Below, piece after piece: positions 1 to 64,000 of a DNA stretch of 64,000 nt. Every line of letters starts with the position of its first letter. The stretch's first letter is position 1. Both the position numbers and the translations under genes were made by a program. Below the pieces are notes generated by a model that ran no database searches, was not told the origin of the DNA, and saw only the letters and a program-made list of their open reading frames with translations. The DNA comes from Branchiostoma floridae. Taxonomy: Eukaryota > Chordata > Leptocardii > Amphioxiformes > Branchiostomatidae. The stretch covers positions 12,505,436 through 12,569,435 of the forward strand of contig NC_049995.1 in the NCBI RefSeq assembly GCF_000003815.2. The letters run 5' to 3'.

Positions 1-459
1 CACATATCAAGAGGGCAAATGCGGTTAGATCAGTGAGAGTCGACCAAGCCAGCACTGTCGAAAGCGACTGTACTGTCTATCTGTAGCACCCTTGACGAGT
101 TGCAAGTAACGTTAGGTGGCTGCCCATCAAAACACTGCTGTTTTCATTACTGTACAAAGTGTCAGTACTGTACAGAGTGTGGTCATCATGAACTCAAAAC
201 GACAGCAAAAATCCCATTTCTCCCTAGCACGAAATTAAATCTCTGTGAACTTAAGTGCATTTACATTAACTAATTTGTCGTGTCATGTGGTTGAGATTTA
301 GCTATGGGGTCTGAAACAAGTAGTCACTTTATAATTATATTATACAGTATTGGATTTTTGGGTCGCCACGAATGGGATTTCTTTCTATGTTCATGTTTAG
401 GACTTAGGACACGTAAACAAAAACAAAGCATGGCGTTACACATTTATTTCTTCACTAAC
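1..459. other. RIOK3 intron 1 (part), no gene seen
   Basis: This stretch lies downstream (minus strand) of the RIOK3 first exon and should be its first intron, running off the window. I see no exon with good coding sequence and no clear repeat. Confidence 0.5.
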
Positions 460-722
460 CTGCCCACAGTCAGCTTCTGAAGAGTATCCTTATTTTCCTC
501 TTGTAGTTCTTTTGCCAGTTCTTCGCTCATCACATCCGCAAGAGAGCAAGGCGCCGGGGCTTGGTTTGTTTTCCACGGACTTGTGCCGGCCGCTGTTCGG
601 GCCGCCCAGGCGTTTGTTGTCGGTACCGGCGCCGGTACGGGCCCCGCGACCGGGTTAGGCTCTATAACCGCTAAACCCGAACCTTCCATTGTTTCCGTAT
701 AGTTTCTCTTCGGTATATACAC
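460..722 (-). CDS. RIOK3: RIOK3 first coding exon (partial gene)
   Basis: Amino-terminal exon of an atypical serine/threonine kinase of the RIO family, RIO kinase 3, a cytosolic protein tied to 40S ribosome maturation and innate signalling. The exon encodes a Pro/Ala-rich stretch ending in CSLADVMSEELAKELQEEN, nearly the same as the conserved N-terminal motif of vertebrate RIOK3 (CSLADVMSEQLAKELQ). The reading continues to LQKLTVG and ends at a consensus donor (CAG|GTTAGT, exon edge at 460). Two starts are possible: 722 (MYIPKRN) or an internal Met at 689 (MEGSGLA). The latter gives a length more like the vertebrate N-terminus. The kinase exons lie beyond the left edge. It is head to head with FDFT1. 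The identification rests on about 19 residues of strong similarity. Confidence 0.85.
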
Positions 723-1661
723 TTTAAAATCTATACAAAATATCTACAAACGTTGTCACTTTATACAGGTCGGCAGAAGTATGTACAAAATTTGCCAAGT
801 CTGCACTTGCAACCGATGCGAAAGGGGGAGGGCAGCGGAAACAAACCTGAGAAAAAAACGTCCACTGATTTCTTATTCCTCTCCAAAGGTAGTTGTGAAG
901 TGGCTTACAGGTGCTCAGGTAGATATTGCACAAGGTGAGCTAATGCGTTGCGCATGAAAAGAGCCAAAAATAGAAATATAACGGGGAAAACTTGGGAGAA
1001 GGCAGATTTCTCTGCCTTGCGCAACTGCCAAGATGGCGGCAGTGTGACGTTTCAGGATAGACTCAACTATTTTGCTTTAGGGGAAAATACACATACATAA
1101 CAACACGTTTGTCTTAAAATATTGGATCAGAATAGGACTTAGCTTTAAAAATTTACTTTTATAAGATTTAAAATACATCAATGTATATCTAAAACAAATA
1201 ATATTGTTTTGAACTTTTATTTTAATTAATTATATATCTATTACACCGCACTTACATAATGGTTACATCTGTAAAACTCGTAACCAGAGCTTTGAATGAA
1301 TTTTGCTTCATTTGCAAAATTTTCGTTGGCATTCTTTCTTTTTTAGAGCAACTAAATGATAAATTATTATCTAGTTTCACATGTTTTGATTAATAATTGA
1401 TTCATAGTACATTCCATGCATTTTACGAAAAGACTTATTACTGGGAACAAGAGCACACAGGATCGCCTTATTCTACCGGCGTCTCTGATTGGTCAGGACT
1501 TCCTCAGGTGGGATTTTTGACCAATCACAACACAGATCTAGTCACCAGGTTTTCCTCTACTCATTATATAGGTCAGACTTATGAAAAGCTAAGTTTAGGT
1601 GCAAGAAAGCTCCATTTCTTGGGCTTTTCTTGCAGTTCTTAAGACAGTGACAAGATCCAAC
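723..1661. promoter_or_regulatory. Bidirectional RIOK3/FDFT1 promoter region
   Basis: About 940 bp between divergent start codons. On the FDFT1 side are ATTGG (1488-1492) and CCAAT (1521-1525), two inverted NF-Y-type boxes 33 bp apart, with a GTGGGAT/ATCCCAC motif between them and a TATA-like TATATA (1565-1570), so transcription would start near 1595. NF-Y plus SREBP sites are typical of sterol-pathway promoters, but no perfect SRE is seen here. On the RIOK3 side is CAAGATGGCGGC (1029-1040), a match to the YY1 site, followed by a TGACG half CRE. The rest is AT-rich with nothing recognisable. Motif calls are by eye. Confidence 0.55.
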
Positions 1662-4600
1662 ATGGATCTCATGCGTTCTATGCTAGCGGGGCATCCCGAA
1701 GAGATTTATTCGCTGCTGAAATTCAAGCTAGGAGGGTGCGAAACAGTCCAGGCGAAATGTCATTACGTGAGTTGTCTTTTGGTTCATGGCCTTGGTACTA
1801 AAATGTTAATCCTTTAAATTAATCAAATACAAGAGAGATTTTTCAATATCACCTTCGCCGAGTTGTCATCAGTTTCATGTGTTTATATCGAAGCTAATAT
1901 TTTTTTGGGACAAAATCTTGACAGTTTTTGAGTGGGCGCAAGATATGATCGATCGCTTTAGGGATAACGTCGACTCGTGAGTTAGATCTTTGGCAAATCT
2001 TTATGGGCCTTTTAAATTAATGTTGTTTTCGTATTACGGTACATAAAAAAAATAAAATCGGTTTGTAGGAATTGTCTTCTATTATCTAATTTTTTCTTAG
2101 ATTTCGCTCGAATCGATCCATCAAATACACATGCATCACAGTTAAAACAGTTTAAACAATGTGTTCATACAGACACACATTGTAGTGCAAAATGTAGATT
2201 ACTCAAATGTTTTTACAAAAAAGTGAGTCGTCATACGTCATGTCAGCTAGCAATAAATTGTTCAACGTGCTAATCCGTTAATGTGTTATAAAGTTCCAAA
2301 AGTCTGTTTCATCACCCAGAGATGTCAAATAAAAAAAATTCACGTTCCTTGCCATCGGGCGACCCTCCTTAAGAAATGCTCAGAAGTTTTCTTATATAAA
2401 ATGTTTGCCCTGTTATCTCTGCAGGACCAGATGTGTCCCAGCATGCGCACCTGTTATCAGTACCTGAACCAGACCAGCAGGAGTTTCGCTGCCGTCACTC
2501 AAGCTCTCGATGGTGATCTCAGGTTAGTAATTATAAGGTTATAGCAGTTATGATCGGTCTTAAAGAATATCAGTTTTTTTTTACATTCTTTTGTTTATAA
2601 CCCATGCATTTTGATTGGCAAAATTAATGAAATAAAGCCAGCCTTTTGTACCTTTGTTTCATAACGACAGAAAAGCTCCCATACTAGTTGAAACAGCGTA
2701 GGGGCCCAAATCACAGCATAGGGGAAGCAAGTCATGGCATAGGGGGTCCAAATCACAACTTAGGGGATACAAATCATGGCGTATCATAGGCCCGTTTGCT
2801 CAAATTTGCTGGTGTGGTGATAAGCTTGAAAACAAAGCAATCATAGATAAAGTTTTGTAAACTTTTTGTGCAAAGTGTATTCGGCCTCTGCAATATATCC
2901 TACTCATTTTTTCTGTAAATAGTATAATGTCCATTTTACTTTTTTTCCAGAGATGCAGTGTGTATATTCTACCTTGTCCTGAGAGCACTGGACACAGTGG
3001 AGGATGACATGACCATCCCCCTGGACACCAAACTGGACATGCTGCACAGTTTCCATACCTACCTACAGGACCCCGCCTGGAGGTTCATGGAGAGCAACGA
3101 GAAAGACAAGAAAGTTCTGGAAGATTTTCCAACAGTGAGTTATTCTTTTAACCCCTGTGAGACTGCGAACAATGGCTAATCTGCTGAATACTGCCTCAAA
3201 GGTTTTTTTTTACACTCATAGCTTCACACAACTAAGGTGTCTTTACCACTCAATAGGAACCCCTCCATTCTTTCCAGGATTTCTTTTTAGCCTGACTGAA
3301 AAAAGATTCTATTCACCAATTCTATTTTCTACCTTGCAAACCATTACTACTGAAAATTTACTGTCAAGTTATGTCTAGTTCTGATGGATTACTGACAGAA
3401 TAAATTCAGTAAATCAGCTTTTACTGTCTTACTGAAGCATTACTACTTCTCTTCACCCTTCTTTTACTGTCAGTACCTATACAGTACAGGGGGAAAAGAG
3501 GGAATGAAATTTAACGTAGAAATTGTATTTTCAGATTTCTCAGGAGTTCCGTAAGCTGAAGCCCCTGTACCAAGAAGTGATCTCTGACATCTGCAGGCGG
3601 ATGGGGGCAGGCATGGCAGAGTTTGTACAGAGGAGTGATGTGGATACACTGGCAGACTGGGATAAGGTAAGGCCTAGGAAAAAAAATGTTGTGTTTCCTG
3701 TTTCCCTACCTACCCTAAAAAAACCTGCCGACCCTAGACTTTTTTTTTAGGTGGGCAGTGGAGTCACATAGTGGGATAATTCGCAGCGCCACACCCATTC
3801 CCGCCCCCTCAGCCAGGTGATGGAGTTATAAGGAGTGCGGAAAAAGTCCCCATCCCTGACCGGAGAACGAGGCGAATGCCTACTATGAGCCTACAAACCG
3901 AGGGTGGGAGGGAGGGGGAAAAGAAAGCATCCCCTTCTTCTCTCTTCATACCTCCATATTACCTAACCCACTTCCTGTCTCCCCCTTGGCCTTTACCTTT
4001 CGCCTGTTTCTCCCAACAACCTCGTGCTTTCCTTCCCCAAAGTCTAACTGCGCGCCTTTTACTCTAAAGCTCTCTACTTTTATACCCTAGCCTTCATTAG
4101 CATACATACTTATTTGCATAATCCCTCTGATTGGTTACTTCCCAAAATTGGGTTAATTAACCACCTGACTGAGGCGTGCGGGAACAGGTGTAGCGCTGCG
4201 AATAGTGGGATAATTCGCAGCGCCACACCCATTCCCGCCCCCTCAGCCAGGTGATGGAGTTATAAGGAGTGCGGAAAAAGTCCCCATCCTCCTGACCTGC
4301 TTCTTCACTCTTGCCCCCCTTGAGCTCTCATCCTCACATATCCCCTCTTCCCCAATCCTTTCCCCAACCTATCCTTTCCTCTTCTCCCAAACCTACTTAA
4401 AAACTTCCCTGCTATTATCATTAAGGCCAGATACACACACTTTTTTTTTTTTTTTTTTTTAAACTTTATTTCCTTTCCAATGCGGACTGCCATTCTCCGC
4501 CACTCCTCCCATTGTCAATCCTTCATCCCATCTTCTGACACAACGGAACAAAGCCTTTCAAATCATTCAGGTTTTTGTACAACTTGATCAGGGAATTGAT

Positions 4601-7600
4601 ACCTGAACCCCTTCCTTCCCCTTCATTTAATGCGGCTGCCATATTACCTGCCGGACTATTCACCTTAAGTACTTTAGCTAGTTTCAAGTAGTGCTCTGCT
4701 GTTGGTTCAGCGAACCACCCCACATGGGCCATTATGTCCTGCTTAGATGACCCAGCTAAAGCCAAAGTCAGGGCACAACCTGATCTAAAACTGTGCCCTG
4801 ACTCCCCTTCGTAGATACCTGCGTCCTTTAAATGTATCCTCAACCTAGCTTCTGCCGCCCCTGCCGAGAACGGGTTCTCTGTAACTTCACCTCTTACAGA
4901 AGTAGCCCTGAATACGTAGCCTGTAAGGAGAGATAACCCTAAACTCTTACACACCTCCCAGTATATCTCCAGGCCTTTAACTGGACAAATCATGGTATTC
5001 TCCAACCTTTTTAACCCAAACACATTTGGCCTATCAGACCTAACCGTCTTACCCTCAGTGTGGTTAAACAATAAACCACTCTTATCCGGGTACATCATGA
5101 TCTCATTGACCTTGGTAAGGCCAAGATCATTGAATCTATCCCCCGCAAACATAGCCACCTTGAAAAATGCAATGTCCCTCACCAGCGTATATATATCCCT
5201 TGGAGAAATACCTTCTACCGATAACTTATCATTAATGTACACAGCCAATTTTTCCAACTTATCTGGAAATATGGGGATGGCCTGTTTTGGAAATACCAAA
5301 GCTCTCGACTGTTCTCTCCTAATAGCTGCTAGGTAGTCCTTTATCTTCCTATGCACCGCAGGGTTTCCCATACTCGCCCCATCATTATAATCACCTACCC
5401 TGCCACTAGCTGCAAATATTGCCCTAAGCTTTCCTATCATTGCATCTACTGTACCTGCTGCCAACCTCTGAGGGCAGGCACAGTTCTCTGCCTGAGATGA
5501 ACCTAATGAAGGGCATGAACTAACATGTACTTTTGTCTTTCCCTTAGAGTCCTTCCACACCAGGAACCTTAACAGATCCTGCGGGGAGGCTGACATCAGA
5601 TCTTTTGCTTGCGGGAGAGACGCCAAAAACCCTTCTAACTCCTTCTGCAATGCCGACTTTTGTTTTTTATACTTGGTAACATCCTGCTGTAGTTGCGTAA
5701 TTCTGGCGTCCAGCTCCTCTACATTTACTTGCTGGAGCAAACTACCCCTACTCACACCTAAACGTTTTCTCTTGTAACCACACATTTGGCAGAAATTAAA
5801 AGTTTCGTCATTTGCGTGTCCACACTCTGGACATGCTACTGCTGGGCCGCACAATCTTGGGGCTCTTGGTAGCACCTGTGAAAATAAATAAATGATGACC
5901 ATAACTGTGTTGTCAAAGTCCTTTATTGGATCTCTCCTTCTAGGAGATACATAGAAATTATACATTTTGTAAGAATATCTTAACTTGCCAAAACTCCCCT
6001 TATTTAGATCCTCCCCTATATGCATGTCTCTGCTACAATCCTTTCTGTCAGATCTCCCACGCCCATAAGTCCCATTCCAGACGACGTGGAGACCATCCCT
6101 CCGGCGAGGGAATCTTGACTACCCCACTCTCTCCCTTGCGGCCTAACAAGATGCGCTTGCCCGCTAAAGCCTTCAAAATAGGCCACCAATACTCTACCGG
6201 GGAGGTTTGAGGTGCCACCAGCGTGCACGAATATCCGCATTGTTTAATGAAATTAACCACCTGACCTACCAACTGCACCGGTGGAAACACATACCCTTTA
6301 CCCCACTTAGAGAAATCCTCCCCTAGCTGCTGGGCAAAGAAATCCACTGCCTTTGCTCCCCGGACAGGGAACGGGGCCACAAAATCAGGGAGCTTTGAAT
6401 TTGATGGCAACGCCATACAATCAATACCGTATGGGCCCCAATTTGCCTGCAAAATTCCCCATGCTTTATCCGTCAGAGTCATGTCCCCTTCCGCAAAGGT
6501 CCTGGACGGTGCATCCGCTGGGTTTTCCAACGAACTAACATAATACATTGACAATGAGCAGTTCAGGCGCATAGTTAAGAAAAAGATCTCTTTCAGGACA
6601 TCAAACATCTGCTTAGATTTTCTACCTTGTGCCCTCCATGCAAACAACAATGCTTGATTATCTACCTCCATCCTCACTCTAGCATTCTCAAACCTTGCTC
6701 CCCCTGCTTCCAAAACATACTTAACTGCCAAAGCTTCCTTAACATTAATGTGCAAATTTCTCTCTTGTGATGACCACGCATCTCCAACCACTACCTGGGC
6801 ATCACTCCCCGGGTGTATCACACCCCCCCAGCGCGCGTTAGATGCATCCGAAGCCACTTTGACAGCCACATGCTTCTCATCTCTCCAGGGGAAAGTCCCT
6901 GTCCAATCATGTAAGAAGCTCCAATGTTCAATCTCCTTTCTTAAGTCCCCTCTTACATAAATCAATTGATTCTTACGAATTGCCTGAGATATAGCTGCAT
7001 TACACTCCCTAGTGAATAACAATGCTCCTGGCACGGCCACAGCAAATGAAACCACCTTCCCCACAAACTTCTGTAGCATCTTAACCTGTACCTTACCTTC
7101 CCTTAGAATCTGTACTCTGAGATCCTCAAACTTGTCTTTCTTTACTACGGGGATAGCAAAAGACAGCAGAATCGAGTTGACAATCATCCCCAGGAAAGTG
7201 AGGACTTGTGTTGGGATCAGGACCGACTTTTCTAAATTTAGGAAATATCCTAGCCTAACCAAGAGTGACGCCAACAAGAAGATGGCTTGTTCCGCCAACT
7301 TGAAACATGTGTCCTTATCTAATACCTTAGCTTGTCCTGGTCTTACCAACTGGCCCCCATGTCTATCATCTATATATTGAGCAGCTGGAACTCCCAACTT
7401 CCTTACATAACTTGTTGCCGCTAAACCTATCGTGTGAAAGATCCAAGCGGACAAGGCCCAGCCAAATGGGAGGCTTGCACAAACAAATAGAAAACCCTGC
7501 CATTGAAAACCTAACAGAGTTCTAGACCGCTCTTTGATGGTCACGTGATCGTAGCCTGACTTGTCGTCACATTTGGTCTGGAAGAAACCTCTCTCTATAT

Positions 7601-10600
7601 AACGCGTGACATCCATCAACTTATCCAAGCTAAAAGGTACCTTCTTTGTGAAAAGATTGAGGAACCGCATGTCACAACATAATCGAGGTTTTGATGGCTC
7701 AACCGTTAAAGGCATCACCAAATGTGGCGGGTCTACTTCCCCTACTTTACCCCACAGCTGAACAGCCCCCGTTTTTAAGCGGTCCTCAATCGTTTCAGAA
7801 ATGAAATCTACAAATTGATTACACGAAGATCCATTAGGGAACAGCCTTTTTGGCGGATACAATTCATCATAATATTGGCCTTGCCACGAGCCCTTAAATG
7901 GCACAATAAAATCTTCCACATCAACGCCTTCTCTGATCCATTTCATCAATAATTCCCTATCTGCATGTTCCCTTAGGATCAACTCCCATTCTCCTGGATA
8001 TTTATGTATATTCCCTGCTATAAAGTGTGATGGATTTCTAAACTTCAACATAGTGGCATTTCCATGGCACGTCCCCTCCAAAACGTCGCTGAAGGTGGGA
8101 GCTGGGGGGTTGGTGTTGTCCCAGGGCTTCCCATCAAAAGTTACCCATGAGTGGCTCACTCGCTTACACTTGGCTGCCGTCTCAGGGTCAAAGTGCACGT
8201 TGGGAAACTTCTGTGCCAAATGAATGTTACCCTTACCACGAGTGCACTGTAAAGAATCAAAGAACGAAATTCAAATTCTGTAAACTTTTAAAAAACCAAC
8301 AGTAATTTTTTCAGCCCTGGGAAACACCAACCCACAAAGGTGGGGATAAGGGAACAGGAAAGCCCCTGGTGTTTGCCATGACGATAAAACCAGAACAGAA
8401 ATTTTTATTTTTTCTTTTTTTTTTTTTCTTTTTTAAATAACACGAAAATAAACTATCCTACGACTCTAAAAGAGCGAGACACATCTCAAAAGAAGAAATT
8501 GCCATATAAAAATTGCCAAAACATTTTTTATTCACGTCCAGTCCAGTCCAGTCCAGGTCCATTATCTGTTCAAATGCCTCTCTCAAACTTTTCATTGTTA
8601 CTGAGAGAACTTGCAATACTCAATACAATTTTAAGTCATCTCTAATATATACGAATCTTCTGAAATCAATATCACCGGTACAACATACATATTGAAGAAA
8701 ATCTCGTCGACCGAATATTTCACACAAAACACGTTAACCTTATATTCTCATCAACAAACTATTACAAATTCAGTACTTCTTCAATTTTGACAACCAGATT
8801 ATCCAACATATTTTACATCTTCACATCAAATTGTTCAAAATGCAACAAACAGCACACTATAATCTTTCAACAGCATGTTCTTACCAACTCGCATCGGGCA
8901 CGATCACTGACTTCCAAAGAAAAAACATACAATTCAACAGTGTTACAAAATTGCTTCATTCTCCATAACAATAATAGTACAAACAAAAATGTTACTCCTT
9001 TTTCATCCTACCCCTCTTCTCGGGACATTTCGCTATCAAATGCCTATTACTTCCACATCCATAACACCGCCTGGTTCTACTGCTAGCCTGTTGAAATTGG
9101 TTGCTATTTCCAAACTGAGGCGGATTGGAGTTCCAGAGCTGGCCCTGGCCAGAGCAGCCCTGCTGGCCCAGGTTGGGGCTCCACTGCTGGCTGGGGAAAC
9201 TCTGCAAACCCAGATTGGGAATTATCTGGGGAAGGTTGGAAAGCCATTGCTGTGGTACTGCGTTAGAAAATGGCTGAGGCGGGCTGAAGAAACCCTGCGG
9301 GACATAGGGTTGCCACCGCTGCTGCATCAGCCCACACTGTCCCGACTGTTGCCGCGACCCAAGTGCTGGTGCAGATGAAACTGCCTGGTTACCCTTATTA
9401 CTTAAATTCTCCAGGATCCCCCCAACACGCTTTCCAACCTTTCTTTCTGCATCAGTTGCATACATTTCCCTCAACGCCGCCTTAAGGTTAGGATCGTGAC
9501 GATTCATTCTAAAAAGTTCTGCTGCCGCTTGATAATCGTCCGCTTTTCTATGTCCTTCCCTCTTAGCGGCCGCCGCCAAGTCCTCCACCAGCTGCATGGC
9601 TGAGGCAGCATCAAACAGCGCGTCTGGCCGCTGTACGATGCTCCTTATATCTCTCAAAATGGCTCTCATTCCCACTTGCCCCCTCTGGAACCCCTCCACT
9701 GTAGCCTGAAGGGATCTTACCAACTGCGCAAGTTCCTGCAAGAATAAAAGCAGAAACATGCCTTCAATTTTTTCAGCCACACTGGCTAATTTCCACACAG
9801 GAAAAAGTACATAAAATACCTTTCACACCAAATAAATTAGCCATACAGGCTACAACATGTGAGATCAGCCACACATGCTACAATACCCCAAACTATTAAC
9901 CACACAGGTTATTGGCCACACAGGCTACATCATGCGTCTTGTTAGCCACACAGGCTACTACCACCAACTAATAACCACACAGGTTACTGGCCACACAGGC
10001 TACATCATGTAAAATTGTCCGACATCATGTAAATTGTCAGCCACACAGGCTACTATCCCCAACTAATAACCACACAGGTTACTGGCCACACAGGCTACAT
10101 CATGCAAATTGTCAGCCACACAGGCTACTATCCCCAACTAATAACCACACAGGTTACTGGCCACACAGGCTACATCATGTGAATTGTCAGCCACACAGGC
10201 TAAATCATGTAAATTGTCAACCACACATGCTACTACCACAAACTATTGACCACACAGTCTGTCACCAGGCTAAAACCGCCCTAACAAATTTCAAACAATA
10301 CTTGTAAACACGCTAGTAAACAACGAACTAAAAAAAAAAAAATTTTTTTTTTTTTAACTACCCGGAAGCATGTAACCAAACACACAATCTAGCGCTAAAA
10401 TCTTTCTACTTAGGTCAAAACCAGCATGAAACTTCTTTTTACCTCTTGCGGTGGGATAGGAGGGGCACCATCCGGCTGAACTCCAGCCGCCTGCTGGACT
10501 TGTGGAGGTAATCCCGGGGGTGCTTGCGGTGCAGCTGCACCCTGAGGTGCCGCTGGTGGCTGTTGAGGGGGTATTTGCTGCTGCCCCTGGGGTAGAAACC

Positions 10601-13600
10601 ACCAAAAAACAACGTTAACATACTTAAAATTGCGACATTCCTAACCACTCCTCCGCCACACTACAATAAAAGAGAACGCCCTCCCCACTTTCCTTATTCG
10701 CCCTCCCCCACTCACTACGTACAAAGAGTAACCACGAAGTCACCAACAAAATCGTGAACGACACTACCTGTCCCTGCTGCACAATCGGCGCTCCGGCCCC
10801 TTGTCCTTGTCCTACTGGCTGAAGTGGCGCTGGGGGTGGCGCTGGGGGTACCGCCGCGTGCTGGGGGGCGGCTTGCGGACCTTGCCCCGCGGCCTGCGGA
10901 GCTTGCGCTGCCTGCAGACCTTGCCCCGCTGCCTGCGGACCTTGCCCCGCTGCCTGCGGACCTTGCCCCGCTGCCTGTTGGACTGCTTGTTGAGGTGCTG
11001 CCGGCACCGGTGGGCCCTGTCCTGCCAGCAATGCTTGGATGGCCCCCGGAGGAGGGGCGTGCGGGGCTTGCGCCATGATTTTCTCCGACAGCCTCGTGCG
11101 TCCGCACCCGAAGTCTAACTGCGCGCCTTTTACTCTAAAGCTCTCTACTTTTATACCCTAGCCTTCATTAGCATACATACTTATTTGCATAATCCCTCTG
11201 ATTGGTTACTTCCCAAAATTGGGTTAATTAACCACCTGACTGAGGCGTGCGGGAACAGGTGTAGCGCTGCGAATAGCTTCCAGTTAGAATTTTTATTTAG
11301 CCTGCTTCCTATTGAAGTAAAACACTGCTTGTCCCATCTAATGAAGGATAAATGTATCTATCATGCACAAAATTAAAGTTTGACATTGAAAGACAAGTGT
11401 AATCATACATTTCAGTTTACTTTGTTCAACTGTATTGTAAATATGTATCACTAGAATTTTGGCTAGCCTAAAAAAAAAAAAGGAAAAAAAAAGATAATCC
11501 CTACCTACAGACCCTAATTCTTTCAGGACTGAAACAGGAAACACAGCATTTTTTTTCCTAGGCCTAACTATTCTATGGAGCATCTATTAATTTTTAATTT
11601 ATTGGTTTGGCTGTTCAGCATGCACAGCCAGGGCTGCCTAACTAGCATTTGGCTATTACAAAGGGCTAACCCTGCTGACAGAGTATCAATGTATCAATGT
11701 AAACCCTAACATAAACCCCAACATCAGTAAACCCTAAAAAATCAGTAAAGATCAGACAAGATCCAAGGACAGGTATGTCCGTTAACGTGAGGATGGTGGG
11801 TGTTCAGCACCAAGGACAGGGATATTTGGTAATGTGAGGATGATGTACAGCACCAAGGACAGATATGTTTGGTTCTAGTTCTAGTCAGCAAACTTCCAAT
11901 AGGAACATCACTCAGACAGAGGAGGTGCAGTGTCTGGACTATGTGGGAGATAACAGCAACCTGCTCACTCCACCCAGATGTAAAAATGGGTATCTGACTT
12001 TGGGGAGGTTAAAGGCAATGGAACGAAAGTAAAACTGAAATACTCTCCATGCCAAGCTTTATTAGATAAGTGGAATCAACATCTCATCCCAACTATATAT
12101 TTTTTTCCAGTACTGTCACTACGTTGCAGGACTGGTAGGAATCGGACTGTCCCGGCTCTTCTCTGGGTCGGAGTTCGAGGATGAGCTGGTTGGGGAGGAT
12201 ACGGACCTGGCCAACTCCATGGGTCTGTTCCTGCAGAAAACTAACATCATCAGGGACTACCTGGAGGACCAGGTGGATGGAAGGGAGTTCTGGCCAAGAC
12301 AGGTACAGTGATGTCATTATCTCAGTACATTCTGTGATTGGTTAGTAGTTCTTGCAGTCCTGTAAGTGATTGGTTGGTCTTTCAGCTCAGTGATAGGTTT
12401 ATGTGAATCATGTTCAGCAACAGAGACAGTGTCCTCTGTTTTGATGGTGCCCAACACCAGCACTAGTGATGGGTGTATGTCTGTGAATGATATTCAGAGA
12501 CGAGTGTGTTTACCTTTGCGGATAGCATTCAGCACCAAGGGCAAATACATTTGATGCAGCTCAACAATGTTTTTTATTTTCTTTCTTGGTTTTTCAGCTC
12601 AGTGATTTGATGTTTGGTCGTGCAGACAATATTGAATAAATAGATAAATAAATGGATTGTGACAGAGTATAAATTATGCATAGATGATATTTTCTATTTG
12701 TCACAGGTTTGGAGTAAACATGCAAAGAAGCTGTCTGACTTCAGACAGCCCGAGATGTCCCAGAATGCCCTGTGGTGTTTGAATGAGCTGGTGACAAACG
12801 CGCTGCTACATGTTCCTGATGTACTGAAGTACATGTCCAGGTTACGCAACCAGAGTGTCTTCAACTTCTGCGCCATACCTCAGGTAAAACAACACTATTG
12901 ACGGAATGCTTGCATTGCATAATCATTATGACATTTATATTAGATTTGATTGAAACGTTGAATTGACCATTTTACAGAATTAATATAACTATGTTGTACA
13001 TCAGCAAGGCATGTAGAATGAGAAAACAAAATTGCTCACAAAAAACGATTGAAAGTTGTTGCACTCATGATCATTGGCTTCAAAAAGGGTTTAAAGAAAA
13101 GGCTGGGCTGTCCACCAGGCTAGGCCACCCAGCCAGTGATATTTTCTTAGCCTCATCTTAGATACTCGCTGCCATCTGAATATTGGCTCAGTGCCTAAAT
13201 GCTCGTCTTGCAGCTTAAAACTGAAAGTTTTATGAAGTTTATACATATACTGTGTCAGTCAATGTGAGTTGGATACATATTTGTTAACTTTACGTTGCCT
13301 AGGTGATGGCCATAGCAACCTTAGCCCGTTGCTACAACAACCCCAAGGTGTTCCGGGGTGTGGTGAAGATCAGGAAGGGAGAGGCTGTGAAGATGATGAT
13401 CCATGCAACAAGCATGGAGAACTTCAAGGGCATCATGAGACCCTTCTGCGAGGAGGTAAAAACTTGATTTCTATCAGTGTATTTTTCGTGATCTATTCTT
13501 AACTAGTTTCTTGAGCTGCTTGTTCCTCACGTATGGTAGTTTTTAGTAGAAATTCCATATGATAGAGTCCTACAGGAAATCTTTTAACATGTTCAAGTAA

Positions 13601-14064
13601 ATTTCTACTTTTGTTCGGATATTTATTTCTTTTATACATCACACTAAGAATGGGTTAGCTAATTATCTTATACAAAATGTCAAGACAAAATAGGGCAGTA
13701 AATTCTTTTTTCTATCATAATTGGAGTCTAAGTGTCAACATTGCAAATACAGGTAGGCCAATGACAAAACCTCTTTGCTAGTTGAAAATCATAACTATGC
13801 AAATTATGCCCTATATATTAAATTGTGACTTTGTGCTTCTTTTTTCAGATTTTCAGCAAAATGACCCTGCAGGACCCCTCGTACAGCGTTACCATGGAGA
13901 CGGTTGACACGATCCGACAGCTGACGGAGACGAGCCACGCCCTCTCAGTCCAGCGCACCCTGACCCCGCTACACGTGTCGTGTGCGCTGGTGGTCGCAGC
14001 TATCACATGGCAATACTGGACACAGATACACTGGATATACGACCACTACCTGGACTGGAAATGA
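1662..14064 (+). CDS. FDFT1: Squalene synthase (farnesyl-diphosphate farnesyltransferase 1), complete
   Basis: Joins two farnesyl diphosphates to presqualene diphosphate and reduces it with NADPH to squalene, the first committed step of sterol synthesis; anchored in the ER by its C-terminus. Coding exons: 1662-1766, 2425-2522, 2951-3134, 3535-3666, 12111-12302, 12707-12883, 13303-13455, 13849-14064; all junctions are GT-AG and in phase, giving 418 aa (human 417). Visible motifs: N-terminal GHPEE, first Asp-rich motif DTVEDD (residues 82-87), [17 protein letters not shown], second Asp-rich motif DYLED (222-226), [30 protein letters not shown], and a C-terminal hydrophobic anchor ([13 protein letters not shown]). 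Start chosen because [14 protein letters not shown] aligns with the human N-terminus. Intron 4 is 8.4 kb because of a retroelement on the opposite strand; the other introns are 0.4 to 0.7 kb. Poly(A) signals follow at 14066 and 14327. Identity is certain on family similarity. Confidence 0.97.
3668..3755 (+). repeat. Short A/T-ended interspersed repeat, copy 1
   Basis: Begins at the FDFT1 exon 4 donor with GGCCTAGGAAAAAAAATG and ends in CTTTTTTTTTAGG, so its ends are roughly inverted. A clear relative lies in opposite orientation at about 11480-11572, on the other side of the retroelement. It looks like a small non-autonomous repeat; the family is not recognised. Confidence 0.5.
3768..3855 (-). 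repeat. Split direct repeat B2 (outer end of element)
   Basis: An 88-bp block identical by eye to B1 at 4202-4289. It forms the outer 3' end of the Ngaro/PAT-like element (minus strand). Its edge carries ATTCGCAGCGC, one arm of the recombination-site inverted repeat. Confidence 0.85.
4001..4205 (-). repeat. Split direct repeat A2
   Basis: Matches A1 at 11071-11276. From 4040 to 4205 the copies appear identical; the outer 40 bp are diverged. It abuts B1 directly, which is the B1-A2 arrangement of split-direct-repeat YR retrotransposons. Confidence 0.85.
4193..4223. other. Recombinase-type inverted-repeat site at the A2/B1 junction
   Basis: Perfect 11-bp arms GCGCTGCGAAT (4193-4203) and ATTCGCAGCGC (4213-4223) flank a 9-bp asymmetric spacer AGTGGGATA. 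Two inverted binding arms around a short asymmetric spacer is the architecture of tyrosine-recombinase core sites (lox and FRT type). One arm alone occurs at each outer end of the element (about 11264-11274 and 3779-3789). Function is inferred. Confidence 0.65.
4202..4289 (-). repeat. Split direct repeat B1
   Basis: An 88-bp block repeated as B2 at 3768-3855. It lies between the recombinase gene and A2 (minus strand). Confidence 0.85.
4523..6025 (-). CDS. Tyrosine recombinase of the Ngaro/PAT-like element
   Basis: Reading frame of about 500 codons. A zinc-ribbon-like Cys set (CPEC at 65-68 and CQMC at 79-82) is followed by a likely coiled coil (about 96-135), an SAM-like DNA-binding region, and a tyrosine recombinase catalytic domain: Arg in [10 protein letters not shown] (about 297), HxxR in GHSFRSG (411-414), His in AHVGW (434) and Tyr in AEHYLK (446). 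It replaces the integrase of LTR elements and would insert a circular DNA copy. An acceptor-like CAG lies just before the zinc ribbon, so the true start may follow splicing, as reported for some elements of this order. This is a mobile-element gene, not a host gene. Confidence 0.85.
   Translation of the reverse strand: MHIGEDLNKGSFGKLRYSYKMYNFYVSPRRRDPIKDFDNTVMVIIYLFSQVLPRAPRLCGPAVACPECGHANDETFNFCQMCGYKRKRLGVSRGSLLQQVNVEELDARITQLQQDVTKYKKQKSALQKELEGFLASLPQAKDLMSASPQDLLRFLVWKDSKGKTKVHVSSCPSLGSSQAENCACPQRLAAGTVDAMIGKLRAIFAASGRVGDYNDGASMGNPAVHRKIKDYLAAIRREQSRALVFPKQAIPIFPDKLEKLAVYINDKLSVEGISPRDIYTLVRDIAFFKVAMFAGDRFNDLGLTKVNEIMMYPDKSGLLFNHTEGKTVRSDRPNVFGLKRLENTMICPVKGLEIYWEVCKSLGLSLLTGYVFRATSVRGEVTENPFSAGAAEARLRIHLKDAGIYEGESGHSFRSGCALTLALAGSSKQDIMAHVGWFAEPTAEHYLKLAKVLKVNSPAGNMAAALNEGEGRGSGINSLIKLYKNLNDLKGFVPLCQKMG
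6048..8219 (-). CDS. Reverse transcriptase-RNase H of the Ngaro/PAT-like element
   Basis: A 723-codon frame. The reverse transcriptase palm shows [18 protein letters not shown] (about 172-189), the LPFGW motif (about 250-254) and the catalytic YIDD box (282-285). RNase H follows with [10 protein letters not shown] (about 458-467), [20 protein letters not shown] and a distal ENPADAPSR. The C-terminal 100 residues contain an FPPVQLV...APQ...WWPIL pattern of the kind seen after RNase H in DIRS-group elements; I do not claim methyltransferase activity. It lies between the gag-like region and the recombinase. Confidence 0.9.
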   Translation of the reverse strand: MAQKFPNVHFDPETAAKCKRVSHSWVTFDGKPWDNTNPPAPTFSDVLEGTCHGNATMLKFRNPSHFIAGNIHKYPGEWELILREHADRELLMKWIREGVDVEDFIVPFKGSWQGQYYDELYPPKRLFPNGSSCNQFVDFISETIEDRLKTGAVQLWGKVGEVDPPHLVMPLTVEPSKPRLCCDMRFLNLFTKKVPFSLDKLMDVTRYIERGFFQTKCDDKSGYDHVTIKERSRTLLGFQWQGFLFVCASLPFGWALSAWIFHTIGLAATSYVRKLGVPAAQYIDDRHGGQLVRPGQAKVLDKDTCFKLAEQAIFLLASLLVRLGYFLNLEKSVLIPTQVLTFLGMIVNSILLSFAIPVVKKDKFEDLRVQILREGKVQVKMLQKFVGKVVSFAVAVPGALLFTRECNAAISQAIRKNQLIYVRGDLRKEIEHWSFLHDWTGTFPWRDEKHVAVKVASDASNARWGGVIHPGSDAQVVVGDAWSSQERNLHINVKEALAVKYVLEAGGARFENARVRMEVDNQALLFAWRAQGRKSKQMFDVLKEIFFLTMRLNCSLSMYYVSSLENPADAPSRTFAEGDMTLTDKAWGILQANWGPYGIDCMALPSNSKLPDFVAPFPVRGAKAVDFFAQQLGEDFSKWGKGYVFPPVQLVGQVVNFIKQCGYSCTLVAPQTSPVEYWWPILKALAGKRILLGRKGESGVVKIPSPEGWSPRRLEWDLWAWEI
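8992..11078 (-). CDS. Gag-like region of the Ngaro/PAT-like element
   Basis: Three coding-like segments in order on the minus strand: a Pro/Ala/Gln/Gly-rich repetitive segment (from 11078, starting at the edge of A1), a second Pro/Gln-rich segment (about 10443-10604), and a longer segment (about 8992-9734) that ends in a CCHC zinc knuckle ([14 protein letters not shown]) typical of nucleocapsid proteins. The intervals have GT/AG-like edges, so expression from spliced RNA is possible; introns have been reported in some elements of this order. The third segment is also rich in Gln/Pro/Trp/Asn. Confidence 0.65.
9830..10260. repeat. Internal tandem repeat of the Ngaro/PAT-like element
   Basis: Degenerate repeats built from GCCACACAGGCTAC and ACCACACAGGTTAC words, with a higher-order unit of roughly 90-100 bp. 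They lie between two gag-like segments, in what may be an intron of the element. Confidence 0.8.
11071..11276 (-). repeat. Split direct repeat A1 (5' end of element)
   Basis: Left end of the element on the minus strand and partner of A2 (4001-4205). It contains the probable 5' leader. Its outer edge carries GCGCTGCGAAT, one arm of the recombination-site inverted repeat. Confidence 0.85.
11480..11572 (-). repeat. Short A/T-ended interspersed repeat, copy 2
   Basis: On the minus strand it starts TTAGGCCTAGGAAAAAAAATG, continues TGTGTTTCCTGTTTC and ends at a T-rich tract, matching the copy at 3668-3755 in opposite orientation. Confidence 0.5.
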
Positions 14065-14065
14065 T

Positions 14066-14332
14066 AATAAAATCTCTGGCAATCTTTCATAGCCCATAGA
14101 ATTCAATATCCTGGCATTTTCAGAAAGCAATTCACTAGCCCCAAACCATGAAAAATTAGTATGTGTACAATCCATTAATTAGTGAAGTCTTTTCTTGTCT
14201 ACTATTAAAAGTACAGCAGAAAAATTCTGTAATGAATGTTACAAAAAAGTGTAAATATTTCTTCACACTCAGTCACTCACTATCCAGTTAACACAACAAT
14301 ACCACTGTTAAATTTTTACTGATGACAATAAA
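14066..14332 (+). terminator. FDFT1: FDFT1 polyadenylation signals
   Basis: AATAAA at 14066-14071 is almost directly after the stop codon; a second at 14327-14332 and a third at 14390-14395 are more likely sites for a normal 3' UTR. Confidence 0.5.
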
Positions 14333-14399
14333 TTTTATAATAACTATTGATGAATTGTTATAAGATATGCATACATTCATAAGTTAGGAAATAAACATT

Positions 14400-15730
14400 C
14401 TATGATTATAAGATATGCATATTCTATGAATTTACCATCCTATTATTAGTTATCACACTATTTATGTTAACTTGAAATTTTTGCAATCTATTGAGTAATG
14501 AAGTATCTTCTTGTCTAAACAGCAGAATAATTCTGTGTAAGGGGAAATTTGACTCTGCCAATTCTAAGCACTTCAAAAGTGAATAGTGATAATGACTGTG
14601 CCGTCAATTATAGCATAACTTTGAATTCAGATTTACTTTAAAAGTATTTGATGAGAGGAATTGTACATCATAGCCATACCTTTGAGGCAATATTATACAA
14701 ATATTACACTATCTATTTTTGTGAATTAAGGTCATTTTGATGGTATAAAAATGGTGATAACTGATAAATGGTGTTGTTTATATCTGTCCTGAGGCACTTT
14801 ATCTTTAGGCTAGTCCCTTATCATTATCTAAGTGATTTGTTGAGAACAAATCCTACCTTACCTTAGACCCCCCCTTAACTAATTTGCATAGATCGACTTG
14901 TTAGGCTGCTTTCCTCCATAAAGTACAGTCTGATCTATGTAATCTAATAAATCAATGTAATGAACAAAAGTCGATTGCACTAGCATTGGATGGTAGAATC
15001 TGAAGATTTAAAATAAATGTAAATATCACTCAGAAAATGAAAATGCACAGAGAAAATTTGAAAAAAAAACAAACCAAAGAACTATTTTTTTCCAATATAT
15101 TAATTAACGCCATTTCTCCCTTGTTGATTTGACGGAATTTCATAATTGGGCCTTTTTGCCAAGTCTTTGGACGTATTAGAGGGCTTGGGTAACAGTCAAG
15201 TCTAAATTTGGGGGTTAAAGGCATGCTTGGGTGACATCACAGATTTTCCGTAAAATCTTTTGGATTTCACCATTGTCTTTTTGTCTATTCACATTAATAG
15301 CAATCACCTAAATCGTATCATATTTCCATATAATAATGAAAACTCATTAAACTCCAGAAAAACATTCAAAAGACACCTTGGGTACATATGTTGAAAGATC
15401 GTTCAACGGTGATCAGCACATCGACCTTTTAAACGGTGTATCAGGTTTTTCAACTTTAACCTTTTGACCTGTTTGCTCACCATGCTTGCCGTCCGGCATT
15501 TTGTGTTGTCTGACTCGTCTCATAAGAAAAACATCTCCAATCTTCTACTAAACTAAACATTCTAAAAGGAACTTATCACATGAGGCCATAGACCGACAGG
15601 TAAGGCATTTGTGTACTTTTGAAACTTACTTGGTTACGTCTATGCGGCGGTACGTAACTACTAGTTTGTAGACAGTTCACTGAGTTCACTTCATCAGGTG
15701 GCGTCAAACAGTTGGGAACAAACAGTTTAT
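14400..15730. other. Intergenic, nothing recognised
   Basis: AT-rich sequence between the FDFT1 3' end and the piggyBac-type element. No coding region, RNA gene or clear repeat is seen. Confidence 0.5.
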
Positions 15731-15734
15731 TTAA

Positions 15735-16820
15735 CCCTCTCAACACGTCATAAAATTTTTTCCTGTATACCATATACGACATATAATTTCAGTCTATACA
15801 GGTGTCAATTAGTACTTTTTGTGTATTATTATTACAGCTGTTATGTAAGGAGTAGACTAGGAAAACTATATATTGCTGGAAAGCTCACAGAATGGCCTTT
15901 CCAAAACAAGCAAAATAAATATCATACCATCAATCTGAGGACAGCAATCGTCATGGAAACCACTCAAAAACACATTTGCAACACTCCCAAAAAAAGCTTC
16001 ACAAAAGAAAACATTTGGCTAGGGACTGAGTTTTTTGTGTCATTTATCATAAAACTATGTAGAAATACTCAATTATACATACACAATGCTGGTATGCTGT
16101 TAGAATGACCAAATACTAAAAATCAAAGCATGATTTCAAATAAGTTCAGTGTTGATAAACAAATGTTCACCCCAATAAACAGTTGTGCCCCCCTCCCCAC
16201 ACCTGTAGTTGTACTATTGAAATAATGAATATGCCTTGTGCTAAATGGCAAATTATTTTTCTGGATGTTCTCCACATATCAGGGAGTCAAATAAATCCTA
16301 TTACTTATGACTTGGGTAGAGAAACAGGTATCAGAGTATCTAAAATGTCAATTGAGACCAGTGACCTTTCTGACCTGACCTGGTCCTCCTCATGCCCAAG
16401 AAAAACAACAAGGAAGCATGCATGTAGAACTCATTAGACACGGTGATATCAGCTCATTTGATCTCAACAAAAACAGCTGGGTGTTTGCCTTGCTGTCCCT
16501 CAAGGACTTCCCTGTCATCACTCCTGTAAGCCACCAACAAAATTATCCACCAAATTGTCTCCATTTCTGCTAAATTTACTAAATAAACCTGTAGAAAACT
16601 GAAGCCAAAACACACGCTGGAGGCCTCAGAAACAGGGCTCAAATGCTACATCCTTTCTGGTTGGTCAAAGATACAAGCATCCTGATTGGCAGACTCTGCC
16701 AAATTTCCCATTTCACAGTAGTCAGTTTGAATTTCCCGCCGGAATTAAACCTGAAGCCACGATCGTGGCTTCTCGCGTCCTATGGGAAAGCCACGATAGT
16801 GGCTTCTCGTGCTGAGAGGG
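15735..16820. mobile_element. Non-autonomous piggyBac-type DNA transposon
   Basis: TTAA at 15731-15734 and again at 16821-16824 flank ends that read CCCTCTCAACACG on the left and CGTGCTGAGAGGG on the right. TTAA target sites with CCCT...AGGG termini are diagnostic of piggyBac-superfamily elements. The 1.09 kb body has no recognisable transposase. Near the right end is the perfect palindrome GAAGCCACGATCGTGGCTTC (16753-16772), repeated imperfectly at 16787-16807. Confidence 0.75.
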
Positions 16821-16993
16821 TTAACGTTGATTTTCAAAGTAAGACGTTACCGGCATTGCCGAAAACAGCAATGAATAAAGGCATAAGAAGAATTAGTCCT
16901 TTTCTTAACAATCATAGGCTATAAAGGAAGGACTCTCTTCATGTTTCTTGCAAAATCTCTGATATGGTATAAAATAATCGGTGAAAATTCACC

Positions 16994-17027
16994 TTCAAAT
17001 GGTTACACAATTGTGTAACCATTTGAA
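16994..17027. repeat. 34-bp perfect palindrome
   Basis: Arms TTCAAATGGTTACACAA and its exact reverse complement with no spacer, preceded at 16980-16993 by the small palindrome GGTGAA-AA-TTCACC. It lies about 600 bp upstream of the zinc-finger gene. Confidence 0.9.
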
Positions 17028-17606
17028 TTGTCCAGTTGAATCATGTCCAGTTTAACCAGTTTGATAGCCTATGGCTATAACTATAGCCCCGGCTGTATTT
17101 CTCTTTATGCAGACTTAATAACTCGAATGAAATCGGGTTTGTTGTAGGGACAAAACTGCATGCAAATGATAAAGGCATGTAGCTCACAGTAGCTCGAAAA
17201 CAATATCAAAACTGCTAAATGTCATTGTGCATGTTTTCAGAGGGAGGGGGTCACGTATTATTTGTCCATTGTTCCTTCTTTGACAATATAAGAATGTGGC
17301 CTTTAGAAACTGATGAGATATCTGTAATTATGATTATTTTTGTTGATTTATTTCTGTGTCTTACTGCCATTTCAATTAGAAAGGGCTGAACCAACCAGGA
17401 GTACAAAAACAACCATCGAGCATTTTGTGAAGGAGACGAGCAACAACGGGTGCAGACAACAGACCCAGGAAGACGGGATGGTAGCCGAACAATAACGTCA
17501 TGAACAAGGAAATGAACGGCATGCAGTAGGGCATAGAGTTTTGGCAGGCAGCTGAGGAAGGAGTCTTATCATATCTTTATGAATCTGTCGGTGTCAGAAA
17601 CCTAAA

Positions 17607-19415
17607 ATGGCAGAATCTACCAAACTTTTTATATGTGAAGAGTGCGGATACAGGACAACGTGCAGGGGCCACCTCACACGACATGTCAGAAAACACACAG
17701 GAGAAAAACCCATGAAGTGCGATCAGTGCGACTATTCTGCTGCACGAAGAGACCACCTCAAACAACACATCATGGTGAAACACACCGGTAAGAAGCCGTA
17801 CATATGTGGTGAGTGTGGATACAGGACTACCAAAAGTTCTTACCTAATGATCCACATGAGAAAACATACAGGGGAGAAACCTTACAAGTGTGAGATATGC
17901 CAATACAGGACAGTTGACAAGTCTTCCTTAGCTGCACATATCAGAACACATACAGGTGAGAAACCCTACAAATGTGACCTGTGTGACTATTCTGCTACAC
18001 AGAGATGCCATCTAGCCCACCACGTTACGATGAAGCACACCGATGAAAAACGCTTTGTGTGTGGGGAGTGTGGATACAAGACAGCTGACAAAACTTCCTT
18101 CATTGTACACACAAGGAAACATACAGGGGAAAATCCGTACAAATGTGACCAGTGCGACTACTCTGCTTCGACGAAATACACTTTAGACCGACACGTAATG
18201 GTAAAACACACTGGTGAGAAACCCTTCATGTGTGGGGAGTGCGGACACAGGACAGTCACTAGGTTTGGCCTGACCCGACACATGAGGACTCACACAGGCG
18301 AGAAACCTTACAAATGTGACCAGTGTGACTTCTGCTCTGCGCGTAAACAGTATCTAGACATACACATCATGACAAAACATACAGGAGAGAAGCCCTACAT
18401 GTGTGAAGAGTGTGGATTTAGGACTGTTTATAAGTCTGTTCTTTCCAGACATGCGGTGAGAAGACACTCTGGGGATCAACGCCATAAAGGACACCAGTGC
18501 AACTATTTGTTTGTACAAAAATCTAAACTAGACGAACATACCAAGATAAATCTCACCGGTGAGAAGCCCTACATCTGTGGGGAATGTGGGTACAGAGCCA
18601 AGAACAAGTCATCCCTCAATAAGCACACGAAAACACACAAAGGAGAGAAACCCTACAATTACAAATGTAACCAGTGTGACTACTCTTCTACACAGAAATG
18701 CCAGATGGACAAACACGTGGCGACGAAACACACCGGTGAGAGATCTTACCTGTGCGAGAATTGCGGATACAGATCAGCAACTCGGTCTGGGCTTGTCCGG
18801 CATGTCAGAAAACACACCGGTGAGAAACCCTACAAGTGTGACCAGTGTGACTATTCTGCTGCACGGAAACACCATCTAGAGCAACACGTCATGACGAATC
18901 ATAACGGTGAAAGACCTTACCTGTGTGAGGATTGCGGATACAGATCGGCAAGTCAGTCTGGGCTTGTCCGCCATGTGAGAAAACACACCGGTGAGAGACC
19001 CCACAAGTGTGACCAGTGCGACTTCTCTTGTGCAAACAAGTGGACGTTAAACCAACACGTCACGACAAAACACACTGACGAAAAACCCTACTTGTGTTCT
19101 GAGTGCGGGTACAGGACGTCCATTAGGTATTCCCTAACATTACACATGAGAAAACATAATGGTGAGAAACCGTACAAGTGTGGCCAGTGTGACTACTCTG
19201 CTGCACAGAAATGCAGGATTGACAAGCATGTGCTTTTGAAACACACCAGCAACAAACCGTACCTATGCGCGGAGTGTGGGTTCAGAACGGCGGACAAGTT
19301 TAACTTTTTACGACACATGGGAACTCATGGCGGCAGGAAACCCCACAAGTGTGACCATTGTGATTATTCTGCTGCAAGGAAAGACCAATTAAAGAAGCAC
19401 ATGCTGAAGCACTAG
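17607..19415 (+). CDS. Poly-C2H2 zinc-finger protein, 21 fingers
   Basis: Uninterrupted frame of 602 codons made almost wholly of C2H2 zinc fingers joined by TGEKP-type linkers; probably a nuclear sequence-specific DNA-binding protein. I count 21 fingers. They mostly alternate between two types: CGYRT...H-x3-H and CDYSA...H-x4-H, so the array grew by duplication of a two-finger unit. Finger 11 (about residues 301-324) is degenerate: its first Cys is Gly and its last His is Leu. There is no KRAB, BTB, SCAN or SET domain; only eight residues precede the first finger. The start AAAATGG has a good context. No intron is needed, though a 5' UTR intron could end at about 17379. A poly(A) signal candidate is at 20616. 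A one-to-one orthologue cannot be named; the finger style resembles the REST-like and ZNF64-like expansions of invertebrate deuterostomes. Confidence 0.93.
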   Translation: MAESTKLFICEECGYRTTCRGHLTRHVRKHTGEKPMKCDQCDYSAARRDHLKQHIMVKHTGKKPYICGECGYRTTKSSYLMIHMRKHTGEKPYKCEICQYRTVDKSSLAAHIRTHTGEKPYKCDLCDYSATQRCHLAHHVTMKHTDEKRFVCGECGYKTADKTSFIVHTRKHTGENPYKCDQCDYSASTKYTLDRHVMVKHTGEKPFMCGECGHRTVTRFGLTRHMRTHTGEKPYKCDQCDFCSARKQYLDIHIMTKHTGEKPYMCEECGFRTVYKSVLSRHAVRRHSGDQRHKGHQCNYLFVQKSKLDEHTKINLTGEKPYICGECGYRAKNKSSLNKHTKTHKGEKPYNYKCNQCDYSSTQKCQMDKHVATKHTGERSYLCENCGYRSATRSGLVRHVRKHTGEKPYKCDQCDYSAARKHHLEQHVMTNHNGERPYLCEDCGYRSASQSGLVRHVRKHTGERPHKCDQCDFSCANKWTLNQHVTTKHTDEKPYLCSECGYRTSIRYSLTLHMRKHNGEKPYKCGQCDYSAAQKCRIDKHVLLKHTSNKPYLCAECGFRTADKFNFLRHMGTHGGRKPHKCDHCDYSAARKDQLKKHMLKH

Positions 19416-20989
19416 CCTCCACCAGGTCTTCCTACAGTGGTGCGGAGATCGTACAATTCGCAAAAAAGTTGGCAAGGGGAGTCTGTCCACACCTAAGTTC
19501 AGGTCTCCCCTCCACTTTGCTGTGCAGCTGGCCAACTCCTCTGGGAGCAAAACTCTATTGTCCAAGCAGATCCTAAGGTAGCAATTATTAACAAAGATGG
19601 TATCAATAGTTACCTGAGGACTGAAGTCGGCCTAGGAGTGTGTTAGATGACTACCTTTGGCCGGCTATACTCCTTAGCCAGCTTTGATACTATCTAATGC
19701 CACTGGTAAATATGCCTGGAAACTCCCCTGGCAAATTATTCTCCCTATAATGGCCAGCGTAGTCAGTCTGGTAGAGACTACTAAAGCATACTGTCGTTAA
19801 ATCCCTGCTACAAGTCAAGAAATGAGCTCGGCCGACGTGTCGAAACTGGAGGTAATCACACCGACAAAGAAGTGTAATGATTATCGTTCTAAACTGTTCT
19901 TTCATTAGTGACAAGAATTTGAAGAAATGTATGCAGACAAGAGAAATTTCCGGATGTTGGACATCTGGGTTGTACCCACAATGCGACTAAGACTTCTGTA
20001 TCCACAGTTCAGTCCAGTGCCAAAAAATGGACTTTTTAGCACTGTGAAGACTGGTGTAGGTATTATATGCCTGTATATGAGCCATATATGAGTCTCTAAG
20101 TGTAAAATGATTTAGACTTTTTCATTTGCTAGTTCAAAGGCAAAGCAATTGAATGTTGCTGAATTTAGCAGACATGTTTTGAAAGAGGTTAATTTTGCAA
20201 CACTAAAACCATAAGCTGAGATGAAAAGATGCAGTGACATCTAGATGTTGTTTGAACCAAGTACTATTGAGTAGTGATATTCAAATTTGTTTTCATTTTT
20301 TTTCAATTTTGAATTATATTTCGAAAACTCAGCAAGCTCATGGAGATCATATTACAGACAGGAAAGATGTAACTTAAGGTGACAAGTTCCCCAAGCCTTA
20401 AGTTCTCTTGATGATGCAAATAATGTCTTTGTAATTATGAACATCTTAATAATGTAATTCACTAATTGGCTCTAAGCTTGTAGACTTAATTCATGGTACA
20501 GAGAAGGAGATATTTGTAGTGTTTTAAATTCGCAGTTGAAACACCAGAAGTATGCAATGCAAAATAGAGCATATTTGCGTTGTTAAGAATTTGTAAAATG
20601 GGAGCTCTCCTCAAAAATAAAACATTGAATATTTTGAGATTCACAGCATATTGGTACAAATGTGTTATACTCTTTTCCTTAAGTTTGTCTTCAAGAAAAG
20701 ATCACGATTCAAAAGACTGCTCGAACCTTGTACAAATAGAGATTCAAACAACTAGTTTGTATTCATCACTACTTGCAACACCTGTTACACCAAATACTAG
20801 TAACTTGTTCTGGAGAAACGGTTATCCAGGTCACCATTAAGAACTGGTTCAACTCACCCACACGAATATCTGCCAACATTTGGGTGGTCTTTCTGCTGCC
20901 TTTCTCAACGTAGTTCTACTTCCCACTGCTAGGTGGTGCTGTAGTTGTAGTGTGCAAAGAACCTTACTATTCAGTGATTTACTGGAGCG
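19416..20989. other. Zinc-finger gene 3' flank
   Basis: Likely 3' UTR up to an AATAAA at 20616-20621. Otherwise AT-rich with no coding exon recognised. Confidence 0.4.
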
Positions 20990-21919
20990 GTGGAAAATGA
21001 GGATGCTGGAGCGGCTATAGCGGTTGGAGCTGTGGGGGCTAGAGCGGTTGGAGCTGAGGGGGCTAGAGCGGTTGGAGCTGAGGGGGCTAGAGCGGTTGGA
21101 GCTGTGGGGGCTAGAGCGGTTGGAGCTGTGGGGGCTAGAGCGGCTGGAGTTGAGGGGGCTAGAGCGGTTGGAGTTGTGGGGGCTAGAGCGGTTGGAGCTG
21201 AGGGGGCTAGAGTGGCTGGAGCTGAGGGGGCTAGAGCGGCTGGAGCTGAGGGGGCTAGAGCGGCTGGAGCTGTGGGGGCTAGAGCGGCTGGAGCTGTGGG
21301 GGCTAGAGTGGCTCGAGCTGAGGGGGCTAGAGCGGCTGGAGCTGAGGGGGCTAGAGCGGCTGGAGCTGAGGGGGCTAGAGTGGCTCGAGCTGAGGGGGCT
21401 AGAGCGGTTGGAGCTGTGGGGGCTAGAGCGGCTGGAGCTGAGGGGGCTAGAGCGGCTGGAGCTTATTGGGCTAAAACGGCTGGAGCTGAGGGGGCTAGAG
21501 TGGCTAGGTCTGTGGGGGCTGGGGCTGGGGCTGGAGCGACGGGCTGTGGGGTCTGGAGCTGAGGGGTCTAGAGCGGTAGAAGCTGTGGGGGCTAGAGCAG
21601 TTGGAGCTGTGGGGGCTAGAGCGGTTGGAGCTGAGGGGGCTAGAGCGGTTGGAGCTGAGGGGGCTAGACAGCTGGAGCTGAGGGGGCTAGAGCGGTTGGA
21701 GCTGTGGGGGCTAGAGCGGCTGGAGCTGAGGGGGCTAGACAGCTGGAGCTGAGGGGGCTAGAGCGGCTGCAGCTGAGGGGGCTAGAGCGGCTGCAGCTGA
21801 GAGGGCTACAGGGGCTGGAGTGGCTGGAGCTGAGAGAGCTAGAGCGGTAGGAGCTGTGGGGGCTAAAGCGGTTGGAGCTGTGGGGGCTAGAGCGGCTGGA
21901 GCTGTGGGGGCTAGAGCGG

Positions 21920-22554
21920 NNNNNNNNNNNNNNNNNNNNNNNNNNNNNNNNNNNNNNNNNNNNNNNNNNNNNNNNNNNNNNNNNNNNNNNNNNNNNNNNN
22001 NNNNNNNNNNNNNNNNNNNNNNNNNNNNNNNNNNNNNNNNNNNNNNNNNNNNNNNNNNNNNNNNNNNNNNNNNNNNNNNNNNNNNNNNNNNNNNNNNNNN
22101 NNNNNNNNNNNNNNNNNNNNNNNNNNNNNNNNNNNNNNNNNNNNNNNNNNNNNNNNNNNNNNNNNNNNNNNNNNNNNNNNNNNNNNNNNNNNNNNNNNNN
22201 NNNNNNNNNNNNNNNNNNNNNNNNNNNNNNNNNNNNNNNNNNNNNNNNNNNNNNNNNNNNNNNNNNNNNNNNNNNNNNNNNNNNNNNNNNNNNNNNNNNN
22301 NNNNNNNNNNNNNNNNNNNNNNNNNNNNNNNNNNNNNNNNNNNNNNNNNNNNNNNNNNNNNNNNNNNNNNNNNNNNNNNNNNNNNNNNNNNNNNNNNNNN
22401 NNNNNNNNNNNNNNNNNNNNNNNNNNNNNNNNNNNNNNNNNNNNNNNNNNNNNNNNNNNNNNNNNNNNNNNNNNNNNNNNNNNNNNNNNNNNNNNNNNNN
22501 NNNNNNNNNNNNNNNNNNNNNNNNNNNNNNNNNNNNNNNNNNNNNNNNNNNNNN
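21920..22554. other. Assembly gap (635 N)
   Basis: Run of N inside the minisatellite; the true length of the array is unknown. Confidence 0.99.
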
Positions 22555-23127
22555 GGGGGCTAGAGCGGCTGGAGCTGTGGGGGCTAGAGCGGCTGGAGCT
22601 GAGGGGGCTAGAGCGGCTGGAGCTGAGGGGGCTAGAGCGGCTGGAGCTGTGGGGGCTAGAGCAGCTGGGGTTGAGGGAGCTAGAGCGGCTGGAGCTGTGG
22701 GGGCTAGAGTGGTTGGAGCTGTGGGGGCTAGAGTGGTTGGAGCTGTGGGGGCTAGAGTGGTTGGAGCTGTGGGGGCTAGAGCGGCTGGAGCTGTGGGGGT
22801 AGAGCGGTTGGAGCTGTGGGGGTAGAGCGGTTGGAGCTGTGGGGGCTAGAGCGGTTGGAGCTGAGGGGGCTAGAGCGGTAGGAGCTGTGGGGGCTAGAGC
22901 GGTTGGAGCTGTGGGGGCTAGAGCAGTTGGAGCTGAGCTGAGGGGGCTAGAGCGGTTGGAGCTGAGGGGGGCTAGAGCGGTTGGAGCTGAGCTGAGGGGG
23001 CTAGAGCGGTTGGAGCTGAGGGGGGCTAGAGCGGTTGGAGCTGAGCTGAGGGGGGCTAGAGCGGTTGGAGCTGAGGGGGCTAGAGCGGTTGGAGCTGAGG
23101 GGGCTAGAGCGGTTGGAGCTGAGCTGA

Positions 23128-23466
23128 NNNNNNNNNNNNNNNNNNNNNNNNNNNNNNNNNNNNNNNNNNNNNNNNNNNNNNNNNNNNNNNNNNNNNNNNN
23201 NNNNNNNNNNNNNNNNNNNNNNNNNNNNNNNNNNNNNNNNNNNNNNNNNNNNNNNNNNNNNNNNNNNNNNNNNNNNNNNNNNNNNNNNNNNNNNNNNNNN
23301 NNNNNNNNNNNNNNNNNNNNNNNNNNNNNNNNNNNNNNNNNNNNNNNNNNNNNNNNNNNNNNNNNNNNNNNNNNNNNNNNNNNNNNNNNNNNNNNNNNNN
23401 NNNNNNNNNNNNNNNNNNNNNNNNNNNNNNNNNNNNNNNNNNNNNNNNNNNNNNNNNNNNNNNNNN
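23128..23466. other. Assembly gap (339 N)
   Basis: Second run of N inside the minisatellite. Confidence 0.99.
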
Positions 23467-24720
23467 GAGCTGAGGGGGCTAGAGCAGTTGGAGCTGAGCT
23501 GAGGGGGCTAGAGCGGTTGGAGCTGAGGGGGGCTAGAGCGGTTGGAGCTGAGCTGAGGGGGCTAGAGCGGTTGGAGCTGAGGGGGGCTAGAGCGGTTGGA
23601 GCTGAGCTGAAGGGGGCTAGAGCGGTTGGAGCTGAGGGGGCTAGAGCGGTTGGAGCTGAGGGGGCTAGAGCGGTTGGAGCAGAGGGGGGCTAGAGCGGTT
23701 GGAGCTGAGGGGGCTAGAGCGGTTGGAGCTGTGGGGGCTAGAGCAGCTGGAGCTGTGGGGGCTAGAGCGGCTGGAGCTGTGGGGGCTAGAGTGGCTCGAG
23801 CTGAGGGGGCTAGAGCGGCTGGAGCTGAGGGGGCTAGAGCGGCTGGAGCTGAGGGGGCTAGAGTGGCTCGAGCTGAGGGGGCTAGAGCGGTTGGAGCTGT
23901 GGGGGCTAGAGCGGTTGGAGCTGAGGGGGCTAGAGTGGCTGGAGCTGAGGGGGCTAGAGCGGCTGGAGCTGAGGGGGCTAGAGCGGCTGGAGCTGTGGGG
24001 GCTAGAGCGGTTGGAGCTGTGGGGGCTAGAGCAGTTGGAGCTGAGGGGGCTAGAGCGGCTCGAGCTGAGGGGGCTAGAGCGGCTGGAGCTGTGGGGGCTA
24101 GAGCGGCTGGAGCTGAGGGGGCTAGAGCGGCTGGAGCTGAGGGGGCTAGAGCGGCTGGAGCTGTGGGGGCTAGAGCAGCTGGGGTTGAGGGAGCTAGAGC
24201 GGCTGGAGCTGTGGGGGCTAGAGTGGTTGGAGCTGTGGGGGCTAGAGTGGTTGGAGCTGTGGGGGCTAGAGTGGTTGGAGCTGTGGGGGCTAGAGCGGCT
24301 GGAGCTGTGGGGGTAGAGCGGTTGGAGCTGTGGGGGAACAATTTAGGAGTCTTTAGGGGGGTATAAAACTGGACAAAGATGGGCAAGGGGTCTATAAAAG
24401 CGGTTAGTGACATTTTGGGGCCCTAAAAAGGTGGGAATTGAGGGCGGTTAGAGACGGTTTGGAACTATAGAGGCTAGAGGGGCTGGACCTGAGGGGCCTA
24501 GACAGCTGGAGCTGAGGGGGCTAGAGCGGCTGCAGCTGAGGGGGCTAGAGCGGCTGCAGCTGAGAGGGCTACAGGGGCTGGAGCTTAGGGGGTTAGAGCG
24601 GCTGGAGCAGAGGGGGCTAAAGTGGCTGGAGCTGAGGGGGCTGGAGCTGAGGGGGATAGAGCGGCTGAGGGGGCTAGAGCGGCTGGAGCAGAGGGGGCTA
24701 CAGGGGCTGCGGAAACCTCT

Positions 24721-25699
24721 GTGTCGATGTCATGTCAGCTGTATACCAAAAGAGGCTTTGACTTAAACTTAAACCCAGTCAAATTTGTGATGGAATAGAT
24801 TAAATAGAACAAATGGAACTTCATATGCTTTGTGTGTTTTGTAGTCTTTTTAGTTATACTTCTACTTAATAAAATCATTTTTATAAGCAAGACGGGTCAA
24901 TAGTGAAATGGGTAGGATGACATACAGATGAAAATCTAATTAAAGGAGTGTCTACAATCATATATATTATGCATATTCATCTCTACATAGAATACAGCTA
25001 GATTATATACACACAACAGCTAAATATATCAAGAAACAACATTTGGATCAAGGCTTTTTATTCCAGTTCATTGGAAGAAAATTTACGTGTCCTCATTGCA
25101 AAAAGCTTATCAGAAAGTTCAGAGAGAAAAGAGTTGAAAGTTTCCACTTAACGTCCTGCGCTTAAGTCTTCAATTTGCCATCAAAATTAAGAACAACTTT
25201 AGAGTAAGAGCTGTAACTTTAAAGAATATGTACCAGGTATATTCCCTTTTGACATGTGTATAAGAATACAATCATGCTACCACACTGAACAGCTACCAGA
25301 AAAGATCAAGAAATCCATTATCTAATATATTCTATTGAACATATTTTCCCACATTGTATGAGTATGTGAAGAGAGCTATTTTACGTTATTCTATCATTGA
25401 CGTATATAAAATTTACAAAATCCTTTCATAAATCATCCTGATAAATTCCTTACATTCTTTGACACCCTACAAACTTTTAGACACATTTCCTATTCTTTTT
25501 AAATTCTTTAAAGTTTCTTCCGATTCTCTGAATTCTGAATTCTTTATAAGCAGCAATTATTCTTCCCAATAAGACCTAGTGGCTGGTAGAAAAGTGATCA
25601 AACATTACAAGTACATGTAAGAAATGTAGGCAGGTACTATGGAATTATCACTAAATGACCAATGATATGGTTTGAATTGTGGGTGCTGCGTGGCGGAGT
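24721..25699 (-). other. CTSB: CTSB 3' UTR and flank
   Basis: Sequence downstream of the CTSB stop. A minus-strand AATAAA (TTTATT at 25057-25062) would give a 3' UTR of about 640 nt. No other feature is seen. Confidence 0.5.
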
Positions 25700-28600
25700 C
25701 TAGTCCATGCGAGGCTCTCCGGCGACGATGTCCCTCTCGATACCGCACTCGTCCTGGCCCCTCAGGATCTTGAAGAAGCCTGAAGAAAGGAAATGATTCT
25801 TAAGTAAACTGGTGCAATAGTAGAAGTACAGTCAAACCTGCAGCATCTAGGCTGGACCTAAGCAACCCTAAATGAACTGAGCAATCAATTTCGGTTGTTG
25901 AGTGGAGGGTAAATGCCCCTTTGAGACTCCAAAAAACTAGTCGCTGGTTGGGTAAGATGGTTAGTTGCTTGGGACAGGGTCTTAACTAAAATGGACAGGA
26001 CTGTTTGAATGTGTCCCCAAGTGAGCTTATCTTCCAGGTTTCGTACTACACTTCTAAAAAAATGTACATATATGCACATACACTGTTACACAGATAAAAT
26101 TTATTCTAAGTTTAGTAACATTTACAAATTACACATCAAAAGTCTATAAATGTCTTTCACTATTTTGGGTGTGCAATCAAATCGCTTCCACTGTATCAGT
26201 AACAGGTACCTAAACCTCATTTGCATAATTTATGCAGCCATGTTTCTTACCCATATCGCCCCAGTCGCTGTTCCAGCTGTTGGCGATCAGCCAATAGGGA
26301 GTGCTGCCCTCCATTCCCCATCCGATCATCTTCACGGCGTGGCCGCCGAGCTCAGCGCCAGACTCATGCTGGTACACACCTGCAGGAGAATCAGCCAATG
26401 GGAGCAGTTAACACAGACCTGACATCACATGCCACATGTGTTGCAAATTCTGATTGGCCAACAGAAGGTAAACTCCAGACATGGAGATAAATCAGCCTAT
26501 CAGGACAGTCAATTGTATAGCACTTATATGTGACCTTCATTCTGATTGGTCAATACTAACTATAGGTCAGTACCTGATATTGTAAACAAACCAGTCAATG
26601 ATAACAGTCATCGCAGACTTCATACTGTGAATAAATTGTCTCATGCATCGCACGATGCGGGAGCCTCTGAGTCTGACTCTAACTTAGTAATATATCAGCA
26701 CAAGATCAAGCCAGTAACTAAGCCAGTAACTGGGGGTTCTAGCCAGCATATGTCCTTCCATTCTTTGACAGAATTTTGCTGCTGGGAACAGACAAAAATT
26801 TTGCCCATTCCATCCTCTGTGACAGACAAAAATTGGAATTTAAAACCAAGCTAACTCTACAATGGCCAGCAAAATATGCTTGTCAAAATAAAGAATTTCA
26901 GAGGGTCTAGATTTCAAACATTTCCCAAGGAGCATGCCTCCGAACCACACAAGGAATGTTGTGCCTTCGACAGGATTTCAATTCAAAATCTAGGGGACAG
27001 AAAAAATCAACTGGCTAGAACACTGAACCATTTCCATTTGTAATTTGCTAAACAACAAGTTGTGAGAACATACCAGACTTGTAGTGAGGGAAGTCAGCGT
27101 ACACGGTGAAGGCAGCCTCAACAGGTCCGTTAGTCATGATCTCCATCTGGATCTGCTGAACCTTGGAGCTGACGGAGTAGGCAGACTTGGCTAGTGGGGA
27201 GAACACAGCAACAAACATTTTTAGTATGCTTTTTCATTAATTCTCCTTAACCCTGATTCATTGCACACAGTGGTTTGTATGTAGGGAAAAGCATGGACTT
27301 AATTCAATGTAAGATTAGGACGATTATGTTTGAAGACACTCTGGGTTTTCACAGTGAACACACTGCAGCAAAAAAAAATGTCTGGAGTTACCTAATCTTA
27401 AATACTGCAAAAAAATTCCTCTCTCTAATCATCTGATCACTTAAAAAGTCTATATAGAGTCCCTGTGAAAAGAAATAAATCAACAGTATTGTAAAGTCCC
27501 GTTAAAACTTAGCACTACAATACAATTTGAAACCAGTTATTATTTCAGTTACAAACCATAGTGCTTGTCCTTATTGAAGGTGACGTTGTACCCGGATTCG
27601 CACGTCTTCTTGCACCTGGGGGTGGGCTCGATCTTGCCGCAGGCGGGGCGGGAGCCGTTGATGTGGTGCTCACAGGGGGCGATCTCGTAGGGCTGGCAGC
27701 CCTGCATGGAGCCGTAGGGTCCACCTGTGACCAGGCCGTCCTGCTTCCAGTACTCCCAGGCTGCCTCAGGGAAGCCACCATGGCACCTGGTAAATACAAC
27801 GTACAGTCATACCTTAGCATGAAAGTTTATCTGTATTGGTAAAAGACAAAACCATGGAGAAACTAAACAGCCAGGGAGGAAGTGTTGAACAGGGCTGCTG
27901 GAATTTCAGCCAGGTAAGTGATATTATGCTGGAAAGCCACAATGGCACCTGGTAAATACAGTCAAACCTTACTGTTTTAAGTGGCCATTTTTAAGGGTGG
28001 ATTTTGGGCCTTTCAATATCACATTTTTACCATTCAATGTCACATTTTTTACCTATCAATACCTTCAGCAGCAACAATCTGAAAATAGATTGTGATCAAT
28101 TGCATGATCTAGAAGCAATTATGTGAGACACGACGATACAGCCTAATGTAATAACATCAACTATGATTTTATACATTCAGAATATTATTGAATCATAAAG
28201 TATGATATTGTACTATCTAAAGCATTTAATTTCCAATTCTGTGAGAATCAGCAGAAGAGAAATCAAGCTGGATTTCTCCATCCACATATACATATACAAT
28301 GTACTTTATTTTCAATAGTGCTGCATGATGTCTTGCAATCAGTACAGAGTCTACACCATCCCAAGCATATGATACAAGTCCAAATGATTCGATCACCTCA
28401 AGAGGGGCAACACCAGTAATTTTGAAACCATAAAGAATGGTCATACCCTTGCAATTTGCAGAATAAAAATTCAATTCCATTTAAAGATCAGTGTTTTCAC
28501 TTGAAATTCAATTCCATTCAAAGATCAGTGTTAAGTTCATTTTTGATTTTTGACATTTTCTGCAATTTGAAGTTCAGTGTGATCAGGTATATATAATTTT

Positions 28601-31382
28601 GATTTTTGTCGGTTTTTTTTTGCTTGGTGGCTTACCCGTTACCACAGCTCTTGCAGCAAGAGTTCAGGTCTTCAGCGGAGATGTGTGCCATTGTCATTCC
28701 CTTCGACGCGACACAGATACGGTCGCTCATTGCCTCAACGGCAGCAAGAGCCTGAGAAAACGAGTTGTCACACCACGTCATAAACATGTACACTATTGTA
28801 CAGGTTCGCAGGGTTGGACTAGTTTTCTAAAATCCAATTGTCTTATCGGGCAAGTACAAAAAAATTACTTGCCTGAACCGAAATTCAAATGACATTTTTC
28901 TATGTATTTTCACTTCCAGCAATGGATTTCTTTTATCATTGGCTCTGTTTTCTGTGCTGGTCAATGCTTGATGCCATGACTATAAAAGTATCAAAGTCTC
29001 ACTCAGGGAATAATCTTACTTGCCCGATCAGGCAAGTGATGTAGGACATGCACTTGCCTGATCAGCTCTTTCACTTGCCTGGGACAATCGGACATGTCCA
29101 ACCCTGGTTTGTTGCATAGCAAAACCTGTTTTGTTTCTGGCACAATCATTAGACTTACCCCATTCCGCACGTTTCGCAACATGCCATGAGATTTTCGGAC
29201 GAGAGGTGGACTTGGACTTTTCCGTTCGAGGCGACGCAGGTACGATCGCTCATGGCTTCAGCTGCAGCTTCAGCCTGGCATGGTAGATTTGCAGAGAATG
29301 GGGGGTAGGGGGGTAGAGCAGAGGGGGGGGGTAGAGGCAAATTGATTTCATTGATTGGTTAATTGTTGTGATCATTGGTTGTAAAGTTAAACATATTATC
29401 CTGGCAGATGAAAATCCTTATGTTGAAACAATCTTTGAAGAAATTAAAGACAAAAATCTGAAATTCTGGGTATAATTACTGGTAGCGGTTTAATTACTCT
29501 GATTGATATTAATGTTTGTTTGATTTATTAATTCAAAGAAATGATTTTTTGAAATGCAGGATGGCAAGCTGAAAAGCATCATAATAAGACTCACTGACAC
29601 TAAGCTAAGTCTACCAGCAAAATTTGCCCCTCAAAATACAGGAAATACATGTAGCACTTCAGAGGGTTTAGATTTTACAATTTTCCCAGGGTGCATGCAC
29701 CCAAAGCCCCCTAGGATTGTGGTAACATGCCAATAGGACACAGAAAAATCCAGGCTGACTAGAACACTGGTAGTGTAACTCATGTAAACATTTACCCAGC
29801 AGGAGCCACAGGAGCCCTGGTCGCGGACCTCCTTGATGGTGGGGCAGTTGGCCCACTGGGTCCTGGAGTCAAACGTGTCAGGGATGTCCTGGGGACAACA
29901 ACAGTACAAAATCATTCTCTATCTAAGCTTGTTCCCAACAAGAAATGTTGATCCGTATGATAAGTGTAGCCGGTATAACCGCCCTTCAGCGTAACAATAC
30001 TAGCGTCGTATTCATCATCCAACTATGATAATATTATCTAAACCAAACCAATCAACTACTATACAAACTTGTTAATTGAGTTAAATCAAAAGTTCTTTCT
30101 TATGCAAGTTCACTGTCAATATAAGCACAACTTAACCAAAAAAATCATTTACTTTTATACTGATATTAATCATTGCATGTACAGATAATATTGTTAATGA
30201 TGACTATTACAAAAATATTATTTAGTATGCAATTCATTTACAAATCTTTTCCAAAATTCTGTGTGGACAAAAGGGGTGATTGTGAAAGGTTAATTTTCAC
30301 CAAAAGGGCCCATGTTCTGACCTGAGCGTTGAGTTCGTGCAGCTTGAGAGGGAGTTTGTGGTTGTTTGGATCCCTGATCACACCACACAGGCCCTTCACG
30401 TAGGACACTGTCGCTCCCTGGAAGTTCCACCCTGCCTAGAAAACAAAATGGTATGTTGTATTTACATTTATGAAGGTTAGACATTTACTGATTTAGGCAA
30501 ACAAATTCATGCAATTACACTAGAGCTGCTGAAGAAGAGTGATGGACGTCACTCGAAATGTCCGGAAGTAAATCAGTTCAGTCTGTTTTTATCCAGTTGT
30601 AAAGGTAGAATATTGTATTTTGAAAGGTATGTTGTACTGTCCGACAAGCCCAATCAGGGCTCGAAATTCATTTTTGGGATTAGGTGCACTGGTGCACCCA
30701 GCATAAAAAATTGGGTGCACCAAAAAATTTTTGGTGCACCACTTATATTTGAGTAGAATGTCAGAAAAAAATAACAAAACTTAGATACAAGCTATCAAAT
30801 TCTTAAACAAGACTACCATGACAGACATTTTTATTATCTTTCTAACACTTAGATGTCACGAATATGATGTATACTAGTATACTTGATATCTTTACATACA
30901 TAAACCTAAGAAAATATTTGGGTGCACCCTGTGCACCCACTGAAAAAAATTGGGTGCACAGTTCCAATTTTGGGTGCACCTGGGTGCACATGCACCCAGT
31001 ATTTCGAGCCCTGCCAATAGAGCCAGATAAACGTGCATCGTATGTCATAATAGACCAGGGCTGTTTGCAGCTTTATGTTTATTCTGAGAGAGTGAGGGCA
31101 AAGATACTCAGCAGTAAAAGGTTTTGATACCAACTTCTACAGCCATACAGTCTGATAGTGATAGTTGTGATTTTGACCCCTGGAAGAATGAACTTGGCTT
31201 CTTAGAAATAAAACTAATTTGTCACATTGAATGTCTACTCAATGTGAAACTCCTGAATTTACCTTCCACGTGGTGTCGATGGAGTTGACATAGTCGATGA
31301 TCTCCTGTGTCAGCGGTTGGTGGATGGGGAACTCCTTAGCGGAGACCGCCGCGAGCACGGACAAGACAACCCAGGCCAGCAT
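25700..31382 (-). CDS. CTSB: Cathepsin B, complete, with two alternative exons 4
   Basis: Lysosomal papain-family cysteine protease with endo- and dipeptidyl carboxypeptidase activity. Coding exons (minus): 31263-31382, 30322-30435, 29796-29888, then either 29159-29274 or 28636-28751, then 27557-27786, 27074-27190, 26251-26379, 25700-25779. All junctions are GT-AG and in phase; either choice gives 332 aa (human 339). Visible: 15-residue signal peptide ([15 protein letters not shown]), propeptide with [16 protein letters not shown], mature start near DIPDTFDSR, active-site Cys108 in QGSCGSCW, occluding loop with the His pair [10 protein letters not shown] that marks cathepsin B, His277 in [11 protein letters not shown] and Asn297 in ANSWN. 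A 5' UTR intron probably ends at the acceptor before 31389. It is tail to tail with FDFT1 and head to head with TAF5L. Confidence 0.96.
26736..27021. mobile_element. Short inverted-repeat element in CTSB intron
   Basis: Ends GTTCTAGCCAG (26736-26746) and CTGGCTAGAAC (27011-27021) are perfect inverses; the right side extends to ACTG. The interior shares CAGAGGGT(C/T)TAGATTT and GCATGC words with a truncated relative near 29640-29769. Non-autonomous; superfamily not assigned. Confidence 0.6.
28636..28751 (-). CDS. CTSB: CTSB alternative exon 4B
   Basis: 116 nt with acceptor TTTTCTCAG and donor GTAAGC, entering in phase 0 and leaving in phase 2. Encodes [18 protein letters not shown]... ending SCCKSCGNG, which lines up with human AFGAVEAISDRICIHTNA...TCCGSMCGDG, the helix that follows the active-site CW and the next disulfide cluster. 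It has the same length and phases as exon 4A, so only one of the two can be used in a functional mRNA. Confidence 0.9.
28809..29105. mobile_element. CAGGG-ended MITE between CTSB exons 4A and 4B
   Basis: 297 bp with terminal inverted repeats CAGGGTTGGAC and GTCCAACCCTG; the 5-bp flanks are GTTCG and GTTTG, a probable target duplication with one change. The interior contains several inverted copies of ACTTGCC. It fills most of the 407-nt intron between the alternative exons. Confidence 0.7.
29159..29274 (-). CDS. CTSB: CTSB alternative exon 4A
   Basis: 116 nt with acceptor ATGCCAG and strong donor GTAAGT, phases 0 and 2 as in exon 4B. Encodes [18 protein letters not shown]... ending ACCETCGMG. 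All cysteines needed for the cathepsin B disulfides are kept, but the residue two after the active-site CW, usually Phe (CWAF), is Glu here (CWAE), and the middle of the exon differs strongly from 4B. Confidence 0.9.
29640..29769. repeat. Truncated copy of the GTTCTAGCCAG element
   Basis: Shares CAGAGGGTTTAGATTTTACAA, GCATGCACCC and the terminal CTGACTAGAACACTG with the element at 26736-27021; the opposite end is not recognisable. Confidence 0.45.
29965..30000. repeat. Fragment of the LINE 3' end seen at 37630
   Basis: GTAGCCGGTATAACCGCC...GCGTAACA matches the 3' terminal region of the LINE fragment at 37630-38184. A similar scrap (TAGCTGGTATAA) is at 42670-42690. Confidence 0.4.
30655..31013. 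mobile_element. CAGGGCTCGAAAT MITE, copy 1 (CTSB intron 1)
   Basis: 359 bp with terminal inverted repeats CAGGGCTCGAAAT and ATTTCGAGCCCTG, flanked by CCAAT on both sides (30650-30654 and 31014-31018), a 5-bp target duplication. The interior has clusters of TGGGTGCACC palindromes near each end. A second copy in reverse orientation is at 55186-55549. Confidence 0.85.
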
Positions 31383-31389
31383 GATGGAT

Positions 31390-34280
31390 CTATTACAGGA
31401 AACAGAGGAAGAAAGGAAGTGATTAAGTTTAAGAGTCATAAGTTCACTGGTTGCTATTAAGCTAGTTGTATGACTAATACTTATATAGTTAGCATTTTGT
31501 ATAATGACAAATGACTGACCGTAGCATTCAATTAATATTGGTAAGCAATACATTTAAGGTTTTAGGTACATGTAGTGACAGCAGCATTTAGTTAATACTG
31601 TAAAAAAGCAATCATTTTGTTTAAGAATCAGAGGTTCACTGGTTGCCTTTGAAAAAGCTCGTTTTTTTAATCAGCATTTTCCAGAAAGAAAATCCCCAAA
31701 TACAACTGGCCCTGGCAATTGGTGTGATAGTACTGATTCATTTGGTATAAAAATAACCTTAGGTACATGCACACGGGTACTGACAGCAGAAACATCAAAA
31801 CATAAGCAAAAGTGAGTACAAATTGGGTGTGTAAAAGAACTCTGACTCCTATATCGAAAAAAGCAGACCTTTGCAGCAGTATTGAAAACAAAGAACTGAC
31901 TGAGTCATCGTTACGTCCTGTCACCTGCCTAAACCTTGTGACTGTCACATGATGTTCACAATAGCCTAGTCATAAATTATCATGACGTGTAATTATCTGC
32001 AACACCTGGCTGAACTTCAACATTCTATCTTATACGTGACAAAACTTTTTAATGAGATTTGTTTAATGAAAATTGACTTGGCAATTCTGGATTGTTAGAT
32101 GTCCCTCAGGTGATTTGAACAGTTTACTGGTACATGGTACAGGCAAATGTGTACATTGAGAGATAAGTAAGAACAAAATACAGAAAAGACAAAATACTTA
32201 CTAGTATCAACGCTATTTTTTTTAGGGATTTAACTGGAAACCATGATTTAGTTCAAATTAACTAATAAAGGATCCTGTCTATTTTGTAAGGGTCCACATA
32301 GCTTACAATTTATCAGTTTCCTGAGTGGTCTTTTTGGGGAATTTGGACAGTACGTACTTTGTACTCTGTCCCTGGAACAATGGCGTCATTTTGAACAGAC
32401 TTAGATTAGGGGCTCCCGTGTCGTCCGACATTTTGAACAGCCTTGCCCTTAATAACAAACTCATTGATCTTAACTTCAAATTTAAGGCATCTTCGTATAA
32501 TTCTGATCACCAAGACGCAAGAGATCAATACTGAAAAGGTGCGGCTAATAAACTCATTCAGAGCTGTAATAAATCCATTAAGCAACTAATTGCTGTGATA
32601 ACCTTATCAGCTAATAATGTTATTAAAATAGCAAGTGACTGACATGCATTAATGGTGGTATGTTATTCGAAGTAAACATCTAGAACTGACATATCTATTA
32701 GTCAGTACTTACATGCCAAGGGTCAAAACTACTTGCAAATTATCAGCAGAAAATTTTTGTAAATACAGAAGCCATTGTCAGTACTACAATTTGCTATTTG
32801 TAAGTTGGCAATGTATACCAAGCTTGGCATTTCTGAAAGTTAAACTTAATTTTTTTGTCAACTTTTTGCATTTAAATTGTAATCTTTAAGAATTTTCTGC
32901 ATATTGAAGACAGCAAAAAGTCAGTCAATCTTGAAATGCTAGCCATGGTTCAGCATGGTTTTCAAACTTTTTGTGGTGACATCTTCTAACAGTAGCACAA
33001 CTTATAATTTGCATTTCCATTGCAAAGTACTGAGACTTTCCTTATGAATTATTTTAACCACAAACTTCAAACACTGTGAGCTAATCATATAAACCCGCTA
33101 CTGGCTTATCAAGTCGTATTAAGTCACCTAAAAAAACTGAAAATACAATGACTTGGCACAAGGACGTTATATATAACGTCCTTGCTTGGCATAGTTCAGT
33201 TTCTTGAACTTTGGCCCCTGTCGTAAAGGTAGGCCCTAATCAGGCCTGATTAAATATAGAACCCACACCACGTGAGGCCCTTGTGCTCTGGCTCAGTAAA
33301 CTTTATATTTACCCAGAAGTACATTGTACGTCACCTAAAGACCATCTGATACGAAAAGGTTTTTCCTACTGTTCTCTTAGAACACACTGTACAGCTATGA
33401 TTCACAAACTGCAAAAAAAACTACCCTGCCTGAGATACCAAACTGATCTGAGGTTTGCTACCGTTCCCCTAAATACCCTTAAGAAATCTAAAACAGCCCA
33501 CGTAGTTTAAGAAATGTACTAATAATTAGTCACTAAGACATGTTGTGGTGTATACGTGCAACCTGCACCACGTGAGGACCTTGTGCTCTGGCTCAGTAAA
33601 CTTTATATTTACACAAAGGTAACGTTATACCACCTGAGGACATATACAAAAAGGTCTTTCCTATTGTTCTCTTAGAACACACGGTATGGCTGTGATTCAC
33701 AAACAACAAAAACTTGAAAGACCACTAGATATTATCATGCAAATGTTCTTGCAAAAAAACACAATCTTTTGTGAGGTACAAAAGTAGTAGTACTTCTTTC
33801 AAGGTGTTATACTTAGCTGATTTAAACAACAATCTAGGTAACCGATCTAAGAGGTGGCAAATATGATGTCATCCTTGAACTCATAGATGGGACTAAAACT
33901 CGTGACTTTGAGTCATCGTGCCTGGAGGGAATTTATTTTGGCATCTACATGTACAGTTCAAATCAGACTCTCTCCTCTACGCTAGCCTGCTGCATTCACT
34001 TCCTAAATTCCCTTAAACTTCTCTCAAACCACTCCACCACAAAATTAGATTTATGCATTATGATTATGCGATAAAAACATGCTGAAGACATGCAGTGTAC
34101 TGTAAACGTGTGCAACTTGCACACAAAACCTTCGTCGGCATCTTACATGTCAGTCAAGTGTTTGTCTATCTCTCGCTAGTGAGAGGTCTAAACGACACAT
34201 CCCCAGCCTAGAATAATCTCTCAACCCTTAAAAATCCAAATTTCAATGCCAAAATCTCAAGAGCTACCGAAAAACGCACC
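31390..34280. other. Probable CTSB 5' UTR intron
   Basis: No coding exon seen. The acceptor TTTCCTGTAATAG ending at 31390 (minus) and a possible donor CAG|GTGCGT with exon edge at 34280 suggest a single 2.9 kb 5' UTR intron. It contains a 26-bp palindrome (33159-33184) and a direct repeat with a 300-bp period (33263-33415 and 33563-33710), each copy with CACGTGAGG. Confidence 0.4.
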
Positions 34281-34573
34281 TGTTTCCAACGCGTTGCAGC
34301 AAGGAAGGAGGAATCATGTGATGCCCACACCCGGAAGTCATGTGATGCTTCAGCTGACCCTAGTTGACCCCTATTAATCAACCTTAGTTAGCGATTCTAA
34401 GGTTACAATTTTAATTTGCAGAAATTCATACATTTAAATCGATATTTAGAGTAGATCAGTCAAGTATGAAGTTATATGTTGAATCTTCACTGTACAAAAA
34501 AAGAAAGATTAAAAAGAGTTCACCTTTAAACTTTGACCTGACCCCACTTTCGCAGAGGGACGGAGAAAAAAAC
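34281..34573. promoter_or_regulatory. Shared CTSB/TAF5L promoter with paired TCATGTGA sites
   Basis: Between the inferred CTSB leader exon and the TAF5L start codon are two copies of TCATGTGA (34314-34321 and 34338-34345), the M-box recognised by MITF/TFE factors, with an ETS-type CCGGAAGT just before the second and TCAGCTGA after. MITF/TFEB factors drive lysosomal genes, CTSB included, through such E-boxes in mammals. Use here is inference. Confidence 0.45.
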
Positions 34574-37500
34574 ATGAAACGTGTAAAAAGCGAGGATATC
34601 CAGTCCGCTGTGCTGCAGTATTTAAAGAAAAGACAATATTCGGTAAGTCTATGACCTTTTCTAACTCCTAAAGAGGCAAACTGTGTGAAAATATGACACA
34701 AAAGAGCGGTAAAACGGAGTAAAATTGGTAAACTAAGAAAGAGGGAGGGGGGCGCTGAAATATATAATTTTGTTTGGAAAAAAAGCCACTGTACATGAAC
34801 GTCCTTTACGCTATATTTAGTAGACGTAGATATGTTCAAACAGCGGTAACATTAGAAATGCAAACTTTATATCAACTGACGTTGCGTAGCATAACGGTAA
34901 GGTGCTTTGCATGGCTCAAAGCCCAGAGGTTCAGGGTTGAAGTCACCTGGTATGCTCAGACATTATGCCCCTTGGAAAGGCACATAATACTCTGGTGAAA
35001 AGGAGTACATTTGTACTTAGCTTCGGTTAGGATCATCACTCAGATAGGACGTTAAGTGCAGGTCCCGTGTTTGAGGAGAATCACCTCGAGCACCTTAAAG
35101 AATCCACCACACTTAACAAAAAGAGTAGGCACTCTTTCTAGTGTGCGTGAATCAATTAATTCTGTCAAGATATGCAGCTTGTACTGTTTACTACAAACCT
35201 GGTGTGTTATGCCATGAGGCGGTTTACCAGGTATGCAAAACAATACAATAAAACAAATGTACAGTATATAATCTTAACACACATTTGAGTCCTGACAACA
35301 AAGGCAAAACTACCTATACCCAATGTTATGTGCCACCTTTCACCCTTGACCTTTTATCCTTGACCAGGACAGTGACACGACCTTTAAGAAGGAGCAGAAG
35401 TTGAGTCAGACGGTGTCGGAGATGGCGGTGCAGGGCGCGGTCATGTCCGAGTCTGGAGTCAGCACCTCATTCACATTCAGCAGCTGGTGGGTATATAGCT
35501 GTGTTGTTTTAACCTCAGGTGTAACACACAAAACTATACCTCAGAAAAGAATGGATAGTGAGTGAGTAGCCTGATTGAATCTCGCTTATAGCAGCCCGCC
35601 CAACATTCGCCGGCCTCCTAGCTAGTTACAGCCCTGGACAGCAGAGTTTGTGTTACACAGACTAGTGAATGAGTGAGTCAGTGAGTGAGAAAAGAATGTA
35701 CTGGGTATATTTTGTTAAGGGGTATATGTTGGCATGCTATACCAGTAATGTCTTTCTTTACGTATGGGCATTAACTTGAGGTTCTAGGTTTACACATCTA
35801 CTTCATTATTTCCTTTACCATGTACTAGTAATGCGTAATCTGCATTGCATATACTCAATGATTATCTAAAATTTTCACATTATACACATTTTTCAGCGAT
35901 CCTGACCCGACACTATATGAAGACCAGTATAGCGGGTAAGAACTTAAGCACAAAGTTCTCTCATCCCAAACTTTGGAATTTACATTGTTTCATTGAGTTG
36001 TTGAACTTGTTCAAGATCTATAGGCAGACTGATCCTAAACCTAGAAACATTTAAATTTGTAAGGATATGAAATTTTAATGTAGACTCAGTGGAGTAAGTC
36101 AAGACAGATAAGTTTTAGTTTGTGCAAAAATGAACTTGCCTTCTGCAAAAAATAGTTCTTTTTTTTTTCAAGTGTTATTAAATGTCTACATTTACCCAAA
36201 CTGTCCACTATTTCAGACTCAAAGTACTCATAGATGATGCTCCACAAGCTCACCAGGTAAATATGACATATCTTTTGTGCCTTAGTTTATATCCATTCAC
36301 AAATGCATGTGACGAGTTTTACCTGTACCTGCACAAGTATGTGCATAATCTAGTAATTTGAGTCCTAACCAATTCTTATGCTATGTTTCCCCCAGTCAGA
36401 GTTGACAGTCCTGCTGTATCCCATGTTTGTACACCTACACTTGGATTTGGTCTGCAACGGACACAGGGATGCTGGTGAGTTGAACATTTGCACCAAATAT
36501 ATGATTAAGACACATAGCTGAAAACTGATCTGTTGGCAATATTATTTTCCCTGTCATGTTAGAGTTTTTCCTTCCGTCAAGAAGAGTGATATTACTTTAA
36601 GAAAAATGCTGTTGGAAAAAAAAATTCTAATGAAAAACATTCTTAGTAGTTTGCCAACTCCCTTGAATTAACACTTGTACCAGAAATCAATGTACATGTA
36701 CAAGCAATGAATGACTAAAGAAGAAGACTTTGGGACAAATTTCAAAATAGCCAATTTCATTCTTTACTAGTGACTTGTGCAAGAAACATTGATATGCCAA
36801 CCTTTCTGCATGTGCTGTATATGTTCCCTTTCTTGAAAAATCAATAAAAAAATTATCTATATGAAATGATTTTGTTTTGTTTCCAGCTGAGGCGTTCTTC
36901 ACCCGTCACCATGGTAACTTCCTGGTAGACAACATGGAGTGGTACGAGCTGATCGAGGAGCTGGCAGGGGTCATGTGTAAACAGGACCTCTTCACTAAAC
37001 CCAAGGTCAAAGCCTTTAGGTGAGTCATGTGTAAACAGGACCTCTTCACTAAACCCAAGGTCAAAGCCTTTAGGTGAGTCCCCTTCACTAAACCCAAGGT
37101 CAAAGCCTTTAGGTGAGTCATGTGTAAACAGGACCTCTTCAGTAAACCCAAGGTCAAAGCCTTTAGGTGAGTCCCCTTCACTAAACCCAAGGTCAAAGCC
37201 TTTAGGTGAGTCATGTGTAAACAGGACCTCTTCACTAAACCCAAGGTCAAAGCCTTTAGGTGAGTCCCCTTCACTAAACCCAAGGTCAAAGCCTTTAGGT
37301 GAGTCATGTGTAAACAGGACCTCTTCACTAAACCCAAGGTCAAAGCCTTTAGGTGAGTCCCCTTCACTAAACCCAAGGTCAAAGCCTTTAGGTGAGTCCT
37401 CTTCACTAAACCCAAGGTCAAAGCCTTTAGGTGAGTCTCTTCACTAAACCCAAGGTCAAAGCCTTTAGGTGAGTCCTCTTCACTAAACCCAAGGTCAAAG

Positions 37501-40500
37501 CCTTTAGGTGAGTCCTCTTCACTAAACCCAAGGTCAAAGCCTTTAGGTGAGTCTCTTCACTAAACCCAAGGTCAAAGCCTTTAGGTGAGTCTCTTCACTA
37601 AACCCAAGGTCAAAGCCTTTAGGTGAGTCTGTATCTGTATCTGTATCTATATAGCCGGTATAACTGCCGTTCGGCGTAACACACCAGCTTCGCAGGCACG
37701 CGGCGCGGCAGCAGCTTGTTATATTACACCGAACGATCCGTCACACCTAACTTTTGCACATCTATCTGCAAGCGTTCTTTGAAGCTATTCAGAGAAGATG
37801 CCCCTACTGTACTTGGTGATAACAAATTCCACTCTACGATAGTTCTGGGAAAATACGAATTTTTGAACACATCAATCCTAGGCTGGTAACTCTTGTATTT
37901 GAAGTCATGGCTGTTTCTTGATGTTCGTTTTTGAGCTGGTATTAGATACTTATCAGTTGGTACGTCCACCAGTTTATTGGTCATTTTGTACATCATGCAA
38001 AGTCTAGACCTTTTCCTTCTGTCTTCAAGTGATGTCCACTGCAGATCTGTTTTCATTTTGGTAACACTAGCATCCCTGTTATAGTTGTTTGTACAGAATC
38101 TGGCAGCTTGGTTCTGTACCCTTTCAAGGTTATCTTTGTCTTTCTTTGTATACGGATCCCATACTGTTGCAGCATATTCAAGGTTAGGTGTTAGGAGTCA
38201 TGTGTAAACAGGACCTCTTCACTAAACCCAAGGTTAAAGCCTATAGGTGAGTCATCTTCACTAAACCCAAGGTCAAAGCCTTTAGGCGAGTCCCCTTCAC
38301 TAAACCCAAGGTTAAAGCCTTCAGGTAAGTCCTCTTCACTAAACCCAAGGTCAAAGCCTATAGGTGAGTCATCTTCACTAAACCCAAGGTCAAAGCCTTT
38401 AGGCGAGTCCCCTTCACTAAACCCAAGGTCAAGGCATTTAGGTAAGTCTTCTTCACTAAATCCAAGGTCAAAGCCTTCAGGTAAGTCCTCTTCACTAAAC
38501 CCAAGGTCAAAGCCTTTAGGCGAGTCCCCTTCACTAAACCCAAGGTCAAGGCCTTTAGGTGAGTCTTCTTCACTAAACCCAAGGTCAAGGCCTTTAGGTA
38601 AGTGGTCACCAAATGGTGCATCAAGAGTCATCCATCTCTATTTCAGTAGCCGTGGGCCACACAACTCTCTGCAATCACTACAGCAGGGGGCTAGTCCACT
38701 GGTAGTGGTGTATGTTCAACTTACCTACCCTGATGAGTGCTAAGCAGGAAAAGTATCATTTTTAAAGTCTTTGGTATGACTCGCCCGGGGATCGAACTCA
38801 TGACCAACCGACTGCAAGGCGAACATGCTGCCCACTTGCCCATTGCAGTGGTCCATAAATCACGTGTAAATACTAAATTCAAGGTGGAGGCCTTCAGAAC
38901 CCAAAGTTGGCCTAGCTATATATAAAGAGTTTCTTGTGATGAATATATGGACAAAGCAAAAAGGAATCAACTTCTAAATCAGTATCCAGGATTGTTTAAC
39001 TGTTGTATGGTTTCTGCAAATGTTTCATTACATGACATTTTGTTGAATTTCATTTCCAGAGAGACCAAGTATGCCATAAGTCTGTCAGACAAAGCCTTCC
39101 AATATCTGCTGAGGTACCTACAGGTAGGTTATGCTGAAGTCAAGTAATAACACTGTAACATGACATTGTAACTACTGCATGCTTATACATGTACAATTTT
39201 TTGTTAGTCATGTGTTTGGTGTTAACAATATTGTCTTGATCTACATGTAGCCTATAACCTACAACAAATTTATGTATTTGTTTATTTTTACAGAGTGATG
39301 ACAACCTCATTTTACTGAGATTGTTCAACACATACTTACATGTGAATGGTAAGGTTCAGGTTTTTTGATTGGTAGGGTCTAAAAGATGTTTGACTTCCCT
39401 CTCATTGTAACTTTAGTATGGCTAGTTTCAAGTAGATCAGCATCATATCTTGCTGTGCTGTAAATTGATGATTGTACAGTCATGTATCTGGAGGCTGCAG
39501 TTTTGCTGTAAGTTGAAAGGGGGCTCTTCTATCTATAAGTGTCAGGATTACTAGACTTTTTTTGCTACATGTAGATGTGACAATACCCTGCCATGAAGGA
39601 AGTAAATGTAGAACTCTTTTCTATCTCTATTGTGACTATGATTAGTATGACTAATGTCAACTTTCTACTGGATACCATAATGCTGCTAATGAAAATAAAA
39701 ATGTTCTCAAGATTGTCCTAAACACCCACTAAATGTGAAGTGTACATGATGGTATAAACCTTTTTTTCAGTGAAGCCAACACAAAATGGTGACCTTGACT
39801 TGTACAGCGACAAGAAGGGCGGGGCGCAGGAGGTTACCATGGCAACCCCACCCCACACGCCCGACAATAAGGTTCAGCCCGGCGACGTGACACAGGTGTC
39901 GCTACAGGATTGTATACGGCGGGTACGGGAGGGAACGCCATATCTGTCGTCGGTGTGTCTGTACACCTTCCACAACACATTCCAAGGGTGAGTCCGGCAG
40001 ACATCTTTGTGTCAAGAAGTTGAAAAACAACAACATGGTTTGTAAATTAGAGTACAGTATATCATACTGTATGTAGTCCATAGAGGTTGCAAAAGAAAGG
40101 TTTGAGATTTTGAAAAAAAAGTTTACAACTGAATTAAAAATGACCATTTAATGTTATGGCCTACTAGTATCTAGTTTGGATTTGAACTTTTTTTTAGATA
40201 ACTGACACCCTCAAGACAACATACATTTTTGTGTCAAGAAGTTGCAAAAAATAACAACTACAATGTTTTTGTTAATTAATGTATAACTAGTCTGTACAGG
40301 TTGAAAAACAGCTTTGTAGGGTCTAGTATGGACCCCTGTGGTACACTGATGTACTTTGTACATAGGGTCTAATATGAACTCCTGTGGTACATTGACACCA
40401 CACACTCACTATCCGGTTTATCTTTAGTTGTTCCCCATCCTGTGGGGGTTAGACGTGCTTGGACATAGAAGAGGGGGCTTGATGGCAGCTCGCCAGCGTC

Positions 40501-43500
40501 TTTTATCATTTGGGTTAACACTGTGTAGGTTGAGGAAGTGTATGTCTTCCCTTATGTTGACATGTTGTATTATCTCCTACCTTAAGTTAAACACAGCTGC
40601 AGTCTCTGATGACTCCAGGTTTGTGTGCGGAGGATTTGATGACTCCACGGTGAAAGTCTGGAGCGGCTTGTCTCGGAAACTGTAGTATAGACTCCTGTGG
40701 TACATGTACATTGACTCGAGGTTGTTCTCTCCTACCATAGGTTAAACACAGCTGCAGTCTCTGATGACTCCAGGTTTGTGTGTGGAGGATTTGATGACTC
40801 CACGGTGAAAGTTTGGAGCAGCTTGTCTCGGAAACTGAAGTATAGACTCCTGTGGTACATGTACATTGACTCGAGGTTGTTCTCTCCTACCATAGGTTAA
40901 ACACAGCTGCAGTCTCTGACGACTCCAGGTTTGTGTGTGGAGGGTTTGACGACTCCACAGTGAAAGTTTGGAGCGGCTTGTCTCGGAAACTTAAGGCAGC
41001 TCATCACACCGTCGACGTCTCAAGAATTAACCTGGCGGGAGACGTACTGGACGACAAAGTCAGAGAAGACAGGTATGTAGGTGAAATGTGTAAGAATATT
41101 AAAAGTTTTACATGTATTTGAATGACAGCATGCAGACATACTGTTACAGTTATAAACTTTAAGTCACTATTAGTACATTTCTTTACTAACAATTGTACAG
41201 GATAGTGTATAGGGCCAACAGAGGATGGATTCAAAGTAGAGATCTTTGGTCCGTGACGTTTGTTTCAACTTAATTTCAAGTAGTCCTAAATTTACCTACT
41301 ACACTTGGACAAGAAATTCACAGATGACTGAACTTTGAATGTTCTGCATTAAAGTATCAGTACATACTATTCCTGAATGCCCTGGATGTCCTAGTATTTT
41401 TTCATTGTTCTACTTCTACGGAGACTATTACTCAACAACTGATCTCAATCTGTTTTTCTCTGTGCCAGTGTTGGTCAGGAAGTGAAACACATGCGGGGCC
41501 ACAGTGGACCCGTCTACGGCACGTCTTTCCTTCCCAACAACACCTTCTTACTCACCAGCTCGGAGGACACTACGGGTTAGTTTCAAGGTTTTATCGCATA
41601 GGCAATACCAGGGTGCCTTCCTTTTGGTGTAAAACCACAGTTTGTACAGTTAAAGAACAAATTGTAAGTCTTACAGTTAGTTTGAAAAAAATCTTTCTGT
41701 TATGTGAAACGAACATCAAGTTTGAATCACAGATATAAGCCTATGATTTAACACACCAGAGTTTTGTACTGTAAAAACAGTACTGTGTGGGGTGTTAGGC
41801 CAAACAGTTAGTTTGAATAGTTCTCTGGCAATAACTACAGTAAATAAGTTCCACAAGTCAGCAAATTATACGTTTTCTGACGGTTAAAATGTTTTCTGTT
41901 TCAGTCCGCCTGTGGAACCTGTCAACCTTCACTAACGATGTAATATACAAAGGGCACAGCTATCCAGTATGGGACATTGACACCAGGTTCGTTAGTAGCA
42001 TACATGGTGCAAGATGTAATGATTGATTCATTCTTTTTTGAAAAAAAAGGAAGAATTTTGCATATTTCTAATTCATTGTACTGTACCTGTCCATCAAATC
42101 CACCCAAAAGAGATATGAGTTCATATTTTTCCTTTTTGTTCATTCTCCTTCACCCCAAACAAATGATCTAAAGCATCCTGCATTTTCCCCATGTTTGAGG
42201 AGAGCCATACCTTCAGTACGTTGAAGAACCCACCACACTTACAACTGTATCAAAAAGAATAGGGGTCCTTCCCGGTGTAACTTTTAGCCCAGCCTATTGT
42301 AAGCTCCTCACAATTCAGCTCCTGCATGGCGGTGAAGAGAGAGTAGTTAGTGTACCCAATGATAGTAGTAAAGATACTAACAGTATGTTCTCCCCTGTTG
42401 TGCGTAGTCCGTTGGGTGCATACTTCGTGAGCTGTTCCCAGGACAGAAGTGCGAGACTCTGGGCTTTAGACAGGACCTTTCCTCTCAGGATATTTGCTGG
42501 ACACTCCCAAGATGTGGATGTGAGTTGGCATACATACATAAAACCTGTAAACTTCATGGTGTATTCAATTAGTTAACCCTCCACCATTTTTTTATATGTA
42601 TTCATTCCGAAGTTCTTTGATGGCAATGTTATCTAAAACTCATGGGGTGTCTTAATATAATCTGTATCTATGTAGCTGGTATAAACACCCTTTGTGATCT
42701 TGTGATATATTTGTATGTTTAAACCAGATATTGTACTTGTATTTGTGAAGAAGAACCTAGTAATGTTTGTGAATGTGTAAATATCCTCATATCCTGCATA
42801 TATCCTTAGGGCCTGATGCTTGACTGCTTATCCAGTATAAAGTAAACACGAAAGTTTAACGTTTATGTTGTTTTTCAGTGTGTAAAATTTCACCCCAACT
42901 GTAACTACATTGCCACGGGTTCGTCTGACCGCACGGTTCGGCTCTGGAGTGTCCAGGACGGGAAGTTTGTCCGGATCTTCCATGGAAAAGATGGACACAA
43001 AGTAAGTTCCTTACATCCTCTTATACCAGGCTTGATCACTTTTCTTCACTACATTGTGAATAATTTTAACGTTAAGCTGCCCTAGGTTGGCATGATATAA
43101 ATGAAATACAACACGGTTTATAACATATCAAAACATATATGGAATACGTCATGTTATATCATATATCTTATGCACAATTACATGCACAGTACTTTCCTGC
43201 TGTGCATTATACTATTACTTAAATGACAATGTTGTTACTTTTCTATCTCTTACAGGGAACCATATTTTCCCTGGCATTTTCTCCTGATGGAAAACACTTA
43301 GCCTCTGCAGGTAAGCTGGGAAAGTATTAAATCAGTCAACTTGCAATTGTACAAAAGTGCTTGCATGTACAAGTATGGAACCTATAGCTAGCCTTGGATG
43401 ATCTATTGAAGGGTAAAATAATTAACCTGTGAACATACAATAATTATTGTGTTTGTGTATGAAACGTTGAGTGACAAGTTATTGGTTAAATTTACCAGTA

Positions 43501-45868
43501 CAAATTTCCTATATTATTTCTATGTGAAGACAGTATTGTCTTTGTGTCTGGGACCTAACGTCAGGTGACTTGTTGATGGTTGAATTTATGAATATAGACT
43601 TCCTACATTGTTTAGGGAAAGACAACTGTGTTCGAATGTGGGACCTAATGTCCTGGTTACATGTTGTTGGTTAAATTTACCAGTATACAGTCAAACCTGT
43701 ATTAGCGGCCACCTTTGCATAACGGCTACCTGCCCATAGTGGCCACTTTTTGTCGGTCCCTTGGATTCGTAATGATTAAGAAATAGGCTTAGCGGCCACC
43801 TGTCCAACGCGGCCGCGGCCACACGATTTCCGGTCCCGCAGGTACAAAAAACACTGCCGATAGCGGCCACGCGGACAGCTGATCTATGTTTAGGCACGCG
43901 TTCGGCCATATACAGCGGCCGTATCGTCACCCTACGCCGGTTTTAAAACCTCTTTGACTTATTTTCAAGACAAACTTTGACTTCGTAAACTGGCGCTACC
44001 CATACCCGCTGACAAACGAGGTCATATAAGGTCAATAGACGACACCAATATTACGGAATCCGAGGTAAATTGTGTTAAAGTTACGTTCTAATACACTATC
44101 GCTTAGGTTAATTTACATCACAAAAATTTCTAAATAAATTGTTACAAAGACAAAATTATATGAACTTCAGACTATGGTGTATTTTATTCTTACATTTATT
44201 AAGAGATAAGTCTGAAATGATGTGACTTTTCTTGTGAGTACCACATTAGCATAATGGGCTAATCTGACGTGTGAACGCGAGCGGGAACGCACGGACGGCG
44301 AAGTATCAAAGGATACAAGACGAAAGATCAAAGAAATATGACGATACCGGTCTCTTCAGACAATATCAACTGTAGAACATTTAAAACTTTTTATAACTTT
44401 TGTTTTCTTAATGTACAGTACTGTATTGTGTGAATAAAGATCAGTGGGTACTAAAACCATGTGTAACTTATTGCTTGTGGTCAATTAATTAGCATATTCT
44501 CTATAGTGGCCACCTCTCTATAGTGGCCAATTTTGACCAGTCCCTTGAGTGACCGCTATAGACAGGTTTGACTGTACTCTTCCTATACAGTTTACTAGGT
44601 GAGGATAACTGTGTCCGTGTCTGGGACCTAACATCATGTGACATGACAAATTTTCTATATTGTTTACGTGAAGACAGTTGTGTACTTGTGTTGGACCTAA
44701 CATCAGGCAACATGTACAAATCTCCTATATTGTTTAGGTGAGGACTATTGTTTTGTGTCTGGGACCTAACGTCAGGCGACATGTTGATGGTAAACTTAAT
44801 ACCATTACAAATTTCCTATATTGTTTAGGTGAAGACAACTGTGTCCGTGTGTGGGACCTGACATCAGGCGACATGTTGATTGTTCCTTTCTCATTTAGGT
44901 GAAGACAACTGTGTTCGTGTGTGGGACCTAACGTCAGGCGACATGTTGAAGGAACTGCGTGCTCACACGGACAGTATCTACAGCATCAGCTACAGCCGGG
45001 ACGGTACCATGTTGGCATCCGCAGGGGGGGACAGCATCGTCAGGGTGTGGGACATGAGACCAAACATTCCAGACAAAGAGTGAGTTTTGCAAATTAATGC
45101 AGCTTTAAAAAAATACATTTGCATGTATTGCTTGTATGATGATGATGAGGATATATTGCTCACTTAGTTTGTGCTCCCGCACCACTCGACAAAGGCTCCT
45201 CCACAGTACTTACACTTAGTCCTCCATGGCCCTTTGTAGCTCTTTAGTGTCTTGATGGCTTGTATCACTACATAGTTTGTCTATTCAAGTAGCTAACTCT
45301 CGTTCTTCTCCAACCTCCTTTTCCTTTAGTAGTAGGTTCCCAGAGTACACATGGTATTGCTGTGACCAGCCAGTTTGATTCTGCGGTGTTGTAGTTTCTT
45401 GACAACAGGTCATGGTAGATCTTAGAACTACATTTTGTCATGTACAAATACAGTATGTGGCACACATATGCATATTCACAGCTCCCCTATAGAGTTATGC
45501 ACAATGCTGCCAGCTTCACATCACCATCCGAAATGACGATGCCCAACTCTGGAATTGAACCCAGCATACAATGTATCTAGCATGACTAAATTGCACTCCT
45601 ACATGTAGTGGCCAGCTCATTAACCCCAGCCCAAGAGGTACCGCGAGAGACAACTGTAAACACAGTGTAAAGTAACACAATTAAGGCTAACCACGTAAAA
45701 CTATCTACCCTAAACAGTTTTTTTCTACCCTTGTTCCCCAGATCTGATGGACAACCACCAGAGCTCTTACACAGCTACCCCACCAAAACCTCGTCTCTGC
45801 ACATGCTGAAGTTTGCCCCCTCGGATTTACTGATAGCTGCAGGCACAGCCAAGGGAGACTCCACTTAA
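34574..45868 (+). CDS. TAF5L: TAF5L (PCAF/SAGA WD40 subunit, PAF65-beta), complete
   Basis: Scaffold subunit of the GCN5/PCAF histone acetyltransferase (SAGA-type) complex. Exons: 34574-34642, 35368-35486, 35897-35935, 36217-36256, 36396-36474, 36887-37019, 39060-39123, 39294-39348, 39771-39987, 40896-41072, 41469-41575, 41905-41986, 42408-42519, 42879-43001, 43256-43310, 44899-45079, 45742-45868; every junction is GT-AG and in phase, giving 592 aa (human 589). The N-terminus [20 protein letters not shown] aligns with human MKRVRTEQIQMAVSCYLKRR; the TAF5 N-terminal domain follows ([23 protein letters not shown]), then a run of WD40 blades ([48 protein letters not shown]). TAF5 itself is excluded by the N-terminus and length. 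The junctions of exons 6, 10 and 16 are tandemly duplicated in adjacent introns. 3' UTR runs to AATAAA at 46813. Confidence 0.95.
34881..35160 (+). mobile_element. tRNA-derived SINE in TAF5L intron 1
   Basis: The head GTTGCGTAGCATAACGG... GGTTCAGGGTTGAAGTC resembles a tRNA with A- and B-box-like blocks; the body contains the GCACCTTAAAGAATCCACCA word common in invertebrate SINE tails. Its tail region is shared with 42187-42290. Confidence 0.6.
36971..37626 (+). repeat. TAF5L exon 6 end plus donor site, tandem array part 1
   Basis: The last bases of exon 6 and its donor (AAAGCCTTTAG|GTGAGT) are followed by about 14 more copies. Units are about 39 bp, or about 54 bp where they also include the exon segment GTCATGTGTAAACAGGACCT. 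Every copy keeps a consensus 5' splice site. Reading past the genuine donor meets TGA at once (TTT AGG TGA), so only the first donor preserves the protein. Confidence 0.95.
37630..38184 (-). mobile_element. 5'-truncated LINE (non-LTR retrotransposon) inside the array
   Basis: The minus strand encodes the C-terminal end of a LINE reverse transcriptase protein: [77 protein letters not shown], then a stop. It is 5'-truncated and ends in a short AGATAC repeat tail rather than poly(A), as CR1/L2-like and Jockey-related LINEs do. It splits the exon 6-derived array in two. Confidence 0.85.
38188..38606 (+). repeat. TAF5L exon 6-derived donor array, part 2
   Basis: About ten more diverged copies of the 39-bp unit beyond the LINE. 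Donor cores vary: GTGAGT, GTAAGT (several) and GCGAGT (several). Long minus-strand open frames here are by-products of a unit length divisible by 3. Confidence 0.9.
38740..38840 (-). repeat. tRNA-like SINE remnant
   Basis: CCCGGGGATCGAACTCATGACC reads on the minus strand as a B-box-like GTTCGATCC block of a tRNA-derived SINE head. Short and diverged. Confidence 0.35.
40586..40895 (+). repeat. Two partial upstream copies of TAF5L exon 10 with its acceptor
   Basis: The first ~100 bp of exon 10 (GTTAAACACAGCTGCAGTCT onward) occurs at 40586, 40741 and, as the real exon, 40896, with an exact 155-bp period. The repeated unit includes intron tail, polypyrimidine tract and 3' splice site (CATAG in copies 2 and 3, CTTAAG in copy 1). 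The upstream copies lack a donor and run into intron sequence. Confidence 0.93.
42187..42300 (+). repeat. SINE tail fragment
   Basis: TTTGAGGAGAGCCATACC...GTTGAAGAACCCACCACACTTA...AGAATAGGGGTCCTTCCCGGTGT is related to the body of the SINE at 34881-35160. Confidence 0.5.
43460..44898 (+). repeat. Array of partial TAF5L exon 16 copies with acceptor sites
   Basis: Six upstream partial copies of intron end plus acceptor plus the first ~50 bp of exon 16 (TTTAG|GTGAAGACAACTGTG... GGGACCTAACGTCAGGCGAC), at about 43520, 43610, 44595, 44675, 44735 and 44825, before the true exon at 44899. Similarity rises toward the real exon; the copy at 44825 is nearly identical. A DNA transposon (43688-44574) splits the array. 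Confidence 0.92.
43688..44574. mobile_element. Tigger/pogo-type non-autonomous DNA transposon
   Basis: 887 bp, TA at both flanks (43686-43687 and 44575-44576), terminal inverted repeats beginning CAGTCAAACCTGT and ending ACAGGTTTGACTG, with subterminal GCGGCCAC motifs. TA targets with CAGTCAAACC-type ends are typical of pogo/Tigger relatives of mariner. No transposase frame is seen. Confidence 0.75.
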
Positions 45869-46840
45869 CTCCTGCAGAAGCAGAACTGTCTCCAGGACCC
45901 GTCCTTCCGTCCCTGGCAGGCTTTTAGCCAGGCATGCGTCATTGTGTCATTTTGATTCATGGAAGGTGGATGCCCCCGGACGCCCTACAATAGTCTCGCC
46001 TGTATCACTTACTGCAACTCACCTAGAAATGTTGACCCCCTAAATTAAAATCCTAGCTAAAAGCCTGGTCTTTATGACACAAAATTGATGAAATGACAGA
46101 TTTAACATTATTGCAAATTAACAAGATGAGATCCCAAACAAGGAGTGGGATGGAAAAAAATTTAAAGCTTGAGATAGCCTTGTGGTGCAGAACTGTGCAC
46201 CAGTCAATGTCAGGTGTGGTGCCCGGCTGCCCCGGGATGGGCCAAGTTTGTGAAAAACGCCATTAGACACATCCTAACAGTTCTGTACTGGATACATAAA
46301 TGGAAACAAATGACATCCTCTTCTGTTGAATTTTGTTTGAAACGTAACAAGAATGGAGCACAACGTGCAATTTAATATAATGGCAAAAGTGGGGAAGATT
46401 TGGGTTGAAGTGCCAAAACTTGTCTCCCGTGGAGAGCCACTTGGGAAGTATTTATCGTCTTTTTGGTACTGTAACATACAGAATTAAATCAAAGCTACTG
46501 CAAACATTTTTCATTACTAACAGTATGTGACTACAGTAAGTTTGTATGTGGTGCCACGGCAAACTCAAGACCACCTCAAACATTTTTCTGCTACCAGAAA
46601 ATTAACATTGAACAATGTACATTGTATTACCTTGTACCTGCTACCTAACCCTATTAAGAACACAAATTTAACGCTACCTTTGCAGACAGAATGTTAAACT
46701 TGGGCCTGGATCTCAGTACATTTTTCATTTTGACACATTGACTTTAGACTATACTGTACATACTTGACTGTACATACCATGCTTTACTTATACCATTTTT
46801 TGATACATTTGTAATAAAACTTTCAATGTTGAAAGTCAAC
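45869..46840 (+). other. TAF5L: TAF5L 3' UTR
   Basis: Runs from the stop to AATAAA at 46813-46818. No other feature is visible. Confidence 0.6.
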
Positions 46841-49800
46841 TGTTGAGTGAAGTATCTTTTGTGTTACATGTTTTTTCTTCTTGGAATTCATAGATGTCAT
46901 TCCTGATCCACATATTGTATATATTATATATTAATAGCAGGGAGAGAAGTTTGATTTGGTTGCAATACCATTGCTCTTTACTAAAGGGAGCTTTTGATGG
47001 GCGCATTTTACCCCTTAAACTTAAGCTTTTCCCACAAAACTTTTTTGCCATACATGTCCCAGAAGAAAACAATGACAAATGGGACAAAATGTCAGCAAAT
47101 TCTATATCTTTTATTTTCATGTATTTTTAAATGAGTTAAAACTCATTTAGATGTACTATATACTTGCAACTATCAGGGTATTCCCACACTTTGCAGTTAA
47201 CGTGTTTTTAACAAGACGCACCAATGTAGTGAACACTAAGACACTGAAAACATACACATACATACAAACACCACTATTTGGTTTACATGTACATACGTGT
47301 GTATGAACTATAACAACACTACAATATCCAGAGCAGTTCTCCATCTCTAAGAAATAGTGCGATAATATCTCTTTTCAGAATTCTACCTTGATATTCGTTA
47401 ATAGGAAATATTGACAATACAATCATTCAAAATTCACATCTGAGGAATAACAAAAAAGAATGGTTATAATGATGGTTACGATAGTGAATATTTCTTTTTA
47501 TATTCATGCAACATAATGATACAAAAATGGTAAAAAAAATATTAGTTAAGTTAAAGTATCTCTAAATAAGTAAATGCCGGTATTCTAAAATGCAACTACC
47601 GGGTATCATATGGCAAGAATTGGCACAATAATAACAATAATGTTAAAACAGATTTTATGTAAGGTAGTATTAGCTGGCAACAATAAAAATAAGTACAAAT
47701 AATTTCCTAAATACACCGTCGATGCCAAAGTACACAAATGTACATGTATTAGTATTAATAAAAGGAAATTTGATGTCACAGGTTATTGCAAGTATTCAAA
47801 TACTAAATTAAAGCAACAAAGTTTTCTTCTAGCTTCACTGAATCAGGTTTAGTTAAAGCTCCGTTCACTTTTTCAAGTCACCAAGACTACAATTGCATGT
47901 CAGTTTCCCTTATTGCTATACAAAAGCTCTTACTCTCTCATTGTAGCTTTCTAAAACTACCAATTTGCACAAAAGCCCTAATTAGTCTAATTACATGAGA
48001 CTAATTCTAAACATTGCAACCAGACAGCCCTACTTAATCAAGCTAAGCTTTGTGGCACTTGACATTCATTTAATTCACTCCATCCATAGAATTATCCATT
48101 TAGTAGAATCACACTCATGACCATTTGTACTATCGAGGGTACATGCCAACATTCATCACATTGACCAATCAAAAAGAACAACACTGCAAATGTAAGTCAA
48201 CTGAATGCTAGCCCTAGATGTATCGGTAGCCCTGATTGGATGAATGACCACAAGTTCTGGCAAGATTTTCTAATTTTAAAAAGGGGGGCATTTCTGCCCA
48301 AAACAACTTTTTTTGTAAACTTATTAGCACCAAATTATTTTAAAGGAGTATTTTATGATCACTGAGAATTGAGTTTGTCACAATTTACAATCTTGCACAA
48401 ACAAAATCTGGAGGGAGGGTATCAGATTATAAAGGGGGTGATGATGTGCAATTTAGATCCAACTAAATTTTTGACTTTGTTGGGGAGGGGGGCTTTGAAT
48501 CACTTCCATTTAGAATTCATTTGTAACTTCACTTTTTCACCTTTCACTTAAAAACTGCACATACAATGTACATGTAGACACACCCGACTGACTGCATACT
48601 ATACAATTTCATGTACATATAAACAGGCTACATAGAAACTCCTGCACAAGTTTGCATACCGTAAAATACTTCACAGAAATTCTTCATTTAAAAAGGCTGG
48701 ACCCTGGAAAAACGGGGACAGTTTTACTATACACGTACGAAAGCTCACAAAATACATATTACATGTGTACACACACACACACAGCTACAAACCTCTCAAC
48801 AACTTTGGTCCATTTTAACACGACATTGACTTAGGTGTTCAGAGCATTGAGCTACACATTTGTTTGCATTACAACATTGCAGCCTCCTATGTTTGATCTT
48901 GAAACTGCAACTAAAATGTTACAGAGAAGACAATTCCGTTACGTACCCTAGGAAAGCAGTTTATCAAGACTGACTGACTCAAATATGTCTTGAACAACCT
49001 GGATATCTGAAGTCTAAACTCGTCTCTTGTTGGACATAAGCTTGGACATTCCAAGACATACACAGAAGACAGAGCAAGCCACACAATCAAGGGGTCTGCA
49101 AAGTTTGTGCTAACTTATGATAAAGACTATAACCCTATATTTGGTTTTACTCCAATGACAACACTGCAATTTCCAATAAAGTTATGTTGTATCTCTTTCA
49201 CCTAGCCATTAATATAGGTACATGAATGCCTGTACATATCCAAGCACAAGAAATCTCTATCCTTTGATAGGAATTAAGCTTTCCATGAGCAGACCGTTTT
49301 CCTTGATCTTTGACCGTTGCCAAACAAAATGAGAAAACCCTGAAAAATACCTTCCGTTGATAATGTTACATAAATACATTTAATACAATGGATGTATCAT
49401 ACAATAGTCCTTTGCATTAACTACTAAGATTTCGATGGATGGGCAATACAGTCACAAGTTTTCTAAGTATCATAAAGTTTTCTAAGTATCAGCTTCTTTA
49501 GTTATTACTATGAACATTGACATTATCATGTATGCGCTCAAAGAAATAACTCGTCCTAGATTTTAAAACTAAGCTAAATAATCTATTTTGATTCAAAATA
49601 TCAGTCAACAACAAGTAATTAATCATCAATTGATTACATGTACCTTTGAGCAAAGCTTTTAGTAATACTTTAGTTTCAGCAAATGCAGTTCATTCTCTAC
49701 ATAAGAGTGTATAATAATCATTTTGTTTGTTAGTATTTATAAGCTTGGAGAGAAGAAACATTCAAAGAACATTATGATTTAAGCTGAAATACAATATTTT

Positions 49801-50184
49801 TTCCTCTTCAACAATTATCAACCTACCTGTTACCACATTTGTAGTGTGTTATAATAACCAACTACCCTCACAGCAGCATATTATGGTCTCAAGTAAATAT
49901 TCTTGGTAGTAATTTGGACCATGTGATGCTTTGAACCACATTTTTCTGGACACAAATGACATTTTCAACATCTCAACACTTTGTCTCACCCAACACACAT
50001 CTGGGCACACTTCACAACACAGATCGGTGTACGAATGTGCTGCTACCTTTACTGCCGGATCCAGACACACACTAAAACCTGTACTCACATATTATACATC
50101 TGCTATTGCCATCTAGTGAACAATTCGTGCGTCACCCTTGTGAGGATTTTCTGAATTCAAAGTTGAGGACGTACGGCGCCGGGT
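46841..50184. other. Intergenic or long MARVEL-gene 3' UTR
   Basis: 3.3 kb with no coding exon. A minus-strand AATAAA at 47110-47115 would allow a very long 3' UTR of the convergent MARVEL gene, but this is a guess. Sequence is AT-rich and unremarkable. Confidence 0.35.
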
Positions 50185-53100
50185 TTATATAGCGTTGGGG
50201 TTGATGGCAGAGTCGTAAGGGGGAGGGGAACCCTCCTCGAAGTCGGGAGACCCGGCCGCTGCCTGAGCTTCCAGTTTTGCTATCCGCACCTTTTCCTGCC
50301 CCTCCTTCCATAGCTTCCATGTCACATAGGCCCCGGCAATGAAGGAGAAGGTGGCGAAGAAACCAAAGGCCTAAAAAAGTGGAGAATACAGATAAGCTGA
50401 TTGAAACATAGGTTAGATCATAACTAATACATTGTGGTGAGGGACCACCATTAGTGCTGCAAAGTAAAATGCACCCTGTGTATATATAATATATACGAAT
50501 ATTGACACAGTAAAATCTTGGTGTCATTTAATTCTTCTGTTTAACTACTTACTCACTCACTACTACTCCCAAGTCCCAAACCACATTGTGGTTTGGGACT
50601 GACATGGCCTGTTCTACAATACCAGGAATATCGGGGTGATTTCTGAAATTATTATGTCAATTATGACAACAGCTACATGTACGGCGGAAAAAAACAATGT
50701 GCATCACCGCGTAATTGTGTGCAGACGCCATATGCCAAACTATATACGAATGTGGCAAAGGGAACATAGAGATACAGATAAAACACTTATCACATCAGAC
50801 AACAACAATACTCTGTCGTTGGAGGTTACCCTCTGTCACAGAGCAACAAGATGAGATTGAAGTAAGTATGACTTACTGCAGCAGCGCTACCGGTGCCGTC
50901 ATAAGCCTGAGCCGCAAGAATAATGGATGCCAGGAGATTTAGTCCAATCACCACGCACGTACCAATGAAATCCTGTGGACAAAAGAAGAAATTACAAACC
51001 TGGGTAAAAACTGACGACAAGTGTCTTGCTAAAACTTGCAGGTCTAACCTTTAGAGGACTTACCCCTACTAGTTCTCTTTTTAAAAGGTATGGTTGCTCT
51101 TTAAAAGGTAAGGTAACTCTCCCCAAAGACGGGATATCCATTTAACGTCCTACATGTATATCCTAGGGACATCCCTAGCTGAAGCTAGGTACTCATTTTC
51201 ACCTGAGCAAGGTGAGGAAAGTCGTGTAAAGTACCTTTTCCAAGGGCAGGTTTCCAACCCGGGACCTGTTGAGCCTGAGCCCAACACACTGCCAATTATG
51301 TCAAGCGATCTTACTTCAAATGTGGAAATTCTAAAAAAATTAACATATTCCTTACCTGACTACTGTACCCTAATTTTCTCAGGACCATAATCAGAAACAT
51401 TATTTTTGCTAGGCCTTACCACTTTCTCCCAGCAGACTCTGCTGATCATCATGTATCCATGTGTCAGGTACCAGAGGAACGTCCACAGCTCGTACAGGAG
51501 AGACGTCATCGTCACGAACCCAAAGAAGTTGTAAGCACCGCAGGTCATGAAACACCAGCCGATCTTCGATAGCAGGAAAGCCAGGAAGCACAGGAACTGG
51601 GGAGGGAAAGGGGAGATTCTGTTTAGGGAAGCTCATCTGTGTTGGTAGTAATCATTGGTACAACGCTAAACTTTCTTCCAAGGGGGGGTACCAGGTACAA
51701 AACCGTTGGATTGGTCCAGAAGAAACGGAGCTCAAAAAAATCAGTGGACCAATTCGAAAATGAATAGACTATATCAGCAGGCGTTCAATGCACATGTTTT
51801 GGGGGTTAACCCTAGTTGACCTTTATTCGCGGGGTAACCTTTATCCGTTGTATTTAACATCAGGGTATTTCAGGATATCAAGTCGATGGACGGTGGTCTC
51901 AAAGTGCATTATATTGAAAAAAATGCAATTTGAAACTAGCGTCCATCAACGTGATATCCCTAGGTTTCCTGTTTTTAGGTACAACGGATATAGGTTACCC
52001 TATGAATAAAGGTGAACTAGGGTTACAGGTTCAAGAAGAGAAGATCAAGGTGGAGGACAGTTGATAGTCATTTTTACCATGAATCTATGGTCATACTTGG
52101 TGACAACCTGAATGTGTACTACTCACCATCTGCACTATTTTCAGCACCCCCGGCACAGACTTAACAAACTCCTTATCCACAGTGAGGGGCACCCGACTGC
52201 GTACGGTCTGTGTGGTGCTCTGCGTGGTGCCATCTGGGAACGTTGTAGTTGTGGTAGACGTCTCCCTAAAAACAAACAAATGCCGAAACATTGTATTTGA
52301 TCCATAACGTATAGATTAGGAATATAATGTAATAATGATATAATTACAATATACTAAAGGGATGCTGGTTCATGATTTTCTAGGGGTGGGGCAAAACTCT
52401 CTTCCACAGCAAACTCCCTTTCAAATTCCCCCGGCATTTGAGAACTTTGGCCAACTCTGACACCAGCAAACCAGCACCCACCCCCATAAAACAAAAGATA
52501 GCCCAGCTAGATTCTGTGAAAAAGGCTAGTGCTACAGTGTATCTACATGAATTCTTAAACTTTACACTCATTTACTGAGATCCAAGCTTGAATCGGAAAG
52601 GAGAGCTCTGTCACACTTGTACACTGTTGATCAATTTTGATTTAACGTCAGGAGGAAGAGAGGCGTACGGTCCAACAAGCGATTGACGTCTACGCATCTC
52701 TCTGCCCATCCTAACTCAGTCTGTGTAATTGACTTCACAATTATGCAACCATCAGTACTTTTCTACTGAATAATGATGTCTTCTAAGACTGTCTTGCCAA
52801 AGGATAATTTAACACCTTTTTTCTGTTTATTGTGTACGTGGGAGTCTTTGAATACCCATGGGAATTATGACGGTTCACATTACATGATATGATATCAATG
52901 TTTGTTTTTTACACTGGTATATATAATGTTTGAACTACATATCAACTACTGACAAGAACAAGAAAATTAATCAAAAATGCATATTTTTTATAAAGTGATT
53001 ATTTTATTTGAAAAAGCAAACATGACAAAAACATGATAGGGATTGAAAACAAAAGGAATTTCAAAGTAGTTCAGTTTAGGTATCAATGATGATCTTTATT

Positions 53101-56100
53101 TGAATATTCCTGCCCATATGGGCTAATTTGCTAGCTATAGTGCATGCTTTTATCTTTATTGCATGTTCAACATATCGCTTGACTGGTATTCTTATTCACA
53201 TAAACATGTATGCAATAACTAAATAAGTGAAGCAAATAAATTCACAGGAGATAAACTTACTAATTTCATACTCTATATAAGCTACAAATTAATGTATGCA
53301 TACTCCATATTTATCTATCTATTTATCACATATCTGTCCTTTATATTTGCAAAAAATTTATGGACACGGTCATATAAAAGTTTTCCTCTCTAGCCATTGC
53401 ATTTGTGATATCCGCTTGCTACATATATATATTTTCACTTTAAAAAATCCATGAACCAACAAATTAGATTCGTGTGGCCTTCCACAGTTCAAACATTCAC
53501 TGTCACTCATCCATCATCCGCCTGTACGCTGACAGCGACAGTGACAATACTGCGGTGTGCTGATTGTTCCCGTTATCAGCTCCCCGCCACACGTAGCACG
53601 CCGCCGGCGTACCGCTATTCAACGACCTCATTACAAACCCAAGGTCATTTCAACAAGCCACCGTATTGCTATGGAAATCCCGCAGGACTTGCTTAACAAA
53701 CCCTGGCCACATTTTAACAATTGTGCAAGTCAGTGAGTGTAAATCTCTTCTAAAAATACCCAGAGGATTGTACGGTTAGAGATAGTTAGGAAAAGAAGCA
53801 CGTCTTTTACAACCTTTATAGCTACAATAAGGCAGGTAAAAAGATGATATACAAGAAATGCATGTTACTATCTGCTTTGCTTCAGATCTGTAATAAAAAG
53901 GTATGAACATGGTTTCTGTTATTATGTGTAAATTCATTCTAAAAATACCCTGAGGATCATATGGGTAGAGATAGTTTAAAAAAGGAGCAACGTCTTTTAA
54001 TTACAGCCTTGTAACTATAATATGAGAAAGGCAGAAGGTGATTTTGATACACAAAAAATGCACATCACTATCTATTTTGCTTCAGATCGGTAATAAGATG
54101 GTTGGAACATGTTTTTTTTGTTTTTCTTTGTTAACTAGAAATTAACTTGTCAGGAGTGTGTGTATCCCTCCCCTTTTCTATTTTTGGACTGGCCCGTTTT
54201 AGATACATAAGTCATAGACTAATATACAATGTATATAAATATAGCCTAGGTTCATAGTTCATGGCAATGGCTCAAATATTGTAGATGAATTAAAATTCCA
54301 AATGTCTACAAATTCTACAAATTTGAATCAAAATCTGTCATAAGATTTCTGCATATGTATTGGCAGAATAAATATCTTTGCTATTGTATATTATATTACG
54401 TGTGTATTTCACAGGGTTGCAACACCACCTTCGTAATACAGGTAGACTTATCATAGATCTAGAGGGATTGTACCTCCACCAGGCTTTTTCCTGTACAATT
54501 TTAACGTTATAGTATCTAAGTGATTTAATATGGCAAAAGGCTCCAACCATATCATAGTAGCAAAACATCACATTTGCCCTTTCTGAAAAACCATATTCCC
54601 TGGAGATCATTTAGTCAACAAGGGTCAAACATATCTATATAATTTATTCATATATTCACTGGTAGCTTTTTCTGGAGCTAGGAGAAGATCTGGCTCTAGA
54701 TTCTACACTTTACTGGCCATGGAGAACCCTGGTTTAAAAGACGAAGATTTTGATGTAGTTAGACAAGATTCCACATGGGTGGGTGGTATAGTCATTCCAC
54801 AGAAATCCAGGGAATCCAGTTTTGGGTGTGGACACAGGAAGTCGATTCTACTCCTTCAACATGTTGGTACTGTAAACCTTCCAATATCTGTCCTGGTGGT
54901 TTTAGTTTCACACTTTTCATGGTGACCTTTCCTATATGCAAATTCAAGGCACCACAAATATGAGCTTCCGAGGTCTTACTACTGTATTACAGTGAATATT
55001 CAACCGTGAACTTAAAATGCTGCAAACTCTGCAATTTTTTTTTAGATCAAGAATTTACAGTATACTAAAATTTACAGGACAATGTACTGTCTAAGTTATG
55101 ATATGCTACAATACAGATGTGAGTACAGGAAACCTTGAATCAAGGCTTGATAAAACTAATTTACTGAACCCTTATCTAAATGGGGCAGGGCTCGAAATAC
55201 TGGGTGCATGTGCACCCAGGTGCACCCAAAATTGGAGCTGTGCACCCAATTATTTTTTGTGGGTGCACAGGGTGCACCCAACTATTATCTTGGCTGATAA
55301 TGTATGTAAAGATATCAAAGTATACTAGTATACATCAAATTCTTAACATCTGGGTGTTAGAAAGATAATAAAAATGTCTGTTATGATACTTGTTTAAGAA
55401 TTGGTAGCATGTAACCAAGTTTTGTTATTAGATTTTTCTGACCATTCTACTTAAATTTAAGTGGTGTGCCCAAAATTGTTTTGGTGCACCCAATTTTCTA
55501 AGCTGGGTGCACCAGTGCACCCAATCCCCAAAATGAATTTCGAGCCCTGTGGGGTCATGGCCTCTTTTTTAACAGGCTATTAACGTTATATACTCATATA
55601 GACTTGGTCCTCCAGTTATGTCAATATTGTCGTCCATATTGACACATCATGTTTACCATGTAAACAATTACTCTGTAAACAATGGCTTGTTTACATGGTT
55701 AATCACTACAGGCCATAGACCATAGATAAACTACAAGATATGATCTCTTTCAATTTTATTTTGTACTTCCATTAGAAATACACAACGTTAAAAATAACCA
55801 TGATAATTTTATCTTCCAGGGGATTCTGCGTGGCAAAAAAACAACTGGTATTTCTTTTCAGAAAAGATTTAAAGACAAAGTTCTCTTTAAGGGAAATTCT
55901 AAATTACGAGGTCACATAATTCACAAGGTCAGCTGACCAATAAAGGTTAATCACCCTATGATTTTGATATTCATATTAAAGAATCAGATAAAATTGAATT
56001 GTAACTTATTAATGTATTTATTACATGAATAGCTGTAAGATATTTTCCTAGTGATTTTGCCTAAAAATATCATTGAGAAAAACATTACGTATTAATAGAT

Positions 56101-56634
56101 GTAACATGGTATCATCAATTATAGCCTAATTGACCTGTCAGTCATAATCTATATATCACATCATAGTGACAAATACACATATTATATATTTGTGTAAGAT
56201 TGTGTAGAATTAAACAGAGTGCACTAATTTTCACCTACTCTCCCACTAATAATCTCTACAAATATTTGGATATCTAAAAAAAATCAAGTAATTCCTTCTG
56301 TCATTTTCATATCAAATTTCACATCTATTTTCTTGTATTCAAATTAAAATGAGGGCGTGACATTCTTTCTAGGCGTTACGACTTCCAGGTGGTAGATTTG
56401 TGTAATGTGATATCTAAAGCATAAAAATGGGAAAACTCTGAACAATACGGTTTGGATAAAACCCTACCTAGATATAGATATGATCACACCAACCATCCCC
56501 ACCCCCCACCCCTAACGTAAAAGCCGGTGGGATAAAAACCACCTAAATCCAAACCAAAACAGCCAAATAAAAACAAATATCAACCCTCACCTCTCCTCCA
56601 CGACCGCTGGGAACCACCACATCAATATCGGCAT
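50185..56634 (-). CDS. Four-pass MARVEL-domain protein (CMTM/MAL-like)
   Basis: Predicted tetraspanning membrane protein of the MARVEL superfamily (MAL, plasmolipin, CMTM), which act in vesicle trafficking and membrane subdomains. Exons (minus): 56591-56634, 52127-52265, 51420-51596, 50877-50972, 50185-50370; all junctions are GT-AG and in phase, 213 aa. A Thr-rich cytosolic N-terminus leads to VDKEFVKSVPGVLKIVQ and four hydrophobic segments at about 55-75, 85-107, 122-141 and 153-173. The C-terminal tail is charged and ends with a PPPY WW-binding motif (201-204) near SAINPNAI. CMTM is the closest family by feel (xSxPGxLKxxQ before TM1) but no specific orthologue is claimed. Exon 1 is the least certain: Met at 56634 (MPILMWWF) or the Met four residues later; another upstream exon is possible. 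Confidence 0.82.
51150..51310. repeat. SINE-like repeat fragment
   Basis: CTAGCTGAAGCTAGGTACTCATTTTCACCTGAGCAAGG...CAAGGGCAGGTTTCCAACCCGGGACC resembles the body of tRNA-derived SINEs in marine invertebrates. No ends defined. Confidence 0.4.
51806..52025. mobile_element. Foldback MITE in MARVEL gene intron 2
   Basis: About 220 bp whose ends pair over ~50 bp: left TTAACCCTAGTTGACCTTTA... and right reverse complement GTAACCCTAGTTCACCTTTA..., then an inner pair GATATCAAGTCGATGGACG with CGTCCATCAACGTGATATC. The whole element could form one long hairpin. Superfamily not assigned. Confidence 0.7.
52266..56590. other. MARVEL gene intron 1
   Basis: 4.3 kb intron between the first two coding exons. 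Apart from the MITE at 55186-55549 it is AT-rich with no recognised feature; an alternative first exon could hide here. Confidence 0.4.
55186..55549. mobile_element. CAGGGCTCGAAAT MITE, copy 2
   Basis: 364 bp, same ends as copy 1 but opposite orientation, flanked by TGGGG on both sides (55181-55185 and 55550-55554), again a 5-bp target duplication. Internal sequence aligns along its length with the reverse complement of 30655-31013. Confidence 0.85.
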
Positions 56635-56735
56635 GTTTCTTGATGTTTTTACAGTAAGGAGAAAGCAGAGAAATGTAAGGTTTCTTGAGAAGACACGTTC
56701 TGAATACAGGAATGTCTCCGGCAGTGCGATCACGA

Positions 56736-56760
56736 GTGAAAGTGAAAGTGAACTTCCGGA
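56736..56760. promoter_or_regulatory. IRF/ISRE-like site with overlapping ETS site
   Basis: GTGAAAGTGAAAGTGAAC (56736-56753) has three GAAA/GAA cores in the spacing recognised by interferon regulatory factors, overlapped by ACTTCCGGA, an ETS core. It lies about 100 bp upstream of the MARVEL gene start codon, so near its promoter or 5' leader. By eye only. Confidence 0.5.
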
Positions 56761-56949
56761 ACGGTGCATTGTGGGCATGTAATAGGAAACAGACGACGCC
56801 TCTGTATTTTTTTTTTTTCCTGTGAGTTTTTTGGCAACGCCTTTGGGAATTGTCCTACATGTTTCGCTCGATTTTGTTGCTGGTGTCCCTTGTAAATACG
56901 AATTCAAAGTGGTTAAGTAACGTAAGGACTGTTGGAAAAATAGCATCCC

Positions 56950-59441
56950 AGATTCCCAGACCCAATAAGCGTACTAGCCTGCATACAAGCTTATCTGACA
57001 ACATCTGGTGATACTTATTAATGATACGTTAACCAGTTGATTTAATCCCGTGTGTTCTATAAGAAATACGTATAAATGTATGCATGTCATGGCACCCGAT
57101 ATCAGTTAAGCTGCCTGACTTTGCCATGTATTGCATTGTCTCCAATCACAATAAATAATTTTACATAAATAAATAATTGGTCAACTGTACTGGTTTTGTG
57201 TGTATCTCGGTCCGTTTTGTTTTTCGAATTTCAAAGAAGGACTTGAAACAAACTAAAGAAGAATTGCATCGAATGTGAATAAAAATACGTTTCTCTCTTC
57301 ATGGGCCCCGTGTCTTCAAATCCTGGCTTGTATTTTAACAGACACTTCTACCGTACGTTGCGACACGCGCCCATGTTGCAAGGTGGCGCGCTAGCACAGT
57401 CTAACAAGACCATTGACGGAAGTGTCGCCTGTATCTTGAATTCCATTTTGATACATTGTTTGCGTTTTACATCCATTAAAATTGCTGCATCATGCTTTTA
57501 ACAACGATATTGATTACGAAGTGCAGTATCAGAGACCACGGTTAGCAACAGAAAATATTGAGCCAGTGATTAATACAGAGAATACTAATAGTGCCTAGGC
57601 TATCTCTACTCGCGTATATCAAATATGTATCCAAGTATCGTGTCACCCCTATTCTTTTCATAAAGGGGTTCTCTGACGTGCAGAAGTCAAAGCCAATAAA
57701 CGTATTTCATGCTCAATATCTAAGCTACAAATTGACATAAGTATTATATAGTATATTGGGAATAAACGACTTTTTCCCGTCGTGTCAGACTTAGAGTTAG
57801 ACCCCGCCCATGGAATTTGAACCAGATTTGACCAAGGACTAAAGTTATGTCAACTATTGCCAAGGACGTTATTACAAGGACGTTATATGAGAGTACAATA
57901 ACCACCGCACTAAGCGTACATATACCATACTCTTGGAAATGGCCTAATATATAATCGTCCTTGGTCTAACGATATCCTGTTTAAATTTGTGGTTTTCTGA
58001 TATAGATTATCGGTGAAATGGAACCTTAAATTTCAAAATATATCCAAGAAGAGACACGGTCTTTGCTTCCCCTGCACATTTTGAGTGCATGTTCAGCGAT
58101 CTGTAAACAAAGCGCGAACTTTCACCTGAGCTCTGTCGTTAAATCAATTATGACTTATGTAACCTCTGACTGACGGTCACATGACGTCACAGGTGTCACA
58201 CGCAGCGAGAAGCTAATTATCATAAAGAACACGTGACTTTTGGAGGTGTGACGTTGAGCTGGTTCTACTACTTGTCTCTGAAGGTCTGCAAGAAAGGTAC
58301 GTACGCCCGATACCTTATCTTTTGCTACTGGCTTTCCATAGAGAATGTACTGTACGATGTCACTATTCTATGTATAGAACATAAAAAGAAAAAGCTTGTC
58401 AAAACACTTTTGGCAAAAAAATTTAAAGGGTTAGTTAGCTAGAAACCGACAATATGAAAACAATGTAAACACCACTGTCGTGGCACAAGGTTGTTTTCCC
58501 GTGGGAAACAGTGATTTATAATTACGAGTGAGAAGGTTATATAACCTTCATGAGGTGAGCGAGCGTAATACCAGGTCAAAAGATTTGCTACACTCTAACT
58601 TGTGTTTCGTGCCGTTTATAGAAACGAAATTTTAGAGAGAAATGTCGGAAATATTACTAGGTAAATAAGCGCTATTTTCTTGATCTTACTGGTTACGTTT
58701 TTTTGTAATGATTTTCTTGATCTCAGATTGCATCCGCTCTATATGCATGTACTTACATAGCAAGGTTCTGGCAGCATTCACTATATATGTGTAGGCGATT
58801 TCTTGAGAAAATCTTAACTGTATTGAGCTAGATACAACCCTCTTAACGCGAGTTGAGAAGTGCACACAATCAAGCTTTACTGTCAAAATAAAGCTCATAG
58901 AATCTAATACTTATTTCTATCCAATTAAACTCATCTCCAAATTGTAAATGGAACAAAGGTCAAAAGTGTCCTTCAATATTGGGAGCTTCATATCATTGTA
59001 GGCGAGGTCAGTAGGATTATACTGAGACTTTTCTAGAGAGAATTTATCATGGTATGGCGTAGCTATGGCCGGTTATATTCTGCCTGCCCTACATGCGAGA
59101 TTTGGACATTCTTGATAGCCCTCTTCAAGTCTTTTTTTTTTCTTCTTTAACATGGATCACACAGAGCATTATCAATAGCTTATTCATATTCTTAATGAAA
59201 AACCAAACTTTAATTGTAAAACAAATCGGTTCCTACGTTTTAGTAACACAAATGATTCACTTGGAAAAATATGATCCTTGTGTTGGTTGAAACTGTATAT
59301 ATTTCATGTATCTGTAAACTATTCTTTTGTTGCGACCTGTACTTAACCTAGTGAGTATATATGTGCAATACAGGTTTTCATCCATTCATTAAAGAATTTG
59401 TCATGTTTATTATCTTGCATTGCAGTCAAACTGAACTGAAA
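56950..59441. other. Intergenic between MARVEL gene and nAChR gene
   Basis: No coding exon seen. Contains a perfect CRE palindrome TGACGTCA (58182-58189), an 18-bp palindrome GAAGGTTATATAACCTTC (58532-58549) and a LINE 3' end (about 59325-59395). Confidence 0.45.
59325..59395 (+). repeat. LINE 3' end with CATT tail
   Basis: GCGACCTGTACTTAACC...TGTGCAATACAGG ending in CCATTCATT matches 63866-63926, which ends CATTCATTCATT. Short-motif tails of this kind mark CR1/L2-like LINE insertions. Confidence 0.45.
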
Positions 59442-60821
59442 ATGTCAGCAAGAATGACCAACCTCTATTGCACAGTTCTTCTCTGTGTTTGTTTCTTGTC
59501 TACTGTTCTTCCTCAAGGTAAGCATTTACAACAGTTTTAGACGTATTTACGGACAAGATTGTAAAATGACAGTATGTAGTTTTTGATATTGTAGCTCAGT
59601 TATTGTGAAAGTAGTCTACATTCATTTGTCCAATCAAATTTATTACCTCTGTTAGAAAGTTTTATTCGGTAGCGTTTGTGAGTGTGTGTATGTGTTGTGT
59701 GCGTGTGTGTGTTGTGTGCGTGCGTGCGTGCATGTATCTAATTTCACGCCAAGGGTAAGAAAGAGGATAATATGTAAATAGCTTAATAGATTCTACATAT
59801 GATTAGATGATAACCATCCAAATCTAATTCGCATAACTAATTAGGCATCATTCGTAGCTTGGGAAAATGACAGCTCAGAGACGACGGTATTCTACCGGTT
59901 TCGACTTTAATTTGTCTTTCTCAAAAATGACAGAGATCGGACCACTCCTCCTTTTATACCTTTTCTGTGCCTTCCTGAGTTTACGATATTGACCAATCAG
60001 CGTAAAGGGTTTCGTTTTGCCCTGGATATAGCTATAGGCTAGGTTGCCCTGATCTGAAGGTCTAGTTCACTATGCACTGAGTAGTAGCTAGGTTAGGTTG
60101 CCCTGTGCGTCCTCCAGGTCAGTCTGTTTATCGCATAACTAATTCATGATTACCACACGATGCGCAGGTACAGCTGGTGGTACGATATTTGAAAAGGAGG
60201 TCGTGGATAAGCTTCTAGAAAACTACTCCACCGACGCCCGGCCCGGCAAACCGCCATTGGACATCACCACCATTTATATTGACGTAGTATTGGCCCAAAT
60301 TCAGCAACTGGTAAGAACAGCTGATTTTCTACTACAGATCTTACTTCTACTATCTGCTACTACAGTACATGTACTGTTACTTCTACAAGTAGTACTACAT
60401 CTGCGGCTGCTATACTTTAAATATTCTACTACTACAGATATTACTACCACTCCTTCTACATGTATGTTACTTAGTCTATTACTACAACAAGTATACGTAT
60501 TACTGCATTTACTGCTGCTGCTACTACTACTACCACCACCACCACCACCACTACTACTACTACTACTATCACTGCTAAATATGCTTAGACTATTACTACA
60601 TGTACAAGTAGTGCTACAACTGCTACTACTTTTACTATTAATACTAATACTACTACTACTACCACCATAACGTCTGCTACTACATGTACTATTTATTGCC
60701 ACACGCATTACTGCACAAAATGCTGCTACTACTGCTGCTACTATTAGTACTGCTACTACTACTACCGCTACTACTAATAATGATAATAATCCTACTGCTA
60801 CTGATTCTGTTGTTGCTGTTG

Positions 60822-60852
<31 letters not shown>

Positions 60853-63632
60853 AACTCATCCACTACTACTTCCACCGCTACTACTACTTCTAAGCTGGTG
60901 TTTGTCTATCATCAAATATTGTTTATCAAACTGTTCCACCATTTTGTACCTCCTTCTGTGTGTGTTTATGTGCTTTGTTATGTTGTGCCCTTAGGCTAAA
61001 CTGAATCATACCTTAAAAGTTCACACCCTTTCAATGCTAATTATGAACATAGTGGTGCATATTTCAAAATTGATGAGTGCATTTAAAAAACTATCGTCAT
61101 TCCATTCTTATAAAATAGAAGCGTATTATGTATTTTTATTTGTGTGCTGGTAGATAATCTGCATTTACGATTATAGTAATCAGTGTGCATGTTGTTGTTT
61201 GTATTTATTCGTAAGTACTGTTATAATACATGTAATGTACATGTATTTTATATTTTTCCTGTTTTTATTTACCAGGATGCCGTGGAACAGGTTCTTACAT
61301 CAAATCTATGGGTACGACAGGTAAATGTCAACCATAATGCTGACATAGAATCATTGTAATATTTCACCTAGTACACTGTTACTTATACTGCCGATTCTGG
61401 TCATTTGATCGGCATATTTTGGGGTTCAACATGTGTTACAACTTGGTATTTTTTCCCGATTAGCCGTATGGGCTTTGCAAATATGGGGTTCATTATACCA
61501 TGAAGCTAATGGGATTTCAAAATTCTTTGCAATATACTAGTACCGATTTTTGCTACAAAGTGTATTGCAATAACCCGGTTTCTACTGTACAGTATATTGA
61601 ACTTTACCCGGATTGGAAATCACATTATGTTAATCTTTATTATGATTGAAATATTTTTATTGATAAGCGGATTAATCGAATAACTACTCATTTACTCATT
61701 GATTGATTGAATTTATACATTGATTGATTGATTGATTGGTTGACTGATTTTACTCATTGATTGATTGACAGTCATGGAATGATGACCATCTCACCTGGAA
61801 CCCCGAAGAGAACGGTAACGTCACTGCAGTCTACGTCAACAGCGAGAACATCTGGCGGCCAGACACCATCCTGTACAATAGGTAAGGCCACTCTGACTAT
61901 ATTTTATGGGTTACACCCGTGCGTGCATTGATTTTTGCCTGTTAAAAAAGCAACGTGTCATTCGGCAGAATTCCTGGTCAAGAATTTTATGCTTGTCAGA
62001 GGAGCTGCTCTCCATGGTAAGAGGGCACATGGTCAGTGCATGGTGCCATATCGAGCTTGTTTCCCTCTTTAAACAAAACTGGCGATAAAGAAACATTATT
62101 GGCAACGATTGTACCTTACAGTCTTACTGGAGTTGAATATAACTTGTCATTAGACAAACCAAGTCTAGGAAACATGCATTCTTGTTCATATGTTTCTTGT
62201 TCAAATGATAGTAGTATCATAAAGATTGAGGATGTTAGGAAAATGATGCATGTTGATGTCAAATGGCCTTCAAGCTTCATATTCAAAATCTATCGTCAAC
62301 AGGATTCACGATGAGGGTTTCTCCTCGACTCCGGACACCAACGCCATCATCAAGTATAACGGTGACGTGTTCTGGCCATATCCGGTCACCGCTCGGACAT
62401 CCTGCCTACTGGACATCAGTCTATTCCCCTACGACGTCCAAAGATGTCCGCTGGAGTTCGGCTCATGGACCTACAATGCTGAACAGCTCGCTTTGGTAAA
62501 CGTATCGCCAGAAGGGGACACTGAAGAGTTTATAGAGAACGGGGAGTNNNNNNNNNNNNNNNNNNNNNNNNNNNNNNNNNNNNNNNNNNNNNNNNNNNNN
62601 NNNNNNNNNNNNNNNNNNNNNNNNNNNNNNNNNNNNNNNNNNNNNNNTCCGAAAAAAACTTAATGTCCGGAGCCAAGTCCGGACTTGCAAAAAGCAATCT
62701 GTCACTTATATTCCCTTTTTTGTTCTAAACCATCTAAAACCTTCCATAGACAGTGAAATTTGCACTGGAAAAAGGCAAAAAACATTTCGTGTTTACACTG
62801 GCTGTATATAATTTGCATGTATTTTTCACATTGCATTTCAATTCATGCTAGAATGCAATTTTATATGCACCATGCGGACTTAAAGTCCGGACCTGAACCT
62901 GAACTGCTGGACCTGAATCCGGACCTGAACCTGAAGATGATTTTAGGTACGCACCACTATGGTATATGGCCGTACTTTCATACTCTGGAAGCCTCCATGC
63001 AGAGCATAGGCTCCGGCTACATCTTGGCGTTTTGTGAGGCGACCGCGAAACATAAAGAAAACGATACGAGCTAGAAAGCCCAATAAAACGCCTAAAACGT
63101 AAAATGATGTTGCCTAACCTCTGCCAGGAGAGTAGTATTAACTCTCATTAAAGACTCTCTCTACAAACTGTAGACAAACTGTGGACACTAGTTTTCAAAA
63201 GCGGATCTTATACTAGTAGGCAAAATTACTGCCTTTTATATGATAACCCTTAAACTGCCAAACCCGGATATATCCTGCACACATGTCCTTGATCCTGTGT
63301 GCCGCACCCGGACATATCCGGGATAGCGTATTCCAAGTAACAACTTTGCGCGCGTGTAGCGCACGAACCCTGGAAGTTAGGGACGTCAGCCTTGTTCAGG
63401 GGTTCCTTATTGGAGGTCAGCGGCCAACCCTGGCACTGATAGCATCTTATAGGGCTGAAACTCTAATGACATTATATGTCATTCCTCAGGACGATTCTTC
63501 GGAGGAATGATCCTGCTGATCACCCTCTCCTCAGTCATGACCATCTTCATCCTCGGTCTGCACTTCCGCGGTCCCAAACTCTACCCGGTCCCGATGTGGC
63601 TCCGTCCTGTGTTCTTCATGGGTCCTCCAAAG
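59442..63632 (+). CDS. Nicotinic acetylcholine receptor subunit (partial)
   Basis: Pentameric ligand-gated ion-channel subunit of the Cys-loop family. Exons: 59442-59517 (signal peptide MSARMTNLYCTVLLCVCFLS), 60168-60310, 61276-61320, 61772-61881, 62303 to the gap at 62548, then 63490-63632; visible junctions are GT-AG and in phase. The ligand-binding domain shows WNDDHLTWNPEE, IWRPDTILYNR and the 15-residue Cys-loop CLLDISLFPYDVQRC followed by PLEFGSWTY. The last exon gives TM3 (GGMILLITLSSVMTIFILGL) and HFRGPKLYPVPMWLRPVF, closest by eye to alpha9/alpha10-type subunits (HFCG...RPVPHWA). Loop C, TM1 and TM2 fall in or around the N gap, so the vicinal cysteines that define an alpha subunit cannot be seen. 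The large loop and TM4 lie beyond the right edge. Confidence 0.88.
59690..59740. repeat. GT/GTGC microsatellite
   Basis: GTGTGTGTGTTGTGTGCGTGCGTGCGTG in nAChR intron 1. Confidence 0.8.
60325..60895. repeat. CTA/TAC trinucleotide microsatellite
   Basis: Degenerate (CTA)n with CCA and TTA variants through nAChR intron 2, directly after exon 2. Long Leu- and Ser-rich open frames across it are artefacts of the triplet period. Confidence 0.9.
62548..62647. other. Assembly gap (100 N)
   Basis: Exactly 100 N, the usual placeholder for a gap of unknown size. It cuts nAChR exon 5; the exons for loop C, TM1 and TM2 are missing from the visible sequence. Confidence 0.98.
62648..63489. other. nAChR intron with a TCCGGAC-rich repeat
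   Basis: Inverted TCCGGAC words at 62665-62695 and 62870-62940 (GTCCGGACTT, AAGTCCGGAC, GAACCTGAAC runs) suggest a small foldback repeat. No exon recognised. Confidence 0.4.
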
Positions 63633-63865
63633 GTACCTGCATCTGTATCTGTTTCTGTATCTATACTTGAATACCACGGAAAAATTCATATTTCTCATGC
63701 AATTAGATAAACCATATATTATTGATTCCATTTGTCCTTATCTTTATAACTGTTTTAAGAAGCGAGAAGAAGTTGAACTTGTACATACTTGAATGTATTA
63801 GCATATGTAGAGATGATAAGATACCTTTTTTGTTGTTGTCAAAATTGTACCTTATCGCTAGCGCT

Positions 63866-64000
63866 ACGACCTGTACTTAGCTTGTTTGAGCACAAATGTA
63901 CAATAAAGGTCATTCATTCATTCATTCTATATAGCCGGTATAACGCAGCGCGGCAGCAGCTGGTTATATTACACTGAACGACCCGTCACACCTAATTTTT
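63866..64000. repeat. Two LINE 3' ends, the second running off the window
   Basis: 63866-63926 matches the LINE end at 59325-59395 with a (CATT)n tail. From 63930 TATAGCCGGTATAAC... GGCAGCAGCTGGTTATATTACAC matches the 3' end of the LINE at 37630, here also antisense. Confidence 0.6.

Follow-up and report, generated by a model that had tools for sequence, protein, structure and literature searches.

A candidate pair of mutually exclusive exons after the catalytic cysteine of an amphioxus cathepsin B gene

A complete cathepsin B gene is found on the minus strand at 25700-31382 of the window, by which we mean the whole 64-kb stretch of amphioxus DNA analysed here. The gene carries two neighbouring versions of its fourth coding exon, 4A and 4B, which are homologous, asymmetric in phase and frameshifting if combined. 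We read them as mutually exclusive exons, a functional pair that arose by tandem exon duplication, and we put the probability of this reading at about 0.78. Judged from the sequence, this one gene can probably make two proteases with differences next to the active site and in the maturation cut.

Joining exons 1-3 and 5-8 with a single exon 4 gives a coding sequence of 999 nt including the stop codon, which encodes 332 amino acids (Table 1). The first-pass annotation had called the gene cathepsin B, and this identification holds. The top Protein Data Bank matches of the spliced protein are procathepsins B, with E values of about 1e-125, and alignment to the best structural match shows that Gln23, Cys29, His199 and Asn219 are all kept, together with the occluding-loop pair His110-His111. 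The residue numbers used here are those of human cathepsin B, anchored by the alignment to the structural match. In both isoforms the Pfam models PF00112 (Peptidase_C1) and PF08127 (the short cathepsin B-type propeptide) score above the cut-off. Residue 245, which is acidic, is part of the S2 pocket and is Glu in human cathepsin B. In the alignment this position is Asp in the 4A and 4B isoforms alike, a conservative change that leaves it acidic.

Table 1. Parts of the cathepsin B gene and its introns, in positions of the window.
Feature	Position	Strand	Remarks
Coding exon 1	31263..31382	-	ATG at 31382; start of propeptide; signal peptide by eye; spliced model
Coding exon 2	30322..30435	-	Propeptide; Propeptide_C1 match, residues 24-63
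Coding exon 3	29796..29888	-	Catalytic Cys; 3' end is CGSC-W
AG-free zone upstream of 4A	29275..29400	-	126 nt with a long C-rich tract; reached by 3/2000 shuffles
Alternative exon 4A	29159..29274	-	38 residues and two bases of a Gly codon
Inter-exon intron	28752..29158	-	407 nt, strongly hairpin-forming
MITE	28809..29106		298 nt; terminal inverted repeats CAGGGTTGGAC; copies in the genome
Alternative exon 4B	28636..28751	-	38 residues and two bases of a Gly codon
Coding exon 5	27557..27786	-	CHGG; occluding loop with His-His
Coding exon 6	27074..27190	-	Spliced gene model
Coding exon 7	26251..26379	-	Catalytic His and Asn
Coding exon 8	25700..25779	-	Stop codon

The exon pair sits between the CGSC-W and C-H-G-G segments. 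Both exons are 116 nt long with AG and GT flanks, and on the minus strand both have phase 0 at the start and phase 2 at the end. Two tandem exons of this length and phase, each with its acceptor and donor, had been proposed in the first-pass annotation, and its coordinates prove exact. It had also proposed that including both exons or neither would break the frame, and the spliced models bear this out. With 4A alone or 4B alone the frame of a 332-residue procathepsin B stays open, while joining 4A to 4B leads to a stop after 155 residues and skipping both leads to a stop after 115. Early stops of this kind would also suit an expression switch, in which joint inclusion yields a decay-prone transcript and less cathepsin B. 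Such a switch has no need of the conserved cathepsin-like coding that both exons hold, however, and as an explanation of the pair it seems quite improbable.

Between the two exons, nucleotide identity is 74/116 and residue identity 22/38. As noticed before, they have the AEAMSDR/VEAMSDR stretch and the CC-x2-C cluster in common; 16 of the 38 residues differ. A tblastn search of the 64-kb window with 4A returns 4B at E = 2.6e-11 and its next match at E = 0.40, and it finds no third exon copy or nearby paralogue there. Searched with a 50-residue 4A query, the genome (513,431,437 bases in 431 contigs) yields 4A, then 4B (59%, E = 3.8e-8), then matches with E values of 0.3 and 3.8. A Pfam search of the genome gives 69 matches to the papain family, all cathepsin types taken together and the one in this gene included. 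Elsewhere the genome may hold a cathepsin B paralogue whose exon 4 is quite unlike these two. An assembly artefact or an allelic duplicate is ruled out by the 42 differences in 116 nt and by the MITE between the exons. Under a simple matrix of consensus frequencies, the donors of 4A and 4B rank second and third among the 340 GT sites of the gene. Pyrimidines occupy 13 of 20 positions at -23 to -4 of the 4A acceptor and 12 of 20 at the 4B acceptor, and the other acceptors of the gene have 12-15.

The 42 nucleotide differences between 4A and 4B fall 8, 10 and 24 on first, second and third codon positions. We simulated neutral change in 20,000 runs, each placing 42 substitutions on 4A. A fraction of 0.0001 of these runs had 24 or more third-position changes, and a fraction of 0.0002 had 22 or more identical residues. 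The absence of stops, found in 0.34 of the neutral runs, is weak or uninformative when taken alone. The dN between 4A and 4B is 0.31 (NG86), and no dN/dS ratio is given because dS is not computable. Compared with six outgroup cathepsins B, the numbers of identical residues in 4A and 4B are 18 and 20 for human, 20 and 21 for rat, 19 and 20 for bovine, 20 and 19 for 9s60, 21 and 22 for 3qsd, and 19 and 18 for 6row; with another gap placement the human identities become 18/38 and 19/38. Since four of the six sequences are presumably mammalian, the six outgroups amount to about three independent lineages. By these counts 4A and 4B are about equally outgroup-like, and no decay is visible in either copy. 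Coding constraint on both exons is supported by the codon positions and the outgroup identities, as an average over the history of 4A and 4B that does not imply present use. Constraint averaged since the duplication would also be left by a relic, that is, by one exon, probably 4A, that was long used and is now no longer spliced into mRNA. But a relic would fit poorly with high-ranked donors on both exons, with the lack of stops and indels, with outgroup identities that are about equal and with the unusual AG-free acceptor zone before 4A, and we hold it to be improbable.

The block that is swapped runs from residue 31 to residue 69 and includes two bases of codon 70. It begins directly after Cys29-Trp30 and ends directly before Cys71-x-Gly73-Gly74. 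According to the alignment, both exons keep the four Cys of the block as well as Glu36, Ser39-Asp40-Arg41 and Glu57. The CC..C loop is one residue shorter in 4A and 4B than in the mammalian chains, a length common to 3qsd and 6row. Over residues 47-54, 4A is nearer to five of the six outgroups (3-4 vs 0-1 of 8), with a tie for 6row (3 and 3). Over residues 55-61, 4B is nearer to all six, and over residues 31-46 to four, with one tie and one reverse. Residues 62-69 are even in four outgroups and point one each way in the remaining two.

Among these differences is residue 32, position 28 of papain, where 4A has Glu and 4B has Leu. The first-pass annotation was correct in placing the Glu of 4A at the aromatic position of CWAF, and it omitted the Leu of 4B. 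Because 4B, like 4A, is without an aromatic residue here, neither exon carries the usual Phe. Residue 32 is Phe in five and Val in one of the six outgroup cathepsins B. Papain position 28 is Phe in 47/47 prokaryotic loci with the strict motif, from a motif scan whose seed pattern itself contained DQGSCGSC and which serves solely for position 28 (82 loci, 35 of them without the strict motif; 80 of 141 prokaryotic relatives kept). A scan of viral contigs turned up two distant loci, both lacking the motif. Since this position is Phe or Val in the outgroups and Phe in the prokaryotes, Glu may weaken folding or catalysis. If so, both exons could be used and the 4A form could be a weak or inactive protease that acts as a decoy, an inhibitor sink or a propeptide donor. 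That Glu stands here in 0/6 outgroups and 0/47 motif-matching prokaryotic loci would agree with such a role. Yet the catalytic residues are all present, all of them in shared exons, and 4A has the four Cys of the block and an outgroup similarity about that of 4B, which makes a weak 4A form unlikely. Taking the exons as a functional pair, the products would be two procathepsins B with the same catalytic residues, occluding loop and propeptide and with differences at 16 of the 38 residues of the exchanged block. Both isoforms would be expected to be proteases, differing in pH range or stability.

The swapped block also bears on the conversion to two chains. In solved two-chain cathepsin B the light chains have 47 and 48 residues, and the heavy chain starts at query residue 129, within exon 4. 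Residues 47-50 read Asn-Gly-Lys-Val in 4A, with Asn at the two-chain cleavage site, and Lys-Gly-Met-Thr in 4B, where Lys takes its place. Asn is not universal at this site, because the chain-cleavage position is Lys in outgroup 6row and Gly in outgroup 3qsd. In mammals, as described in PMC9788469, legumain, which cuts after Asn, yields the two-chain forms of cathepsins B, H and L. Since of the two exons only 4A has Asn at this site and legumain cuts after Asn, isoform-specific maturation is predicted. 4A would be matured by a legumain cut, and 4B would remain single-chain or be cut otherwise. The sequence of the swapped block thus suggests isoform-specific activity and maturation. It is conceivable, and we propose it tentatively, that the Glu near the catalytic Cys alters the pH or substrate profile of the 4A form and that this form undergoes two-chain maturation by legumain while the 4B form does not, so that splicing would switch the properties of a lysosomal protease in the digestive and immune epithelium of amphioxus.

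For the choice between the exons we propose the following. Tandem exon duplication would have produced 4A and 4B, and each productive mRNA would hold exactly one of them. Joint inclusion or joint skipping shifts the frame, and the resulting mRNAs would be cleared by nonsense-mediated decay. We infer that mRNAs of both kinds exist. The 4A acceptor is unusual for the AG-free zone upstream of it (Table 1): the AG-free zones of the seven other introns measure 19-52 nt and are reached by 77 to 831 of 2000 shuffles. Correction for the eight introns compared leaves a chance of about 1% for the 4A zone. Candidate branch points of the yTnAy type lie at -113, -108 and -85 and are followed by the C-rich tract. 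From this arrangement we read the 4A acceptor as the regulated one and 4B as the default. The choice would most likely be made at the 4A acceptor, where RNA-binding proteins could open or close the AG-free zone. Since poly-C slippage could also have lengthened such a zone, we take it as support and not as proof. RBFOX-type TGCATG motifs are present at 29699 and 29052, among five in the gene, a raw count given as a lead only.

Pairing between introns was also considered. The local duplex of intron 3 with the middle intron has -34.2 kcal/mol and is reached by 0/20 shuffles, and the local duplexes of the other two intron pairs are reached by 6 and 8 of 20. For whole-intron duplexes, 12, 8 and 16 of 40 shuffles reach the observed values. 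The strong local pairing site consists of the intron 3 repeat and the MITE end. Competing RNA structures are not claimed, because the sole pair that stands out joins two repeat elements. The window has no Rfam match at gathering cut-offs.

The intron between the exons folds strongly (z -4.88, 0/100 shuffles reach it), in large part because of the inverted ends of the MITE. The terminal inverted repeats of this element are 11 bp long and perfect. Its likely 5-bp target duplication is GTTCG at 28804-28808 and GTTTG at 29107-29111, with one mismatch. A genome search with the element gave 1760 candidates, of which 40 were scored; all 40 match, including the copy in the window, and the 39 others have 73-80% identity. 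Ten loci were extracted and five have both exact ends, the window copy among them. Of the four besides it, three have identical 5-bp target duplications (CATAT, ATCCT and CAGTG), and the fourth has the pair GAGGA/GAGGG with one mismatch. We read the element as a MITE that was inserted later than the exon duplication, and the divergence of its copies suggests an old insertion.

Without the MITE the inter-exon intron has about 104 nt, short enough to raise the thought that exclusivity is steric, the 4B branch point being too near the 4A donor, an arrangement known from OGDH and alpha-tropomyosin. Upstream of the 4B acceptor, AG last occurs near -43. If the 4B branch point lies between this AG and the acceptor, it would have been at least about 61 nt from the 4A donor before the MITE insertion, which exceeds the ~50 nt that PMC7969005 quotes as the threshold for steric exclusion. 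The MITE has put the branch point about 300 nt farther away. Steric exclusion is rejected on these distances as highly improbable.

Further repeats are found in and around the gene. A repeat in intron 1 (30655-31015) has an inverted copy at 55184-55549 with 89% identity, and related repeats (68%) lie at 26845-26962 in intron 6 and at 29599-29723 in intron 3. Elsewhere in the window, 4523-8270 on the minus strand holds retroelement-like open reading frames. One frame of 740 amino acids has a reverse transcriptase match under the Pfam cut-off, and another of 531 amino acids matches the ALOG domain strongly and zinc ribbons weakly. On the plus strand, 17583-19415 is a single open frame of 610 amino acids with tandem C2H2 zinc fingers. 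A long GC-rich array with a 24-bp unit, broken by unread stretches, occupies 21013-24709. Two arrays with a 39-bp unit (36990-37629 and 38214-38603) have an identical consensus, and the unit of a 155-bp tandem repeat at 40573-40995 resembles, by eye, a WD40 coding exon.

Papain-family proteases diversify through gene duplication. The gene described here seems to diversify a lysosomal protease by a splicing swap of the block after the catalytic Cys-Trp, including the two-chain site. The exon pair would amount to an exchange experiment done by nature, bearing on papain position 28 and two-chain maturation. Amphioxus cathepsins were reportedly treated by Uinuk-Ool in 2003. Among the matches listed, we find no earlier report of such a cathepsin B exon pair; a prior report or a database annotation is possible. 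The splicing type, mutually exclusive tandem exons, is known, and among the same matches cathepsin B as a host is apparently unreported. In a digestive diverticulum library of B. belcheri described in PMC6015868, cathepsin B accounts for 132 ESTs (0.88%), and this expression marks the diverticulum as a tissue to look in.

The human tandem-duplicated mutually exclusive exons described in PMC5740500 and PMC9741552 are likewise adjacent and homologous, have equal length and phase and encode the same domain block. Frame incompatibility is given in PMC5740500 as one mechanism that enforces exclusivity. According to PMC9741552, human mutually exclusive exons are enriched in brain and skeletal muscle functions and include convergent ion-transporter cases. 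Compared with these two catalogues, the host found here is a papain-family protease; as far as the main texts of PMC5740500 and PMC9741552 go, 'Cathepsin' and 'CTSB' have 0 occurrences. If our reading is true, the exon pair adds a protease to this splicing type. For exons 4a and 4b of OGDH (PMC7969005), one of the two acceptors likewise has a long polypyrimidine, AG-free stretch, with distant branch points that are mapped there and are candidates here. Their intervening intron is short, like that of the cathepsin B pair before the MITE, and as PMC7969005 describes it, the distant branch points lie in this intervening intron and joint splicing is blocked sterically. Unlike in OGDH, the AG-free zone of the cathepsin B pair precedes the first exon, in an intron of 521 nt, and the frame excludes joint use. 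To our knowledge, vertebrate cathepsin B has a single version of the swapped segment. The amphioxus protein shares with vertebrate procathepsin B (1pbh and others) the propeptide, the catalytic Cys, His and Asn, the occluding-loop His-His and the Cys pattern of the block, and it differs from the vertebrate enzyme in having two versions of this block, both without Phe at papain position 28.
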